NCBI GenBank assembly: GCA_947576945.1
Contig: CANPTH010000002.1
Span: forward strand, 1-64,000
From: an uncultured Lachnospiraceae bacterium
Lineage (GTDB): Bacteria > Bacillota > Clostridia > Lachnospirales > Lachnospiraceae
Direction: 5' to 3'
DNA: 64,000 nucleotides
The position numbers were made by a program, and so were the translations under genes. Shown piece by piece: positions 1 to 64,000 of this stretch. Position 1 is the first letter of the stretch. Every line of letters starts with the position of its first letter. Under the pieces are notes generated by a model that was not told where the DNA came from, ran no database searches, and saw only the letters and a program-made list of their open reading frames with translations.

Positions 1-795
1 TGCACGGAACTTTTGGACTTGTTGGATTCCGTCAGGCCTTCGCCGTCAAAGATATCAAAGATCTTTCCTACAGAGATTACATCCAGTCCGGCGTCCTTCA
101 AGGCATTTAAGGCGGTCCGGCCATAGGGTTTCAGCGCATAATCGTGTCGGTTGCTGGTGCGCTTGAACTCGCCCCGCTTCTTTCCCACGTAAGGTCTGGC
201 GATCACACGCCCCACCTTCCACTCATCCTTCATGGTAAGCTCTCTTGCGATCTCGCAGCAGCGGTACAGCTCTTCCAGACCGAAGGTCTCCTCGTTGCCG
301 CAGATCTGCAGCACCGAATCCGCCGAAGTATAGACGATCATATGACCCGTGGCGATCTCCTCCTCCGCCAGTTCCTCCAGAATCTCCGTGCCGCTGGCGC
401 TTTTATTGCCGATGATCACGCGGCCGGTCCGTCTGGACAGTTCCTCCAGCAGTTCTTTCGGGAAGCCCGTTTCCGTAAACGTCTGAAAAGGCTTTGTGAT
501 ATGAAGCCCCATCATCTCCCAGTGACCCGTCATGGTATCCTTGCCGGTGCTGGCCTCATTCATTTTCATAAAATATCCCAGAGGCTGTTCCACCGCCGGA
601 ACCTGTTTTAAAGGATGCAGGTTCGCCATGCCCAGCTTCTGGAGATTGGGAATCCTGAATTCCTCCATCTCCCGGGATATGTGCCCTAAAGTATCCGTCC
701 CTTCATCGCCGTAAGCGGCAGCATCCGCCAATGCTCCCACGCCCAGCGAGTCGATCACGATCGTAAAGATTCTCTTATATTTCCTTTCCGCCATT
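1..795 (-). CDS. deoB: phosphopentomutase, 3' end beyond the window
   Basis: Phosphopentomutase interconverts (deoxy)ribose 1-phosphate and 5-phosphate in cytosolic nucleoside catabolism. The start at 795 follows a GAGGAGTG ribosome site. The 265 visible codons are the N-terminal two thirds of a protein usually about 390 residues long. The metal-binding motif [10 protein letters not shown] lies at residues 11-20, and [13 protein letters not shown], with the phosphorylated threonine of the alkaline-phosphatase superfamily, lies near 84-96. The uridine phosphorylase gene ends 64 bases upstream on the same strand, so the two probably form a salvage operon in which this enzyme consumes the ribose 1-phosphate released. 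Nothing in the visible part looks broken. Confidence 0.95.
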
Positions 796-859
796 TCAAC
801 ACTCCTCCTGATATTGTTGCGCAGATCCGACGTCCGTCCGTCTTCTGCTACCGGCGCTG

Positions 860-1642
860 TCAATGCTTCTCCCGGTCTGCCCTGATCAGCCTTCTCAACG
901 CTCCCACTGCCACCGTGATAGCCGCTTCCGTATCGTGTATGATCGGATTATCCAGCCCCTGCGCATTTCTCTCCTGATTCCCCACCACCAGGAAGTTGGA
1001 ACCGCAGCGCACTCTCAGATGGCTGGCCGCAATGAACAGCGCCGCCGACTCCATCTCGGAAGCCTTACAGCCCATACGCTTCCAAGCTTCCCATTTGTTC
1101 AGCAGTTCATAACTCACCGGCATCCGCTCCGGCTCATGCTGGCCGTAGAAAGCATCCTTGCACTGTACCACACCCACATGATATGGCAGCCCCAGTTCCC
1201 TGCAGGACTCCACCAGCGCATTGGCCACCTCAAAATCAGCCACCGCCGGATATTCTATGGGCGCATATTCCCTGCTGGTGCCTTCCATGCGCACCGCTCC
1301 GGTGGCAACGACGATATCGCCGCCCTTGACATCCAGATCAATGCCGCCGCAGGTGCCCACCCGGATAAAAGTGTCCGCTCCACTCAGCGTCAGCTCTTCA
1401 ATGGCGATGGTGGCGGAAGGCCCGCCAATACCCGTGGAGGTAACGCTTACCTTTTCCCCGTCCAGATATCCCGTGTAAGTAACGAATTCCCGGCTGTCCG
1501 CCACCAGCTTCGCATCCTCAAAATGCTTCGCGATCTTCGCGCACCGCTTGGGATCCCCCGGCAGGATCACGTACTTTCCCACGTCCCCCGGCCTGATCTG
1601 TAAATGATACTGTAACCCTGCTTCTCCCGAATAATTCTGCAT
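860..1642 (-). CDS. udp: uridine phosphorylase
   Basis: This 260-residue enzyme splits uridine with phosphate into uracil and ribose 1-phosphate. It shows the PNP_UDP family phosphate loop PGDPKR near the N-terminus, a GTCGG segment and the nucleoside-binding MESAALF motif near residue 190. The frame is open to 1726, but I start at 1642 because an AGGAGG site sits eight bases before that ATG and the sequence from there matches the family N-terminus. It lies directly upstream of phosphopentomutase, and the pairing supports pyrimidine nucleoside salvage. Uridine rather than purine specificity is a judgement from overall similarity. Confidence 0.9.
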
Positions 1643-1776
1643 ACTCTTTCCTCCTGTATCGTTATGATTTTCTATGGGGCTGCCCTTTTTACCGTCGTTG
1701 ATAGTGTCATCATAGCTCTTATACACCCTTTTTACAAGGACTCGTGTCCTTCTCCAATTCGATTTTCGTTGTTCTG

Positions 1777-3291
1777 CTATTTCGGGCGCTTTATGCCGCC
1801 TTTCCTCTTTAATCCGAACCCATGCAGATATATTTCGGGAATATTGATTCTTTCATCCGCCGTTCTCATTACGATGCCTAAAGTGACCAGTACTTCGAGA
1901 ATTTCAACATTTGTCTTGCCCGGCAGCTTATCACGCTCTGCTGCCGGCCAGTTTTCCGGCTCCAGATAACGCAGGAATTCATCCGATCCCATCAACATCG
2001 TTTTGCCATACAAACGGCCGATCAGATTTTGCAGCCACTGATATTCTTCCTGTGTCAGTTCCTGCACTCTGTCTGCCGAAACTTTTGCCACCGCCCCCTG
2101 TAATCTGGTCGGCAAAAGTATCCTGTTTTCTTCCAACAGCGATACATCACCCTTATGGTTCAGCATCTCTTCTGCCGCAAAAGCAAAGCATTTCAGGAAA
2201 GCCCGCGGCGCTGTCTCCCCGTTTGCGTCCTGAATGTGGTTGGGTACCCAGGTATAACTGATGCCTCTCTTCGCATTCTTCCCCATATACTGCCCGATCA
2301 TTTTATTGATAAGCAGACGAAATGCGTCTTCTGAATTGCCCGGCAGATACCCCAACGCTCCATCGGCTTCTGTCTGCAGCAATCCCGGTACTTCTTTCAA
2401 ATATACCTCCATTTCCTCAACCCCTGCATTGGCCATCCTTTTGACAAGCAGACGATAGAGCGAATGAGTATCCCAATTCAATTCCAGTCGGTACGCCCCC
2501 ATCTTTGAGGCATCCACAAACTGAAGCGCCTTCGCATTATACAGATCACTGCGCAGAAAAATTTTTGCTTTCACATGTGTATAGCGGCTGTTATGGCGAT
2601 ACCAGAAATCCAGTAGACTTCTGATAAACAGAAAAAGATTCTCATAGTTACCGCAGATACGATCCAGTTCATCGTATACCAGACAAATGTGTATATCCCT
2701 TTTTTCAAGGACAGTATCCGCCTGGTCGAGAAAACTCTCCCATTTTTCCTTTCTGACATCCAGGACATTCCACCATTTTGACACCTCGTTACTGTCCTGC
2801 TCCAGAATCTTTCTGGTTTCAGCACCAAAATAATGATCCGCCAGTTCACGAAACTCCCAGTCTTCTCTAAACTTTCTTAAGATCACCGAACAGACCAATC
2901 CGCCCCAGAAGGAGGTCAAATTATCCGGTTTTTCAATCTTCAACAGATCATCACAGGAATTGGCAGTCGGAAACGCCTTCGCCCCCAAACCGGTTGCGAT
3001 ATATCCGGTCAAAAACTCCTGTTCCCGCAGGCCGGTATATCGTTTTCTGTCTTTCTCACTGATCACATGGCGCAGTCCTCCACAGGATGTCAAAATGCGA
3101 AACAATTCCGTTTTTCCTGAACCACGTCCTCCCGTGATCAGGAAATTTTTAGGATCTGCCAATTTAGCGTAACTGCGCAGAGGCAGGAAATTTTGTAAAA
3201 GATTTTCTTCATCTTCTCCCGAACCGTTTTCCGGAACACAATTTGAAATTCCTTCCAGTATTCTATACTTTGCTTCCATCTCCATGCTCAT
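1777..3291 (-). CDS. P-loop ATPase, third gene of a putative conflict cassette
   Basis: A 504-residue soluble protein of unknown function. Walker A GGRGSGKT lies at residues 54-61 and a Walker B-like VYDELD at 205-210. An IFLRSDLY segment near 244-251 could carry a sensor arginine. This resembles the KAP/STAND-type or Sll1717-type P-loop NTPases, but I cannot place it in a family. The C-terminal half is helical, without a recognised enzyme domain. Its ATG overlaps the TGA of the preceding ATPase gene by four bases, which implies coupled translation; a second ATG two codons later is equally well spaced from the GGAGAGGA site. The base composition is more AT-rich than the flanking metabolic genes. 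Confidence 0.75.
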
Positions 3292-4619
3292 TCCTCTCCA
3301 AACCAGCCACAGATCCTCTCTGTAATTTTCCTGTAGCTTTCTCCGGTCAGTATGTTTTCATAAGCCTTCACACGCTGTTTCCTCTCCGGACTCTCATCTG
3401 AGTACAATTCTACACCCCGCAGCAGCTCGTCATTAAACGGGATAAGTTCAGGATAATGAATCTCACCTTCCGCCTCGATACCCGGCACTTTACTGCTTTC
3501 ATCATAGTAGTTTTCCATACAAACCGTATACGCTTTTCGCATAAAACGCTGCCTGGCTGCAACAAAATCCTCTGCCGTCGGTTTTGGACACATAGTATCC
3601 ACTATCATTACAGGGAAATCTTCTTCATGTCCTTCTGCTATTGTACGCAGAACCTGTGTGATCCCGTCCCAGGATTGTCTGCTGTCATTGCCAAACAGTA
3701 CGACGCCGTGAGGAATCTGCGTAACCGCTATACCACCCATATCATGGAATCCTGCCCGTGCATCCACCAGAATATAATCTATATCATAACTGTTTCTTGC
3801 GGCGATCAGCAATCCTTTCAAAGCCTCTCGCAAATAACCGTCTCTGTTATCCTGATAATCAATACGTGCCAGCTTTTGCAGATAGTTTTCATCTACCTTT
3901 CCGGCAGACATAAGGAATAATTTCCCTGCATCTTCATCCAGAAGGGCGGGTTCCACCACATCCAACACAAAATCTGTCAACTTGATCCCCGGCTCTACTT
4001 CCCGCTCTATAAGATAATCCAAAACCCCTCGTGTCACAGCTTCCTCGTCAAAAAATAACGTTGCCAGTCCGGGGGCTTCAATATCTGTATCTACCATCAA
4101 TACATTCTTACCCTGCTTTACCAGACACAAAGCTACGCCGGCTAATGCCGTTGTCCTTCCCATGCCGCCTTTGAATGAGTAAAACGTGATCACTTTGGCG
4201 CCATTTTCCGCCTCTTCATAGGGCCACACTGATTCTGAATCCTGCCATCTGCAAACCCAGGCCTTCTTTGCAATAGCCCGCTCAGACAAATAGAATTTAA
4301 TACCGTCTTCTTCTTTCCAGAAAAGCCGTTCACTCTCTATGAGATCAACTATGATCTTTTCCCGCTCTTCCAGTCTTTTGCGGTTATGCGCTGATTTTTT
4401 CCAATAAACTCTCCCGCTGAAATATGCTCCCATATCACCGCTTAAAACAGACGAAAGAGTCCCTTTGTCAGAATCATCTACAGGCTCTGTGTTATCCATC
4501 AGCAAAGACACTTTGCCGTATACATCTCTGATCAATGTAGCTTCTTTCACAAGCGTATTTTTATTCCATTTACGTATACAGGCCACTGCCGTATCCAGAG
4601 TATCATTAAATGTTATCAT
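3288..4619 (-). CDS. MinD/ParA-like ATPase with KGGMGRT variant motif
   Basis: A 443-residue protein with an N-terminal helical region of about 140 residues followed by a deviant-Walker (SIMIBI) ATPase domain. The P-loop FKGGMGRT at residues 149-156 keeps the signature first lysine but has arginine where ParA and MinD have the second lysine. VDTDIEAPG at 176-184 is the A' motif and ILVDARAG at 283-290 the Walker B. I recall a recognised group of KGGVGR-variant ATPases of unknown role. It starts 12 bases after the small upstream gene and overlaps the next ATPase gene by four bases. A role in chromosome or plasmid partition is unlikely, because no ParB-like gene is adjacent. A defence or signalling role is inference from context. 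Confidence 0.8.
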   Translation of the reverse strand: MITFNDTLDTAVACIRKWNKNTLVKEATLIRDVYGKVSLLMDNTEPVDDSDKGTLSSVLSGDMGAYFSGRVYWKKSAHNRKRLEEREKIIVDLIESERLFWKEEDGIKFYLSERAIAKKAWVCRWQDSESVWPYEEAENGAKVITFYSFKGGMGRTTALAGVALCLVKQGKNVLMVDTDIEAPGLATLFFDEEAVTRGVLDYLIEREVEPGIKLTDFVLDVVEPALLDEDAGKLFLMSAGKVDENYLQKLARIDYQDNRDGYLREALKGLLIAARNSYDIDYILVDARAGFHDMGGIAVTQIPHGVVLFGNDSRQSWDGITQVLRTIAEGHEEDFPVMIVDTMCPKPTAEDFVAARQRFMRKAYTVCMENYYDESSKVPGIEAEGEIHYPELIPFNDELLRGVELYSDESPERKQRVKAYENILTGESYRKITERICGWFGEE

Positions 4620-4631
4620 CTCACAGTCTCC

Positions 4632-5060
4632 TTACACATATCCATCCAAACGCATAAACGCCAGCTCTCTGATCAGACACCCTGCCGCCTGCCGACAATC
4701 CTCAGCATCTTTCTTTACGAATTTATCATCTCCGAAATATCTTCTTTCCGGATGGTCTCGAAACAGAACTTCGGGCAGCGCCACTTGAGATAATCTCAGC
4801 GCACATGCCGGATCGATCATCATTGTCAGCCCCACATCACCTGTCAGCATCATAACGATATCCTGAAAAAGCGCTTCTCCAAAATGACTGTATTTTCTGA
4901 TATTACTGGACGAACATATTCTCTCCATAATTCTTTTCAAAGCACACTCTGCTGCAAATCCCTGCATACAGACTGCATTATCATATTCTTCATTTTCTTC
5001 CAGAATGCTTCCATCAATCCAGTGCCTTATTGCTGACTCATAGAAATCTTCATATGCCAT
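4632..5060 (-). CDS. small HEPN-like protein, first gene of the cassette
   Basis: A 142-residue, mostly helical, acidic protein. The pattern of an early tyrosine/histidine-rich helix, the AVCMQGFAAECALKRIM stretch at residues 29-45 and a final long helix resembles HEPN domains, which are often RNases in toxin-antitoxin and defence loci. The canonical RxxxxH catalytic motif is not clearly present; RKYSH near residues 55-59 is the nearest match. It may therefore be a non-catalytic HEPN relative. The start has a GGAG site 10-13 bases upstream. It leads the tight ATPase cassette, 12 bases before the KGGMGRT gene. HEPN assignment is tentative. Confidence 0.6.
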   Translation of the reverse strand: MAYEDFYESAIRHWIDGSILEENEEYDNAVCMQGFAAECALKRIMERICSSSNIRKYSHFGEALFQDIVMMLTGDVGLTMMIDPACALRLSQVALPEVLFRDHPERRYFGDDKFVKKDAEDCRQAAGCLIRELAFMRLDGYV

Positions 5061-5146
5061 TTATCCTCTGCTCCTTCGTCCGGTCATTTCCATCCGGATT
5101 TATCTCAATCTCTGCGCTGCCCCTCTATGGATTCTGCCTGCCCCGC

Positions 5147-6487
5147 CTACACGTCAAATTCCATAACAAAAGGATCCGCCGCGCTGCATTCCCGCCACTG
5201 CGGCAGCCCGTCCCCGTTGGGGTCTCCTTTTTTCATAAAATTGGTCCAGTAATCCAGCATCCGTTCACTCAGCTGCACATCCGCCTCCGTAAGCGGCCGC
5301 CAGCAGCGCTTTACAGTGCCGAACACATACCACAATTCCGCAGAATGGAAGGCGCCTTCTTCGTCGCCCGGCATCTGTCTGGAAAAATAGTAGACATGGG
5401 AAGGCTCGGCCCAAAGCTCCTCCATCTTATGGCTGAACGCCATGCAGCCCTCATACAGGGTTCCCTTCTCACCTGCCGCCAGCTGCTCCTTCGTCACCAT
5501 AATATCATTCTTCGTGCTGCCCAGCAGATAAGGGATATGTTTCAGCTTTTTCTCCTCAATGGTTGCATTGTAGCCCTGCTTCAGCACATGACCGTCGATA
5601 TTGGGGACGAAAAACAGCCCCTTGCCGGAAGTAAAAGCCTCCGCCATCATCTGTCCAAGCGGTTTCTCCAGTTCCTGCGTGGACATGGCCCGAAGCCCGG
5701 CCAGATCTTTGGCCCCGGTCAGCTCCACAAATCTCTCTCCGTACTCTTCCGCTTCCCGCAAAGGCATATCCCGGTGCACTCCCACGCGATAGCTGCCGCC
5801 GCTCTGCAGGATTGCTTTGGCGATCTTATTGCCGGTCAGCTCCGAAGACAGCAGCGTCTGCACGCTCATCGCACCGGCAGACTGTCCGAAGATCGTGATA
5901 TTGTCAGGATCACCGCCGAAAGCCGCGATATGATCAGAAACCCACTGCAATGCGGCGATCTGATCCAGTATACCGTAATTCCCGGATATGCCCCGTCCGC
6001 TCTCCTCATCCAGCCAGGGATGCGCAAGAAAGCCATACACATTCAGGCGGTAATTGATGGTCACAAGAATCACACCCCGTTTCGCATACGCCGCGCCGTC
6101 GAACTCCTGCTCACTCCCGTACCCGCTCATAAATGCTCCGCCGTGAATCCAGAATGCCACCGGCAGTCCTGCCTTCGCATCTTCCCCCACCGCATCTTCC
6201 GGCGTCCAGATATTCAAATACAGGCAGTCCTCACTGATCTCCACATCATACGCCGGATCCGCATAGAATTCCCTGCCGTAGAATCCCACGTTCTGCTCCC
6301 CCTGCACCGCCTTGCCGGAAAACCGCACCGCTTCATAGATGCCTTCCCAGTTCTCCGTCTCCTGGGGCTCCCGCCAGCGAAGTTCCCCCACCGGCGGTTT
6401 TGCGTAAGGTATGCCCTTGAATACAAGGCAGCCATTTTCCGCGCATCCTCTGATCTTTCCTTTTTTGGTTGTGACAACTGTGCTCAT
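5147..6487 (-). CDS. type B carboxylesterase (para-nitrobenzyl esterase-like)
   Basis: A cytosolic alpha/beta hydrolase of 446 residues, slightly short for the COesterase family. Visible hallmarks are FKGIPYAKPPVGELRW near residue 23, SEDCLYLNIWTP at 85-96, the oxyanion HGGAF at 115-119, the nucleophile elbow FGQSAGA with Ser203, and a C-terminal FHSAELWYVFG supplying the histidine. It hydrolyses carboxylic esters; the natural substrate cannot be read from sequence. The start follows an AAGGGG site. A perfect TATAAT on the same strand at 6568-6573 lies about 80 bases upstream, inside the terminator-like hairpin of the preceding ABC operon, and may be its -10 box. Confidence 0.88.
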   Translation of the reverse strand: MSTVVTTKKGKIRGCAENGCLVFKGIPYAKPPVGELRWREPQETENWEGIYEAVRFSGKAVQGEQNVGFYGREFYADPAYDVEISEDCLYLNIWTPEDAVGEDAKAGLPVAFWIHGGAFMSGYGSEQEFDGAAYAKRGVILVTINYRLNVYGFLAHPWLDEESGRGISGNYGILDQIAALQWVSDHIAAFGGDPDNITIFGQSAGAMSVQTLLSSELTGNKIAKAILQSGGSYRVGVHRDMPLREAEEYGERFVELTGAKDLAGLRAMSTQELEKPLGQMMAEAFTSGKGLFFVPNIDGHVLKQGYNATIEEKKLKHIPYLLGSTKNDIMVTKEQLAAGEKGTLYEGCMAFSHKMEELWAEPSHVYYFSRQMPGDEEGAFHSAELWYVFGTVKRCWRPLTEADVQLSERMLDYWTNFMKKGDPNGDGLPQWRECSAADPFVMEFDV

Positions 6488-6538
6488 CTGTTTTCCCCTT
6501 TCGTTATTCTGTTATTCTTTGCCTCTGCCTGCTCCCTG

Positions 6539-6593
6539 AAAAAAGAGCCCCGCCGCGTCTGTAAAATATTATAGCACGCTCAGGACTCTTTTT
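6539..6593 (-). terminator. hairpin terminator of the ABC exporter operon, with an embedded -10 box
   Basis: Read on the minus strand, an AAAAAGAGTCC arm pairs imperfectly with GGCTCTTTTTT about 30 bases later and ends in a T-run, just after the permease stop at 6623. The long loop contains TATAAT (6568-6573), a probable -10 element for the downstream esterase gene. The two signals therefore overlap. Confidence 0.55.
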
Positions 6594-6622
6594 CACTATA
6601 TGCCTTCAAAGTGTCGATGACT

Positions 6623-7633
6623 TTATGCCCTTTTCCTCTGATATACGGAAAGGCCAATATACAGCAGGAACCATCCGATACAATGGGCCAAAAGAATCAA
6701 AATATCTTTGACCGCCGCCGTCCCGCTGCCGGTTGACAAGTCCATGATACCCTCGAATGCCGCCTGCGAGGGGACAAGGTAGCTGACCGCCATAAGAAGC
6801 GGCTGACTTGTCCCCACAAGAAAACCAAGGATCGGCACGGCCATAAACAGCAGCATAACGATTTTGATATAGACCACGCCAACCATCAGCCCATTGGAAA
6901 TCCTGCCGATGAATAAGCCCATCAGCGCCGCCACAAATGCGGAAAGCACCAGCATCACCAGCATCAGCGCCCCATTCTGCAAAGAAAGCCCGAAGCAGAT
7001 GCAGACCGTAATTATGGAGGACAGGAACCCGCAGATAAATCCCACAAAGAGTTTTTGCATGATATACTGACTGTGGGGCATCGGCAGAATCTCATTGATC
7101 AGCGCAACGCCGTCCTCCTTTTCAGAAATCATGTTCATGGCGTTAAAGGTGCATCCCATAAACATGGCGACGATCAGTACGACAGCGATAAACATATCCT
7201 GTAGTCCGGCCAGCACATCGGGGCGTTCTAAAATGTGAACCGCTGTCTGTCCCGCGGCATTTCGCTGTTCATACAGGTCGGGCAGTGTGTCTGCGGTTTG
7301 GCGAAACAGCTCCAGCTCGTCACCGGCAAGCATTGTTTTGATGCTGTTTCCGGCAGCTTCCACACCGATCACATTCGTAGACGGCTCTTTGACGGCCTCT
7401 GCCAGTTCTTCCCTCGTCGCATACACCGTCACCGGTCCATACCGTTCCAGCCAGGAAACAGCCTGCTCCGGCAAATCGCCCTGCCAGACCCCAAAACGCA
7501 GCTCACTCAGCGCAGAGAAATCGACTGCACCGACAAATTGCAGCGCTGCCGCAACGACAACCGGCAACAGAAACGTCATCAGGCAAAACCTGTCACGCAG
7601 CACACTTTTCAGTTGATACCATAATCCTTTCAT
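6623..7633 (-). CDS. ABC transporter permease, second subunit
   Basis: A 336-residue ABC-2/3-type membrane subunit: one N-terminal membrane segment (about 10-30), a large extracytoplasmic region, then roughly five hydrophobic segments in the C-terminal half (IAVVLIVAMFMGCTF onward). I place the start at 7633, where a GGAGAG site precedes ATGAAAGGATTATGG; the frame is open further upstream but without a good ribosome site. It is the last gene of the small protein-ATPase-permease-permease operon. The pattern of one ATPase with two dissimilar permeases resembles peptide, lantibiotic or bacitracin immunity and drug exporters. The substrate is unknown. Confidence 0.8.
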   Translation of the reverse strand: MKGLWYQLKSVLRDRFCLMTFLLPVVVAAALQFVGAVDFSALSELRFGVWQGDLPEQAVSWLERYGPVTVYATREELAEAVKEPSTNVIGVEAAGNSIKTMLAGDELELFRQTADTLPDLYEQRNAAGQTAVHILERPDVLAGLQDMFIAVVLIVAMFMGCTFNAMNMISEKEDGVALINEILPMPHSQYIMQKLFVGFICGFLSSIITVCICFGLSLQNGALMLVMLVLSAFVAALMGLFIGRISNGLMVGVVYIKIVMLLFMAVPILGFLVGTSQPLLMAVSYLVPSQAAFEGIMDLSTGSGTAAVKDILILLAHCIGWFLLYIGLSVYQRKRA

Positions 7634-7762
7634 ATTCTCTCCATTTCTGCGCTGCTTTTTGCGCATATCGAGTTTGTGGCAAGCAACGCGCAGACACAAA
7701 TCTCGCGATTGAAAATTTTAATTTTCAACCTTACCTCCATGCCGAAGCGCCTTGCTCTTAAT

Positions 7763-8758
7763 TCAGCCTTCCTTTCTCATCTCCCTGCGGAACACGCACT
7801 GTGCTCCCGCGAATAATGCTGCGATCGCAGCCAGACAACCCAGGTAATAGACAGGGCTGTGCAGGGACGTCTCAAAGTATGCGTTTTTCAGTCCCATATA
7901 GATATGAAAAAAGGGATGAAAGTAAACCCAGTCCGGCTTTAACGCCGTATTCGCAGACAAGAACACCGGACTCGCCACAAAAATGGCAACCACCAGATAG
8001 GCCAGTGTGAACTGTCGGAAGTCTTTTAAAAGCAGGGCGCAGATCAGTCCTGTCAGAGCCATGATCAAAGACAGGAGCGCCGTCTGCAGCAGCACTCCGG
8101 GCAGCAGGGATGCGGTATCCGAAACGCCCACATTCAGCACGGTGAGCAGTATTGCAAAGACCAGATCAGACAACAGGAAGATTGCCAGCTTGGACAGGAG
8201 AAACAGATTCTTCCGCATGGGCAGAACCGCATGGACCCGGATAATGCCCATACTTTTTTCCTGAAACAGCACAGAGGCAATCCCCAGAAATCCGACAGCG
8301 GCTATTTCAAAAAACAACAGCTCGCAGGTGATCTCTTTCCGCGCCTTTTGTTCCGGCGTATTGGAGCCGATCACCTCGGCGCTGTGATGCCCTGACGGCC
8401 GCAGGAGAGAAAGCGCGTAGTCGGCCCGGTGCCGGTCCGTACTTTCTTCCATCTCATAAAACGCAAGCTGCGGCTCTCCGGAGCTGGCGTCAATGCCAAC
8501 GCCGCTTGTATCGTCGCGTAAAACCGCAGCAAGCGCTTCTTCTGACGACACCTGCTGAACCAGGGCCGAAACCGTTGTCTGGGTTTTTGCCGGGTCATAC
8601 AGATATACGTTGTACAGCCGGGCATCCATAAACCTGACATAACCAAAATTCACGTACAGGGTATAAGCCGCCAGAAAGCCAAACGACATGAGGAAGAATT
8701 TTCCGGACAGCATCATCCGGCAGTCTTTTTTGAATAAGGAGCAAAAGGTTTTCCACAT
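7763..8758 (-). CDS. ABC transporter permease, first subunit
   Basis: A 331-residue membrane protein with one N-terminal segment (about residues 20-40), an external domain of some 120 residues, and about five further membrane segments from residue 150 to the end, the ABC-2-type layout. Its start overlaps the ATPase stop by one base (TGATG), so the two are translationally coupled. It probably heterodimerises with the permease encoded 130 bases downstream. Export of a peptide or toxic compound is inferred from the operon and from the two-component system encoded divergently. Confidence 0.8.
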   Translation of the reverse strand: MWKTFCSLFKKDCRMMLSGKFFLMSFGFLAAYTLYVNFGYVRFMDARLYNVYLYDPAKTQTTVSALVQQVSSEEALAAVLRDDTSGVGIDASSGEPQLAFYEMEESTDRHRADYALSLLRPSGHHSAEVIGSNTPEQKARKEITCELLFFEIAAVGFLGIASVLFQEKSMGIIRVHAVLPMRKNLFLLSKLAIFLLSDLVFAILLTVLNVGVSDTASLLPGVLLQTALLSLIMALTGLICALLLKDFRQFTLAYLVVAIFVASPVFLSANTALKPDWVYFHPFFHIYMGLKNAYFETSLHSPVYYLGCLAAIAALFAGAQCVFRREMRKEG

Positions 8759-9606
8759 CAGGACAGCCCCCTTCCCGTATATTGGATGAACATATCTTCC
8801 AGCGTCGGCTCCTGGGAGTGGATGCTCACAATCCCGTCATGTGCAAAAGGGATGCCGGCCGCCAGTTCCGGAGCCTCCATCGTCTTTTCTTCCCGCCTCC
8901 CCTGATACAGATAGCCGATCACCACACGGTGATCGCTGTTGCGCTCTTTCAGGTTTTTGGGCGTGTCCAGCGCCACGATATTGCCGTTGGATATAAAAGC
9001 CACCCGGTCACACAACAGATCGGCATCCAGCATATTGTGGGTTGTCAAAAATACCGTCGTGCCCTTTTTGCGTTCCTGCTCAATGATCCGGCGAAACAGA
9101 ACCGCACCGGAGGGGTCAAGCCCGCTGGTGGGTTCGTCCAGAAACAGCAGCCTGGGATTGCTGATCAGCGCCCGTGCCATGCTTACCCGCTGCCGCATCC
9201 CCTTTGAGTAGGACGAAACCGGCTTCTTCATAAAGTCCGCCTTAAATTCCAGTTCCTCCAGAATTTCCTCAATACCGCGTACCTGCTCTTTCGGATAGAA
9301 CGAGGAAAAATATCTGAGATTGTCAACGGCGCTTAAATTGGCATACAGATAGGGAAACTCAAACAGAACGCCGATCTTCCGGAAAAATTCCTGCGTATGT
9401 GCCGCGGAAATATCCTGCCCGAACAGCGATACTCTGCCGCCGTGTCCTTTCAAAATTCCGGTCAGGATTTTCTGGGTCGTCGACTTTCCGGAGCCATTAG
9501 GCCCCAGAAAACCAAAGATTTCCCCGTCTTCCACCGTGAAGTCCAGACCGTGCAGCGCCTGTTTGTCCCTGCCGTAGGAGAAAGTCAGCTCCTTTACTTC
9601 AATCAT
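8758..9606 (-). CDS. ABC transporter ATP-binding protein
   Basis: The 282-residue nucleotide-binding subunit. Walker A GPNGSGKST is near residues 35-43, the signature SYSKGMRQR near 137, Walker B LLFLDEPTSGLDP near 155-167 and the switch histidine in TTHNM. The C-terminal extension of about 70 residues is typical of drug and peptide exporter ATPases (CcmA/BcrA type). It overlaps the preceding 51-residue gene by four bases and the following permease by one base, so this is one tightly coupled operon on the minus strand. Confidence 0.9.
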   Translation of the reverse strand: MIEVKELTFSYGRDKQALHGLDFTVEDGEIFGFLGPNGSGKSTTQKILTGILKGHGGRVSLFGQDISAAHTQEFFRKIGVLFEFPYLYANLSAVDNLRYFSSFYPKEQVRGIEEILEELEFKADFMKKPVSSYSKGMRQRVSMARALISNPRLLFLDEPTSGLDPSGAVLFRRIIEQERKKGTTVFLTTHNMLDADLLCDRVAFISNGNIVALDTPKNLKERNSDHRVVIGYLYQGRREEKTMEAPELAAGIPFAHDGIVSIHSQEPTLEDMFIQYTGRGLS

Positions 9607-9758
9607 GCATCATCACCCCATTTCCCGCGCTGCTCCTGTTTCTTTTCCTGCTCCCGCCTGCTCCACCACTTCACAAATTTAATCTTGCACGGGACAGCAA
9701 CTGCCAGCACCGCCACGATCACCAGCCACCAGTACCATTCCAGTCCTGAAAATGTCAT
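9603..9758 (-). CDS. 51-residue single-pass membrane protein, operon leader
   Basis: A short gene with an excellent AGGAGG site eight bases before its ATG and a four-base overlap with the ATPase gene, which argues strongly that it is real. It encodes an N-terminal WYWWLVIVAVLAVAVP membrane helix (about residues 8-23) followed by a basic, then mixed-charge tail (KWWSRREQEKKQEQ). The likely topology is a periplasmic-side N-terminus and cytoplasmic tail. I do not recognise the family. It may be an accessory or assembly subunit of the transporter encoded immediately after it. Confidence 0.7.
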   Translation of the reverse strand: MTFSGLEWYWWLVIVAVLAVAVPCKIKFVKWWSRREQEKKQEQRGKWGDDA

Positions 9759-9813
9759 AACGATTCCCTCCTTTGTCTGCGGGTTCTCTCTGCCCGCCTG
9801 TTGAGGTAAGTTT

Positions 9814-9863
9814 ATGATACGGGGGTGAAGTCGACGTGAGGCCGGTGTGAAATTGGTGTGAAA
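9814..9863 (-). promoter_or_regulatory. four 11-bp direct repeats abutting a -10 box
   Basis: On the minus strand TTTCACACCAA, TTTCACACCGG, CCTCACGTCGA and CTTCACCCCCG follow one another without gaps (9863 down to 9820), directly followed by TATCAT (9814-9819), a -10-like hexamer about 55 bases before the 51-residue gene. Head-to-tail 11-bp repeats replacing the -35 region are the usual target layout of OmpR/PhoB-type response regulators. The divergently encoded regulator at 10080 is the obvious candidate binder. Confidence 0.65.
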
Positions 9864-10079
9864 TTTCCCATACTGTATGTTGCAGAATAAACGAAAAGGA
9901 AAAAATCCAATGCCGCTGTCTCGTCTGAAAAAGTGGAAGAAATCATGCATATATGGTAAAATGAGAAGCACATATACAGGATTTTACTGAACCGGAAGCA
10001 AAATAGCAGCAACAAATACACGGTATCCATTTCCACACAGGCAAAAGGCCCGCGGGATGGATACAGACGGAGGTTTGCC

Positions 10080-10745
10080 ATGCAGAAGATCATGATCATT
10101 GAAGACGATCCGCTGATCCGGGAGGAACTTTCTCTCCTTCTGGAAAACGAAGGGTACGGGGTCGTCTCCGTCACCGATTTTACCGATATACCGGAACAGA
10201 TCCGGGACTGTGCCCCTGACCTGCTCCTTCTCGACCTGGGGCTGCCGGAGCAGGACGGACTCACGTTATGTGCCGGAATCCGAAAAAGTTCCGCCCTTCC
10301 CATCATCATCGTCACCAGCCGGGATTCCTCCGCGGACGAATTCCACGGCTTAAGCCTGGGCTGCGACGACTATATCACCAAGCCCTATGACGTGCCCATT
10401 CTTCTGGCCCGCATCAAAGCCGTGCTCCGCCGCAGCGCCGGCGTACCGGACGCCGACGTGCTTGCGGTAAACGGTCTGCAGGTCAGCCTGACCAGAGGCA
10501 CGGTCTCCTTAAACGGCCGCAGCGAAGAACTTACCCGCAACGAATTGAAGATTCTGGCCCATTTGATGACACATGCCGGAGAGATCGTCTCCCGCGCCGA
10601 CCTGATTGACGTGTTGTGGGAAAACCAGATCTATATTGACGACAACACCTTAAGTGTGAACATCACCAGGCTGCGCACCAAACTAAAGGATCTGGGAATG
10701 CCGGACTGCATCCGCACAAGGCGGGGAATGGGGTATCAGCTATGA
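10080..10745 (+). CDS. OmpR/PhoB-family response regulator
   Basis: A 221-residue DNA-binding regulator. The receiver domain occupies residues 1-115, with acidic pocket EDD at 8-10, phospho-acceptor Asp52 in LLLLDLGLP and a conserved lysine in ITKPYD. A winged-helix Trans_reg_C domain follows, containing the typical ELTRNELKIL and SVNITRLRTKL segments. An AGACGGAGG-type site precedes the start. The kinase gene overlaps its end by four bases. With the downstream BceAB-like transporter it forms an antimicrobial-peptide sensing and resistance module, and it probably also binds the 11-bp repeats at 9820-9863 of the divergent ABC operon. Confidence 0.92.
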   Translation: MQKIMIIEDDPLIREELSLLLENEGYGVVSVTDFTDIPEQIRDCAPDLLLLDLGLPEQDGLTLCAGIRKSSALPIIIVTSRDSSADEFHGLSLGCDDYITKPYDVPILLARIKAVLRRSAGVPDADVLAVNGLQVSLTRGTVSLNGRSEELTRNELKILAHLMTHAGEIVSRADLIDVLWENQIYIDDNTLSVNITRLRTKLKDLGMPDCIRTRRGMGYQL

Positions 10746-11779
10746 CCATACGCGAATTTCTATCCGACAGGCTGGGGAAGATCACCGGGCAGCTTTGTTG
10801 CACCGTCTCCGCTGCGCTCTTTCTGCTGGCGACCGGCACCTCTTCCGGCGTGATCGTCCTCCTGCTGCTCTTTTTGCTTCTTATTTCTATTACCACACAG
10901 GCCGCCGAATATCTGAAATGCCGCCGCCGGTTATCAGAATTAGATGTGCTGATGCAGGGGCTGGATCAGAAATATCTGTTCAGCGAGTGTGCACCGCCGC
11001 CCCGTACTGTCTATGAACAGAAACTTTTTGACCTGATGCGCTGTTCCGGCAGGGCCATGATCGGCGCCGTCTCGGATGCCCAGGCTTCCATGCAGGAGTA
11101 TCGGGAGTATATCGAAAGCTGGGTGCATGAGATCAAGACGCCGCTCACTGCCGCCAAACTTACCTGCCGGCATCTGGAGCCTGACAGCCGCCGTAAATTC
11201 TCTGCGGAACTGGCACAGATCGAGGCGCATGTGGAACGCGCCCTCTATTATGCGAGGGTCAAAAGCCCGGAGCAGGACTGTATCATCCGCCAGACCGACC
11301 TGGCCGACATCGTCTCACAGGCTGTGGGGAACCACCGGACGCTGCTCATCCAGAGTCAGATGAAGATCGAGACCGGTGATCTGGACTTTACGGTCTACAC
11401 CGACAGGAAATGGGCAGTATTCATGCTCGGACAGTTATTGCAGAATGCATCCCGCTATCGAAATAACGATTCCCCTTCCATCCTCCTGACCGCCACGCGT
11501 TGTGGCCGGCAGGTACGACTTACTGTCTCCGATAACGGCATCGGCATCCCGGCCCATGAGCTGCCCCGTGTATTTGACCGTGGATTTACCGGCAGCAACG
11601 GGCGGACGCGGGGCGGTTCCACCGGTATAGGCCTCTATCTGTGCCGCAAACTGGCGGCTTTGCTGGAAATCGACCTGCAGATCTCTTCCGAAGAACAGAA
11701 AGGCACTGCCGTGACCCTCACTTTTCCGGCCAGGCAGGCCGCAGAAACCTTACAGGATTGTAAGACAAATCCATACTGA
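10742..11779 (+). CDS. BceS-like intramembrane-sensing histidine kinase
   Basis: A 345-residue kinase. Two closely spaced N-terminal membrane helices (about residues 17-33 and 36-52) have almost no external loop, the mark of BceS-type kinases that sense through a partner transporter. The H-box is ESWVHEIKTPLTAAKL with His129. The ATP-binding domain contains the N-box QLLQNASRYR, the G1 box VSDNGIGIP and the G2 GGSTGIGLYL. The regulator gene overlaps its start by four bases. The signal is probably flux through the BceAB-like transporter encoded 170 bases downstream. Confidence 0.9.
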   Translation: MTIREFLSDRLGKITGQLCCTVSAALFLLATGTSSGVIVLLLLFLLLISITTQAAEYLKCRRRLSELDVLMQGLDQKYLFSECAPPPRTVYEQKLFDLMRCSGRAMIGAVSDAQASMQEYREYIESWVHEIKTPLTAAKLTCRHLEPDSRRKFSAELAQIEAHVERALYYARVKSPEQDCIIRQTDLADIVSQAVGNHRTLLIQSQMKIETGDLDFTVYTDRKWAVFMLGQLLQNASRYRNNDSPSILLTATRCGRQVRLTVSDNGIGIPAHELPRVFDRGFTGSNGRTRGGSTGIGLYLCRKLAALLEIDLQISSEEQKGTAVTLTFPARQAAETLQDCKTNPY

Positions 11780-11819
11780 TTCGATACCTTTCTTCTTCCT
11801 GTTTCTCTATACTGGATAT

Positions 11820-11868
11820 ACCCTCATTGAACAAAAGAATACACGTACCTTTGTTCAATGAGAGTAAC
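11820..11868. repeat. inverted-repeat element, copy 1
   Basis: An imperfect hairpin with arms CTCATTGAACAAAAG and CTTTGTTCAATGAG around a short AATACACGTAC loop, between the kinase and the BceA-like gene. The same arm and loop design recurs at 50149-50204, so this is a dispersed family rather than a chance hairpin. It has no T-run and is not an ordinary terminator. Confidence 0.7.
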
Positions 11869-11952
11869 GACGGACGATATCGGATCCCTTCAACAACCGG
11901 GGCCGACGAAAAGAAGAAGTCAAAAGACTACAGACAGAACAGGAGGTAGCAC

Positions 11953-12711
11953 ATGCTGCAGGTAGAAAATATCGAAAAATATTACGGAAACGGCACAGGC
12001 GTCACCAAGGCGCTATGCAGAATCAGTTTCCGCGTGGAGGACGGTGAGTTTATCGCCATTATGGGAGCGTCCGGCAGCGGTAAGACGACGCTGCTCAACT
12101 GCATCTCCACCATCGACACAATAAGCGCCGGACGGATCTGTCTGGACGGCATCGACGTCTCTGCCCTTTCTTCCGCCGAGCTGGCCCGTTTCAGACGCGA
12201 GAAGCTGGGGTTCGTATTTCAGGACTTCAACCTCCTGGATACGCTGACCATTGAAGAAAATATCGGCCTGGCCCTCTCTTTGACACACACGGAGCCGGCG
12301 GCCGTACAGAGGCAGGTGCAGGATGTGGCGCAGAAGCTGGGCATCGACGATATTCTGCCCAAATTCCCCTATCAGGTATCCGGCGGCCAGAAGCAGCGCG
12401 CCGCCTGTGCCCGCGCCATGGTGGCGGGACAGTCCCTGCTTCTGGCCGACGAACCCACCGGCGCGCTGGATTCCAGGGCGTCCAAAAATCTTCTGGAGAT
12501 CATGACGCAGATGAACCGGGCCATGCACGCTACCATCCTCATGGTCACCCACGACGCCTACAGCGCCAGCTATGCCTCCCGCATCCTGTTCCTCAAGGAC
12601 GGCCGGCTTTTCAACGAACTGATCCGCGGCGGCAGGGACCGCTCCGTGTTCTATCATGAGATTCTGGATGTGCTTGCCCTGACAGGAGGTGATATCAGTG
12701 ACGTTATCTAA
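11953..12711 (+). CDS. BceA-type ABC transporter ATP-binding protein
   Basis: A 252-residue ATPase of the MacB/LolD/BceA group. Walker A GASGSGKT lies near residues 38-45, the Q-loop in FVFQDFNLLDTLT, the signature YQVSGGQKQR near 140 and Walker B LLLADEPTGALDS near 162-174. The start follows an AGGAGG site. It overlaps the permease gene by 14 bases. In BceAB systems this complex removes peptide antibiotics such as bacitracin or lantibiotics from their membrane targets and signals to the kinase. Confidence 0.92.
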   Translation: MLQVENIEKYYGNGTGVTKALCRISFRVEDGEFIAIMGASGSGKTTLLNCISTIDTISAGRICLDGIDVSALSSAELARFRREKLGFVFQDFNLLDTLTIEENIGLALSLTHTEPAAVQRQVQDVAQKLGIDDILPKFPYQVSGGQKQRAACARAMVAGQSLLLADEPTGALDSRASKNLLEIMTQMNRAMHATILMVTHDAYSASYASRILFLKDGRLFNELIRGGRDRSVFYHEILDVLALTGGDISDVI

Positions 12712-14629
12712 ACTCTCCCTGCGCAACGCAAAACGCCAGACCGGCGATTATCTGGTCTACTTCGTCACGGTCACGATAACTGCCGCCCTGCTCTATGCCT
12801 GCAACGGCCTGATCTTCTCACCGGAGATCCTGAAATTGTCCACGCTGATGAAATCACTGCCCGTAACGATCGTTCTCGCCAGCATCGTGGTCGTCTGCAT
12901 CATGGGCTGGCTGGTCCAGTACACCACGGGTTTCATGTTCACGAAGCGCAGCCGGGAATTCGGGACCTATATCCTGATCGGGCTGGAAAACAGACAGGTG
13001 GCGCGGCTTTTCTTCCTGGAAAATCTGATCGTGGGCGCCTTTGCGCTGCTGTTCGGCATCCTGCTTGGCAACCTGGTCTTTCAGGCGCTGCGGGCCATCC
13101 TGCTGGCATTGTTTGGCATCCCCTACACCTTTGCCTTTACCTTTTCTTTCAGAGCCGTAGCGCTGACGCTTTTTTACTTCGTACTGATCTATCTGTCTGC
13201 GCAGCTTAGAAGCCGCAGGCGGATCCGTTCCATGAAAATATACGACCTGATCTATTTCGACCGGCTCAATGAAAATGCCGCCCTTGCGAAGAGCGGCCGG
13301 CGGAAGAAGATCTTCTCCGCCTCCATCGTGTTCGGAGTGGCCGGAACGCTCCTGCTCCTGACAAGGAGCCTGCCCACCGGCATTCTGGGAGCCGCCTGCA
13401 TCATCGTGTTCCTGTACGGCTTCTTCTTAAGCTTCTCCTCCGGCGTCCCGGCCTGGTTTGACCGGCGTCCCGGCCGTAAGTATCAGGGACAGACGCTGCT
13501 CATCTTCCGCACGCTGTCCGCCAAATTAAATACCATGGGAATCGTGATGGCCACAATCGCGCTGCTGTTCACCGCCGTGCTGATCTCACAGGGCACCGGC
13601 CTGATCTTTGGCGCCATCTTCGAGAGCCGGCAGACTGCCGAAACCTGTTTCGATATTTTCATCGGCACGGAGACCCCGGCGCAGGACGGCAGTGACCTGA
13701 TCGCATATATAGAATCTTCCATCCCCGTCACAGCCGCGCATTCGTACAGCATCTATCAGGGAACGGATGCCCGTATCACGGATTATCTGAATGAAAATAC
13801 GGACTATTATCCCTGTTATCCTTATGATACATGGATGAAGTTCAGCGACTACGCCGCCCTGCGCTCCATGCTGGGATACCCTGACGCTGCCCTGGAACCT
13901 GGTGAATATTTGATCCACTGCGTACCCTGGCAAAAGGACGCCGTGACGGCCTGCGCGAAGCCGATCGCCATTGGAGGAGCGACGCTGCAGCCAGGCAGTG
14001 TCCATACGGAGACTCTCAATCAACGGCTCTGGAATGTCAATGGGACAGACTTTATCCTCATCCTGCCGGATGAAGCCGCCCTCTCCCGTCCTGTCAGCCA
14101 CAATCTGTACGCTGCCATGACGAAAGAGCCTGTCAGCGAAGAACAATATGCCACACTGTGCCGGATCCGGGATGACCGTGAGCTCTATAGTCATATTACG
14201 CTCTACACCGCGCCGCAGGTGCAGGCAGAGTATGCAAGTTCGACGGCAATGCTGGTCCTTCCGCTTTATTATCTGGCCCTGGTCCTCATCATGACTGCGG
14301 CTACGATCCTGACCATCCAGCAGCTTTCCGAGACGGACCGGTACAGGCGGCAGTTCCTGCTGCTTAAGAAGCTGGGCATGGACCGACAGGAAATGCACAG
14401 GGCGCTGCGCCTGCAGTTTATGATCTACTACACAATGCCTGCCATTCCGCCTCTGTTTGTCAGCATCCCTTTTCTCCTGAACCTGTGCAATGCCACGGAT
14501 CCGGGCGTCACGGAGGGCTTTTACCGGCCGTTCAACATCATCTGCCTGACGCTGGCGTTGTTTTTCATGATCTATGCCGTCTATATCGTAATGGCCTACC
14601 GCAGCCTGAAGCGAAATGTGCTGCCATAG
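12698..14629 (+). CDS. BceB-type FtsX-like permease
   Basis: A 643-residue membrane protein, the usual length of BceB. I use the GTG at 12698 (MTLSKLSLRNAKRQ), eight bases after GGAGG, rather than the GTG inside the ribosome site at 12689. The N-terminal membrane segment is followed by an FtsX-like four-helix block (about residues 50-215). A pair of helices near 225-260 and another near 285-300 lead into a roughly 200-residue external domain (about 310-510), and three final helices complete the ten expected. The external domain is the peptide-sensing part in this family. The substrate is not predictable. Confidence 0.9.
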   Translation: MTLSKLSLRNAKRQTGDYLVYFVTVTITAALLYACNGLIFSPEILKLSTLMKSLPVTIVLASIVVVCIMGWLVQYTTGFMFTKRSREFGTYILIGLENRQVARLFFLENLIVGAFALLFGILLGNLVFQALRAILLALFGIPYTFAFTFSFRAVALTLFYFVLIYLSAQLRSRRRIRSMKIYDLIYFDRLNENAALAKSGRRKKIFSASIVFGVAGTLLLLTRSLPTGILGAACIIVFLYGFFLSFSSGVPAWFDRRPGRKYQGQTLLIFRTLSAKLNTMGIVMATIALLFTAVLISQGTGLIFGAIFESRQTAETCFDIFIGTETPAQDGSDLIAYIESSIPVTAAHSYSIYQGTDARITDYLNENTDYYPCYPYDTWMKFSDYAALRSMLGYPDAALEPGEYLIHCVPWQKDAVTACAKPIAIGGATLQPGSVHTETLNQRLWNVNGTDFILILPDEAALSRPVSHNLYAAMTKEPVSEEQYATLCRIRDDRELYSHITLYTAPQVQAEYASSTAMLVLPLYYLALVLIMTAATILTIQQLSETDRYRRQFLLLKKLGMDRQEMHRALRLQFMIYYTMPAIPPLFVSIPFLLNLCNATDPGVTEGFYRPFNIICLTLALFFMIYAVYIVMAYRSLKRNVLP

Positions 14630-14634
14630 GGATT

Positions 14635-14655
14635 GCCGCCCCTTTAGCGGGCGGC
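14635..14655. terminator. GC-rich hairpin between convergent genes
   Basis: GCCGCCC and GGGCGGC pair around a seven-base loop between the BceB-like stop (14629) and the end of the DUF3237-like gene (14656). It may end transcription from both sides, although T-runs are short. Confidence 0.6.
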
Positions 14656-15081
14656 TTATTCCAATACATCGTAGATCCGTATCTCGATCCCATCCTCCAC
14701 GGACTGGACTTCCGAACGGAATCTCGCCTGACACAGAAAAGCGCCCAGCACAGGACTGTCCGTTATAAATCTCGGGCAGGCATGAAAGAAAGCATTCTCC
14801 CTGTCTGCCTTCGAGAAGTAACCGTTGTTTTCTACAAAGAGATGACAGGCATTGCCTTCCCGGTCTTTTCCCTGAAACATATATTTTGCGCACATGTTCC
14901 TGCTGCCGGCAGGATTTTCCACCTGTACATCCACCGCGCCCGGCAGGATTTCGCCGGTGAAAAGTTCTGATTCCACTCTGCCCGTAAAAGGGATCATGGT
15001 CACTGCCCCATAAGGCCCTTCCATATTTGAAATCTGTGAATCCTCCACAAATATCTGAAATGTCATGATCGGTTCGTTCAT
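14656..15081 (-). CDS. DUF3237-like protein
   Basis: A 141-residue soluble protein. The segments TGRVESELFTGEILPGAVD and CAKYMFQGKDREGNACHLFVENNG resemble the DUF3237 beta-barrel family, whose biochemical role is unknown to me. I choose the ATG at 15081 because an AAAGGGG site lies about ten bases upstream; an in-frame ATG 24 bases earlier is possible. It converges with the BceB-like gene and seems to be a single-gene unit. Confidence 0.65.
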   Translation of the reverse strand: MNEPIMTFQIFVEDSQISNMEGPYGAVTMIPFTGRVESELFTGEILPGAVDVQVENPAGSRNMCAKYMFQGKDREGNACHLFVENNGYFSKADRENAFFHACPRFITDSPVLGAFLCQARFRSEVQSVEDGIEIRIYDVLE

Positions 15082-15137
15082 CTGTTTTGTTCCCCTTTCT
15101 CCCACATAGGGCGATGCATGCTTTACAGCTTCTGTTT

Positions 15138-16670
15138 TCAGTCTGATTCTATCTTGTATTCATATGGATAATAATTTTGTAATTCGTCTATATCTATTTC
15201 TTTCCCCGCATACGTCCTGAACCAGTTTTCATAATTTGGGTTATTCCAGACTGTGCCATCTTCAAAAACAACTTGCTCTAAACAAAGCAGCGAATATGCA
15301 GCCTGCTTCGCTTCGCCATTCCCAGCTTTCGGAAAGTCCTCCATGATTTCACCATCATATAATGACCAGCCGCCACGGTATTCCTCGGTTTGATCAGGTA
15401 AAATGTTCTCCTTTGTCCGAACAATATTTTCAAAGCTGCTTTCCGTACTGCTGTCAAGGAAATTCCAATATAGCTTTAGCGGTGAACCATTTTTGCTATA
15501 AGCCAGCATACAATATTGAGTTTCTACAATTGTACTGCCGGTATTGTTTGTAAGTATATCGTGAATATACGGTGCGCCATCTTCGTAATGGAGAATATCT
15601 GCGCTTTCATGGATAATGGTCACAGCGCCTTTTTTATCTGCGGCAATATCACTTGTGTTTGTTTTCGAGTCACTGACAGCAAGCGTATCATTCGTTTTAC
15701 TATCAGTTGAAGCTGTTGCAGACGTGACAAACAAAATGACAGTAACCAGCACGATAAGGCAGGCGGATAAAAAAGTAATGGCCGTTGTTCGTTTTGTGTT
15801 CATAATTGCAGTAATCCTTTCCTCGACAGCATTTTTGCTGAAATGATTGCAAAGCGGCGGCAACCCGCTTTTCTTTGCTTCCATACTGATAAGCATCAGC
15901 GAATAGGCAGATTTTGATTTATCGCCAAATTGCCGTATAACACTTTCATCACATGCCAGCTCAATATCACGATTGAAAAGAATGTACATTCCCCAAACAA
16001 AAGGATTGAACCAATGAATACAAAGGGCATATGTAGCCATCAGCTTTGCAAGCGTATCAAAACGATAAATATGCACATATTCATGCGCAAAAATATATCG
16101 TAACTGATTTATATTTTTCCAATCCGTTTGCTTCGGCATTAAAATAACAGGATGTAAAATGCCATACGTTAGCGGTGTGGAAATTCTATCCGACTGTTTA
16201 ATTGAAATTCGCCGTTTTAGAGGACGCTCTTTTATCCATTGTTCTACATAGGCATTATTGACTGGTAAAGCTGTCCGAAACTCAATCCGGCAGCGTAAAT
16301 AAGATACCGTGAAAAATACAGCAAGAAGTATCATTCCAATACACCAGACAACAAACCAAACAGAAACAAACGGGATATTTGTCACTGGCTGTTCTATGCC
16401 TTGTATCACTACAAAATATTCCCGTGATATGGCAGAAGCAACATTGTTTGTTTCTGCTTCAAAAAATGCGGGTGTAGATATACTGTGGTTAAGAAGCGTA
16501 TATATACTAAACGCAGACGGAATAGTAAACGGAATAGTCAGCCTCAATAACACCATTTCCCACAAAACAAGAAATGTTTTTTTAGGCAGACTATTTATTG
16601 CTGTTGCCCGAATCACCATAACCGCAAGAATAAAAACAGCCCCGGAAAAGCTCACTTCCAGTAAAGTCAT
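15138..16670 (-). CDS. BlaR1/MecR1-type M56 antirepressor protease
   Basis: A 510-residue membrane metalloprotease sensor. Membrane helices lie near residues 7-20, 30-48, 100-120 and 300-320. Between the last two is the zinc protease core with HEYVH(IYRFD), the HExxH motif, preceded by STPLTYGILHPVILMP, typical of M56. The C-terminal 190 residues would be outside the cell; they are not a penicillin-binding domain, so the ligand is probably not a beta-lactam. Start 16670 has an AGGTGAT site and lies ten bases after the BlaI-like gene. The region is clearly more AT-rich than its neighbours, which suggests horizontal origin. Confidence 0.85.
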   Translation of the reverse strand: MTLLEVSFSGAVFILAVMVIRATAINSLPKKTFLVLWEMVLLRLTIPFTIPSAFSIYTLLNHSISTPAFFEAETNNVASAISREYFVVIQGIEQPVTNIPFVSVWFVVWCIGMILLAVFFTVSYLRCRIEFRTALPVNNAYVEQWIKERPLKRRISIKQSDRISTPLTYGILHPVILMPKQTDWKNINQLRYIFAHEYVHIYRFDTLAKLMATYALCIHWFNPFVWGMYILFNRDIELACDESVIRQFGDKSKSAYSLMLISMEAKKSGLPPLCNHFSKNAVEERITAIMNTKRTTAITFLSACLIVLVTVILFVTSATASTDSKTNDTLAVSDSKTNTSDIAADKKGAVTIIHESADILHYEDGAPYIHDILTNNTGSTIVETQYCMLAYSKNGSPLKLYWNFLDSSTESSFENIVRTKENILPDQTEEYRGGWSLYDGEIMEDFPKAGNGEAKQAAYSLLCLEQVVFEDGTVWNNPNYENWFRTYAGKEIDIDELQNYYPYEYKIESD

Positions 16671-16680
16671 GCTTATCACC

Positions 16681-17049
16681 TCATTCCAGATCTGCAACAA
16701 TTTGTTTCAGCTTTTCAATTTCTTCAGCAGAAAGTTTTTTCCTGCTCAACAGTGTAGCAAACAACCTGTCCACAGAACCATCAAAAATTCTGTTAATCAG
16801 TTCATTCGTTTCGGCTTCCTGTACTTCTTCTTTGGGAATAAGCGCGCGACACATAAAATTTGGTTCAGAACGTTCAATCGCCCCCTTTTTTATACAACGC
16901 TTAATAAGCGTGTAGGTAGTGTTTTTATTCCAACCCAACTCTTTTGTAAGAACATCTGCAACATGCTTTGCCGGTACATCACCCTCTTTCCAAAGAACAT
17001 CCATAACCTTTAATTCGGAATCAAAAAGTTTTACAGTTTCTTTATCCAC
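16681..17049 (-). CDS. BlaI/MecI-family repressor
   Basis: A 122-residue winged-helix repressor with the penicillinase-repressor pattern: LFDSELKVMDVLWKEGDVPA, a helix-turn-helix including GWNKNTTYTLIKRC, and a dimerisation tail cleaved by BlaR1-type proteases. I start at the GTG at 17049, seven to eight bases after AAAGGAGC, which gives the normal family length; the frame is open upstream through the operator region. It precedes the M56 protease gene by ten bases and the pair is probably self-regulated through the two dyads at 17072-17113. Confidence 0.88.
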   Translation of the reverse strand: MDKETVKLFDSELKVMDVLWKEGDVPAKHVADVLTKELGWNKNTTYTLIKRCIKKGAIERSEPNFMCRALIPKEEVQEAETNELINRIFDGSVDRLFATLLSRKKLSAEEIEKLKQIVADLE

Positions 17050-17071
17050 GTAATATACGCTCCTTTCAAAT

Positions 17072-17125
17072 AAGACTGCAGTAGTCTTTACCATATAGAC
17101 TACTACAGTCTTATCCAACTGTCAA
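17072..17125 (-). promoter_or_regulatory. promoter and twin operator of the first BlaI-BlaR1 pair
   Basis: Two similar dyads, AAGACTGCAGTAGTCTT (17072-17088) and AGACTACTACAGTCTTA (17097-17113), share AGACT/AGTCT half-sites. On the minus strand TTGACA (17120-17125) is followed after 17 bases by TAGTCT (17097-17102), a weak -10 that lies inside the upstream dyad. Repressor bound there would block the polymerase. Confidence 0.7.
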
Positions 17126-17179
17126 CTATCTTCTTTTCCGGGAAAAAACGTCAGGACCGGGTGTGAAGCTAAAATACTA

Positions 17180-18760
17180 TTAACTTTGCTTTACTGTTCT
17201 TTCTATCACACAACTATGCGGTTTATCCTTATTTCCCCTCTCATAATTGATCCCCACGAGCAATATATTACCCGCATATCCTGCAAGCGCCTGCGTGTAC
17301 TGCCTGTCCTTGATCTGCTGTATGGCCGTCCTGGCATCCTTATCGTATTTCAGTTCTACCACCAGCGCCGGCTTATCCGTATGCGGCAGCGGCAGAAAAA
17401 CAACGTCTGCAAAACCCTTTCCTGCCGGCAGCTCCCGTACCAGTTTGTAATCCTTCCTCGCACTATAGTAAGCAAGCCCTATGGCACTGCCAAGTGCATT
17501 TTCGTCATTATAGGTCAATATGGACGCCACTTCCATATGCGCCCGGTCAAGTCCTCTTGCCACGCTTTCCTCATCGCCGTTTAAAGTAGCTTCCAGAAGC
17601 TTCTCCGATGCTTTCAGCACACGCATCACTTCCGGCCATCCGCTCACGCTCATGGCATTCTCGAATTCTCCGATGATCTCTTTATTAGGAATAAACGCTT
17701 CCTTCGTCTCCGCATCATAGCCAAGATAACCGATATGGATCAGCAGCGTCAGCACATCATCCTTCGTTCTGAAGCTGTGCATATCATTTTGAAAACTGAG
17801 TGTATTCACCTTCACCCGTTCGCCGCCCAGCATCTGCACAATATCTGCTTTCAGCCCGTCATAATCCATATCGATATATAACTTTAATGCCTCGTAAGTT
17901 TCTGTAGATGTCCAGTAGTTTGAAAAAACACGGCTCTTCATCGCCGCCACAACAGAGCGCGGATTATAAATATGCCGGAACTGCCGAAGCCTGTAACCGT
18001 CATACCAGTCGCTGACTTTCGCAACATCCATGTCATACCGAACGCAGAGCGCTTTTACCTCCTCCTCCGTGAAGCCTGTATATTCCTCAAAGATAAACTG
18101 ATCTGTCATCGAGTATTCCCAGAACATATTCAGCGCGGAATGCTGCCCGTATTTCTTTATGGGAAGAATTCCTGTCACATACGCCAGCGCAACATAAGGC
18201 TGATCCTTTAAAAGATCCCGCAGAAAATCCAGGTACTTCTTCTGCAGCTCTTCGGATTCCTGCCTTTCCCGCATCACACAATCCCATTCATCGATCAGAA
18301 AGATAAACTGCTTTTCCGTTTTTGCATAAATTCTCTCAAGCGCTTCTGCCAGACCCGTAATCCGTTCCGAAAACAAATCTCCATAACTCTCCCGCAGTTC
18401 TTCAAGCACAGCCCGTTCCAGATATTCCGTTACATCCTCTTCCTTTGCTCTGATCAGAAACTGCTGCATGTTCATAAAGATAACATCATACTGGTTCAGA
18501 TGTTCCCTGAAAGTCCCTTCTTTTTCTATCTGAAAGCCCTTGAATAAATCCCCGGAATCACAGCCACGGCTATAATAAGCCGCAAGCATCTTAAGCGCCA
18601 TGGATTTACCGAATCGTCTCGGCCTGCTGACACATATATACTGCTGCTCCGTATTCAAATATTGGTTCGTCTTTGCGATCACCCCCGTCTTATCTACATA
18701 GATCTCGGATCGAATCGACTGCCAGAAACCTCTGTTGCCCGGATTCAGATAGATTCCCAT
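17180..18760 (-). CDS. AAA-like ATPase/PD-(D/E)XK protein (DUF1703 type), paralogue A
   Basis: A 526-residue protein of a family common in gut anaerobes. The N-terminal AAA-like domain has a Walker A-like RPRRFGKS at 46-53 and Walker B FLIDEWD at 154-160, and is followed by the NMFWEYSM segment near 211. The C-terminal PD-(D/E)XK nuclease fold has GFADVVF (Asp452) and VVELKYD (Glu469, Lys471). The cellular role is not established; nuclease activity is inferred from the motif. It is closely related to the protein at 40530-42107: the first 73 residues differ at only two positions (V27L, D71E), whereas residues 74-150 diverge strongly. It appears to be a single-gene unit. Confidence 0.85.
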   Translation of the reverse strand: MGIYLNPGNRGFWQSIRSEIYVDKTGVIAKTNQYLNTEQQYICVSRPRRFGKSMALKMLAAYYSRGCDSGDLFKGFQIEKEGTFREHLNQYDVIFMNMQQFLIRAKEEDVTEYLERAVLEELRESYGDLFSERITGLAEALERIYAKTEKQFIFLIDEWDCVMRERQESEELQKKYLDFLRDLLKDQPYVALAYVTGILPIKKYGQHSALNMFWEYSMTDQFIFEEYTGFTEEEVKALCVRYDMDVAKVSDWYDGYRLRQFRHIYNPRSVVAAMKSRVFSNYWTSTETYEALKLYIDMDYDGLKADIVQMLGGERVKVNTLSFQNDMHSFRTKDDVLTLLIHIGYLGYDAETKEAFIPNKEIIGEFENAMSVSGWPEVMRVLKASEKLLEATLNGDEESVARGLDRAHMEVASILTYNDENALGSAIGLAYYSARKDYKLVRELPAGKGFADVVFLPLPHTDKPALVVELKYDKDARTAIQQIKDRQYTQALAGYAGNILLVGINYERGNKDKPHSCVIERTVKQS

Positions 18761-18910
18761 TAAGTTTGCGCCTCCTCATTGGCCTGCTTTTCTATTGAAA
18801 TTGTGCTTTCACCTCTATAAACACCGGCAACTGGAACAACCTTTCATGCCATTTACTATAGTTTATCACATTTTCCTCTATTGCGAAGCGTCACAAATTT
18901 AAAATGACTC

Positions 18911-20428
18911 TCAATCGAACTGCATCACTCTGTTATAATCATAGCCTCTGTCACTTGTCGTTTCCACCGGCTGCAGCTCAAAATAGATCACCCCGTGCTC
19001 TTTCACCGACAGGGAAAACTCAACCTGCTCCCCGGACGCTTTCGCCCTTCTGCTTGACACAAACGGTCCTGCACACGCCAGAATCAGCTCCTTCTGTCTC
19101 TGATCCGGAGAAGAAGGCTCTCCCAGATCATGCCACATGCGCAGCGGATTACAGGTCTCTTCATCTACCGTCTTCGTCACCACCACATAATCCTGCCCGT
19201 CTTTCGCCGGGAAGGAAACCGTTATCTCCAATTCCCTGCCGGTACGCTGCCGTGCTGCATTCCACGCGATTCCCCGGTAGATGCCGTCGTCCCCTTTTGT
19301 CACCACCAGATCCTCTTCCCTGCACACACAGACGCCGTTCAGATCCTTGTAGAATTTAAACACCCAGAAGGTAGGCTTGGGAATGCCGCCGTTGGCCACC
19401 AAACCGAAGCCGCCGTGGAAAGGCGTAAAGGGAACGCCCCGCTCCTCGAAAATATCTCCGAATGTCCAGTAGGAATAGGATTCGTTCCTGTCTCCCAGCC
19501 GGGACAGCTGGTGTGCGATGTATGCCGCATTCTGGTTGGTATCGTGCAGCGGACAGTTGGGAATATAAGAAGTATTAAATTCCGTAATATGGATCTCCAT
19601 CCCCCTGTACTCCTCAAAACTGTCGATAATATCCCGGGAAGACTGCAGGTTCAAAAATCCCTGCTCCGCATCTGAAAGCGCGGCATAGCCATAGTGCCCC
19701 ACATCCTCCGGAAGTTCTGTCGTGTAATGATGACGGGTGACAAAATCCAGGGCGATCTGTCTTTCCCTGCAGAACTCCAGAAATTTCCGGATCCACAATT
19801 CATCCTGCACACCGCAGACTGCCGGTCCGCCTACCCGAAAACGTTCGTCTACTTTCTTCACCGCACGGAAAGTCTCCTCAAACAACCGGAAATACTCCTG
19901 CATATCGGCATCCTTCCAGAATCCCGGCAGATTCGGCTCATTCCATACTTCGATCGGCCAAGTCACCACTTCATCCTCTCCATAACGTTCCATCAGATGG
20001 CGCAGTGTAGCCGTTGTCAGATCACACCAGGCCGCGTAACTTGCCGGCGGCGTGGTATTCCCTTTCCAATAGAATACAGTCTGATCGCCGGACGCCATTT
20101 TATCCGGCATAAATCCCAGCTCCAAAAAGGGCTTAAGACCGCATTTGCGGTAACTGTCCATCACCAGATCCAGATAGGTAAAATTATACTCCGCCCGCTT
20201 CGTGCCGTCTGCCTCTTCAAATTCCTGATAAATAGCCATATCGTCCGAAAAAAGCCCATGCCCACGGATATGCCGAAACCCGATCTGACTCTGCACAAGC
20301 TTTAACTGCTCCTGATATTCCTGCTGCAGCGCAAGTCCCATCCTTCCTGTTCCGACACAATAATCCACCTGATTGTGAAACATGGCCCTGCTGTCTTTTT
20401 CGATCCTGTAACATTTGTTTTCCCGCAT
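18911..20428 (-). CDS. GH39 family glycosidase (beta-xylosidase-like)
   Basis: A 505-residue cytosolic glycoside hydrolase without a signal peptide. The acid/base Glu164 sits in IEVWNEPNLPGFW and the nucleophile Glu283 in EIHITEFNTSY, the standard GH39 pair in a TIM barrel. A C-terminal beta domain follows from about residue 350. Start 20428 is preceded by GGAGGAGCGT. It probably hydrolyses short xylo-oligosaccharides taken up by the cell. Other GH39 activities such as alpha-iduronidase seem unlikely in this context. No transporter gene is adjacent. Confidence 0.88.
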   Translation of the reverse strand: MRENKCYRIEKDSRAMFHNQVDYCVGTGRMGLALQQEYQEQLKLVQSQIGFRHIRGHGLFSDDMAIYQEFEEADGTKRAEYNFTYLDLVMDSYRKCGLKPFLELGFMPDKMASGDQTVFYWKGNTTPPASYAAWCDLTTATLRHLMERYGEDEVVTWPIEVWNEPNLPGFWKDADMQEYFRLFEETFRAVKKVDERFRVGGPAVCGVQDELWIRKFLEFCRERQIALDFVTRHHYTTELPEDVGHYGYAALSDAEQGFLNLQSSRDIIDSFEEYRGMEIHITEFNTSYIPNCPLHDTNQNAAYIAHQLSRLGDRNESYSYWTFGDIFEERGVPFTPFHGGFGLVANGGIPKPTFWVFKFYKDLNGVCVCREEDLVVTKGDDGIYRGIAWNAARQRTGRELEITVSFPAKDGQDYVVVTKTVDEETCNPLRMWHDLGEPSSPDQRQKELILACAGPFVSSRRAKASGEQVEFSLSVKEHGVIYFELQPVETTSDRGYDYNRVMQFD

Positions 20429-20550
20429 ACGCTCCTCCGTTTCCTGTTCGCAGGCACCCGGCGCCATCATGGCAATGTCCGGCTGCCTTCTCTCATTCCT
20501 GCATTGTATTATTACTATACTCTATTGCCCTTTTTCCTGCAATTCCCCCG

Positions 20551-21570
20551 TCACAGAAGATTACCGATCACCACAATCCCTGCCGCTGCGCCAACCACAA
20601 GCGCATGCCTTTTCCATGTCAGATGCAGGTATCCGATAAACTCCCGCAGCAGGGCATTCAATGTAAAATACCATTTGGTTCTGGCGCCGAATCCCACGCA
20701 TTTTATCCCCTGCCGCCGTGCCAGGATCAGCGACCGGAATACATGATATGCTGTTGTAACAAGGATAATCCTGGGTTTCCTGCCCTCCATCAGTTCTCTG
20801 GAAAACTGTAAATTTTCCTGGGTCGATACGGATTTCTGTTCCCGGATGATTCTGGCAGCATCCACCCCCTGTTCGATTGCGTAATCTGCCATGGCCTCAC
20901 TCTCCGGTATCTTCTCGCCCGGTCCCTGACCGCCGGACATGATCAACACAGCCCTGGGATTGCATCGCAGCAGCGCTATCCCTCTGTCGATCCGCGCCGC
21001 AAGCAACGGCGTTACTTTCTCTCCTGAGATCCCACACCCCAGTACCACAATATAGTCTGCGTTTCTTCTTTTTCTCAGATGTATAAGATTGAGGATTGCC
21101 GACAGACAATAGACGGCCATCAATGACAATATATAGACTGCTGCAAAACTGACAATTCCATAAAACATAGTGCCGGGCGTATTTTTCTTCAGGTTTCCGA
21201 CTGCCGGCCAGATCGCCAGATAACCATACAACAGAATAGAAAACAGTATCGATAACAGATTCGACGGTTTGGCCCCCTCATGCCTGATCACCTTGATTCC
21301 TTCCACAAAAAACACAAGAATCAAAACCGCCGGAAATGCCACAATGCTGCCCACCGCCAGGATGATCAAGAAGAGCAGTATCCCGATTATAACGTCATTT
21401 GTCATCAGGCCGGCTGCATATTCGGAAAGAATCAGAAATAAAGTTACAGCCGACCACACCATCAGCCAGAAAAAGGAAACGCCGCTCCACAAAGTTCTGG
21501 CATCACGCACCATAATTCCAATGAAGATGAAAAGTGCGATCAGGAAAAACGGAAATGTAAACTGCCACAT
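20551..21570 (-). CDS. DUF218/YdcF-family membrane protein
   Basis: A 339-residue protein with about five hydrophobic segments in the first 170 residues and a C-terminal DUF218 domain (YIVVLGCGISG, VLIMSGGQGPGE, SVSTQENL, TTAYHVFRSL), the pattern of YdcF/SanA/ElyC proteins linked in other bacteria to cell-envelope physiology. A final membrane helix (ALVVGAAAGIVVIG) ends the protein. Start 21570 follows AAGGAGG by 11 bases. It is divergent from the YesN-like regulator gene, and the 258 bases between them hold the two opposing promoters. Confidence 0.82.
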   Translation of the reverse strand: MWQFTFPFFLIALFIFIGIMVRDARTLWSGVSFFWLMVWSAVTLFLILSEYAAGLMTNDVIIGILLFLIILAVGSIVAFPAVLILVFFVEGIKVIRHEGAKPSNLLSILFSILLYGYLAIWPAVGNLKKNTPGTMFYGIVSFAAVYILSLMAVYCLSAILNLIHLRKRRNADYIVVLGCGISGEKVTPLLAARIDRGIALLRCNPRAVLIMSGGQGPGEKIPESEAMADYAIEQGVDAARIIREQKSVSTQENLQFSRELMEGRKPRIILVTTAYHVFRSLILARRQGIKCVGFGARTKWYFTLNALLREFIGYLHLTWKRHALVVGAAAGIVVIGNLL

Positions 21571-21785
21571 GGCTGCCTCTTCCTCCTTGTCATGAATAAG
21601 TCCACGGAACTGGCATTCTTTTTCGCCTTCACGTCCCGGCAAAAGTATAGCCTTCCCATATTACATCTACCTTACCATAAGAATATATTTTTGCAAGAAT
21701 CAAAAATCTCTGCACATAGTCTCCCCTCCTGCTCCGTTCCAAAATTGACGAATTTTTCCCTGCCGCTTATAATAATAGACAGCAT

Positions 21786-21805
21786 TACCCTCAGTAAACA
21801 AAACG
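21786..21805. repeat. possible half copy of the inverted-repeat element
   Basis: TACCCTCAGTAAACAAAACG matches the left arm of the element at 50149 with one internal mismatch over 17 bases, but no right arm is present. It lies in the leader of the YesN-like gene. It could be a decayed copy or chance. Confidence 0.3.
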
Positions 21806-21828
21806 TGTTATCGTCTCGGAGGAACGTC

Positions 21829-22893
21829 ATGTATCGTTTAATCATTGTCGATGATGAACCAGTCAATTTTTACAGCATCCACCACGTTGTTGACTGGCAA
21901 AGTTATGAAATAGAGATCTGCTGCACCTGCACTTCCGGCAGAGAAGCCCATGAGGCCATTCTTACACACCAGCCCGATTTCGTGATCACGGATATTGCCA
22001 TGCCCGACATGAGCGGCCTCGACCTGATCGCGTCTATCCGCAGTCTCGGCTTCGAGACGGAATTTATCATCCTTACCGCGTACCGTAATTTCACCTATGC
22101 CTGCCAGGCGCTGGACAATCAGGCGCTGGCCTATCTGCTCAAACCGGTAAAGAAAGAAGACATTGAACGCGTGCTTCCAAAGCTGTTGGACAAGCTCTCC
22201 CAAAAGAACAGCGTCGGTATCCCCACCTACGACCTGAATTATTCTGCAGACAACCTGTCCACGCCTTTGAAGGAATATCTGACAAGAGCCGCCGTCTACC
22301 CCCACAACCGGGTTTTATTAAGCGACCGTCCCCTGACGTCTGCCGCAAAGGACGCACAGATCTTTCAGATTCCCGTGAGGCAGTTCGCAAACGCCTGCCT
22401 GTTTTCCGGCGCCTCTCCTGACGTGACAGATATTCTCCCTTACGGATACAGCCCGTCATATCCGGATTTCTCAGGTTTTCACCAGATGGTGCTGGATGCC
22501 GCCCTGTCGCTAAACGGCGAATTCCCTTATGCAGGCCATGCAGGCGTCGCTTCCATACAGAAATTTATCGCCTCGCATTATACCGAAGAACTTGGCATTC
22601 CTCTTCTGGCCGAACATTTTTCCATGTCGGAAAGCTATTTGTGCAACATATTTAAAAAGCATACCGACACTACCATCGTAAACTTCATCCGGCATGTGCG
22701 CATCCATCAGGCCATGCGGATGATCCGTTTTACGAACAACGATAATATTACCGTCTCCGAACTGGCCGGCTATAACAGTTACAGTTATTTCGGCAAACAG
22801 TTTAAGGAAGTCACCGGTATGACGCCTTCTCAATACCGCAGAGAAAACAGTCTCCAGGAGGATCATGTATGCTGTCATCCCAGAAATCCCTGA
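21829..22893 (+). CDS. YesN-type AraC-family response regulator
   Basis: A 354-residue regulator. The receiver domain has VDDE at 7-10 and phospho-acceptor Asp55 in FVITDIAMPD. A variable middle region follows, and two AraC helix-turn-helix motifs occupy the last 100 residues (IPLLAEHFSMSESYLCNIFKK and ITVSELAGYNSYSYFGKQFK). Start 21829 has a CGGAGGAA site. The kinase gene overlaps its end by 25 bases. The likely targets are the 20-22-bp spaced repeats at 33301-33354 in front of the Opp operon, which converges on this pair; that link is inferred from position only. Confidence 0.9.
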   Translation: MYRLIIVDDEPVNFYSIHHVVDWQSYEIEICCTCTSGREAHEAILTHQPDFVITDIAMPDMSGLDLIASIRSLGFETEFIILTAYRNFTYACQALDNQALAYLLKPVKKEDIERVLPKLLDKLSQKNSVGIPTYDLNYSADNLSTPLKEYLTRAAVYPHNRVLLSDRPLTSAAKDAQIFQIPVRQFANACLFSGASPDVTDILPYGYSPSYPDFSGFHQMVLDAALSLNGEFPYAGHAGVASIQKFIASHYTEELGIPLLAEHFSMSESYLCNIFKKHTDTTIVNFIRHVRIHQAMRMIRFTNNDNITVSELAGYNSYSYFGKQFKEVTGMTPSQYRRENSLQEDHVCCHPRNP

Positions 22894-24677
22894 AAAAAAT
22901 ACTCGTATCTGCCTGTATGCTTCTATGCATCGTGTCCATCCTGCTTTTCAGTGTCCTTCTGTTTTTCGGATACCATCGGGAACAGGAACGGGTCGACGCG
23001 CTGGCCGCCTCATCAGAACATACTTTAAGGCAATATCTGACCAATGAGACGAGCAAATACAAAGATGCGCTGTCCCTGCTGGGATACAGCTCTCTGACAC
23101 AGACTTACCTTTTCTCATCCGGTTCTTCCTACGAATACATGGATATGAGCTATATCCTGTCCTCTCTGAATTACGTGCGTAATTCCATAGACCACTGCAG
23201 CGAAGTATTCCTGCAGTCCAACATGGGAAAAGTGCTGGGCACCGCATCCTCCCTTTCCTCTGATTCGGCAGAAATGATGCTTTTCAAACAAATGTCAAAG
23301 GATTACCGTCTGTACGATGAGAAACCCTATGACAGCTTTTTTTCAAAACCATACTACATCACCGGCTGCGACCTTCCCTATATTTTCTATGTACAGCGCA
23401 TGACCAATATCATCAGTACAGAATCGGACAAATACATTACCTGCGCCATCATGCTCGATTATCAGGCCTGGATCAACGCACTGCAGGTTTCCTTGAACGA
23501 GGAGAACGGTTATTATGTAATTTTGACTGACGACCGGCTTTTCTACGCAGATTCTGCCGGCCTGGAAGGTCTCACCTCACAAATGCTCAGGACAGCCAGC
23601 CAGCGTATTTCGGTGCAGAATACTGCCTACCGGGTGGATCGCCTGAGCAGCCCGAATGACAGATGGAATGCCTGGTACTTCTATCCGGTTTCTAAAATAA
23701 CCGGATCTGTTTTTTCCTCCATGCAGTTTGAATTATACGTGGTTATCTTCCTGTTCATAACCATTCTCACCACCTACCTGCTCTTATCTCTTGTGTTGAA
23801 ACGTCTGACTCTTTTTCTGAAGGAAAAAATGGTGGACCTGCACCCGGAAGGAAAATTGGAAATGAACGGCCTCTTTGCCTACGAAGAGTTTATGCCCATT
23901 CTGATCACCATTAATGAAATGCTGGAGCATATCTCTTCCATTACGCAAAAAGAGATGGAGACGCAGATAAAGCTTTATCAGACTATAGCCGAGCAGAAAA
24001 TAGCCGAACTGCGCTCCCTGCGGATGCAGCTGAATGCTCATTTTCTTTTTAATACCCTCTCCGCCGTAAACTCTATCGCCCTCTCTCACGAGGATCATGA
24101 AGTCTCCGATATCGTCTTAAGGCTGGGTAATATCTTCCACTACATTCTGTTTACACCAGCCGTGACGGAACTGTCTGATGAGCTGGATATGGTCACTAAC
24201 TTTGCCGAAATCATGGAACAGCGTTTTCCGGCCTTCCATGAACTCATACTGGATATTACCCCGGAAGCGCTGGATTGGCAGGTGCCCACCATGTTTCTTC
24301 AGCCTCTGGTAGAAAATTCTTTTGAACATGGCCATAAAATGCCTGCAGAGAAGTCCCGGACTGCCACCACCAGGATCACCGCCTTCATCGAACAGGATAC
24401 CCTTATTCTCAGAATCTGGGATAACGGCTGCGGAATTCCTGCCTGTCGTCTGGAACAGATCCTGTCCAACATCCAGCTTCCGAAGGATCCCTCTGACGAG
24501 CGTGACGCCATTACGTTAAAGAACATCTGCTACCGCTTCTCACTCATCTACGCAGAACAATTCCACTTCTCCATACGTTCCGAAGAAAACGTATACACGG
24601 AAGTGGAATTGCAGATTCCTGTTATGGAGCCGGAAACTCTGGACAGACTCGCCAGAGTGCAGCATATCGTTATTTAA
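22869..24677 (+). CDS. YesM-type sensor histidine kinase
   Basis: A 602-residue membrane kinase. The first membrane helix is at about residues 11-33, followed by a roughly 250-residue external sensor and a second helix near 284-310 (YVVIFLFITILTTYLLLSLV). Next come a HAMP-like linker, the His_kinase block LRMQLNAHFLFNTLSAVNS carrying the phospho-histidine, and a HATPase_c domain with NSFEHGHK and WDNGCGIP. An AGGAGG site seven bases before the ATG lies in the end of the regulator gene. It pairs with that regulator and presumably senses an external peptide or sugar. Confidence 0.9.
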   Translation: MLSSQKSLKKILVSACMLLCIVSILLFSVLLFFGYHREQERVDALAASSEHTLRQYLTNETSKYKDALSLLGYSSLTQTYLFSSGSSYEYMDMSYILSSLNYVRNSIDHCSEVFLQSNMGKVLGTASSLSSDSAEMMLFKQMSKDYRLYDEKPYDSFFSKPYYITGCDLPYIFYVQRMTNIISTESDKYITCAIMLDYQAWINALQVSLNEENGYYVILTDDRLFYADSAGLEGLTSQMLRTASQRISVQNTAYRVDRLSSPNDRWNAWYFYPVSKITGSVFSSMQFELYVVIFLFITILTTYLLLSLVLKRLTLFLKEKMVDLHPEGKLEMNGLFAYEEFMPILITINEMLEHISSITQKEMETQIKLYQTIAEQKIAELRSLRMQLNAHFLFNTLSAVNSIALSHEDHEVSDIVLRLGNIFHYILFTPAVTELSDELDMVTNFAEIMEQRFPAFHELILDITPEALDWQVPTMFLQPLVENSFEHGHKMPAEKSRTATTRITAFIEQDTLILRIWDNGCGIPACRLEQILSNIQLPKDPSDERDAITLKNICYRFSLIYAEQFHFSIRSEENVYTEVELQIPVMEPETLDRLARVQHIVI

Positions 24678-24715
24678 TAGTAAACGACATTAGAAATTTG
24701 TTATGTCGTTTACTA
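24678..24715. terminator. perfect 13-bp hairpin between convergent genes
   Basis: TAGTAAACGACAT and ATGTCGTTTACTA form a perfect stem with a 12-base loop immediately after the kinase stop and before the end of the CitMHS-like gene at 24719. It may act as a bidirectional terminator; a long T-run is absent. Confidence 0.6.
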
Positions 24716-24718
24716 TAA

Positions 24719-26020
24719 TTACAGAGACAATATCCCCATCGCAGCCGCCGCCAAAGTCAGGATCGCACTGACCAGCCACAGATACTTGAAGGAGTATTTC
24801 AAATGTTCCTTCATGCTGATCCCGGCCAGCCCCACAGACAGATAGGGCGCCGGACCGATAAAGGTAATGTTGGCTGCGAAACTGCTGCCCAGCAGCACTG
24901 CCACTACCGCCTGCATCATGCTCCCGCCTGACTCGGCAGAGATCGTCCCGATGATTGGCGCCAGTATGCTGTAACAGCAGTCACTTCCAAGCACGACCGA
25001 GATCGGAACACCCACCAGACCATAAATAAACGGAAGAATCCTGCCGCCGTTTGAAGGAATAAACAACAGCAAAGAATGCGCGATCGCATCCACCATACCG
25101 GTATTCTTCATGATGCCGATCAAAGCCCCCAAAGAGAAAATAACCAGCACCAGCGGATATGCCGTCGCCCCATGCTTCTTAATCTGCTCCTCCTGCTCCT
25201 TCACTTTCGGAAAATTAACCACCAGAATGACCGCCAGGCCAAGCATAAATCCCATAGTGCTGTTCACCTTTCCAAGCAGCAGCAGAATGATCAGCCCGAT
25301 GGTAAAGAGGACGTCGAAGGCGATCACACCTTTTGGAGCCTTCAAGGCTGCCGGTTTATTCAAGGTTTCTTTCAGCGTACGGAATTCTATATCCGTCATC
25401 CCGGAATGATTCTTTCTCTCGACTCTGGCCAAAAACAGATCCATCACGATCAGCAATACTGCACCGGCCACCTGCAGAGGCAGCATGGTATTCCAGATCT
25501 CTACCGCGTCAAGCCCCGTACTGGCAGATGCCCGCAGCATGGCCGAGCACCAGGGAAGCACATTCATAACGCCTGCCGAAGCAGATACCAGAAATACCAG
25601 CACTGTCCTCCTGACCTTCATCGCATCGAACAGCGGCAGCATGGCCGGTATGGTGATCAGCATCGTCATCGCACCGGAACCGTCCATCTGCACGCCCATG
25701 GCAACGACCGTTGTAATGATCAGCAGCATTTCGATATGATTGTTCATATGCTTCATGATCTGCTGCACCATCAATTCAAAGATGCCAACCTCGCTTAAAA
25801 CAGAAAAGTAGACAATAGAAAATACAAACAACAACGCCGTATTCAGCACAGACTCAATTCCCTGCGCTACAAAACCGGCAATCTCCGTCATGGAAAATCC
25901 ACAACATAGCGCCGCCGCAACAGGTACCACTATGAACACCGGCGCCAGGGAATATTTCTCCCGGATCAACAGATAAACGATCAACAATATCATACCATAC
26001 GCAGCCACAGTAAGCGCCAT
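24719..26020 (-). CDS. CitMHS-like organic acid/cation symporter
   Basis: A 433-residue inner-membrane carrier with about 11-12 hydrophobic segments. The signatures SGAMTMLITIPAMLPLFDAM near residue 115, GSDCCYSILAPI near 345 and SFAANITFIGPAPYL near 385 resemble the citrate-Mg2+:H+/citrate-Ca2+:H+ symporter (CitMHS) family within the ion transporter superfamily. The substrate is uncertain, and a dicarboxylate or other organic acid is equally possible. It is the last gene of the set that starts with the Opp importer, 44 bases after the hydrolase gene. Confidence 0.7.
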   Translation of the reverse strand: MALTVAAYGMILLIVYLLIREKYSLAPVFIVVPVAAALCCGFSMTEIAGFVAQGIESVLNTALLFVFSIVYFSVLSEVGIFELMVQQIMKHMNNHIEMLLIITTVVAMGVQMDGSGAMTMLITIPAMLPLFDAMKVRRTVLVFLVSASAGVMNVLPWCSAMLRASASTGLDAVEIWNTMLPLQVAGAVLLIVMDLFLARVERKNHSGMTDIEFRTLKETLNKPAALKAPKGVIAFDVLFTIGLIILLLLGKVNSTMGFMLGLAVILVVNFPKVKEQEEQIKKHGATAYPLVLVIFSLGALIGIMKNTGMVDAIAHSLLLFIPSNGGRILPFIYGLVGVPISVVLGSDCCYSILAPIIGTISAESGGSMMQAVVAVLLGSSFAANITFIGPAPYLSVGLAGISMKEHLKYSFKYLWLVSAILTLAAAAMGILSL

Positions 26021-26064
26021 TTATACCACACCCTTCTCTTAACACGGCAGCCTGGTCTCCGGCT

Positions 26065-27540
26065 TCACTGCCGCTTTCCTTCTCTTACAGCCGATGCCTG
26101 ATGGCACCCATCCGGTTCCGGATCGGATATGCTGTATTCCTTCGTGATCTTTATACCGGCCTCCGTGGCAGTCATACGGATCTCATATGCAAAACAGGTT
26201 TCCGGCAGCCGGCATTCCATACATAATTCCTTTTCTCCTTCAAATCTGCAGGCCATCTCCAGCACCGACACCGGATAGAACGGAACCTGCAGGATATTTC
26301 TCCGATACGCGCCGTCCATGCCTGCCCGCAGTTCCTTCCTCCTGCCCGCTTCCTCTATGGTAAGAATGCACTCATCTCCTGCAAATCTCAGTGCAAAGCG
26401 GTCGATCGGCGTTACCGGATAGTATTTCTGCATGATCCCGCCGGTCACAATACCCATGTGGAATCTTCCGTCCGCTATCTCCCACTTTCCCTCGAAGGCT
26501 TTTCGATCACCCTTCTTTCCGGTAAGCGGAGCCGGCAATGACAGGCAGCGCAGCCGTTTCTGCAAAGCTTCCTGCTCTTCTTTCGACGACGCCTCTCCAT
26601 CCACGCCTTCCTCCAGAAGATGATAGAAATAAGAGAGGATCGTGTCGCATTTACTGCTGTCCACCGTCTCATGCAGGATGATGACCATATCCTCTTCCGG
26701 CGCCACAAACCCATACTGCCCCATAGCGCCGTCGGCACGGAAACATCCCGTTCTGCTGCACATCCACATCTGGAACCCATACCCGGCGCTGCCTTCTGCA
26801 AGCGGACCGGCATGGTGATCGATCTGTCGGGAAGATGCCAGCTTTACATATTCCTCAGACAGGATCCGCTCCCCCTCCCAGACACCACCATCCAGATACA
26901 GCTTCATCAGCCGCAGATTATCTTCCAGCGTAGTAAAGATCCCGCTGCCCCCGACTTCCATCCCATCCTGCAGCCTGAGCCAGCCAACATGCGTTTCGTC
27001 GATCCCGATCTTCTGAAACAGGTTCTCCGAAAGGAACTGATGCAGTGTTTTCCCTGTTTTCGCCCGGATGACCGCTCCCAGCATGGTGGAGCCTACGCTG
27101 TTGTAGAAGAACTCACTGCCCGGCTCCTTCTCGATCGGATGGCTTAAGAAATTCTCAACCCAGTCCCCGTCAAATCCGGGCAGGCTTCTCATACCCGTTC
27201 CCATCCGCAGAAGATTTCTGACTGTCAGCCGGTCGCTGTATTCCTGCACCGTTCCCTTTCCCGGAAAGATATCCCCCAGCCTTTCATCCAGAGAAAGCAG
27301 TCCCTGCGTGCAGGCAATGCCGATGGCCGTACCGGCATAAGTTTTGGTAAAAGACTGCATGCCGTGGTTCATCCCCACTGCATAAGGTTTCCATGCCCCT
27401 TCCACACATATTTTCCCGTGCCGCATGATCATGACGCCGTGAGGCTCCGTTATTCCTTCCTCCAGTTCATCCAGAAACCGCATCACTGCACTGCTGGATA
27501 TCCCGACCTCTTCCGGTGTTACTCTTTCTAAATCTCCCAT
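26065..27540 (-). CDS. serine hydrolase of the beta-lactamase/class C fold
   Basis: A 491-residue protein without a signal peptide, hence cytosolic. The SxxK motif is MQSFTKTYAG (Ser63, Lys66) and the second motif is a YNS in FFYNSVGSTM near 143-152, as in Beta-lactamase (PF00144) esterases, D-aminopeptidases and DD-peptidases. The last 130 residues form a separate beta-rich domain. Because it follows an oligopeptide importer, a role in hydrolysing imported peptides, possibly D-amino-acid containing, is attractive but inferred. Antibiotic resistance is unlikely for a cytosolic enzyme. The ATG has an AAGGGAG site. Confidence 0.75.
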   Translation of the reverse strand: MGDLERVTPEEVGISSSAVMRFLDELEEGITEPHGVMIMRHGKICVEGAWKPYAVGMNHGMQSFTKTYAGTAIGIACTQGLLSLDERLGDIFPGKGTVQEYSDRLTVRNLLRMGTGMRSLPGFDGDWVENFLSHPIEKEPGSEFFYNSVGSTMLGAVIRAKTGKTLHQFLSENLFQKIGIDETHVGWLRLQDGMEVGGSGIFTTLEDNLRLMKLYLDGGVWEGERILSEEYVKLASSRQIDHHAGPLAEGSAGYGFQMWMCSRTGCFRADGAMGQYGFVAPEEDMVIILHETVDSSKCDTILSYFYHLLEEGVDGEASSKEEQEALQKRLRCLSLPAPLTGKKGDRKAFEGKWEIADGRFHMGIVTGGIMQKYYPVTPIDRFALRFAGDECILTIEEAGRRKELRAGMDGAYRRNILQVPFYPVSVLEMACRFEGEKELCMECRLPETCFAYEIRMTATEAGIKITKEYSISDPEPDGCHQASAVREGKRQ

Positions 27541-27583
27541 GTTCTACTCCCTTTCTGCGCTTTTTTCCTGATGAAGCCAATAA

Positions 27584-27609
27584 GGAGCCGCCGCATATCC
27601 GGCAGCCCC
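27584..27609 (-). terminator. hairpin between the binding-protein and hydrolase genes
   Basis: On the minus strand GGGGCTGCCG pairs with CGGCGGCTCC (two G-U pairs) around six bases. It lies between the Opp binding-protein stop and the hydrolase start. A weak T-run follows, so it may be a partial terminator or an mRNA stabiliser within the operon. Confidence 0.45.
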
Positions 27610-27700
27610 TTTTATGATAACCTCTTCCGGCAGCCTGCGCTACTCTTTTTGCCAGGTACCGGCGTTTGTCGCAGCTGTCTGGTCTTTGGGTCTGTTACTC

Positions 27701-29320
27701 TTATTTCCAGCCGGTCTCCGTAAACAGCGGGAAGCCCTGGCACTTGCTGACTATATTAAGTCCGGCATCTTTACCGCTTAAGTTCTGTATGTTGTACAGT
27801 CCATATGCGGGAAGGATATCGTAAAGATCCTGATACAGCGACAGCATAACCTCATCCTTTTCCGCATCATCATAAGCTGCTACCGCTTCCTCAATCTTGC
27901 CAAAGATGCTGTCCTGTTCTTCTCCCTCCAGATGCATATAATTGCTGGAATAGATAAAAGTATTCAAGGTCGCCAGACTGCTCTGCGCAGGGAAATTGGT
28001 CCATGTCCACAGCACGATATCCCAGCTCTCCGGCTGATTGCTCACCAGATCAGCGGTCGTATCCGGCACGGATACCAGCTCACAGTTTAAGCCGATCTCT
28101 TTCAGGCAGGACTGTATCACTTCTGCCTCTGCTGCCTGTTTGTTATTGCCATTATGCACCAGCCTGACCGTCGTACCCTCTGCCACACCGGCATTTGCCA
28201 GACATTCTTTTGCCTTATCCACATCATATGCGTAGTAACCCGTGTCCGCCGAAAGTTCCGCCCATGCTTCCTTGTAATCCCCGAATCTTGGAGAAGTACA
28301 GGTTGACACATTGGAGGCATAGCCGCCAAAAGATGCGCTCTTGCAGGCTTCATTATTGATCGCAAAGGCAATTGCCTTACGCAGTTCCTCATTGTCGCAG
28401 ACAGATGCCGACGAGCAGTTATAGAACAGCGCACTTGCGGTCAGGGTATCTTCAATCCACACTTCCAGGCCATCCGTGCTGTCTACAGTGGAAACATCCA
28501 CATAGGCAATGTCTCTTGCCATGTCCACTTCTCCGGTCAGTAATGCATTGGTTCTCTGGGATTCTTCCGCAATGAACTGAAGCGTTACCTCCTTCAGCGC
28601 CGGTGCGCCTGCCCAGTAGCTTTCATTTGCCTCCAGTACAAGATAAGAACCGGATACATATTCTTTTAATTTATAGGGTCCGCTGCCCACCGGTGTCGTT
28701 ACCATGCCGTCACTGCTTGCATTGTAAGCTGCCTCTGAAACGATATTCACCATCGACAGGGCGTCCGCCTGGAAGGAACAGGGTTGGGATAACGCGAGCC
28801 GTACTGTCGTATCGTCCACCACTTCACTGTTATCCATGTCAATGTATCTGGTAGCTCCGGGATATCCGGCTGTCCCGTTCTTAGCCAGTCCAACCGAGAA
28901 CAGCACATCTGAAGCGCTGATCTCATTCCCTTCTATATCCTGGATCCCTGACTGGATCTTGATCAGAAGATGCGTATCATCCTCGACCTCCACGCTTTCT
29001 GCAAGGCGCATGATCCGCTCACCGTCTGTCAGGTACCAAAGCTGATCATACAACTGCGCCGCAGAAAATCCATCCGAAGAATAACCGTTGGGCGCCAGTG
29101 TCAGGGGATCGTTGTTCATCGCTATCTTAACGGTATTCTTCACTTCCCCGCCCGAAGCCTCCTCTCCGGAATCCTGCGTTTCCTCCGTGTCCGTCTGTTC
29201 ACCGGCGTCTGCCTCTGTCCCGGTATCTGCCGACGGACTGTCGTTTCCGGAACCGCCGCAGCCGGCCAGAGAACAGGTCATTGCAACAGCAAGTACCAAT
29301 GCAACTAATTTCTTTTTCAT
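27701..29320 (-). CDS. oligopeptide-type ABC transporter substrate-binding lipoprotein
   Basis: A 539-residue SBP_bac_5 (OppA/DppA cluster) protein. The signal peptide ends in the lipobox SLAGCGG, so Cys21 is the lipid anchor, followed by an acidic, low-complexity linker of about 40 residues. The mature domain contains family landmarks such as DDTHLLIKIQSGIQ and AFAINNEAC. It binds peptides (or nickel/glycan ligands in some relatives) and delivers them to the permeases encoded upstream. The gene has an AAGGAGA site. It lies downstream of both permeases and both ATPases, unlike the usual binding-protein-first order. Confidence 0.9.
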   Translation of the reverse strand: MKKKLVALVLAVAMTCSLAGCGGSGNDSPSADTGTEADAGEQTDTEETQDSGEEASGGEVKNTVKIAMNNDPLTLAPNGYSSDGFSAAQLYDQLWYLTDGERIMRLAESVEVEDDTHLLIKIQSGIQDIEGNEISASDVLFSVGLAKNGTAGYPGATRYIDMDNSEVVDDTTVRLALSQPCSFQADALSMVNIVSEAAYNASSDGMVTTPVGSGPYKLKEYVSGSYLVLEANESYWAGAPALKEVTLQFIAEESQRTNALLTGEVDMARDIAYVDVSTVDSTDGLEVWIEDTLTASALFYNCSSASVCDNEELRKAIAFAINNEACKSASFGGYASNVSTCTSPRFGDYKEAWAELSADTGYYAYDVDKAKECLANAGVAEGTTVRLVHNGNNKQAAEAEVIQSCLKEIGLNCELVSVPDTTADLVSNQPESWDIVLWTWTNFPAQSSLATLNTFIYSSNYMHLEGEEQDSIFGKIEEAVAAYDDAEKDEVMLSLYQDLYDILPAYGLYNIQNLSGKDAGLNIVSKCQGFPLFTETGWK

Positions 29321-29380
29321 ATTTTTCTCCTTTCTACTACAATAAATTTATGGTTGATATCCCTTACAGTCAGTAAGGAA

Positions 29381-30352
29381 TTACCCATCCTGAAGTGTCC
29401 CCGTCATCAGTTCCTCTGCCCTGCAGCAAGCCACAAAATGATTCGGCATGATCTCCTTCTGTACCTGCGGTTCATGGCACCTGTCACAGGCATACAGGCA
29501 TCTTGCCGCAAAACGGCAGCCCGGTTTCGGATTGATCGGTGAAGTGAGCTCGCCTTTCAACAGAATCCGTTTACTCTTCTCGTGTACATCCGGCTTCGGT
29601 ATGGCCGACAGCAGAGCCTTCGTATAAGGATGCAGCGGCGAACGGAAAATTTCCACCGAAGGAGCTTTTTCCACCAGCTGGCCCAGGTACATTACCACAA
29701 TATCATGGGAGATATATTTGACCACCGAAAGGTCATGCGTCACAAAGATATAGCTGAGTCCTCTTTCCTCCTGCAGATCCTGCATCAGATTTAAGATCTG
29801 CGCCTGGATGGATACATCCAGAGCCGATACCGGCTCGTCACATACGATGAATTTCGGATTTAAAGCCAGCGCCCTGGCAATCACCACCCGCTGCCTTCTC
29901 CCGCCGTCCATCTCATGCGGATAGGCGTTTGCGAAGCGGTCGGCCAATCCTACCGTATCCATCAATTTCTCCACTTCCTGACCGATCTGTACCTTCTGCA
30001 GCTTTTTCTGCAGGATCAACGGCTCTGCAATGGTATCGCTTACCGTCATACGAGGATTCAGAGAGGAAAAAGGATCCTGAAAGATAATCTGCATGTCTTC
30101 CCGCAGCTTATGGAGTTCCTTCTTTCCAACCTTCGTGATATCTTTCCCTTCAAAATAAATCTTACCTGCCGTTGGTTCCAGCAGATGGAGCACAGTTCTT
30201 CCAAGCGTGGATTTTCCACAGCCCGATTCTCCCACTACTCCTAAAGTCTTCCCCTTTTCCAGCGAAAAGCTGACACCGTCCACAGCATGAAGCTTTCCTC
30301 CCGATGTATCAAAAAACTTTGTTAAATTCTCTACCCGTAATATCTCGCTCAT
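29381..30352 (-). CDS. oppF: oligopeptide ABC transporter ATPase, OppF type
   Basis: A 323-residue ATPase. Walker [10 protein letters not shown] lies near residues 43-51, Walker [15 protein letters not shown] near 170, and the OppD/F C-terminal extension has the cysteine cluster [14 protein letters not shown] that binds an iron-sulfur cluster in some members. The signature region reads [12 protein letters not shown], an unusual MDGG in place of the common LSGG. Start 30352 follows GGAGG. It sits 25 bases after the OppD-type gene. It is assigned OppF rather than DppF by position only. Confidence 0.88.
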
Positions 30353-30376
30353 CTGTACCTCCATCCCGAAACATTA

Positions 30377-31345
30377 TTACGATGTCCGCATGCATCTGAC
30401 AACATGACTGCCACCTGCGCTTCTGAGTTCCGGTCTGCCCTGGCGGCACTTTTCCGTTGCAAAGCGGCATCTCGGGGCAAACTTACAGCCCTCCGGCAGT
30501 TCGGTCGGATCCGGCATCATACCATCGATCGGCTTCAGCCTTCCCCCTTCCTTTGCCATATTCGGCAGAGAGCCAAACAGGCCTGTTGTGTAGGGATGCT
30601 GCGGATTGTCGAATATTTCCGCCGCCGTCCCGTACTCTACGATCTCTCCCGCATAGATCACGGCAACACAGTCGCATGTCTCAGCTACGATTCCCAGATC
30701 ATGGGTGATCATCAATACGGAAGTTCCGAATTCCTGCTTCAGTTCATTCATCATATCGAGCACCTGCGCCTGGATCGTCACATCCAGTGCCGTTGTCGGT
30801 TCATCCGCCAGTAAAAGTTCCGGATTACAGGCCAGCGCAATGGCTATGATCACCCTTTGCTTCATGCCTCCTGAAAACTGGTGCGGGTAATCAGAATATC
30901 TCTCTTTCGGGATCCCCACCTTCTCCAGCATTTCTTCCGCCTTCCTGCAGGCTTCTCTTGATGACACCTTCTCATGCAGGGAGATCGCTTCCATGATCTG
31001 CTTCCCGACCACGATCGTCGGATTCAAAGCCGTCATGGGATCCTGAAAGATCATGGATATCCTGTTTCCCCGTATCTTCTGCATTTTATCTTCTTTCAGA
31101 TCAAGCAGGTTCTCACCGTCCATGATGACCTTTCCGCCCGTTATTCTGGCCGGCGGGTCCGGCAGAATCTGCATGATCGCTTTCGCTATCGTAGTCTTTC
31201 CGGCCCCTGTCTCCCCCACCAGCCCGAGGGTCTGTCCCTTACTGATCTGCAGACTGACATCATTTACGGCATGTACAATTTCCGAATCGGAAGAATATTC
31301 CACCACCAGGTCTTCAATTGACAAAAGCACATCCTTTTCGCTCAT
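30377..31345 (-). CDS. oppD: oligopeptide ABC transporter ATPase, OppD type
   Basis: A 322-residue ATPase with Walker A GETGAGKTT near residues 41-49, signature HQFSGGMKQR near 150, Walker B LLLADEPTTALDVT near 166-179 and a C-terminal CKFAPRCRFATEKC cluster. It is the partner of the OppF-type protein, and the two power uptake through the OppB/OppC-type permeases. It begins 44 bases after the OppC-type gene. Confidence 0.9.
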   Translation of the reverse strand: MSEKDVLLSIEDLVVEYSSDSEIVHAVNDVSLQISKGQTLGLVGETGAGKTTIAKAIMQILPDPPARITGGKVIMDGENLLDLKEDKMQKIRGNRISMIFQDPMTALNPTIVVGKQIMEAISLHEKVSSREACRKAEEMLEKVGIPKERYSDYPHQFSGGMKQRVIIAIALACNPELLLADEPTTALDVTIQAQVLDMMNELKQEFGTSVLMITHDLGIVAETCDCVAVIYAGEIVEYGTAAEIFDNPQHPYTTGLFGSLPNMAKEGGRLKPIDGMMPDPTELPEGCKFAPRCRFATEKCRQGRPELRSAGGSHVVRCMRTS

Positions 31346-31388
31346 TTCTTCCTCCTTTTCCTCTATATCCAGATCGTTACGCAGGACG

Positions 31389-32264
31389 CTAATCTTTCAG
31401 CCTTGGATCCAGTGCATCCCTGAGTCCGTCGCCGAGCAGATTAAAAGCAAGCACACAGATCATGATCATCAGGCCCGGAAAAATTACGATAAAGCCATAA
31501 TCCCGCATATAACTCCTGCCGCCTGCCAGCATACTTCCCCACTCCGGCATGGGAGCCTGCGCGCCAAGGCCGATGTAACTTAATGTAGATGCCATCAGGA
31601 TCGCTCCGCCAATTCCCATTGTCATCTGCACGATCAGAGGCGATATGGCATTCGGCATAATATGCTTCAGGATGATCCGCCTGTCTCCGGCATTGATCGC
31701 TACGGCGGCTTCTATATATTCCATGCCCTTCACCTGCATGATCGAACCCCGGATCATTCTCGCATAACCCGACATCGTCGTGATCCCCACCGCCAGAATG
31801 GAATTGTTGAGGCCGTGACCCAGCACTGCCGCCAATGCCACACACATGACCAGTCCCGGAATGGACTGATAGATATCCAGAAAACGCATGATAATGTCAT
31901 CTACGATTCCGCCGTAGTAACCTGCAATGCTTCCGAGAAACGTTCCCAGCGCCGCCGCAAGAAGCACGGATAAGATACCCATTTTCATTGAAAGTCTTGT
32001 TCCATAGATCAGTCTGCTCAGAATATCCCTTCCCAGATTGTCCGTTCCCAGCAGATGCTTAGCACAGGGCGCCTGTAAAAGTGCACTGGTATCCTGGTAC
32101 CCATAGTCATAGGGAATAATCACATTTGCCAGAACAGCGATCATCAGCAAAATGATCACAATCACAAGGCCCACAATAGCCATTTTATTTTTTGCAAGAC
32201 GCTTCATCACCATACCGAACTGAGATTTTTTTACCATACTTTGATTTGTCTTCACCGATTGCAT
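31389..32264 (-). CDS. oppC: oligopeptide ABC transporter permease, OppC type
   Basis: A 291-residue inner-membrane permease. An OppC N-terminal helix (about residues 28-50) is followed by the BPD_transp_1 domain with five helices and the EAA loop motif EAAVAINAGDRRIILKHIMP. The start at 32264 has an AAGGAGC site; the longer open frame lacks one. It is expected to heterodimerise with the OppB-type permease encoded 16 bases upstream. Confidence 0.9.
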   Translation of the reverse strand: MQSVKTNQSMVKKSQFGMVMKRLAKNKMAIVGLVIVIILLMIAVLANVIIPYDYGYQDTSALLQAPCAKHLLGTDNLGRDILSRLIYGTRLSMKMGILSVLLAAALGTFLGSIAGYYGGIVDDIIMRFLDIYQSIPGLVMCVALAAVLGHGLNNSILAVGITTMSGYARMIRGSIMQVKGMEYIEAAVAINAGDRRIILKHIMPNAISPLIVQMTMGIGGAILMASTLSYIGLGAQAPMPEWGSMLAGGRSYMRDYGFIVIFPGLMIMICVLAFNLLGDGLRDALDPRLKD

Positions 32265-32280
32265 AGCTGCTCCTTTCCAG

Positions 32281-33210
32281 TTACTTAAGAATGTTTCTGA
32301 ACCTGGGATCCACCACCGCATACATAAGATCCACACAAAGCATTGTCAGACTGAAGATCAGCGAAAGAATTACCACGCACCCAAGCACTACCGGGTAATC
32401 TCTCTGATTGACTCCTGTTACCAGGTAGGAACCGATCCCCGGTATGGAAAAGATCGTCTCGCAGACCAGTGAGCTTCCCACCAGAACCGCCATCTGGCTG
32501 CCGATCACCGTCAGGACAGGAATCAATGCATTCCGCAGGCAGTGTCCCCAGATAATCCTGGAATGGCTTTGTCCTTTTGCCTTTGCCGTCGTCACATAAT
32601 CCTGCCGGATCACCTCCAGCATACTGGATCTTGTCTGTCTCGCAATGCCGGCCGCTCCGCCGATGCCGATCGACACACAGGGCAGAATATAGCCTGTCCA
32701 GCTCTTTACGCCCACAGTTGGCAGCCAGCCCAGCCGCAATGCGAAGAACATGACCAGCAGCAGTGCAAACCAGAAGCTTGGCATGGAGGCGCAGAATAAG
32801 GATACCACCATGGAAAGGCTGTCCTTCCATGTATTCTGATTAGTCGCCGCTATGATGCCTGCCGGTATCCCCAGCACAATGGAAATCAGTATACCGATAT
32901 ACGTGATCTTAAGCGTATACCCAAGCCGCGATGTAATCTGTTCGGAGACCGAACTGCCGTTTATGTAGGAAGTTCCCAGATCAAATTCCACAAATGTGGA
33001 TTTTAGAAAACTGCCCAGCCGGACCAGATACGATTCATTCAAGCCATGTTTTTCATTAAATTCATCGATGGATTCCTGAGAAGCATCTGCACCGAGTGCA
33101 TTTCTCGCCGGATCCCCCGGTGTAAAGCACATGATCGTAAAGATCAGAACGGAAACTCCCAACACCACCGGTATCAACCATAAAATACGTTTTACCAGAA
33201 ATTTTAACAT
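32281..33210 (-). CDS. oppB: oligopeptide ABC transporter permease, OppB type
   Basis: A 309-residue permease and the first gene of the operon. The N-terminal RILWLIPVVLGVSVLIFTIM helix and the TPGDPA motif just after it are typical of OppB, as is the coupling loop TTAKAKGQSHSRIIWGHCL. Start 33210 follows AAGGAGC. The promoter region 33211-33360 carries a perfect TATAAT and three spaced repeats, so this gene probably receives the regulation of the whole set down to the CitMHS-like gene. Confidence 0.9.
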   Translation of the reverse strand: MLKFLVKRILWLIPVVLGVSVLIFTIMCFTPGDPARNALGADASQESIDEFNEKHGLNESYLVRLGSFLKSTFVEFDLGTSYINGSSVSEQITSRLGYTLKITYIGILISIVLGIPAGIIAATNQNTWKDSLSMVVSLFCASMPSFWFALLLVMFFALRLGWLPTVGVKSWTGYILPCVSIGIGGAAGIARQTRSSMLEVIRQDYVTTAKAKGQSHSRIIWGHCLRNALIPVLTVIGSQMAVLVGSSLVCETIFSIPGIGSYLVTGVNQRDYPVVLGCVVILSLIFSLTMLCVDLMYAVVDPRFRNILK

Positions 33211-33246
33211 TGTACTTCTCTGCTCCTTTCGCCTTTTGCTTTCTAC

Positions 33247-33354
33247 ATTATAGAAAAAAGAGAAGCCGGGATGAAGCAAGGATTCTTTTCTGTTTTCGTA
33301 AGATTTTGAGATTGTATTCTAAAGATTTTGAGATATTTCTAACGATTCTGAGAT
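33247..33354 (-). promoter_or_regulatory. activator-type promoter of the Opp operon
   Basis: A perfect -10 box TATAAT (33247-33252, minus strand) has no recognisable -35. Upstream, AGATTTTGAGAT recurs on the plus strand at 33301 and 33323, with CGATTCTGAGAT at 33343. The spacings of 22 and 20 bases are about two helical turns, as expected for a dimeric AraC-type activator. The YesN-type regulator at 21829 is the nearest candidate. Confidence 0.6.
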
Positions 33355-33428
33355 AAATTGAGACAGATCAAGACAAATTGAAACAAATTGTTAGACTGGT
33401 TTAAAGACGGTTCATATAGCATCTATGC

Positions 33429-33470
33429 AAAAAAAGAAGCCGCCTCCTGGAAATTCCAGACAGCTGCTTC
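33429..33470 (-). terminator. rho-independent terminator after the GH36 gene
   Basis: On the minus strand GAAGCAGCTGTCTGG and CCAGGAGGCGGCTTC form a long stem with a five-base loop, followed by TTTTTTT, 47 bases beyond the alpha-galactosidase stop. This is the clearest terminator in the window. The remaining bases 33360-33428 hold A+T-rich AAATTGA repeats and no gene. Confidence 0.85.
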
Positions 33471-33516
33471 TTTAATCCATGCCTTTTTCTTTCTTACCCA
33501 ATTACTTTCTTGCCAT

Positions 33517-35778
33517 TTACGGCTCGCTTTCTTCCACCCGTATGAAATGCACCTGCATTGCCTCGTATTCTCCAAGTTCCATGGGAATCGGCACCCCGGC
33601 GCCCATCAGTGCAGCGCCATCATAGATTCTTCCTTCCAATTGCTTTCTGTCTCTGCGTGGTTCACTGCCATGATAAGGCTTTACGGACCTTTTCTCTTCC
33701 ACACACCGGTAACTGGCGCCGGCCTCCAATCCTTTACAACAGATATAGTTAATTGGTGCATTGCCGTGAGCATCCAGCTTCACCACATTCAACGGCATTT
33801 CTCCCCTGTCTTCTGCAACAAAACTCCACGCTGCCGCTTCCCTGTCCCGTTCCGGATCATGTAGTCTGTAATATCTGCCGTTGTGAATCAGATTCCAGTA
33901 TTTCTTATAGTCCGCAATCTGTTCTTTCACCTCCGCCCTTTCCGACTCACTGATCAGATTCAGATCCAGCTCATAACCGAAACTGCCTGCCATAGCCACC
34001 ACACTTCTCGTAAAAAGCTTCGTCGTCCTTCCGGTCTGATGGTTTGGGACCGCAGACACATGGGAACCTACTGCGGAGATCGGATATGCAAAGGATGTAC
34101 CATGCTGGATCCTGATCCGCTCTATGGCATCCGTATCGTCACTGCACCAGATCTGCGGCGTATAATACAACATGCCCGCATCAAACCTGCCGCCGCCCCC
34201 GCTGCATCCCTCGATCAGTATATTCGGATAACGCGCGATCAGCCGCTCAAGAAAGTCATACACACCCAGCACATAACCGTGCATGGTCTTCGCATAATTC
34301 TGATAGCTTTCCGCTGTCTGCGTATAGATATCGGTAAGGCTGCGGTTCATATCCATCTTGATGTACGACACATTCACCGTATCCAGCACGCCTGCGATCT
34401 GCTTAAAAATATGATCCACCACTTCTTTTCTGGAGAAATCAAGCACCAGCTGATTGCGGCCCCGGCAGGGCTGTCGCCCGGGGATCCGAAAAGCCCAGTC
34501 CGGATGCTGCCTGTACAATTCGCTGTCCTCATTGACCATTTCCGGCTCAATCCAGAGCCCAAACTGCATACCCATTTCGCCTATCTTCTCCGCCAATTCT
34601 GCAAGCGGCATTCCCAGCTTCTTCTCATTGACAGACCAATCGCCGAGTCCACTGTTGTCATCATCTCTTTTTCCGAACCAGCCATCATCCAATACCAGCA
34701 TTTCCACGCCCAGCTTCGCTGCCTGTTCTGCGATCCTTAAGATCTTCTCGCCAGTAAAATGAAGATACGTAGCCTCCCAGTTATTGATCAGCACCGGTCT
34801 TCTGACGGTCTTATAACGACCGCGGCAGACATGTCCTCTGATCATTCTATGGAAAATATGAGATAAGTCACTAAGACCATTCTTCGTATATGCCATCGCC
34901 GTTTCCGGTACATACAGGCATTCGCCAGCCGAAAGCTGATAATCCATCATATCATCCAGCATTCCCATCTGCATCCTTACCTGCCGGTACTGATCCTGTT
35001 CTACTTCAAAGCTGAAATTCCCGCTGTATAAAAAAGCCATTCCATAGCAGCTGCCACAATCCTCCGTGGTCTCCCTCTCCGCCAATATGGCAAAAGGATT
35101 ATGCTGATGGCTGGAAGTTCCTCTCCTGCTGCCAAAGCTCTGCTTCCCGTGCATTACCGGCACTCTCTCCACATTCCTCTCCATAGTGTGCCGCCCATGG
35201 AAATGCAGCAGATCGTAATTTCCGCTCAGAAAATCCAGCGTACAGCCAAACATCCTGTTGATAAAAATATTTCCCTTCCCACTGTTGCGCACCACCGCAC
35301 TACGAGTGATCACATCCAACTCCGGCAGTACACCATAGAATAGTACGACCTCCACCCCGCTGTTTTGATCGGCAAGCGTCACTTCCAGGGTATAAGCCCC
35401 CTGCTCCTTCCTTAGGTCCGTCTCTTCTTCATAAACCGTCGGCAGACCTGGCAGCGCATATTTCCCACGCCGTATTTGATGGCTCACGTAACGCAGATCT
35501 ACGCCGTGCACTCCCTGCTCATTGCGCACATTAAAAGCCGCACTGCGGAAATCTCCCGTCCCGTAACAGGGAAATTCCTGCGGCAGAGCATCCAGCGACA
35601 ACGTTCTGTCTTCCCCGGCATCGTATGGATTACCCGAAAAGCCACGGTCATACTCCTGCAAAAGATAACTCATATCACATTCCGTTCTCTCACCGTAATA
35701 CAAATGCAATAAAAAACCCAGCCGATGGATTCCAATCTGATACGTTGTGTTTCTTGAATGTAGACTAATCTGCTTCAT
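33517..35778 (-). CDS. GH36 alpha-galactosidase
   Basis: A 753-residue cytosolic alpha-galactosidase, full length for the tetrameric GH36 enzymes. The nucleophile Asp476 is in SYIKMDMNRS and the acid/base Asp548 in WCSDDTDAIERIR. Other hallmarks are NNWEATY at 332-338, VLDDGWFGKRD at 362-372 and EGCSGGGGRFD at 523-533. It releases galactose from raffinose- or melibiose-type sugars. It is the last gene of the binding protein-permease-permease-hydrolase set and is closed by a strong terminator. The ATG follows a GGGAG site. Confidence 0.95.
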   Translation of the reverse strand: MKQISLHSRNTTYQIGIHRLGFLLHLYYGERTECDMSYLLQEYDRGFSGNPYDAGEDRTLSLDALPQEFPCYGTGDFRSAAFNVRNEQGVHGVDLRYVSHQIRRGKYALPGLPTVYEEETDLRKEQGAYTLEVTLADQNSGVEVVLFYGVLPELDVITRSAVVRNSGKGNIFINRMFGCTLDFLSGNYDLLHFHGRHTMERNVERVPVMHGKQSFGSRRGTSSHQHNPFAILAERETTEDCGSCYGMAFLYSGNFSFEVEQDQYRQVRMQMGMLDDMMDYQLSAGECLYVPETAMAYTKNGLSDLSHIFHRMIRGHVCRGRYKTVRRPVLINNWEATYLHFTGEKILRIAEQAAKLGVEMLVLDDGWFGKRDDDNSGLGDWSVNEKKLGMPLAELAEKIGEMGMQFGLWIEPEMVNEDSELYRQHPDWAFRIPGRQPCRGRNQLVLDFSRKEVVDHIFKQIAGVLDTVNVSYIKMDMNRSLTDIYTQTAESYQNYAKTMHGYVLGVYDFLERLIARYPNILIEGCSGGGGRFDAGMLYYTPQIWCSDDTDAIERIRIQHGTSFAYPISAVGSHVSAVPNHQTGRTTKLFTRSVVAMAGSFGYELDLNLISESERAEVKEQIADYKKYWNLIHNGRYYRLHDPERDREAAAWSFVAEDRGEMPLNVVKLDAHGNAPINYICCKGLEAGASYRCVEEKRSVKPYHGSEPRRDRKQLEGRIYDGAALMGAGVPIPMELGEYEAMQVHFIRVEESEP

Positions 35779-35823
35779 TCTCTCATCTCCCTGCTGATTA
35801 AAATCCTGTTTGCCCTGTACTTT

Positions 35824-36648
35824 CTATTTCCCTCCTGTCATGGCTACACCTTCGATAAACTGCTTCTGGAACAGAAGATACAGCGCCACCATCGGCAACA
35901 TGGCAAGCAGCGAACCTGCCATCAGTACCGGATAGTTCGTACTGAACTGACCGTTTAAGCTGGAAAGTCCGGCTGAGAGCGTAGTCGCATTGATATCTGT
36001 ATTGACGATCATAGGCCACATCAGATCCGTGTAGGCAAACACTGCCGTAAAGACAGACAGCGCCGCAACAGAAGCCTTCGTGAGTGGCGCCATGACTTTG
36101 ATAAAAGTCTGCCATCGGTTACAGCCGTCCAGATAGGCCGCCTCTCCCACTTCATCCGGAATGCCCAGATAAGCCTGCCGCAGGAAAAATGTGCCGAATG
36201 CGCTGACGATTCCCGGAAAGATCAAAGCAAACAGCGTATTACTGGCTCCCAGTTTGGCGATCATCTGATACTGAGGAATGATGAAAATCTGTCCCGGTAT
36301 CATCTGCTGTACGATCACCAGCGTGAACAGAAAGTTCTTACCCTTAAAGTTCAGTTTTGCAAAAGCATAGCCTGCCATGGAACAGAACACCACCGCACAG
36401 ATCACACGCCCGACAATCAGCAGGATCGTATTAATATAAAGATTACCAAAAGGCAGAAGATCCGTCGCCTTTACAAAAGAATCCAGATTCCAGTTTGCCG
36501 GCAATATGGTCGGCGGAATCTGCATGACTTCCGCATTCGTCTTAAATGCAGTCAGCAGCATCCATACGAAAGGGAAGATCATAATAACAGAACCGATTAT
36601 CAATGCCGCGTAAGTCATCCCTACGGACATCCCTCTATTCTTTTTCAT
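35824..36648 (-). CDS. carbohydrate ABC transporter permease, MalG type
   Basis: A 274-residue permease with six predicted membrane helices and the coupling motif EAAYLDGCNRWQTFIKVMAPL near residue 176, ending in the usual EGVAMTGGK. With the MalF-type partner it forms the channel of a CUT1-family sugar importer. It is separated by 145 bases from the upstream permease gene, a gap in which I see only a T- and C-rich leader. The ribosome site is weak. The substrate is probably an alpha-galactoside, judging from the GH36 gene that follows. Confidence 0.9.
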   Translation of the reverse strand: MKKNRGMSVGMTYAALIIGSVIMIFPFVWMLLTAFKTNAEVMQIPPTILPANWNLDSFVKATDLLPFGNLYINTILLIVGRVICAVVFCSMAGYAFAKLNFKGKNFLFTLVIVQQMIPGQIFIIPQYQMIAKLGASNTLFALIFPGIVSAFGTFFLRQAYLGIPDEVGEAAYLDGCNRWQTFIKVMAPLTKASVAALSVFTAVFAYTDLMWPMIVNTDINATTLSAGLSSLNGQFSTNYPVLMAGSLLAMLPMVALYLLFQKQFIEGVAMTGGK

Positions 36649-36793
36649 CTTGAAACACCCATACCTTTCTCATTGTCTGTGAACTTACCGCAGGCCTGCT
36701 GCCTTCCCAATCTATCTCTTTGACGTAAATACCCGTGCAAGCAGGCGCAGACCGCACGATAAATACAAACTTTTCCGAACTGTTACACATTAT

Positions 36794-37675
36794 CTACACT
36801 TCATAATTAACCCACTTCTTCTGACCAAGGAACTGCAGCAATGTCACAACGCCGATCAGCAGCACTGTCCAGATGACGATCGCAGAAGCGTAGCCACGAT
36901 TACCGGATACGAAAGATTCACGATAGAACAGATAGATCAGCGATTGTGCCTTGCCAAGCGCCGGATTACCCTCGCCAACCATCATGTAGAGCAGGTCGTA
37001 CACTTTCAAAGATGCCATCAAACGCATGATCAGCACAACAAAGAGCGTAGGTGATACCATCGGCAGGGTAATATACCAAAACTGCTGTATCTTACTGCAG
37101 CCGTCCAATCCTGCCGCCTCATAGTAACTTTTGGACACATTCTGAATACCGGACAGCAACAGTACCGCATCATACCCGATGGCGCTCCAAATGGCTACGA
37201 TCGCCACTGTAATGATGACCACGTTCGGGTCAGTGATCCAGTCAACATGAGTGTGAAAAACCGTATTGATAATGCCGTACTCCGCGTTGAACATCCACTT
37301 CCACACCATGGCAACTGCCGCCGGTGCCACTACCATAGGCAGGAAAAAGATGGCACGAAATGCTGTCTTTCCCTTAATCTTCGCATTAAGCAGAACAGCC
37401 ACGACAAGCGCCAACAGCACGCCCAACGGCACCGTCAGGATACAGAAAAGGATCGTGTTCCAGGTGGCTCTTAGAAACTCTTCACTTGTTATCATTTTCA
37501 TATAATTGCTCAGACCGACAAACTTGTATTTGCCGAATACCTTCGCATTGGTAAAGCTCAGGTAGATCGTCTGCAGAAAGGGATATACATTCAAAGCAAG
37601 CAGTCCGATTATGGTCGGTGCTACCATCAGATATCCCCAGAAATGGTTCTGGTCGATTTTTGCTTTTTTCTTCAT
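36794..37675 (-). CDS. carbohydrate ABC transporter permease, MalF type
   Basis: A 293-residue CUT1 permease with six predicted helices: WGYLMVAPTIIGLLALNVYP opens the first, and the coupling motif is YEAAGLDGCSKIQQFWYITLP near 190. I start at 37675 where GGAGG precedes ATGAAGAAAAAAG; upstream ATGs lack spacing. It is located between the binding-protein and MalG-type genes of the alpha-galactoside locus. Confidence 0.9.
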   Translation of the reverse strand: MKKKAKIDQNHFWGYLMVAPTIIGLLALNVYPFLQTIYLSFTNAKVFGKYKFVGLSNYMKMITSEEFLRATWNTILFCILTVPLGVLLALVVAVLLNAKIKGKTAFRAIFFLPMVVAPAAVAMVWKWMFNAEYGIINTVFHTHVDWITDPNVVIITVAIVAIWSAIGYDAVLLLSGIQNVSKSYYEAAGLDGCSKIQQFWYITLPMVSPTLFVVLIMRLMASLKVYDLLYMMVGEGNPALGKAQSLIYLFYRESFVSGNRGYASAIVIWTVLLIGVVTLLQFLGQKKWVNYEV

Positions 37676-37732
37676 ATTAACCTCCATGATTTGTACCTGC
37701 ACCCCATATCTGTTTCAATACAAAACTATCTG

Positions 37733-39016
37733 TCAATATTCCGCGATCGCTTCCGTCACTGCATCCTGCATCTTCTGAATGCCTTCTTCTGCTGTCACGG
37801 TACCTGCATAGATATCGAGCATAATCTGCTCCACACGTGGCTCCCACGCAGGGCGAGATGGGTTGTTTACGTATTTTACACTGTAATCAAATGCATCGAT
37901 CAGACCGCCTACATTGATCTCATATCCATTATCCGCAAAAGTCTTGACCCAAGTCTCTTCCAGGCCATTGTATGCCGGGATGGCCGCGCCGGATTCCCCC
38001 TGAATCTTCTGCCCTTCTTCCGAGCCAAGGAAAGCCAGGAAGTCCATTGCCAGATCTTTGTTTTTGCCTTCTGCTGCTGTAGCATAGGAAACACTGTTGG
38101 AAATCACTGCACGGCCGTCTCCGCTTGCCGGATCCGGACACTTGGGCAATACTGCCACATCCCATTTGCCGTTCATATCCGGATAAGTCTTACACAAGTT
38201 CGCCAGATCCCAGTTGCCCGCATAGTACATTGCACCTTCCCCCGAGAAGAAAAGTTCCGAAGCACCCGTGTTTGCAAACTGTGCCTGTGTAGGACACCAT
38301 GCATTTTCCTGAATACTGATAAAATATTTGATAGCGTCTGCAGTTGCCGGATCAGTATACTTCGCCTCCGTTCCCTCATCATTCAGAATCTTTCCGCCGT
38401 TCTGATAAACGAAGTTCCAGTAGCCGATCTGATCATGTGAAAAAGCCATGTAGCCATATTTTCCAGTCTGCTCATTGATCTGTGCAGACGCACTCTCCAG
38501 ATCATCCCAAGTCCAATCCGCAGTCGGATATGCTACCCCTGCCGCATCAAACAGTTCCTTATTATAGAGCAATGCGATGGTATCCTTATCCTTCGGTACA
38601 CCATATACCTTACCGTCGCTTCCCTTTGCGTTCGCTACCGCAATCTCCGAATAATCTGCCTCGTTGATGATCTCCGAGCAGTCGGCCAGATAACCATTAT
38701 CCGCATATTTAAACATCTGGTTGGAATGCATCCAGAAAATATCCGGCATCGTGTTACTGGTAGCGGCTCCCTCCAGTTTCGTCCAGTACTCATCCCAGCC
38801 GGTAGCCTGTACTTCAATGCTCACCTCCGGATGTTCATCCATATAAGCCTGTGCCATCGCTTCCATTCCCGCCTTCTGACCTGGATCCCAGATCAAGAAG
38901 ATCAGGCTGCCGCCCGCAGTACCGGAACCGCCTCCAGAACCACAGCCCGTCAAACAACCGACTGTCATAGCCATCGCAAACAAAACAGAAAGTCCCATTT
39001 TTACCCATTTGTTCAT
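37733..39016 (-). CDS. sugar-binding lipoprotein of the alpha-galactoside importer
   Basis: A 427-residue SBP_bac_1 protein. The signal peptide MNKWVKMGLSVLFAMAMTVG ends at lipobox LTGCGSG, then a Gly/Ser linker. Family features are SIEVQATGWDEYWTKL, VYGVPKDKDTIALLYNKELF and a C-terminal WEPRVEQIMLDIYAG. It captures the sugar outside the cell for the two following permeases; no ATPase is encoded here, so a shared MsmK-type ATPase from elsewhere is likely. Start 39016 follows GGAGG by ten bases. An operator-like palindrome lies about 100 bases upstream. Confidence 0.92.
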   Translation of the reverse strand: MNKWVKMGLSVLFAMAMTVGCLTGCGSGGGSGTAGGSLIFLIWDPGQKAGMEAMAQAYMDEHPEVSIEVQATGWDEYWTKLEGAATSNTMPDIFWMHSNQMFKYADNGYLADCSEIINEADYSEIAVANAKGSDGKVYGVPKDKDTIALLYNKELFDAAGVAYPTADWTWDDLESASAQINEQTGKYGYMAFSHDQIGYWNFVYQNGGKILNDEGTEAKYTDPATADAIKYFISIQENAWCPTQAQFANTGASELFFSGEGAMYYAGNWDLANLCKTYPDMNGKWDVAVLPKCPDPASGDGRAVISNSVSYATAAEGKNKDLAMDFLAFLGSEEGQKIQGESGAAIPAYNGLEETWVKTFADNGYEINVGGLIDAFDYSVKYVNNPSRPAWEPRVEQIMLDIYAGTVTAEEGIQKMQDAVTEAIAEY

Positions 39017-39118
39017 AATTGTATTTCCTCCATTCATAAAAGGCATCCACAAATATACCCAAATCACACATTTACAAAATTTGAGTTACCACTACATATA
39101 AAATTGTCATCTGCATTG

Positions 39119-39152
39119 AATTTCAAAAGAATCGGCCGAATCGTTTGAATTT
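39119..39152. promoter_or_regulatory. imperfect 34-bp palindrome, candidate operator
   Basis: The arms AATTTCAAAAGAATCGG and CCGAATCGTTTGAATTT match at 14 of 17 positions around a central CGGCCG. The site lies in the 375-base gap between the alpha-galactoside binding-protein gene and the divergent AraC-type regulator. The CG-centred symmetry also resembles LacI-family operators, so the binder is uncertain. Confidence 0.5.
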
Positions 39153-39391
39153 ACGTCATATGTATCAGACTGGATTTATTATAGGAAAAAGAATTTCTTT
39201 TTGAAATATCTATCGCACACAACTTATATGCTATGATGCAACATTTAATTTCACAATTGCATATCAGTGTGCATTTTGATATATTTATAATGAACAATAT
39301 TGGAAATATCCTAATAAAGAATACCCACAAAGCTTCAAAAATGATTATATGGATAAGAGCAACCACACATCTCACGGAACAGGAGGCAGCT

Positions 39392-40240
39392 ATGGAAGAA
39401 CGTTATAATACTTTACAAAACCAGAGTTTTATCGATCTGTGCATGTATCAATATGTCTATGCGCAAACTGGGCCGCTTCATTTTTTCGGACCGCATATCC
39501 GCAGCCACTATCTGTTCCACTTTGTCCTTTCTGGCTGCGGCACTCTTGTCACCGTAGATGACAGAGGCAATGATCATACTTACCATATCCACACCGGTCA
39601 AGGCTTCCTGATCTTTCCCGGACAAGTGACTACCTATACAGCAGATGAACAACATCCCTGGGAGTATACCTGGGTAGAATTCAATGGTCTGCATGTTAAA
39701 GAAGCCCTGATGAGCGCAGGACTCTCTATTGACAATCCAGTCTACCGCTCCTCCGATCCATACTATACGGACCAAATGAAAGAAAGCATGCTCTATATGA
39801 CCCAACATGCTGAGGAGACTACATTTAACCTGATTTCCCATCTTTACCGGTTCCTTGACTGCCTGACGCGTTCTTCCTCCTCACGTACGATTCCCGCTGC
39901 CAATACTATGCGCAGCCAATATCTGGGACGGGCGTTTACTTTCATCCACCAGAATTTTCAGAATGATATCACCGTATCCGATATCGCTGAATTCTGCAAA
40001 ATTCACCGCAATTATCTGGGTAAGATCTTCCGTGAGCAACTTGGCACCAGCCCACAGGAATTCCTGATCACCTACCGCATGAATAAGGCTGACCGCCTCC
40101 TGCGTACGACCAGGCTATCCATTAAAGATATCGGCAATGCCGTAGGTTACCCAGACCAACTGCACTTTTCACGTGCTTTTAAGAATGTATACGGATTGTC
40201 GCCGAGCCAGTGTCGAAAGCGTGAAGGAGTTACGAAGTAG
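39392..40240 (+). CDS. AraC-family transcriptional regulator
   Basis: A 282-residue one-component regulator with an N-terminal AraC-type cupin domain (HFVLSGCGTLV, GFLIFPGQVTTYTADEQHPWEYTW) and two C-terminal helix-turn-helix motifs (ITVSDIAEFCKIHRNYLGKIF; SIKDIGNAVGYPDQLHFSRAFK). This is the arrangement of RafR/MsmR, activators of alpha-galactoside genes. I start at 39392, after AGGAGG; upstream in-frame sequence is AT-rich and not protein-like. It is divergent from the transporter-GH36 operon and probably activates it in response to the sugar. Confidence 0.88.
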   Translation: MEERYNTLQNQSFIDLCMYQYVYAQTGPLHFFGPHIRSHYLFHFVLSGCGTLVTVDDRGNDHTYHIHTGQGFLIFPGQVTTYTADEQHPWEYTWVEFNGLHVKEALMSAGLSIDNPVYRSSDPYYTDQMKESMLYMTQHAEETTFNLISHLYRFLDCLTRSSSSRTIPAANTMRSQYLGRAFTFIHQNFQNDITVSDIAEFCKIHRNYLGKIFREQLGTSPQEFLITYRMNKADRLLRTTRLSIKDIGNAVGYPDQLHFSRAFKNVYGLSPSQCRKREGVTK

Positions 40241-40274
40241 AAATGACTCATCAGCTAACCTGGTGAGTCATTTC
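40240..40274 (+). terminator. hairpin after the AraC-type gene
   Basis: GAAATGACTCA and TGAGTCATTTC form a perfect 11-bp stem starting at the last base of the stop codon. A short T-containing tail follows. It separates the regulator from the convergent DUF1703-type gene. Confidence 0.7.
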
Positions 40275-40435
40275 ATTCAAAAGATTCTCATTAAAACAAA
40301 TTCCGCAAATCTTGGCAGAACAAAGGATACCTCCCCATATTTACTCGTATCGAGAACCCCTTTTGTTTTCAAACGATCCCTTTCTTCCGGAGTTCATCCA
40401 ATAACACGACTTCTCCGTCTGCTTCATCTATGCTT

Positions 40436-40510
40436 TTATAACTTTTTATAACTTTGGAATGATTTTATAACCTTTTATAACTTTTTATTTATTATATAAG
40501 TCTTTATAAC
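40436..40510. repeat. cluster of TTATAAC repeats in an AT-rich spacer
   Basis: TTATAAC occurs at 40436, 40446, 40465, 40475 and 40504, the first four 10, 19 and 10 bases apart and so on one face of the helix. The 290-base gap 40241-40529 otherwise holds the regulator's hairpin and, on the minus strand near 40375-40437, a short coding-like tail (IDEADGEVVLLDELRKKGIV then stop) that may be a gene remnant. Confidence 0.6.
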
Positions 40511-40529
40511 TCTTGACAAGGAAGATGCC

Positions 40530-42107
40530 CTACTGTTTTTCAATTCTTTCTATCACACAGCTATGGGGTTTATCCTTGTCCTCACTGTTATAGTTGATCC
40601 CCACGAGCAGGATTTCTCCGCAGTACCCGTCAAACACCTGCATGTACTGCCGGTCTTTGATCTGCCCGATCGCAGCATCAGCCGATTTATCGTATTTCAG
40701 TTCCACCACCAGAGCCGGCCTGTCCGTATGTGGCAGTGGCAGGAAAACAACATCTGCAAAGCCCTTCCCGGCAGGCATTTCCCGAATCAGCTTATAGTCT
40801 TTCCTCGCACTGTAGTAGGCAAGCCCGATTGCGCAGCCAAGTGAATTTTCATCATTGTAAGTCAGGATAGACGCCACTTCCGAATGCGCCCGGTCAAGGC
40901 CCCTGGCCACGCTTTCTTCGTCACCGTTCAAAGTATCCTCCACCAGTTTGTCCGATGCTTTCAGGACACGCATCACCTCCGGCCAGCCGCTCACGCTCAT
41001 GGCATTCTCGAATTCTCCCCTGATCTCCTTATTTGGAATAAACGCCTCCTTCATCTCGGCGTCATAGCCAAGATAGCCGATATGGATCAGCAATGTGAGG
41101 ACATCATCCTTCGTCCTGAAATTGCGCATATCATTCTGAAAGCTGAGCGTATTGATCCTTACCCGTTCCCCGCCGAGCATCTGCACAATATCCGCCTTTA
41201 ATCCGTCAAAATCCATATCCATATACAGTTTCAACGCTTCATAGGTCTCCGTAGCCGTCCAGTAATTTGAGAAAACGCTGCTCTTCATTGCCGCCACGAC
41301 GGATCTTGGATTATAGATATGCCGAAACCGGCGGAATCTGTACCCATCGTACCAGTCGCTGACTTTTGCAAAGTCCATCTCATAACGCCCGCACAGTTCC
41401 TTCACTTCCTCTTCCGTAAAGCCGGTATATTCCTCAAAGTCAAACTGGTCTGTCATGGAATATTCCCAGAACATGTTCAACGCCGAATGCTGCCCGTATT
41501 TCTTTACCGGCAGGATTCCCGTCATATACGCCAGCGCGACATAAGGCTGATCCTTTAACAGGTTCCGCATGAAATCAAGATATTGCTTCTGCAGATCCTC
41601 GGACTCCTGTCTCTCCCGCATTACACAGTCCCACTCGTCGATCAGGAAGATAAACTGACGGTCCGTTTCTACAAAAATATCCCGCAGCGCGGCGGCAAGC
41701 CCCCTGCCCTCCCTCTCCAAAATATCCGCATATTCCTTCCGCAGTTCCCTGAGAACCTCCTGCTCCAGATATTCCGTTACATTCCCAAGATCAGCCTCAA
41801 TCAAAAACTGCTGCATGTTCAGACAGATCACATCATACTGATTCAAATATTCCTTAAAGGTCTTATCCTGCGCTATCTTATAACCTGCAAATAATTCCCC
41901 GGAATCGCAACCGCGGCTGTAATAAGCCGCAAGCATCTTAAGCGCCATGGACTTTCCGAAGCGTCTCGGCCTGCTGACACAGATATATTGCTGTTCCGTA
42001 TTCAAATATTGGTTCGTCTTCGCGATCAGCCCCGTCTTATCCACATAGATTTCGGAACGGATCGACTGCCAGAAACCCCTGTTGCCCGGATTCAGATAGA
42101 TTCCCAT
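40530..42107 (-). CDS. AAA-like ATPase/PD-(D/E)XK protein (DUF1703 type), paralogue B
   Basis: A 525-residue close relative of the protein at 17180-18760, with the same RPRRFGKS Walker A-like motif (46-53), FLIDEWD Walker B near 154, and nuclease motif GFADVVF...VVELKYD near 450-472. Identity is very high except in residues about 74-150, between Walker A and Walker B. Its upstream and downstream flanks do not resemble those of paralogue A, so any duplication covered little more than the gene. The ATG is preceded by AGGTTGG. The function is unknown. Confidence 0.85.
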   Translation of the reverse strand: MGIYLNPGNRGFWQSIRSEIYVDKTGLIAKTNQYLNTEQQYICVSRPRRFGKSMALKMLAAYYSRGCDSGELFAGYKIAQDKTFKEYLNQYDVICLNMQQFLIEADLGNVTEYLEQEVLRELRKEYADILEREGRGLAAALRDIFVETDRQFIFLIDEWDCVMRERQESEDLQKQYLDFMRNLLKDQPYVALAYMTGILPVKKYGQHSALNMFWEYSMTDQFDFEEYTGFTEEEVKELCGRYEMDFAKVSDWYDGYRFRRFRHIYNPRSVVAAMKSSVFSNYWTATETYEALKLYMDMDFDGLKADIVQMLGGERVRINTLSFQNDMRNFRTKDDVLTLLIHIGYLGYDAEMKEAFIPNKEIRGEFENAMSVSGWPEVMRVLKASDKLVEDTLNGDEESVARGLDRAHSEVASILTYNDENSLGCAIGLAYYSARKDYKLIREMPAGKGFADVVFLPLPHTDRPALVVELKYDKSADAAIGQIKDRQYMQVFDGYCGEILLVGINYNSEDKDKPHSCVIERIEKQ

Positions 42108-42237
42108 AATACCAACCTCCGTCTGCTTTTCACACTGGTCTGTCTAAATGTTAGCATATAACCATTGATTACGCAAACATGTTACAGTTCACAGCCCATC
42201 CTGCACTGTTGCGTAACCGGCAGATAAAACCTCTGCA

Positions 42238-45201
42238 CTACAGTTCGATCCCGTACCATCTGACCCGAAAGCCCTCTTCTGTCTTCGTCATCTGCAGAGA
42301 CAGATATGCCAGCGCCTCGCCGGTTTCCGCGTGGCCGCCAAACTCATAGAACACATAGCAGGTGACGCCGACCTCTACATTTTCATCCGGCATACCGCGC
42401 CCGCCGATATAACTCTCCCGGATTTGATCCGCCTGCTCCGGATAGGCATACATTTCCACGCGTCCTTCAAAGTCCTCTGTCAAAAGTCCACGGAGCGTAT
42501 CGGCATCATTCCCGAAATAAGCATCCGCAAAATCCCGAATCGTGTCTGCGATCGCCACGGCATCTTCACAGGGTTCTCCACTGTTCACTGCCTGCATGGC
42601 ATTGGCTTCCGGATCCAGACTGAAAGATTCCCGGTTGTCGAAATACATCCGCCCGTCATACACGCCGCAGTGCCTGTACCAGCCGTCGGCCCCGTATGTA
42701 TCCACCTGCCCCTCGAAACGATATACTTTCTGCGCCTCGCCGCCATCTCTGGGAGCACGCACGATATAGGTCTCCGTCACCTCATTGTTTTCCCTGTCGT
42801 CACCGATGTTTCTATTCTGCAGCAGATAAACGTAATCCGCATCATACGTCATCAGAGAAAGTTCCACCGGCTCTCTGTCCTTCCTCTCGTAAAATACGGC
42901 CGTCTGTTTTGTCGTAAAATCCGCATACCAGATATCACCCGAGATATCGTCATAATATATCCCCGACTCTGTCACAAGCGGCGGAGAATTCATAATATCG
43001 CATACATAATCATAAGTTCCGTCCTCATTTTCCAGATAGATGCTGCGCAGGGATTCATCCTTGTACTGGCTCACCACCACTCTGTCGCCTAACAGCTTCC
43101 TGCAGGACGCCACATCAATTACTGCCTGATAACGCTGGTTCTGCACCTCGCACAGTTCCCAGTATTCCTCCGAAGCAAATTCGGCATTCAGCCTTTCGAT
43201 CTCTGTTCGCATATACTCATTATATTCCTGGTAAAGAAAGTCCTCCGCCTGCTGGTCCATCTGACTGACCGCCTGCCCGTTTTCATTTAAAGAAAAACCA
43301 AGCCGTTCCGACGCTGCCCCCAGCGCCACATACAGGTTTCCTTCATAGACCGATATATTGGTGATCAGGACATCCTCATATTCCAGATTAAATCCCGCCA
43401 GCGCATCCACTACCTCATGCGTCTCCAGATCCATCCGGCAGACCGTCACCGTATCCTCCTTTTCCGCCGGCGCCTGTCCGCAGAAATAAAGATAGTTACC
43501 GTCTATCTCCATCCCTCTGCTCCTGTAATCGTCATAGGCGCTTTCGTAGAGAAGCTGTTCTTCTCCCTGACCGCCCTGCAGACAGTAGATGCCATCTTCT
43601 TTCGCCAGATACAGGTCACCCTGCCAGTACCTGATCACATCATTATAAGCATGATTGTAGTCAAATCCGTTCCGGTCTGCCCCACTTTCCACCATTTCGC
43701 CGCCAGGTCCATCGTCTTGTGATCCGCTTTCACTGCCGCTCTGCCTGTCCTCATCATACAGACCGTCCTCTCCGTTTTGCATTCCGCTGCCATCTTCTGC
43801 CTTGTTATTTTCCGCGGCTGTGCCGCCTTCTCCCGCTTTATAACCGCAGGAGACCACGACTCCCATAGCCAGAATAAAAGCTGCTGCCAGCACGATACTC
43901 ACGATCCCTTTTTTCTTTGCCCCCGTATCCAGCATATAGTCGATCCTCGCTTTCATTTTTTTCTGATTTCCACTGAATCCGGTGGAAAAGGCCGAAGCGC
44001 TCCGGCTGCCGCCCGCAAAACGCAGCATCACTCTGGCGTAAATTTCCCGTTCTTCCTCATTTCTGCCCGCAAGGACAATGCCGTCGCAGGCAAGCTCCAT
44101 ATCGTAGGCCGACTGCCTTTTCATTATATGGACCATCGGATTGAACCAGTTGACACAGCAGGCCGCTGCCAGCAGCATTTTCAGCCAGAGATCCTTTTTA
44201 CGATAGTGGCACAGCTCGTGGGCCATGACCAGCTCCAGCTGCCGTGTATTCCACTGTTCTGCATCAGCGGGCAGAATCAGCCTTGGGCGGATCAGTCCGG
44301 TGATCATGGGGCTGGAAACTGCCGTGCTCTTACAGGCCATGATCCTGACCTGGCCGATATGGCTGCGCTGCTGCCTGCATATTTCTTTGAGCAGCCGGGA
44401 ATCTGTGATCGGGCACAGACTCCTTTTGCATCTGCCATAAAAAAGCAGATAACCGATCAGCAGGCAGAGCACACTTGCTGCCACTCCTGCCAGCCATATT
44501 TTTATCAAAAGTGCGGTATAGAAAAGGCCGGGCTGTCCTGTGGCCCCATTCCCCGTTTGCCCTGTCTGACCCTCTACCGGCACGGCTCCGGCATGATCTG
44601 TTTGAATGCCTGCAGCATTTTCCACGCCGTCTCCGGTATCTGTCAACATGCTTCCTTCCTGCTTTGCACTGCCATCCGCCGTCGTGCCATTTCCCTGCCC
44701 TGTCTGGATACCTCCCGACGCAGCGCTGTCTCCCTGCCCTGTCTGGATATCTTCCGGCGCAGCGCTGTCTCCCTGCCCTGTCTGGATACCTTCCGGTGCG
44801 GCGCTGTCTCCCTGCCCTGTCTGGATACCTCCCGACGCGGTGCTGTCTCCCTGCCCTGTCTGGATGCCTTCCGGTGCGGCGCTGTCTCCCTGCCCTGTCT
44901 GGATGCCTTCCGGTGCGGCGCTGTCTCCCTGCCCTGGCCAGCTGCTTTCTGCTGCCTCTCGCTCCTGCTCGAATCCGACATAATTTAACAGCTGAACTCC
45001 CGTAAACGATGTGGAAAAATTATAAGGAATCAAAAGCCGTACTGCCAGCAGCAGCCAGGCCAGTTTCATCCATCCTGCACCGTACCTTCTGCGCAGTTTC
45101 CCCGCAAACAGGCACAAAAGGGCGATTCCGACAGAAACCACGATATTCATTTCCAGTATATCAAATATCATTCCGCCCATTATATTTTGAATATTTCCCA
45201 T
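42238..45201 (-). CDS. BlaR1-type M56 protease with tandem-repeat loop and large external sensor
   Basis: An unusually large (987 residues) member of the BlaR1/MecR1 family. Membrane helices lie near 17-34, 45-60 and 227-255, with a fourth near 435-455. The M56 core has HELCH at 328-332 and VSSPMITGLIRPRLILP at 295-311. Between helices 2 and 3, residues 90-170 are about six copies of a 13-residue unit resembling GDSAAPEGIQTGQ. The C-terminal 500 residues look like beta-propeller repeats (DUF5050-like; many YLYF and YVYLLQ strands) and would face outside. It is the last gene of the BlaI-lipoprotein-BlaR1 operon and presumably cleaves that BlaI on sensing an envelope signal. Confidence 0.85.
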   Translation of the reverse strand: MGNIQNIMGGMIFDILEMNIVVSVGIALLCLFAGKLRRRYGAGWMKLAWLLLAVRLLIPYNFSTSFTGVQLLNYVGFEQEREAAESSWPGQGDSAAPEGIQTGQGDSAAPEGIQTGQGDSTASGGIQTGQGDSAAPEGIQTGQGDSAAPEDIQTGQGDSAASGGIQTGQGNGTTADGSAKQEGSMLTDTGDGVENAAGIQTDHAGAVPVEGQTGQTGNGATGQPGLFYTALLIKIWLAGVAASVLCLLIGYLLFYGRCKRSLCPITDSRLLKEICRQQRSHIGQVRIMACKSTAVSSPMITGLIRPRLILPADAEQWNTRQLELVMAHELCHYRKKDLWLKMLLAAACCVNWFNPMVHIMKRQSAYDMELACDGIVLAGRNEEEREIYARVMLRFAGGSRSASAFSTGFSGNQKKMKARIDYMLDTGAKKKGIVSIVLAAAFILAMGVVVSCGYKAGEGGTAAENNKAEDGSGMQNGEDGLYDEDRQSGSESGSQDDGPGGEMVESGADRNGFDYNHAYNDVIRYWQGDLYLAKEDGIYCLQGGQGEEQLLYESAYDDYRSRGMEIDGNYLYFCGQAPAEKEDTVTVCRMDLETHEVVDALAGFNLEYEDVLITNISVYEGNLYVALGAASERLGFSLNENGQAVSQMDQQAEDFLYQEYNEYMRTEIERLNAEFASEEYWELCEVQNQRYQAVIDVASCRKLLGDRVVVSQYKDESLRSIYLENEDGTYDYVCDIMNSPPLVTESGIYYDDISGDIWYADFTTKQTAVFYERKDREPVELSLMTYDADYVYLLQNRNIGDDRENNEVTETYIVRAPRDGGEAQKVYRFEGQVDTYGADGWYRHCGVYDGRMYFDNRESFSLDPEANAMQAVNSGEPCEDAVAIADTIRDFADAYFGNDADTLRGLLTEDFEGRVEMYAYPEQADQIRESYIGGRGMPDENVEVGVTCYVFYEFGGHAETGEALAYLSLQMTKTEEGFRVRWYGIEL
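44693..44940 (-). repeat. in-frame 39-bp tandem repeat in the BlaR1-type gene
   Basis: The plus-strand string CCCTGCCCTGTCTGGATA starts at 44693, 44732, 44771, 44810, 44849 and 44888, exactly 39 bases apart, with a partial unit at 44927. Each unit encodes 13 residues, so changes in copy number keep the frame. Units differ at a few positions (APEG, TASG, APED), so the array is not freshly expanded throughout. Confidence 0.95.
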
Positions 45202-45302
45202 ACTGTTTTACCTTACCCCTTATACGATTGATGCAATGGTCAATGATGCCTTCCTCCCCGATTGTTTTGTACCTTAGTCTGTTCGCTTATCGTCCTGTCC
45301 GC

Positions 45303-46487
45303 TCACTCTCTTATTTTCATCTCATACATTCCCGATATCCCGTATCCGCTCGCATTTTCTTCCGCCATCTGATGATTCAGGACATCTATATTAATCTGAT
45401 TGGGCAGAAACGTAATGTGCAGCGTCCCCGTTCCTCCCCAGCCGTCATCCGTAAAATCATAAAATAATTCACCATTCTGGATTGTTCCGGTAATCTCGTC
45501 CACCGAAGCGATCCGCTGCGTCATTCCCTGTTCCGTAAACAGACTTCCGGAAAATTCATTGCCGTTGGTGATCTGACAGGTAAGCTCATTCCTGCTGACA
45601 GGAGCAGTTTCTTCATATGCCGCTACATAGCCGGTACTCACCCGCCATTTGCCCGAGTAGCTCTCGTAATCCGTGAGCTGCCCGTTTCCGCCGGTCAACT
45701 GGATCAGTCGTTTTACGTCTTTTGCCAGCACATTGCTCTCCCACGGAAGATAGTCGTTTATTTTATCGCTGAACCCCTCGTTGTAAGTAAAGTGATCTCC
45801 ATAATCTTCATAGATCCGCACCACCACATGCGGAATCGCGCCCTGAGGCCCTGCCCCTGTCATATATTCCGCTCCTATGACGACATCCTCTTTTCCGTCG
45901 GCATTCGTATCTGTAAACACCACAAACTTCACATCATAATACATACCATAATCACTGGTATCCTCCGTACCGATATACGGAAACTGATACAGGATCTCTT
46001 CACCTCTCAATAAATAAAACGTCACATCTTCCAACGGGTTTTCACCGGAATGATCAGGTTCATAAGATACAAACCGTACTTCTCCCCAGTCATTCAACAC
46101 CACTTGAAAAGACTGCTCTTCCAGGATTCTGCCCGCATCCAGCCTGCCCGGCAGCCGACCACCAGATTCTCCGCCCGGTGACTGCTGTGGCAGCTGCCCC
46201 TGCCTGTCTGATCGCTCCGCCTGCTCTGACTGACCCTGCTGGCCTGACTGATCCTGCTCTTCCGCCTGATCCTGATGGCCGGACTGTCCTGACTGCTCCG
46301 GCTGTTCTTCTGATCCTGCTTCCGCTCTGTCCTGCTCTTCTATATTCTGTTGTAACTGCAAAGCGTCATCCTTCTCTGTGTCCTCAGTCCGACTCTCTAT
46401 ATCGCTCCCGCCGCATCCTGCAAGCAGCATGACCGCTGCCGCGATTCCCACTGTACCTTTAATGCTCTTTTTGCTCCTGTAATTCAT
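45303..46487 (-). CDS. lipoprotein co-encoded with the second BlaI-BlaR1 system
   Basis: A 394-residue predicted lipoprotein. The signal sequence ends in LLAGCGGS (Cys25). A 90-residue linker very rich in Gln, Glu, Asp and Ser (EQPEQSGQSGHQDQAEEQDQ) precedes a globular domain from about residue 130, with VKFVVFTDTNADGKEDVVIG, an EF-hand-like or integrin-like calcium loop. I do not recognise the domain family. It starts within the BlaI stop (ATGA, four-base overlap) and is followed by the BlaR1-type gene. It may be the signal-binding partner or the regulated product of the system. Confidence 0.75.
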   Translation of the reverse strand: MNYRSKKSIKGTVGIAAAVMLLAGCGGSDIESRTEDTEKDDALQLQQNIEEQDRAEAGSEEQPEQSGQSGHQDQAEEQDQSGQQGQSEQAERSDRQGQLPQQSPGGESGGRLPGRLDAGRILEEQSFQVVLNDWGEVRFVSYEPDHSGENPLEDVTFYLLRGEEILYQFPYIGTEDTSDYGMYYDVKFVVFTDTNADGKEDVVIGAEYMTGAGPQGAIPHVVVRIYEDYGDHFTYNEGFSDKINDYLPWESNVLAKDVKRLIQLTGGNGQLTDYESYSGKWRVSTGYVAAYEETAPVSRNELTCQITNGNEFSGSLFTEQGMTQRIASVDEITGTIQNGELFYDFTDDGWGGTGTLHITFLPNQINIDVLNHQMAEENASGYGISGMYEMKIRE

Positions 46488-46870
46488 TTCTGTTTCCCGC
46501 GTTCCTTTCTTTTCTCGCTGATATAGTCCTCCAGTTCTTTCAGTTCTTCGTCGGAAAGACTGTCGCCGTCATAAAGCGCCGCGATAAAATTTCTGGCGGA
46601 ATTCCTGTAGATACGCTTCAAAATACTTCTGCTCTCCGCCTGCATGTAACTTTCCCGGTCGATCAAAGCTATGTAGACATTGTTCTTTCCCGATTTCTGC
46701 ACAGCAAGAAATCCTTTCTCCTGTAATCTTGACAGAAAGGAAAGCACTGTCGTGGGCGAAAGCCTCCTGCCCTGATCCATCTGCGCTTCGATCTCAAACC
46801 TCGTCACCGGTTTATCCAAATCCCATATGATCATCATAATTTCCAGTTCTGAATCCGGTAGTCTTTTCAT
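46484..46870 (-). CDS. BlaI/MecI-family repressor, second system
   Basis: A 128-residue winged-helix repressor: LPDSELEIMMIIWDLDKPVTRFEIEAQ at the start, the recognition region LSPTTVLSFLSRLQEKGFL near residues 38-56, and the dimerisation tail LSDEELKELEDYI. Start 46870 follows AGGAGGA. It overlaps the lipoprotein gene by four bases. It probably represses its own operon at the two ATATTCGGCAA sites overlapping a near-consensus promoter upstream, and is relieved by cleavage by the BlaR1-type protease. Confidence 0.9.
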   Translation of the reverse strand: MKRLPDSELEIMMIIWDLDKPVTRFEIEAQMDQGRRLSPTTVLSFLSRLQEKGFLAVQKSGKNNVYIALIDRESYMQAESRSILKRIYRNSARNFIAALYDGDSLSDEELKELEDYISEKRKERGKQK

Positions 46871-46897
46871 TTCCTCCTCCTTTTTCTTGTTCTGCAT

Positions 46898-46946
46898 TTG
46901 CCGAATATCTGTTATATATTCTACGCTTGCCGAATATGTGTGTCAA
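46898..46946 (-). promoter_or_regulatory. promoter and direct-repeat operator of the second BlaI operon
   Basis: On the minus strand TTGACA (46941-46946), a 17-base spacer and TAGAAT (46918-46923) form a near-consensus promoter. ATATTCGGCAA occurs twice in the same orientation, at 46927-46937 inside the spacer and at 46898-46908 just after the -10, 29 bases apart. These are the obvious repressor targets. Confidence 0.7.
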
Positions 46947-46974
46947 CATATTTATACGTTGATCAACATCTTCC

Positions 46975-47003
46975 TTGCTTTCAGCGGAATTTTCGATTAG
47001 AAT
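46975..47003 (+). promoter_or_regulatory. promoter of the DUF3990-type gene
   Basis: TTGCTT, a 17-base spacer and TAGAAT lie 45 bases before the start codon at 47049. It is divergent from, and 28 bases away from, the BlaI operon promoter. Confidence 0.5.
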
Positions 47004-47048
47004 GAGGGAAATACCAGTCCGTAATGTTCAAAAAGAGGTGGCTCATTT

Positions 47049-47522
47049 ATGATCCTTTATCATGCCAGTAAAGAAATCGTCAAATTTCCAGAAATACGCA
47101 AAACAGCCTATACTAAGGATTTTTCATGGGGATTTTATTGCACCAGTTATTTTGAGCAGGCATTGCGTTGGGCAAATCGTGGCGTGGGAGACCCTGTTAT
47201 CAATTACTATACCTATGAGCCAGACGATAGTTTATCCGTGTTAAAATTTGACCGCATGACAGATGAGTGGCTGGATTTCATTGCCGGATGCAGAAGTGGT
47301 GAAACGCATCACTATGATGTTGTGGAAGGCCCAATGGCCAACGATACCATATGGAATTACGTGAATGATTTTCTTGCAGGCAGAATAAACCGCAGGCAGT
47401 TTTGGGTACTGGCAGAATTCAGATATCCGACCCATCAGATAAGCTTTCATACCTTATCGGCATTGAATTGTCTGACCTTTGACAGGAGTGAGATTATTTA
47501 TGACAGAAAAAGAAAAAAATGA
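47049..47522 (+). CDS. DUF3990 family, ADP-ribosyltransferase-like putative toxin
   Basis: A 157-residue protein matching the DUF3990 pattern: ILYHASKEIVKFPEI at the start, KDFSWGFYCTSYFEQALRWA near 24-43, YDVVEGPMANDT near 93-104 and a terminal HQISFHTLSALNCLTF. This family has been grouped with ADP-ribosyltransferases by fold; His5, Tyr30 and the late HQISF segment would correspond to the H-Y-[EQ] triad. ADP-ribosylation of a host target is therefore plausible but unproven. GAGGTGG precedes the ATG. It overlaps the next gene by 23 bases, the usual toxin-antitoxin arrangement. The gene is AT-rich relative to its surroundings. Confidence 0.8.
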   Translation: MILYHASKEIVKFPEIRKTAYTKDFSWGFYCTSYFEQALRWANRGVGDPVINYYTYEPDDSLSVLKFDRMTDEWLDFIAGCRSGETHHYDVVEGPMANDTIWNYVNDFLAGRINRRQFWVLAEFRYPTHQISFHTLSALNCLTFDRSEIIYDRKRKK

Positions 47523-47943
47523 TTATTTTTATGTCTGCTCTCTAATCGAATACACAGCACGCCAGACCAAAAACAAACGTCGTGTTATCGTAGAAGCATT
47601 AGGAAAAACAGGGATTGAAAAACAGCTTAATGACGCCGAAGTAAATCACTGTCTTTCCTTCGAGCAGGTAAGCGATGAACTGATCGCGCAATATAAGATC
47701 GCAGACGGCGATTTCGATACGATCACAGACTGCAAATATACCGTTCCAGGTTTTATGGACATCGGGAAACTATACAGCATTATGATTGAGGATTGTGCAG
47801 AGTCCGGTAAAGAAGTGGATGAATTGATGAAACTCTTTTCTTCCTTTATCAGTGACGAAATATCTGATTTCCAAACAGATGTTTATTATCAAAATCCCAG
47901 CTATCTGGAATGCTCCTATAGAGCTGGATATTTACTGGATTGA
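47500..47943 (+). CDS. partner protein of the DUF3990 gene, putative antitoxin
   Basis: A 147-residue acidic protein starting MTEKEKNDYFYVCSLIEY, with a GGAG site eleven bases upstream inside the preceding gene. The first 70 residues, including LNDAEVNHCLSFEQVSDEL, resemble the short DUF3791-type proteins I associate with DUF3990 genes. The rest (DFDTITDCKYTVPGFMDIGK, FISDEISDFQTDVYYQNPSY) is a separate helical part. Translational overlap and invariant pairing suggest that it neutralises or assists the DUF3990 protein; this is inference. It has no DNA-binding motif that I can see. Confidence 0.65.
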   Translation: MTEKEKNDYFYVCSLIEYTARQTKNKRRVIVEALGKTGIEKQLNDAEVNHCLSFEQVSDELIAQYKIADGDFDTITDCKYTVPGFMDIGKLYSIMIEDCAESGKEVDELMKLFSSFISDEISDFQTDVYYQNPSYLECSYRAGYLLD

Positions 47944-48028
47944 AAATTTAAGAAAAAACTTCACAGACCATCTTCCCGGACTCTAATTTCTGTAAATCCA
48001 TAAAACCTGCAGCAACGTTTCTGCTGTC

Positions 48029-49327
48029 TTAACTGAAAAACGCCCGCGCAAACCGTTCCAGCGCCTCCTGGTCCTTCGCCCCCATCATCTCACAGGATGA
48101 ATGCATGGCCAGCAGGCCCACACCCAGATCCGCCGTCTTCATGGGCAGATGGGAAGAAATGATAGAACCGATCGTCCCGCCGCCCCTTGTATTGGAATGC
48201 TTCACAAAACGCTGATAAGGAATCTCCTTCTCTTCGCAGAGCGCCATCACTGCGCCAAGGATCTCCGGATCCCAGGAATAGCTCTGGTTGCTGGCCGTCT
48301 TTAACACAAATCCCTGATTGAGTACCGGATAATTGGTAATATCCTGGCTACCCGGATAGTTCGGATGGTAAGCGTGGGCAACATCTACAGAAAGCATCAT
48401 GCCATCTGTGATATCCGCCATGCAGTCTACCACGCTTTTGCCAAAAGCCTGCCATATTTTCTGGATGATAACGGCCGGCAGCTGGGAATCCGCCCCCTGC
48501 TTGCTGAGACTGCCGATCTCCTCATTGTCAAAAAGGCATACCAGATTCACCCGGTCTGTATTCCCGCTCTCGATCAGGCCATGCACCAGCGCACAGACGG
48601 AAGTGATGTCGTCAAGCCGCGGCGCACAGATAAATTCGCCCGTGATGCCCGCCTGATAAGGCTGCCCGGTATTGTAGACACACAGGTCATAATCCAGAAT
48701 GTCCTCCTTCTTAAGATCGAATCTCTCCGCCAGCAGTTCCATAAATGTAGTTTCCTTGTTCAGTTCCTCCCCAATAGTGCCCAGCAGCGGCAGAAGATGC
48801 TTCTGGTTGTCGATAGGTACGCCCTTCTCATTCACTTCCCGGTTCATATGCACTGCCAGATTCGGCAGATACAGCACCGGTTCCTTGAAATCCACCAGCT
48901 GGCTTACCGGCCTGTCGTAACGCTCCCCGCGGGTCACCACCCTGCCGGCCAGGGAGAGCGGCCTGTCAAAGAACGTATTCAGAATCGGTCCGCCGTACAC
49001 TTCCGTATTTAACTGCATATATCCCTGGGTGAAGATCTCCGGCTTGGGCTTGATCTTGATCGCCGGGAAATCCGTGTGAGCGCCGCCGATGTGGATCCCA
49101 TTCGCCAGCTCACACGCGCTGCCGATCGTAAACGCATAGAGCGTCGTGCCAAAAGGCATACAGAAGTATCGCCCGCCCTTCTCCAGCTTCCATGTCTCTT
49201 TCAGCGCCAGCTCTGTAAATCCGGCTTCCAAAAGAACCTGCCTGCTGTGGGCAGCTACATGATAGGCCGATACACCGGCGCTCAGATACGAAAATAAATT
49301 TGTGACTTCCTTTGACAGTTGCTGCAT
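48029..49327 (-). CDS. apeB: M18 family aminopeptidase
   Basis: A 432-residue cytosolic zinc aminopeptidase of the aspartyl-aminopeptidase (M18) family. Metal and catalytic motifs are GGAHTDFPAIKIKP near residue 80-93, CLFDNEEIGSLSKQGADS near 265-280 and KHSNTRGGGTIGSI near 380-393. The length is normal. It trims N-terminal residues from peptides in the cytosol. It appears to be a single-gene unit, its neighbours being the DUF3990 pair and toxin remnants. The ATG at 49327 follows an AAGGGAG site. Confidence 0.92.
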   Translation of the reverse strand: MQQLSKEVTNLFSYLSAGVSAYHVAAHSRQVLLEAGFTELALKETWKLEKGGRYFCMPFGTTLYAFTIGSACELANGIHIGGAHTDFPAIKIKPKPEIFTQGYMQLNTEVYGGPILNTFFDRPLSLAGRVVTRGERYDRPVSQLVDFKEPVLYLPNLAVHMNREVNEKGVPIDNQKHLLPLLGTIGEELNKETTFMELLAERFDLKKEDILDYDLCVYNTGQPYQAGITGEFICAPRLDDITSVCALVHGLIESGNTDRVNLVCLFDNEEIGSLSKQGADSQLPAVIIQKIWQAFGKSVVDCMADITDGMMLSVDVAHAYHPNYPGSQDITNYPVLNQGFVLKTASNQSYSWDPEILGAVMALCEEKEIPYQRFVKHSNTRGGGTIGSIISSHLPMKTADLGVGLLAMHSSCEMMGAKDQEALERFARAFFS

Positions 49328-49392
49328 TGTATAAACTCCCTTCTATCTCATCATTGCATATTGATTTTCCTGTATTAACATACCCTATTCTT

Positions 49393-49665
49393 CTACTCCA
49401 TCTTAAGTCCCAGACACTTTGCCCTTTTACAGAAACTTTGATACTGCCTGTCACGGTTGCTGATCAGGAAATCCACGATCCACATTTTATAAATGCTCTC
49501 CCCGTCAATCTCCATCATCCGGGCATCCGCATCAATGTCGTTGACATTGCAGTAAGAGACGAACTCCATCCCGGTCAGGACAGCCTCCCTCTCCGTCGTC
49601 ATACAGGGACACATACACACATACTGATCCTCATTCTTACGGACGGCAAGCAGAGACTGGGACAT
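49393..49665 (-). pseudogene. fragment resembling a HipA-like kinase
   Basis: Ninety codons whose last part, MEIDGESIYKMWIVDFLISN followed by RDRQ, resembles the active-site region of HipA/CtkA-type kinases, where DFLI-NRDRHG normally continues into a metal-binding segment. Here the histidine is replaced by glutamine and the protein ends about 18 residues later, so catalytic parts are missing. The start has only a weak ribosome site. It looks like a remnant adjoining the zeta-toxin remnant. The assignment is tentative. Confidence 0.45.
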
Positions 49666-49719
49666 ATCAGTTGTCCTGACTTCTACTCATTTTCCTGAAG
49701 CAAACGCCTGAACCAGCTG

Positions 49720-49918
49720 TCACTCACCATGGCCTCCACGTCTGACACGATCAGCCACTCTCTTAATCGCAATCTCCACGTTCTCTACTCCTACAAAATA
49801 CATATCCACAAAATATCCTGATGCTTTCGCTTTCTTGATCGGCAACATTTTCATTCAAATGATATAATGTAGATTTACCTGCTCCATTCACACCTGCAAA
49901 TATAATATACTTTTTCAT
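49720..49918 (-). pseudogene. zeta-toxin-like kinase, internally deleted and frameshifted
   Basis: Starting at 49918 the sequence reads MKKYIIFAGVNGAGKSTLY, the P-loop start of zeta-type kinases, but the frame stops after 51 codons. In another frame of the same stretch it continues as GYFVDMYFVGVENVEIAIKR and VADRVRRGGHGE to a stop at 49720, matching the later part of such proteins. About 100 middle codons and the C-terminus are missing. The gene starts one base after the putative antitoxin stop, preserving the toxin-antitoxin order. Confidence 0.7.
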
Positions 49919-49919
49919 G

Positions 49920-50117
49920 CTAGAAGCCCCCTTTTTCAATGAGTTCCCTTTGCTTTTCTGCCAAAAAGAAATCAGAGATATGAACTGCAAATCTACGCTC
50001 TTCGTCGTTTTCTATTCTTTCAATAAGTTTTCCGGAAACAAAACCATTGTATTCCTGATCCAATCTTCTGCATTCATTATAAATCCTGCGTAATTCTTCA
50101 TTTATTTCCACAGCCAT
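49920..50117 (-). CDS. small putative antitoxin of the degraded zeta-like system
   Basis: A 65-residue acidic helical protein (MAVEINEELRRIYNECRRLD at the start, FFLAEKQRELIEKGGF at the end). It precedes the zeta-like remnant by one base, so it is probably the antitoxin of that pair, now without a working toxin. The start at 50117 is preceded by AAAGGA; an adjacent ATG three bases earlier is possible. A TTGTGG-17-TATACT promoter lies about 90 bases upstream. Confidence 0.6.
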   Translation of the reverse strand: MAVEINEELRRIYNECRRLDQEYNGFVSGKLIERIENDEERRFAVHISDFFLAEKQRELIEKGGF

Positions 50118-50148
50118 CATCCTTTCTTTTTGGTATATAAACACATAT

Positions 50149-50204
50149 TACCCTCAGTGAACAAAGGAATACACGACCGTGTGTACCTTTGTTCACTGAG
50201 GGTA
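50149..50204. repeat. inverted-repeat element, copy 2
   Basis: Perfect 19-bp arms TACCCTCAGTGAACAAAGG (50149-50167) and CCTTTGTTCACTGAGGGTA (50186-50204) enclose 18 bases with an inner ACACG/CGTGT dyad. The arms and the AATACACG loop start match the copy at 11820-11868. It lies between the putative antitoxin gene and its promoter. Confidence 0.85.
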
Positions 50205-50232
50205 GTATACACAAAAAAACTCCAAACCACAA
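50204..50232 (-). promoter_or_regulatory. promoter reading toward the antitoxin gene
   Basis: TTGTGG (50227-50232), a 17-base spacer and TATACT (50204-50209) on the minus strand. The same hexamers, spacer length and spacer text TTTTTGTG recur at 62558-62586. The element overlaps the terminator at 50215-50254. Confidence 0.55.
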
Positions 50233-50254
50233 CCATATCGTGCCCTGGAGTTTT
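50215..50254 (-). terminator. terminator of the GH3-kinase-regulator operon
   Basis: On the minus strand AAAACTCCA pairs with TGGAGTTTTT around about 20 bases, followed by a T-run, 130 bases after the response-regulator stop. Confidence 0.65.
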
Positions 50255-50286
50255 CCTCGTTCATAACATGATGCCAGGGTCAAAAG

Positions 50287-50321
50287 GTCATGTATGACAT
50301 GCTTGCGTGACCATACATGAC
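50287..50321. repeat. hairpin GTCATGTATG / CATACATGAC
   Basis: Perfect 10-bp arms separated by 15 bases in the 268-base gap between the antitoxin and response-regulator genes. Possibly an additional transcript-end hairpin or a palindromic repeat. No coding sequence is seen in this gap. Confidence 0.55.
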
Positions 50322-50384
50322 TTTGAGACCCACAAAAACATGAAAAAGCAGCCCAATAGGGCGGATTTTGAATGTTTTTAGAAT

Positions 50385-51953
50385 TCAACTCTGCTTCCTG
50401 AGCCGTTCCCGGTATTCCATGGGAGACATGCCTTCCATATCCCGAAATACTTTGGAAAAATAGGAGAAATTACTATAGCCTGTCTGCAGCGCCACATTCT
50501 TCACCGACATATCGCTCTTAAGCAGCCTTTTCGCCTTTTCCATGCGTTTCTCCAGCATATACTGCGCCAGAGAACGCCCTGTCTCCCTTTTAAACGTGCG
50601 GGACAGATAGTCCGGACTGACATAGACAAGATCCACCAGATCATTGCGCGTGATATCCTCACAGTAATGCTCGTCCACATACTGCAGGACCATGCTCATC
50701 AGGGAGGAGGGCTGCTCCAGTCTCTCTTTATGCCAGAAGACCTGTTCCAGCATAAAGTCGCAGTACCGGCACATGTCCTGCATGGAGTTACACGCTCTCT
50801 GGTAGAGGGTTTCCGCCTGTCTGCCCGCAAACGCCTTATGTGCCTGTATCCCCGCTCCGCGCAGAAAGGAATAAAACATCTGCGTCACATCCTGCCGGAA
50901 GGCCTGCGCACCCTGCCAGGAGGCACCGCCTGCGACCCTGCACTCCACATAACCGTGTATATCCGTCCGCAGCTGCTCCTTCTGCCCTTCCTTCAACAAA
51001 CTTTCCCAGATGGAGATGTCCGGCGTCTCATAGATATACGGTGCAGGGCTGTATTCTTCCAGATACCATATCGCTCCGCCGTCTTCCAATACATTCTCCA
51101 TCATCTCCCGCATCTTGACAAACTGCCCTGACAGCTCCGCCTCCCGACAGATCATGCCGATCGCACAGATTGCCTCAAAATGTATTTTCTCCCGGCAGAC
51201 TTCCTTCACTTTCTCCATACATTCTTCCACCGCCCCCATATTGGGCGCCGCTATCCCGCTGAAACGACAGACCATAAACCATACGCCCTCCGGCGTGCCA
51301 AAAGCGCTTTCCAGCCGGAAGCAGGTCGTATCCAGCAGTTCAAACAACACGTTTTTCAGCACATATTCAAACATATCCGTGCCCCATAATTCTTCCACCT
51401 CGGACAGGGACACCGCTTTCAGAGACGCCAGCGTAAACAGATCCTGTTCCCCGTATCCCAGCCTGCGCAGTGCTTCTTCTCCCTGCACCGCATTCCCCAG
51501 AAGCCTCCTCTGCCAGAAAAGGTCTTTCGCCTCCCTGCCGGTGTCCAGCCAGTACCGTCTCGCCTGCTCGTCCTGTTTCTCCTTTTCCGCCCGCTCCATG
51601 GCAAGCCGTACCGTCCGGCACAGCTGCTTTTCCTCGATCGGCTTTAGCATATATTCCATGCTGTCCAGACGGATGGCCTGTCTCGCATAGGAAAAATCCG
51701 CGTAATTCGTCAGAAAGATACACTGCACGTTCAGCGCCTCCGCCCGCACCCACGACAGCAGGTCAAGGCCCGAGCCGCCGGGCATCTCGATATCACAGAG
51801 CATGATCTGCACGGAGACGGTCTTAAGAACCTTCTTCGCCTCTGCAATACAGGTGGCAATATAGATCTTCTCGATCTCCGGAACCGTCCGCTCCAGCGCT
51901 TCCTTTACTTCCTGTAATATCAGATTGTCATCATCCGTCAGTAAGATATTCAT
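50385..51953 (-). CDS. YesN-type AraC-family response regulator of the sugar operon
   Basis: A 522-residue regulator. The receiver has TDDDN at 6-10 and Asp54 in IMLCDIEMPG, followed by a long middle domain (about 130-410) and two C-terminal AraC helix-turn-helix motifs (ITRNDLVDLVYVSPDYLSRT and SVKNVALQTGYSNFSYFSKV). Start 51953 has AAGGAG seven bases upstream, placed inside the end of the kinase gene. It is the last gene of the six-gene operon and probably activates that operon's promoter near 59850. Confidence 0.9.
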   Translation of the reverse strand: MNILLTDDDNLILQEVKEALERTVPEIEKIYIATCIAEAKKVLKTVSVQIMLCDIEMPGGSGLDLLSWVRAEALNVQCIFLTNYADFSYARQAIRLDSMEYMLKPIEEKQLCRTVRLAMERAEKEKQDEQARRYWLDTGREAKDLFWQRRLLGNAVQGEEALRRLGYGEQDLFTLASLKAVSLSEVEELWGTDMFEYVLKNVLFELLDTTCFRLESAFGTPEGVWFMVCRFSGIAAPNMGAVEECMEKVKEVCREKIHFEAICAIGMICREAELSGQFVKMREMMENVLEDGGAIWYLEEYSPAPYIYETPDISIWESLLKEGQKEQLRTDIHGYVECRVAGGASWQGAQAFRQDVTQMFYSFLRGAGIQAHKAFAGRQAETLYQRACNSMQDMCRYCDFMLEQVFWHKERLEQPSSLMSMVLQYVDEHYCEDITRNDLVDLVYVSPDYLSRTFKRETGRSLAQYMLEKRMEKAKRLLKSDMSVKNVALQTGYSNFSYFSKVFRDMEGMSPMEYRERLRKQS

Positions 51954-51954
51954 T

Positions 51955-53703
51955 TCAATCTCCTTGGCCGCTTTCCTGTCCTGTCTGCTGAAACTGCATC
52001 GGCACCCGGATCTCCGCCACCGCACCACCCATGGGACTGTTATAAAACCGCGCTTTGGCCTGTTCCCCATAGGTGTACTGCAGCCGCGCCCGGATATTCG
52101 CGATACCGATATGGCTGCCTTCGCTCTGATCCAGATCCTTCCCCTGTTCCCAGATCCGGATGTATTCCTCCGGATATCCTCTGCCGTTATCACTGACATT
52201 GATACACAGCAAACCGCCCTCCGGCAGCACTTCCACAGTCACGGATATTTCCAGGAGCCGTTCCGGCAGTTTGCCGTATTTATAGGAATTCTCCACCAGC
52301 GTCTGTATCATCAGCGGCGGCAGCACACAGTCCCCGGCCTTTTCATCCACATAGATATCCGCCTCCACTTCATCCGGATACCGCAGCTTCATGATCTCGA
52401 AATAGTCATTCACATGCTCGATCGATTCCGATACCCTGACCGCATCCATACCCGCGCTGAACAGATACCGCAGATAACGGATCGATGCCATACACATTCC
52501 CTGCGCCTCCGCCACTCTGCCCACCTGCAGAAGACGATGGATCTGACTTAGATTGTTCAGGAAAAAATGGGGCTTAAGCTGCAGTTTCATATTATCCATT
52601 TCCAGTTTCTGACGCTGCAGTTTTTCCTCATAAATATCAATCTTCAAGGCGCCGATCTGATGAACGAACCGCCTGAACTGCTCGTTGATCTGCTCCAGTT
52701 CATGGATATCGCTGACTGTCAGTTCACCGTTTTCCGCCTCATGATCCGCATAATCCAGAAGTCCTTTCACAAACTTCTGCACCGGCGCTATGATCCGGCT
52801 TCTCGTGTATACCGTCATCAGTACGAATGCCCCCAGAGTGACCATCACCATAAAAAGGACGACCGCCTGCAGAATCAGGATCCTCTGAAAACCGCCATAC
52901 CCCCGCATCACCACCGCTATGGAAATATCAAGCACCGCAGAATCTTCCTTCACGATCTGTATCCGTCCGGCGGGCCATCTGCGCCAGGCGCCGCCCGCCG
53001 CCAGCATCTCTTCATCCAGCCTCCAGGCGTTCGCCGTCTCCTGCCCGGACAGGATCTCCCCGTCGCCGTGCAGCAGAAGCACCTGATACTCCTCGTCCTG
53101 GTAGACCTGCCGCAGCGCGTCGATCAGATGATCCGCCGGCACATAACAGGCAATCCAGACGTCGTTGTAACAGTAGGCCCGCAGCATATAATAGACGTCG
53201 TCATGAGAAAAGGAGATCCACTGCTGCAGATCCGTCTTCAGTTCTTCCCGTCCGGTAACCTCCTCGATCACCCGATCCAGAATGCCCCGCTCCTTCTCAT
53301 CCTGCATATCGACCCACGGTCTCCCCAGTACCTCCCCCGTCTTTTCAAAATAAAAAAAGGGATGATATACCTCCCGGTTTCCGAAGGAATAGGTGAGCCT
53401 GTCGATCAGATTTCCTTTCGCGTAGATCTTTTCCCGTTCACTCCCGTGCTGCGCTGCCGCCGTGGCATCCATATTTTCCATCAAAAGGCGCCGCATATCA
53501 TACCCGACCCTGTCACACTCCTCATAGACAAGCGAAGTGTGCAGGGAGGTCAGCATCCGCATCTGCTCCGTCGTCTCCTGCCCGATCTTTCTGACGGAAA
53601 TGCCGCTCACCGCAAGGTCAAGCAGCGCTACGATAAGAAGCGCTGCAAACATGGCCCTCTGTCTGGCGGCAAAGCTGTATTCGTGCTGTTTTCTTCTCCG
53701 CAA
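51955..53703 (-). CDS. YesM-type sensor histidine kinase of the sugar operon
   Basis: A membrane kinase of 582 residues. One membrane helix lies near residues 18-35 and a second near 275-300, with an external sensor between them. A HAMP-like segment follows, then the phospho-histidine block MKLQLKPHFFLNNLSQIHRL and the ATPase region with NSYKYGKLPE and VSDNGRGYPEE. There is no good ATG. I propose the TTG at 53703, six bases after GGGAGGGAC, which leaves a short basic N-terminus before the first helix; a longer form from a TTG at 53790 is possible. It ends one base before the regulator ATG. Confidence 0.82.
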   Translation of the reverse strand: MRRRKQHEYSFAARQRAMFAALLIVALLDLAVSGISVRKIGQETTEQMRMLTSLHTSLVYEECDRVGYDMRRLLMENMDATAAAQHGSEREKIYAKGNLIDRLTYSFGNREVYHPFFYFEKTGEVLGRPWVDMQDEKERGILDRVIEEVTGREELKTDLQQWISFSHDDVYYMLRAYCYNDVWIACYVPADHLIDALRQVYQDEEYQVLLLHGDGEILSGQETANAWRLDEEMLAAGGAWRRWPAGRIQIVKEDSAVLDISIAVVMRGYGGFQRILILQAVVLFMVMVTLGAFVLMTVYTRSRIIAPVQKFVKGLLDYADHEAENGELTVSDIHELEQINEQFRRFVHQIGALKIDIYEEKLQRQKLEMDNMKLQLKPHFFLNNLSQIHRLLQVGRVAEAQGMCMASIRYLRYLFSAGMDAVRVSESIEHVNDYFEIMKLRYPDEVEADIYVDEKAGDCVLPPLMIQTLVENSYKYGKLPERLLEISVTVEVLPEGGLLCINVSDNGRGYPEEYIRIWEQGKDLDQSEGSHIGIANIRARLQYTYGEQAKARFYNSPMGGAVAEIRVPMQFQQTGQESGQGD

Positions 53704-53842
53704 GATGTCCCTCCCCGCTCTCTTCGCCTGCCATGCGGCCCGGCGCCGTTTCACGAACAAAAGTGCGCTTCGCGCACCCTCGCTTTCCAATTCCTATGAC
53801 AAGTGCAGCTTTTATTCCGCGCGCGTAGCTGCGCATCCGGTT

Positions 53843-53875
53843 TTGTATCATAGGACGCACTTTCCTATGATACAA
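53843..53875. terminator. 12-bp hairpin between the GH3 and kinase genes
   Basis: TTGTATCATAGG and CCTATGATACAA pair around nine bases in the 220-base gap of the operon. The absence of a T-run suggests an mRNA processing or partial termination site that lowers expression of the kinase and regulator relative to the transporter. Confidence 0.55.
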
Positions 53876-53923
53876 GAAAGCGCATAATGTATGACATCAC
53901 CCTGACCATCCTGTTACGTCATA

Positions 53924-56227
53924 TCATCTCTCATTATCCATGTGTCCGTTAATTCTGTCAACCAGCCGCTTAATAAAATGATCGTCCACGGTTCCCTTAA
54001 AGAAACTTCTGAGTGAGCGCAGCGGACTGTCTGAAAAGATTGCCTCAGCCATCTTTCTCATGCCCTCTCCCAGTCCTTCCATAGAACCAAGTCCCTCGAA
54101 GGGCAGTCTACCGATCTCTTCCTGCAGAAACTGCCTGTAGGCTTCTGCTGCCTGCGGGCGGCTCATGATCTCGCCCAGCGTCGTGTTGCGGTGGCAGACC
54201 CAATGCTCCAGAACGCTGTCCGTGCGTGTTACCACACCGCGCAGACGGATATCCCGGCTGGAAGCTCCCACCAGGATTTCGTAATCGCCCGGCTCCACAC
54301 ACCATGCCTTCGCCTCCTCGTCATACCAGGCAAAACTTCTGCGGTCCAGACGTATCACGACCTCTCTCTCCTCTCCCGCTGCCAGCGCCACCTTTTCAAA
54401 CCCTTTTAACTCCTGACGGGCACGGCTGATCACGGAATCCTTCTTGTGTACATACACCTGCGGCGCCTCGCTGCCTTCCCGGTCTCCTGTATTTCTGATC
54501 CGGAATCTGATCTCCAGCGTCTCTTCCCCACAGAGGCTTTCCCTGTCAAACCGCAGATCATCATAAGCAAATTCCGTGTAGCCAAGTCCATGACCAAAGG
54601 GAAACAATACCGGCATCTCCTTCGTATCATAATAGCGGTAACCTACGAAAATGCCCTCCCCATAGTGCACCACATCCTTACTGCCGCCAAAGTCCAGCCA
54701 GGCCGGATTATCCTGAACCCGCAGCGGAAAAGTCTCGGCCAGTTTTCCGCATGGATTCCGCTCTCCGAACAGCAGCGCCGCCTGCGCTTCTCCCACCGCC
54801 TCGCCGGCCAGATAGCTTTCCAGGATCGCCGGCGCCTGCTCTGCCCAGGGCATTTCCACCGGAGACCCGTTATGCAGCACCACCACCGTATTGGGCTGAA
54901 CCGATACCACCGCCCGGATCAGTTCGTTCTGACACGCAGGCAGACGCATATGGTCCCGGTCATAGGCTTCCGACTCAATGGATTCCGGCAGCCCTGCGAA
55001 AATTACCGCCGCGTCGCTCTCTTTCGCTGCCTGTACCGCTTCCGCCAGCTTCACCGCGTCTGTCGCATCCTGTTCTGCCGCGAATCCTTCCGCAAACCGG
55101 ATCGCCCCATATCCGGCGCACTCCTTTAGTGCATTGGTCACCCGATAGGCATTGATATGGCTGGAACCGCCTCCCTGATAGCGCGGCTCTTTCGCAAAGG
55201 AACCGATAAAAGCATACCTGCCGCCTTTTTTAAGGGGTAAAAGCCTGCTGCCGTCCGCCATCGCATCATTTTTCAAAAGTACCATGGACTGGCAGGCCGC
55301 CTCTCTTGCGACTTCGTGATGCTTCTCACGATCGAACTGCGCGGACTCGTCCCGGTGATCCACATAACGGAAAATAATCGTAAGAATGCGGGCCACCGCC
55401 TGATCCAGCACCGCTTCCTCTATCTCGCCCTTTTGCACTGCCTCCACGATCAGACGGTCGTTGACCCCGCCGGAATCCGGCATTTCCAGATCCTGTCCGG
55501 CCACCAGCCCTTTGACCCGCTCGTCACAGGCGCTCCAGTCCGTCACCAGAAATCCGTCGAATCCCCACTCTTCCCTGAGTATGTCCGTCAGCAGCCTGCG
55601 GCTCTGGGATACGTACTCACCGTTTACCCTGTTGTAGGAACACATCACTGTCCACGGCTTCCCTTCCCTGACTGCCCCCTCGAAGGAAGCCAGGTACAAC
55701 TCCCAAAGCGCCCGCTCACTCACCTGCGCTGTCACCGTGGAGCGGCGTTTTTCCTGATTGTTAACCGCGAAATGCTTCACGCTCGCTCCCACGTTTCTGG
55801 ACTGCAGGCCGCCTATATAAGACGCCGCAAGCTGAGACGACAGGTAGGGATCTTCCGAAAGATATTCAAAGTTCCTCCCGCAAAGCGGACTTCTCTTAAT
55901 GTTGATGGCCGGCCCCAGAAGCACCGCCACATCCTCCGCCTGGCATTCCTCACCCAGTGTCTCTCCTGTCTTCCTCAGAAGCTCTCTGTCAAAAGAAGCC
56001 GCAAGACCGGCCGCCGAAGGAAAACAGACTGCACAAATGGAATCGTTGATCCCCAAATGGTCTGCCGCCTCATCCTGCCTGCGCAGTCCGTGCGGCCCGT
56101 CAGCTGCCATGACAGACGGAATCCCCAGCCTCTCCACACCCTTCAAATGCCAGAAATCACTGCCCGAACACATGCCCGCCTTCTCCTCCAGCGTCATCTG
56201 CCGTACCAGATCCTCTATTCTCCTCAT
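53924..56227 (-). CDS. GH3 beta-glycosidase
   Basis: A 767-residue GH3 enzyme without a signal peptide, therefore cytosolic. The nucleophile Asp230 is in GFLVTDWSA. SVKHFAVNNQEKRR at 149-162 and ADGPHGLR at 42-49 are substrate-binding hallmarks. Domain 2 spans about 300-510, and a fibronectin-III-like domain begins near 560. An additional 90-residue C-terminal helical tail is present. It probably cleaves beta-glucosides delivered by the importer encoded just upstream. The start follows GGAGGG. Confidence 0.92.
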   Translation of the reverse strand: MRRIEDLVRQMTLEEKAGMCSGSDFWHLKGVERLGIPSVMAADGPHGLRRQDEAADHLGINDSICAVCFPSAAGLAASFDRELLRKTGETLGEECQAEDVAVLLGPAINIKRSPLCGRNFEYLSEDPYLSSQLAASYIGGLQSRNVGASVKHFAVNNQEKRRSTVTAQVSERALWELYLASFEGAVREGKPWTVMCSYNRVNGEYVSQSRRLLTDILREEWGFDGFLVTDWSACDERVKGLVAGQDLEMPDSGGVNDRLIVEAVQKGEIEEAVLDQAVARILTIIFRYVDHRDESAQFDREKHHEVAREAACQSMVLLKNDAMADGSRLLPLKKGGRYAFIGSFAKEPRYQGGGSSHINAYRVTNALKECAGYGAIRFAEGFAAEQDATDAVKLAEAVQAAKESDAAVIFAGLPESIESEAYDRDHMRLPACQNELIRAVVSVQPNTVVVLHNGSPVEMPWAEQAPAILESYLAGEAVGEAQAALLFGERNPCGKLAETFPLRVQDNPAWLDFGGSKDVVHYGEGIFVGYRYYDTKEMPVLFPFGHGLGYTEFAYDDLRFDRESLCGEETLEIRFRIRNTGDREGSEAPQVYVHKKDSVISRARQELKGFEKVALAAGEEREVVIRLDRRSFAWYDEEAKAWCVEPGDYEILVGASSRDIRLRGVVTRTDSVLEHWVCHRNTTLGEIMSRPQAAEAYRQFLQEEIGRLPFEGLGSMEGLGEGMRKMAEAIFSDSPLRSLRSFFKGTVDDHFIKRLVDRINGHMDNER

Positions 56228-56303
56228 CGCTGTTCTCCCTCCATCTCTTAGCCTCTCTGTTGCCTTCTACCCGGTAAGAATCGTCTCGCAGAATCTCCAT
56301 CTC

Positions 56304-57197
56304 TTAGCCTTTCACCGCCCCCATGGCGATTCCTTCCGCAAAATACTTCTGCAGGAACGGGTACACCGCCAGGATCGGCAGCATTGCCACGAACGCGATC
56401 GCCATCCGCACCGACACCGACGGCATGGTAGCGATCATGCCCGCCATTTCTTTAGACATAAGCCCGCTGGTCAGCGCCTGCACGTCGCTGATCATCTTGT
56501 TCAGCAGATTCTGGATGCCCCAGAACTGCTCCTGATTCACATAATAAAGACCATTGGTCCAGTCATTCCAGTAGCCCAGCGCCGCAAACAGCCCCGTCGT
56601 GACCAGGATCGGTTTGCCCAAAGGCAGCGCCACCTGAAAGTAGATCCGCATCTGTCCCGCACCGTCGATCTCAGCCGCCTCGTAGAGCGCCTCCGGAATA
56701 CTGTTCGTAAAATAGGTCCGCACCAGCAGCACATTCACCGCGCTCATCAACAGATTCGGCACGATCATGGCAAAAATGGTGTTCTTGATATGAAAGGCGC
56801 CTGTATACATCATGTAAGTAGGCACCAGGCCGCCGTTAAACAGCATGGTAAAGAACACATAGAACGTTATGACACGGCGAAACGGCAGATTCTTTCTGGA
56901 TAGTCCGAAGGCCAGCATGGAGCTCATCCAGAGATTGATGCAGGTGCCGGCGACCGTGACGAAGATCGTCACACCGTAGGCATGAAATATCTTCTGTCCG
57001 TTCTGAAAAATATATTTGTATGCCTCCAGACTCAGCTTCCGCGGAAAAAGGGAATACCCGTTCATGATCAGCGTATTCTCCTCCGTGATGGAGGACATAA
57101 ATAACAGTGCAAAGGGAAACACCATAAAAATCGTGAGCAGTGCCAGCACCACATTACAGAGGATCTGGTACCTTCTGTTTTCTCTTGTTTTCAACAT
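56304..57197 (-). CDS. carbohydrate ABC transporter permease, LplC/YtcP type
   Basis: A 297-residue permease with six predicted helices, the coupling motif EAAEIDGAGQMRIYFQVALPL near residue 188 and the typical ending YFAEGIAMGAVKG. It pairs with the LplB-type permease encoded 24 bases upstream. The ribosome site GGGAGG is 13 bases before the ATG, rather far. Sugar substrate inferred from the following GH3 gene. Confidence 0.9.
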   Translation of the reverse strand: MLKTRENRRYQILCNVVLALLTIFMVFPFALLFMSSITEENTLIMNGYSLFPRKLSLEAYKYIFQNGQKIFHAYGVTIFVTVAGTCINLWMSSMLAFGLSRKNLPFRRVITFYVFFTMLFNGGLVPTYMMYTGAFHIKNTIFAMIVPNLLMSAVNVLLVRTYFTNSIPEALYEAAEIDGAGQMRIYFQVALPLGKPILVTTGLFAALGYWNDWTNGLYYVNQEQFWGIQNLLNKMISDVQALTSGLMSKEMAGMIATMPSVSVRMAIAFVAMLPILAVYPFLQKYFAEGIAMGAVKG

Positions 57198-57221
57198 AAT
57201 CCTGTCGCAGCCTCCCTTTCC

Positions 57222-58154
57222 TTAGAACAAAGCGTTTTCTTTGCTGAATTTACGCACCAGCGCATTCACCGCCAGCACCAGAACAAATCCGACGATAGAC
57301 TGATAGAAACCTGCGGCCGCCGACATGCTGGGATTGTTCTGCTGCAAAAGCGCGCGGTATACATAGGTATCGATCGTGTTGGTCGTCGAATAGATCGCTC
57401 CCGAATTCTGCGGCACCTGATAAAACAGTCCGAAATCCGAGAAAAAGATCTTACTGACATTGAGCATGACCAGCGTAATGACAGACGGAACGATGCTCGG
57501 CAGTGTGATATGCCCTATCAGCTGAAGCCTGGATGCCCCGTCGATCTGTGCCGCCTCGTAGATGGCCTTGTCAATCCCTGCGATGGACGCAATATAGATC
57601 AGACAGCCGTACCCCACGCCCTTCCAGAAATTCACCAGGATCAGGATCACCGGCCATGCCTGCGGCGTCGCATACCAGGAGACCGGCTCCATGCCGAAAA
57701 GCGGCAGGATGCTCTTGTTGAGCATGCCGTTTTCGTTGCTCAGAAGCGCAAACACTATGTAGGACACGATGACCATGGACATCAGGAACGGAAATAGAAT
57801 CGCGCTCTGATAGACCTTTTTCGCCCGCTTGCTCTGCACGTCGGATATAAAGATCGCAATCGCGATCCCCAGCGAGTTGTTGACCAGAATGAACGCAAAG
57901 TTATAGAGAATCGTATTTCTGGTGATCTCCAACGCATCCTTTGACGTGAACAGATATATGAAGTTCTTGTACCATGGGTCCGCCCATGGGCTGCCGTATA
58001 TGCCGTCCGCAAAATTAACCTGCTTGAAAGCCGATATCAGACCGCCCATAGGTATATAGTTGTTAATAAACAGATAAAGCAACCCCGGCAGCATCATGAT
58101 AAATACCGGCAGCCAATACTTAAATTTCGCCAGTCTGTTGTTCTTTTTCTCCAT
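57222..58154 (-). CDS. carbohydrate ABC transporter permease, LplB type
   Basis: A 310-residue permease with the LplB N-terminus (YWLPVFIMMLPGLLYLFINN) and its GGLISAFKQVNF motif. The coupling loop is IYEAAQIDGASRLQLIGHI near residue 212. I start at 58154 (MEKKNNRLAKFKYW), after GGGAAGG; the frame extends upstream into the binding-protein gene. No ATPase gene is present, so a shared ATPase is expected. Confidence 0.9.
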   Translation of the reverse strand: MEKKNNRLAKFKYWLPVFIMMLPGLLYLFINNYIPMGGLISAFKQVNFADGIYGSPWADPWYKNFIYLFTSKDALEITRNTILYNFAFILVNNSLGIAIAIFISDVQSKRAKKVYQSAILFPFLMSMVIVSYIVFALLSNENGMLNKSILPLFGMEPVSWYATPQAWPVILILVNFWKGVGYGCLIYIASIAGIDKAIYEAAQIDGASRLQLIGHITLPSIVPSVITLVMLNVSKIFFSDFGLFYQVPQNSGAIYSTTNTIDTYVYRALLQQNNPSMSAAAGFYQSIVGFVLVLAVNALVRKFSKENALF

Positions 58155-58176
58155 AAGACCCAACCTTCCCTCTCCG

Positions 58177-59730
58177 TTATTTCGATGCATACCAGGCATC
58201 CAGCTGTGCCTGCTTCTCTTCGATCACCTTCTGCATACCCGCATTGTCCAGCTCTTCCAGGAACTTCGGCAGTTCAACGGACGGATCTACTGCCCCGGTG
58301 TTAAGCGAGTCGATATACTGGCTCTTAATATTGGAAAGGGCTGCGATCTCCGTGCTGAGCGCGCTGCTGTCGTAGGCGAATCCGAGTGCGCAGGAATGCC
58401 TGGCGGATTTCGTCGCTTCGATATTTTTCGCCCAGAGATCAGGATCGTTTCCTTCCCAGATACCGCCCCGGAACTGATTCGGAAGCTCCCATCCCTGGTT
58501 AAATGTATAGGAAGAACTTGTAAGGTCAACGCCAGCCGGATAGTGATAGAGTCCGTCTTCTCCTACTACATAGTGGGTTCCCTCGATACCGAAATTGATC
58601 AGGTCTGTCACTTCGCCGCTGTTGTAAAGATAGTCAAGGAGCAGGAACGCTCTTTCCGGATTCTCACTGGCCTGCGCGATGCCCCAGCTGTTCCAGCAGT
58701 AACCGGTGGTGGTCAGCTGTCCTTCCGTTACCGGCACGCAGATCATTTCCGTCCCGCTGCCCGCGCTGTTGGCCGCCTCCGCATCAGGGCCGCCCGGTGT
58801 ATAATAGGAAAAGGCTCTTCCCGCCTGTATGGCGCTGGCCGCCGTATCCGTAGTCGTCGCCGCATCTTTGGAGATCCACCCTTTCTGCGCCCACTCATAA
58901 TGCCTTGTCACCAGCTCCTTATACTCATCACTGACAAAATAATTCACGACCTCCGGCTTCTCACCATAGTTGAGCAGCACCCCGTTATAATCTGTCAGCG
59001 GATCCGTAACCTCATATCTGCTGTCCGCCGTATTGCCCTTCGTCATCCACATCATGATGGCTTCCGGATGATTGGCATATACTTTCTCATATACCTGATC
59101 CATATCCTCCACGCCTTTGATATCTTCTCTGGTAAACCCGGCCTCCTCCAGCCAGTCCGCACGCATACAGATCGTAGAAACACCAGAAGCACCCTTGACT
59201 ACCGGAATACCGAACATAAAGTCATTGATGCAGCCCGTATACAGCAGCTCTTCACCCATATCCGCAAACGCTTCTTTCATGTTGACGCCGTACTGCTCCA
59301 CATAGCCGCTCAGATCCAGCACCATCTTATTGTTGATAAAAGTGCCCGCAAAACTGTTGATCACCGGAACCAGATCCACCTTATCGCCGCCCTGCAGCAT
59401 GAGTGGAAGCTGCGTCGTAAAATCGCCCATGGACAGCATAACAATATCCATCTTCGTATTGATATCCCGCATCAGGATCTCATTGATCTTATCCAGCACC
59501 ATCTGCTGATCGGCCTGCTGGCTGCCGATCAATACCATTGTGGCCTCGTAAGGTTCACTGATATCGATACCGTTCACCACGTTGCCGCCTTCGCCTTCTG
59601 CCTGCGTCTTTGCTGCGGCCTCAGTTTCGGCGCTGCCGCCATTATCCTGCTTTGCGCTGTCTCCGCATCCTGTCAGCATGCTTACCGCCAGGATTCCCGT
59701 TAATAACCAGGATACTACTCTCTTCTTCAT
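58177..59730 (-). CDS. sugar-binding lipoprotein, LplA type
   Basis: A 517-residue extracellular solute-binding protein and the first gene of the six-gene operon. The signal peptide MKKRVVSWLLTGILAVSMLT is followed by lipobox Cys22 (LTGCGD) and an Ala/Glu/Gln linker. Features such as MRADWLEEAGFTREDIKGVE and EDGLYHYPAGVD fit the LplA/YtcQ group that works with YesM/YesN-type regulation. The ligand is unknown, plausibly a beta-gluco-oligosaccharide. Confidence 0.9.
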   Translation of the reverse strand: MKKRVVSWLLTGILAVSMLTGCGDSAKQDNGGSAETEAAAKTQAEGEGGNVVNGIDISEPYEATMVLIGSQQADQQMVLDKINEILMRDINTKMDIVMLSMGDFTTQLPLMLQGGDKVDLVPVINSFAGTFINNKMVLDLSGYVEQYGVNMKEAFADMGEELLYTGCINDFMFGIPVVKGASGVSTICMRADWLEEAGFTREDIKGVEDMDQVYEKVYANHPEAIMMWMTKGNTADSRYEVTDPLTDYNGVLLNYGEKPEVVNYFVSDEYKELVTRHYEWAQKGWISKDAATTTDTAASAIQAGRAFSYYTPGGPDAEAANSAGSGTEMICVPVTEGQLTTTGYCWNSWGIAQASENPERAFLLLDYLYNSGEVTDLINFGIEGTHYVVGEDGLYHYPAGVDLTSSSYTFNQGWELPNQFRGGIWEGNDPDLWAKNIEATKSARHSCALGFAYDSSALSTEIAALSNIKSQYIDSLNTGAVDPSVELPKFLEELDNAGMQKVIEEKQAQLDAWYASK

Positions 59731-59844
59731 GTTATATGCTCCCTTCTCACTTCTGCAGATGCTTTGCCGTCATGCCGCTCTGCTTTCTGTCTCGCTGTTT
59801 CGCCAATGCATCTCTGCAGTTTTGTTGTTTTGCTTTCCTCGGTT

Positions 59845-59911
59845 AGTATAAGTTTTATTCGATTCTTTCGTCTATAACGCAACTGTCCTGTACATGACAG
59901 AATTCTGTCAT
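59845..59911 (-). promoter_or_regulatory. promoter region of the sugar operon with an 18-bp palindrome
   Basis: On the minus strand TAGACG (59869-59874), 18 bases and TATACT (59845-59850) form a moderate promoter about 115 bases before the binding-protein start. Upstream is the perfect palindrome ATGACAGAATTCTGTCAT (59894-59911). The rest of the 402-base gap 59731-60132 holds no gene, only the terminator of the next upstream gene. Confidence 0.5.
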
Positions 59912-60024
59912 CCTGATATACTGACTATATTCTATTGAGTCAAACATCTTTATCCATTTTTCATCAAACTGTATTGTTTTTGGTCAACACACCAGACCGT
60001 GATCAAAACAGACAGCGTTTAATA

Positions 60025-60058
60025 GAAAAACCACCGGTTCGCGTTACACCGATGGTTT
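60025..60058 (-). terminator. terminator of the third DUF1703-type gene
   Basis: On the minus strand AAACCATCGG and CCGGTGGTTT pair with one mismatch around 11 bases and are followed by TTTCTATT, about 75 bases after the stop at 60133. Confidence 0.7.
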
Positions 60059-60132
60059 CCTTTCATTACCCTCTATTCTGTTCCTGACTTACCTTGCTGT
60101 TCCTGATTTACTTTGCTTCTCCTGCTGTCAAC

Positions 60133-61821
60133 TTATCTTCCCCCGCCGATCAGCACTTCCTTCCCGCAGAATGCAAATCCATACCTGCGGATACGCTCTG
60201 CCGGAATCCCCCGCTCCAGTAATTCCGCGGCATATCCTTTCTCTTCTATCTGCGCCAGTGCGGAAGCCACCGTCTCTTCCGGATCTTTCTCTTTCCTTGG
60301 CTGGAAAACCTTGAATTCCAGAATAAAAGCATCATCCCCGGCACGCTTCGGTTCCAGCATCACATCATATCTGCCGAAGCCGCTCTCCCGGTTGGATCTA
60401 AGCAGGTAACGGTCCGATAAATCCACCATCAGCCCCAGAACAAATCCATGATAGAACTTCTCCGGCTCTGTCCTTCCCGGATTCTTTCCCGTATCAAAAT
60501 AGCTGAAAGAATCGAAAGCCACCCTGTTCATATACTCATTCATGGCATCCACGTCATCCTGCAGGAGCGCTTTGATAAAGTCATTATAATCCCCGCTCCC
60601 GGAAAACCAGTCCTGGATCATGATCTCAAACATCAGAGTGACTTCCCTGTTGGTCAGGGCCAGATCATAGTAGGTACGCCCTGTTTCTTCCATCAGCGTC
60701 GTACTCACCACCTTCAGATAACCGCTGGCAAGCAGCAGGCTCCAAACCGCATTCTTCTTCGCAGATAACTGGTTATAGACAATCTGCTCATCAATCTCCA
60801 TACTGATCTTTCCGCCGTGCAGTAAATCCTCAAATGCCTGTTTGATACTCGCATCTCCTTCTCTGAGCAGCTTTCCCACCAGACTGTTGGAACTGGTGTT
60901 GGCCCAGTAGGCGCCGACTTTCTTTTCATCAAGATAATTGATAATTGACCATGGGTTATAGATATCGCTCTTTTCTCCGAAAGTAAAACCATCGTACCAG
61001 TCTTTGACCTTCTGCTTCTGATCTGACAGCCCATACTCCTCCAAAGCCGCAAAAACTTCCTTCTCCGTAAATCCAAAGCATTCCTCATATTTCTCTGTAA
61101 TGGCTGTCACTACTTTCAGATTATTCAAATCGGAAAAAACAGACTCCTTACTGACTCTGGTAATCCCTGTCAGCAGCGCCCGCTCCAGATAAGGATTTGT
61201 TTTAAATGCAGCATTGAACAGACTCCTTATGAAAGCCACCATCTCTTCCCAATATCCGCTCACATACGCTTCCTGCATCGGCGTGTCATACTCATCCAGA
61301 AGAATGATCGCCTTTTTCCCATGATATTTACAGAGGAAATCCGCCATTGCCCGCAGAGACGCCGCCGCCGTGCTGTCCGACATATCGGCGGTAACCTCCT
61401 GATAGAACGCCCGCTCTTTCTCATTGAGCAGATCACCCTTAAGCAGATACTCATTCTTGTTATACTGCTCTTCAATGATCCTGCAGATACTTCGTCTTGC
61501 CTCCCTGAAGGTATTCTCCTTGACCCGCGCGAAACTGATGGAAAGCACCGGCCAGGTTCCCTGCATCTGCCGGTACTTTTCTTCCTGCCATATGGAAAGC
61601 CCTTCAAACAGCTCTCCGCGTCCGGCATACTTCACGGAAAAAAACTGCTCCAGCATACTCATATTCAGCGTCTTGCCAAACCGTCTCGGGCGCGTGATCA
61701 AGGTTACATCGTCCTCCGCCTCCCACCACTTTTTGATAAAATCGGTCTTGTCGATATAGAAATTATTATTTACTCTGATTCTCTCAAAGTCCTGTCCGCC
61801 AATCCGAATCGTTCTCGCCAT
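60133..61821 (-). CDS. AAA-like ATPase/PD-(D/E)XK protein (DUF1703 type), divergent member C
   Basis: A 562-residue member of the same broad family as the proteins at 17180 and 40530 but only distantly similar. RPRRFGKT is at 44-51, the Walker B-like IILLDEYDTPMQEAY near 185-200 and the nuclease motif RYDVMLEPK...FILEFKVFQ near 495-520. I start at 61821 (MARTIRIGGQ), after GGGAG; the frame is open a little further up. It lies 28 bases downstream of a truncated relative. Function unknown. Confidence 0.85.
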   Translation of the reverse strand: MARTIRIGGQDFERIRVNNNFYIDKTDFIKKWWEAEDDVTLITRPRRFGKTLNMSMLEQFFSVKYAGRGELFEGLSIWQEEKYRQMQGTWPVLSISFARVKENTFREARRSICRIIEEQYNKNEYLLKGDLLNEKERAFYQEVTADMSDSTAAASLRAMADFLCKYHGKKAIILLDEYDTPMQEAYVSGYWEEMVAFIRSLFNAAFKTNPYLERALLTGITRVSKESVFSDLNNLKVVTAITEKYEECFGFTEKEVFAALEEYGLSDQKQKVKDWYDGFTFGEKSDIYNPWSIINYLDEKKVGAYWANTSSNSLVGKLLREGDASIKQAFEDLLHGGKISMEIDEQIVYNQLSAKKNAVWSLLLASGYLKVVSTTLMEETGRTYYDLALTNREVTLMFEIMIQDWFSGSGDYNDFIKALLQDDVDAMNEYMNRVAFDSFSYFDTGKNPGRTEPEKFYHGFVLGLMVDLSDRYLLRSNRESGFGRYDVMLEPKRAGDDAFILEFKVFQPRKEKDPEETVASALAQIEEKGYAAELLERGIPAERIRRYGFAFCGKEVLIGGGR

Positions 61822-61849
61822 ATTCAATCTCCCTCTGACAATCTTTCGA

Positions 61850-62517
61850 TCAAACACTGATGCTTTTTGCCGGCATTTCTTTGGAGCTGTCCACGATCTG
61901 CTTGACTGCTCCCATGCTTTCCCGCGCTAATACTCCCTGATATTTTTCCATCAGTTCATGATTCGGGATGCTCAAAAATCCGTCATGATACAGGAGAAAA
62001 CCGTAGACTACCATAGCCGACAGAATCTCGTCTCTGCTGTTCATCTCCTGTTCAATGACGCTGTAACCAGTCAGATCAGCCTCGACCGGCAGGCCTGAGA
62101 CCATGCGGACAATGTCCTCCCGCACTTCATCCACGTTATGCTCCACACAATCCGCAACTTCATTCATTGGGCCTGTCTCTGTCCAATAATTCTGACAATG
62201 CCCGTCAGTCAACGCCCTGTTGACGGACAGCAGGTTAAATAAATGCCTGCCGTCTCCCATACGGTAACCGTCATACCACCATTCCAGTTCTTCATAGCTG
62301 ATATTCTTATATCTGCCGCACAGTTCCCTTACCTCGTCTTCCGTCAGTCCGAACTGCTCCTCAAAGGTGCGGTCATTCATGAAATTGTATTCCCAGAACA
62401 CGTTCAGTTCAGACCCGCTGGAATATTTTCGATCAGCATACTCTTATCCACATAAATCTCACTGTTCAGCGTATCCTGGAACAATATGATCTGTGTATTC
62501 GTATTCAAATAATACAT
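61850..62517 (-). pseudogene. DUF1703-type gene with internal and C-terminal deletions
   Basis: A start with GGAGGAAGAGGC reads MYYLNTNTQIILFQDTLNSE then IYVDKSMLIE, the normal N-terminus. Near 62424-62430 it jumps, out of frame, to YSSGSELNVFWEYN, a segment normally about 170 residues later. The Walker A and Walker B regions are gone. The second part continues as a 183-codon frame to 61850 but ends shortly after IPNHELMEKYQG, so the PD-(D/E)XK domain is missing too. The remaining fragments cannot encode a working enzyme. Confidence 0.85.
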
Positions 62518-62557
62518 GCCTCTTCCTCCACAGACTTTTCCTTATGGCGTTTCCTAT

Positions 62558-62586
62558 AGTATACACAAAAAGAGGCCAGGCCACAA
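62558..62586 (-). promoter_or_regulatory. promoter of the truncated DUF1703-type gene
   Basis: TTGTGG (62581-62586), 17 bases and TATACT (62558-62563) on the minus strand, 41 bases before the ATG. The spacer text closely matches that of the promoter at 50204-50232. Between here and 62722 I see no certain gene. Confidence 0.55.
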
Positions 62587-62722
62587 CAAAGCGGTTTAGG
62601 AATCAATTCTCCATTCTGTTCGGACAACTGCAGCGTATACAACACTATCTTGTCCTTCTTATGTTCTCTGCGTCCGCACACAGCCGTGCCGATCTAACCT
62701 CCTATGCTTCTATACCTGATTT

Positions 62723-63520
62723 CTATTCTTCCAGCATCCACTGGATTGCCGGCTCCAGATACTGATTCCAGAAAGCCCAGTTATGAATGCCCGGACTCTC
62801 ATGGTAAACATGCTCGACGCCCTTCTCCTGCAGGAAATCGCGAAGTTCCCTGTTGTTTTCCAGCAGTCCGTCCTCCGTCCCGCAAGCCATGAAGATAGGC
62901 GGTATCCTGTCACCCGCCGCCTGATGTCTCCGAATCAGTTCCTCCGGATTGTTGATGCTTGTGAGCAGTTTATCCGGTTCTCCGAACATCAGTCTGTAAT
63001 ACTCGTAATTGGCTACCGGATTCCCGCTGCCCGGCTGCATCTGCGCAACCTCATGTACGATCAACGCCGAAGACAGTGCGAATGCCCTGGCAAAATTGTG
63101 GTTAAACTGCAGCGCGGTATGGATCGCCCCAAAACCGCCCATGGACAATCCGCCAATATACGTATCCTCCATCCGCTCCGCCAGTCCGAACGTCTTACGC
63201 ACATACTGCACCAGCTCTTCTCCCACATAGGTTGCATACTTACGTCCTGTCTCCGGTCCATCCAGGTAGAAAGAATTCTCCCCGGCAGGACACACCACCG
63301 CCAGGTTATAATTCCCCGCCAGTTCACAGACCGCGCTTCCCGTCATCCAGTCCATACTGTTCCCGGTATAACCGTGCAGCAGGAACAAAGTCTTCATCGG
63401 ACTTTTGTGGTGCGGATTGTCCGCCGTCCATTCTTTCGGCAGATCATTTGGAAGCACAATATGGAAATTCACCATCCTTCTCAAACAATCCGAGTTAAAT
63501 TCAAATCTTCCGTTCGCCAT
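62723..63520 (-). CDS. esterase D/feruloyl-acetylxylan-type alpha/beta hydrolase
   Basis: A 265-residue cytosolic hydrolase of the putative esterase family (PF00756). The oxyanion region is LFLLHGYTGNSMDW near residues 43-56, the nucleophile elbow GGLSMGGFGAIH near 115-126 and the histidine in ESPGIHNWAFWN near 245-256. Relatives remove acetyl or feruloyl groups from plant sugars or act on S-formylglutathione-like thioesters, so the substrate is open. Start 63520 follows AGGAGG by seven bases. It appears to be a single-gene unit. Confidence 0.85.
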   Translation of the reverse strand: MANGRFEFNSDCLRRMVNFHIVLPNDLPKEWTADNPHHKSPMKTLFLLHGYTGNSMDWMTGSAVCELAGNYNLAVVCPAGENSFYLDGPETGRKYATYVGEELVQYVRKTFGLAERMEDTYIGGLSMGGFGAIHTALQFNHNFARAFALSSALIVHEVAQMQPGSGNPVANYEYYRLMFGEPDKLLTSINNPEELIRRHQAAGDRIPPIFMACGTEDGLLENNRELRDFLQEKGVEHVYHESPGIHNWAFWNQYLEPAIQWMLEE

Positions 63521-63668
63521 GATCATTCCTCCTAACTTATACATATCAAATTTGTACCTGCTTCCATTTTACCCCCTGGCTGCTCCGACCACAATGCCTC
63601 TGCCGGATATTTCTGCACGCGCCCTCAACATAAAACACTTCGGAATGGAAGAAAAACAGGTATAATCC

Positions 63669-63707
63669 AAAAATACCCCATACAATTTAAAAAACTGCAC
63701 AGGGTAT
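63669..63707 (-). terminator. terminator of the small Cys-motif gene
   Basis: On the minus strand ATACCC and GGGTAT pair around a 23-base AT-rich loop followed by TTTTT, about 70 bases after the stop at 63777. Confidence 0.5.
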
Positions 63708-63776
63708 CTTTATGTATCCGTCTCTGTTTAAGGCAGTATAACGTCTGCTGTTTACACCGTCTGCTTTTCCTTCGTT

Positions 63777-64000
63777 CTATAACTCATCTTTCTTCTCCAG
63801 AATTGCCTGACATGCCGCACATGCAGGACAGTCACAGTACTTTGCTCCTGCTTCTTTGATCTCCTCGGCGTGCGCCAGTACCTCCTTCGCCTTCTCGGCC
63901 CCGAATACCTGCGCACCCATCTCGGATCCGGCAAAAGTGATCAGACCATCAATCGTTACAATGTCCGCCTCCAGCTCGGCGATCAACTTCTGCGAAGCCT
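63777..64000 (-). CDS. small conserved protein with CDCPACAAC motif, 5' end beyond the window
   Basis: The visible 73 codons encode the C-terminal part of a small soluble acidic protein with the segments DGLITFAGSEMGAQVFGAEK and YCDCPACAACQAILEKKDEL. I recognise this ending from proteins of about 115-120 residues in Lachnospiraceae that are sometimes labelled molecular chaperone Hsp90, a name not supported by any Hsp90 domain here. The four clustered cysteines could bind a metal. The function is unknown, and the start lies to the right of the window. Confidence 0.65.
   Translation of the reverse strand, partial: ASQKLIAELEADIVTIDGLITFAGSEMGAQVFGAEKAKEVLAHAEEIKEAGAKYCDCPACAACQAILEKKDEL

Follow-up and report, generated by a model that had tools for sequence, protein, structure and literature searches.

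Introduction

The phage defence candidates of PADLOC, designated PDC, are said to stem from work on genes lying within known systems. PDC-M28 is one of the candidates in PADLOC-DB 2.0.0, and our literature search returned neither a name nor a mechanism for it. Described systems with comparable parts are known. The HEPN protein MAE_18760 and a ParA/Soj ATPase were proposed to be a toxin-antitoxin pair (Anantharaman et al. 2013, PMC3710099). In the part of that work available to us, several HEPN families are described as devoid of the Rx4-6H motif and many as carrying an Ex3[KR] motif; AbiV and AF0298 keep the arginine and have lost the motif histidine, and another conserved histidine nearer the N-terminus is taken as a likely alternative site. 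The title of structure entry 9bj6 describes AbiV as an RNase in a two-component antiphage system. MinD/ParA-like domains predicted to be inactive were reported from NTP-dependent conflict systems (available part of PMC7159879), and a 2026 survey of BREX reports backup effectors in the form of stand-alone HEPN genes (available part of PMC12839542).

Here we describe a three-gene cassette in a stretch of 64,000 nucleotides (the window) from an uncultured Lachnospiraceae bacterium. The three genes form one operon and match one PDC-M28 component model each (PDC-M28A, B and C), and the system is therefore already catalogued as a candidate.

Results

Organization of the cassette and boundaries of the insert

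The cassette lies on the minus strand and comprises gene A (HEPN-like; 4632-5060, 142 aa), gene B (the KGGMGRT ATPase; 3288-4619, 443 aa) and gene C (the second P-loop ATPase; 1777-3291, 504 aa). The initial annotation had placed a 12-base gap between A and B and a four-base ATGA overlap between B and C; both were found, at 4620-4631 and 3288-3291, respectively. The motifs that it had quoted, FKGGMGRT in B and GGRGSGKT and VYDELD in C, were all read in the translations. Scanning for promoters and terminators gave counts not above the shuffled-sequence expectation.

As shown by comparison with an empty site in a same-genus genome (G736), the insert carrying the cassette extends from approximately 1670 to 5137, between a uridine phosphorylase-like gene (860-1726) and a carboxylesterase-like gene (5147-6487). 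Both flanking genes, named by reading of the sequence without a family match, are non-defence and metabolic-looking. Beyond the esterase stop, similarity to the empty site continued for about 10 bases; it restarted about 27 bases ahead of the ATG at 1642. Approximately 1.7-1.8 kb is visible on the gene-C side because window base 1 is also the first base of the contig. GC content was 45.5% in the insert (1670-5137), compared with 55.6% in the sequence preceding it, 53.7% in that following it and 50.1% over the entire window, so that the AT-richness noted earlier for the region is real and is clearer against the flanks than against the window.

Gene order, co-divergence and fusions

The species-genome scan through C covered 84,980 genomes, and 80 of the 86 relatives obtained were taken as loci: 68 with A-B-C, three with B-C, one with A-C and eight with C only. 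Five of the six viral-contig loci were A-B-C. A-B-C was present in 73 of the 86 loci found through C (80 genome and six viral), all 73 in one order and on one strand; the set is biased towards close relatives of the window, since the C patterns used to find loci L065-L144 derive from a close subgroup of four. In the first 20 plasmid and genome loci, A, B and C occurred in order in 18, some copies being truncated. With one order and strand in these 73 loci and the pattern of the first 20, the arrangement is beyond chance. The eight C-only loci consisted of six with a partial C, one at a record edge (L140) and one with a full C (L114), in which no A or B was found.

Divergence of the three proteins was matched across 66 loci, with Mantel r values of 0.956 (A-B), 0.955 (A-C) and 0.981 (B-C); the largest r among 999 permutations was 0.214. 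The co-occurrence check proposed with the initial annotation thus turned out in its favour: the genes are found elsewhere as a fixed unit.

Five other cassettes encode B and C as a single fused protein: one on a Nostoc plasmid, one that is the second cassette of L101, and one in each of three same-genus genomes. A was directly upstream of the fusion in four of the five, and the fusion of L165 had no upstream A. A single A-B fusion ORF, in L077, was considered as a Rosetta stone and rejected in favour of the five B-C fusions: its junction falls, as judged by eye, at a short stretch common to A and B, and the tail of A and the head of B are lost, so that it may be a simple deletion. A joint A-B alignment made for folding was left unused, as the A rows were misplaced (window A showed 20% identity to the fusion).

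Mobility and distribution

Of 77 genomes of the genus, four had a close copy of the cassette (84-100% identity); the count includes the present genome. In G736 the esterase-udp site has no insert (L156), the cassette lies on another contig (L168) and a B-C fused version lies on a third (L166). The empty site together with a cassette elsewhere in the same genome indicates that the cassette is mobile. A, B and C are a real, conserved and mobile three-part module.

The C model at E<=1e-20 matched six of 398 genomes of the phylum, again including this one. Some copies lie on plasmids, some in viral contigs and some next to BREX-2. Taxa with copies include Lachnospiraceae, Paenibacillus, Alicyclobacillus, Cyanobacteria, Proteobacteria, Streptomyces, Sorangium and others. 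The viral contigs gave nothing when scanned with B alone, and a later scan with C gave the six loci. Neighbours of these copies matched phage repressor, integrase, endolysin, terminase and replication families; 64 proteins of five viral loci were pooled (L062 was left out), so that these matches hold for the pool and not per locus. No tblastn match of C was obtained in phage records. In E. coli no copy was detected by DNA similarity to an Enterobacter cassette, a comparison by which distant copies would be missed. An order-wide scan with the B model cross-matched ordinary ParA proteins in all 295 genomes and all 14 controls, and it was therefore not used for prevalence. Three stronger matches in that scan were in G125, G186 and G225.

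Gene A encodes a HEPN-fold protein

The A protein matched the PDC-M28A model with an E-value of 1.3e-13. Structure comparison assigned its predicted model to the HEPN helical-bundle fold, in line with the HEPN-like character first suggested for it. The best VIA Z was 12.8, slightly below the tool's warning level for helical bundles, and Foldseek returned no match for the model at E<=0.001 (best, 0.022). At E<=0.1, 30 of the 53 A proteins in the alignment matched the Pfam HEPN family PF05168 (best, 1.9e-9); the window protein itself had no Pfam match. Sequence comparison with solved structures yielded a chance-level match for the single sequence (E 1.4) and none in the profile search.

No R.{4,6}H, the classical Rx4-6H pair, occurs anywhere in the window A protein. 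Among the 53 aligned proteins a histidine at this spacing follows R107 in four, R106 in two and R12 in three; the pattern is present at any position in 21, and its positions are scattered. E38, K42 and R107 are invariant (53/53), so that the Ex3[KR] motif is present as E38/K42 in every protein, and H13 and Y108 (52/53 each), H59 (50/53) and R12 (48/53) are nearly so. By sequence, R107, adjoining Y108, together with E38xxxK42 and H59 appears to resemble the alternative active site of AbiV and AF0298. Because the classical catalytic pair is missing, effector activity of A is a prediction, and the protein may simply bind RNA.

Two P-loop ATPases encoded by genes B and C

B is a MinD/ParA-like (SIMIBI) ATPase, which matched PDC-M28B with an E-value of 3.4e-58 and the KGGVGR-motif variant NF047398 of NCBIfam (AAA_KGGVGR) with 1.1e-52 (179 bits, cut-off 90). 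In an alignment of 54 B proteins covering several phyla, the signature lysine of the deviant Walker A motif (K150) was kept in 54/54 and the P-loop lysine was replaced by arginine (R155) in 54/54; KGGxGR, DxDxExPG and DxRxG were likewise invariant. Aligned with a MinD-type chain, KGGVGKT becomes KGGVGRT and DSPAG becomes DARAG, and the Lys-to-Arg change in the P-loop is thus accompanied by a second fixed arginine in the Walker B loop (DxRxG). Since all 54 relatives carry the arginine, the change looks selected rather than decayed. Judged from this P-loop, B may not hydrolyse ATP. A literature search for KGGVGR found its sole mention in a paper on mushroom lectins.

C belongs to the Sll1717 family of P-loop ATPases (NCBIfam NF047389; E 3.3e-30, 105.6 bits, cut-off 75) and matched PDC-M28C with an E-value of 5.1e-70. 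The Pfam family PF24389, ORC-CDC6-like, matched residues 28-71 only (2.3e-7). The P-loop lysine, both Walker B aspartates and KxFxRxD were kept in 54/54 C proteins, and LGI..R.D.R.N.PEIY, towards the C terminus, resembles a winged helix as judged by reading of the sequence. Sequence comparison with solved structures gave only short P-loop-type or chance matches, and no mention of Sll1717 was found in the literature search. C was also considered as a relative of BrxC and rejected: only the P-loop aligned with two BREX-2 ATPases (probability 0.7%), which is a weak test with two sequences.

Neighbourhood of the cassette

PglX was detected in 10 of the 86 loci (up to 10 kb of flank per locus), namely nine of the ten Streptomyces loci and one Acidobacteriota locus; the tenth Streptomyces locus, without PglX, is cut at the record edge. 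A family of very large proteins follows the cassette in 10/10 Streptomyces loci. Annotation was read for 15 plasmid loci. Three of these, from Sphaerotilus, Streptomyces NBC_01334 and Thiodictyon, have pgl genes around the cassette. In the Calothrix locus the cassette has a type III restriction gene nearby, in the Nostoc locus it has hsdR nearby, and the Enterobacter asburiae plasmid locus has a TIR gene; the remaining annotated plasmid loci of the 15 contain no pgl or restriction-type gene by name.

For the neighbour set, seven near-duplicate loci were dropped and 280 proteins were chosen. The scan covered 251 of them, the other 29 belonging to Streptomyces loci, L138 and L141. PADLOC called PglW in at least three proteins among the matches listed for the scanned neighbours, and type II methyltransferase, IIG, Septu-type and other matches were also present among the 251. 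Families listed were the best 25 of 121 and the best 25 of 267, and for this reason no overall fraction of defence neighbours is given. In the first batch of 150 neighbours, mainly from Lachnospiraceae and cyanobacterial loci, the families listed besides mad3 and mad8 were single-member, so that the case for a defence island is weak outside Streptomyces.

The other 45 genes of the window were used as a control, after seven spurious-looking frames of 52 non-cassette ORFs had been dropped and the esterase frame had been substituted for a longer ORF opposite. Of the 45, four matched mad3, three mad8 and one AriA. Neighbour matches to mad3, mad8 and AriA were accordingly rejected as evidence for a defence island, the same background being present in the control, and only matches of pgl and restriction-modification type were used. 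Pgl/brx, type II methyltransferase, IIG and Septu-type genes were absent from the 45, no recognised defence gene lies beside the window cassette, and another candidate pair, PDC-M10, was found among the 45. The expectation that the neighbours would be defence genes therefore holds in part: BREX-2 stands beside a minority of cassettes (10/86 loci; 3/15 plasmid loci) and beside none in the window.

Discussion

We lean, with guarded confidence, to the reading that the cassette is a mobile three-gene antiphage module acting by NTPase-gated HEPN abortive infection; the complex, the sensing, the RNase activity and the abortive outcome are what we infer within it. The initial annotation had suggested sensor ATPases with a HEPN effector for defence or stress, and this is supported by the fold of A, the fixed unit and the match to PDC-M28. 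The ORC/AAA+-like ATPase C would form a nucleotide-dependent sensor complex with the MinD/ParA-like nucleotide switch B, and this complex would hold A inactive. Invasion by a phage (or a plasmid) would alter the complex and release or activate A, which might then attack RNA through an alternative HEPN site formed by R107 with H59 and backed by E38/K42, and growth would stop before the phage matures. Several observations count against this reading: A has no Rx4-6H and only modest structural matches (Foldseek and VIA Z as given above), the window cassette has no recognised defence gene next to it, the arginine P-loop may leave B without ATP hydrolysis, and L114 and L165 depart from the three-gene pattern. 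More tentatively, B may be a non-hydrolysing sensor of nucleotides or of a nucleotide signal that, with the ORC-like ATPase, gates a HEPN RNase with an H59/R107 site. If true, B would be an immune switch of a new class, in which a MinD/ParA-like protein has a permanent arginine in place of the catalytic P-loop lysine and a second fixed arginine in the Walker B loop.

A HEPN gene adjoining a ParA-like ATPase on plasmids could also be a toxin-antitoxin addiction module that retains plasmids or islands, in which A would be the toxin and the antitoxin would be B alone or together with C; a published proposal gives this role to another HEPN-ParA pair, that of MAE_18760 (available part of PMC3710099). 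However, that family is listed there with Rx4-6H, which A does not have; the unit kept in 73 of 86 loci has three parts, among them a 504-aa ATPase, and so exceeds the needs of an antitoxin, and embedding in BREX-2 better fits defence. We regard addiction as an unlikely role. The missing Rx4-6H would suit a device for exclusion or surveillance that acts on DNA, with A as a non-catalytic RNA- or nucleotide-binding adaptor and B and C targeting invading replicons, possibly with BREX, as would the ParA-like character of B, the ORC-CDC6-like match of C and the presence of the cassette in BREX-2 loci of Streptomyces, Sphaerotilus and Thiodictyon. It is quite improbable in our view: invariance of E38, K42 and R107 in 53 A proteins is unusual for a plain adaptor, C is similar to the two BREX-2 ATPases at the P-loop only (again a weak test on two sequences), and no nuclease or helicase partner is evident, because clustering of the 280 neighbours gave no recurrent fourth gene: apart from the Streptomyces BREX-2 loci, each family occurred in five loci at most.

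Similarity of B to MinD/ParA and the metabolic-looking neighbours in the window might suggest a housekeeping or partition-type operon, a ParA with an accessory ATPase unrelated to defence. A close copy in only 4/77 same-genus genomes and a C match in 6/398 phylum genomes (E<=1e-20), this genome included in both counts, and insertion at a site that is empty in a relative speak against it, and we consider it very improbable.

The reading as an antiphage module turns PDC-M28 from an uncharacterised catalogue entry into a testable model with named residues. The odd KGGxGR P-loop, kept in 54/54 aligned relatives, is not that of a dead copy, and the cassette offers a mobile, widely shared unit for asking how a ParA-like protein without the catalytic lysine could switch an RNase-type effector.

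Compared with known systems, the cassette shares with the MAE_18760-ParA/Soj dyad a HEPN gene in an operon with a SIMIBI ATPase. The MAE_18760 family is listed with Rx4-6H, unlike A, and the available part of PMC3710099 mentions no third ATPase; among the 12 Pfam families listed for the 53 A proteins, no model bears an MAE name. AF0298 (2hsb) and AbiV, the HEPN proteins with an alternative site, have low identities to A, of 12% and 9-11%, respectively, and the partners of A are two ATPases. NTP-dependent conflict systems resemble B in having a MinD/ParA-like domain that is predicted to be inactive and linked to other NTPases, but in the available part of PMC7159879 these domains sit in VMAP/FtsH ternary and peptide-processing systems. 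In some genomes the cassette lies inside or beside the pgl genes of BREX type 2, whereas the window has no pgl or brx among its 45 other genes and PglX occurs in only 10/86 loci; the available part of the BREX survey (PMC12839542) does not contain ParA, SIMIBI or MinD as whole words. The closest system is PDC-M28 itself, of which the window cassette is a member with no difference found. The cassette belongs to this catalogued but unexplained defence candidate, to which the present analysis adds a fold for A and a likely alternative site in it, the fixed arginine P-loop of B, the B-C fusions and the evidence from the empty site.

Variant forms of the cassette

Genes B and C, which encode the KGGMGRT ATPase and the second P-loop ATPase, were found both as separate and as fused reading frames. 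A single cyanobacterial contig (L101) carried two cassettes near each other, at 8157-11476 and 13629-16788, with B and C separate in one and fused in the other. Genome G736, of the same genus as the window, carried the three-gene form (L168) and the B-C fused form (L166), each on a different contig; its site between the esterase-like and uridine phosphorylase-like genes (L156), which is occupied by the cassette in the window, was empty. No HEPN gene was found upstream of the B-C fused protein at L165:3598-6300, where the upstream gene is one that we take to resemble a chemotaxis receptor. Genes A (HEPN-like) and B were fused in frame in a Lachnospiraceae isolate (L077:8370-10004), possibly through deletion at a short repeat common to both.

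The profile of gene B also gave matches above background in three genomes of the same order, G125:C37, G186:C2 and G225:C32 (L004-L006; 6e-30 to 8e-24). The open frames, 582-685 aa in length, perhaps represent other systems bearing a KGGVGR domain.

Other features of the window

Two copies of a protein of about 525 aa, 83% identical, were located on the minus strand at 17180-18760 and 40530-42107. PADLOC matched PDC-M10A (47049-47522, plus strand, 3.4e-94) and PDC-M10B (47479-47943, plus strand, 4.1e-62) to two genes that overlap each other. The pair is a candidate for a second unit in the window besides the cassette, for defence or as a toxin-antitoxin system.
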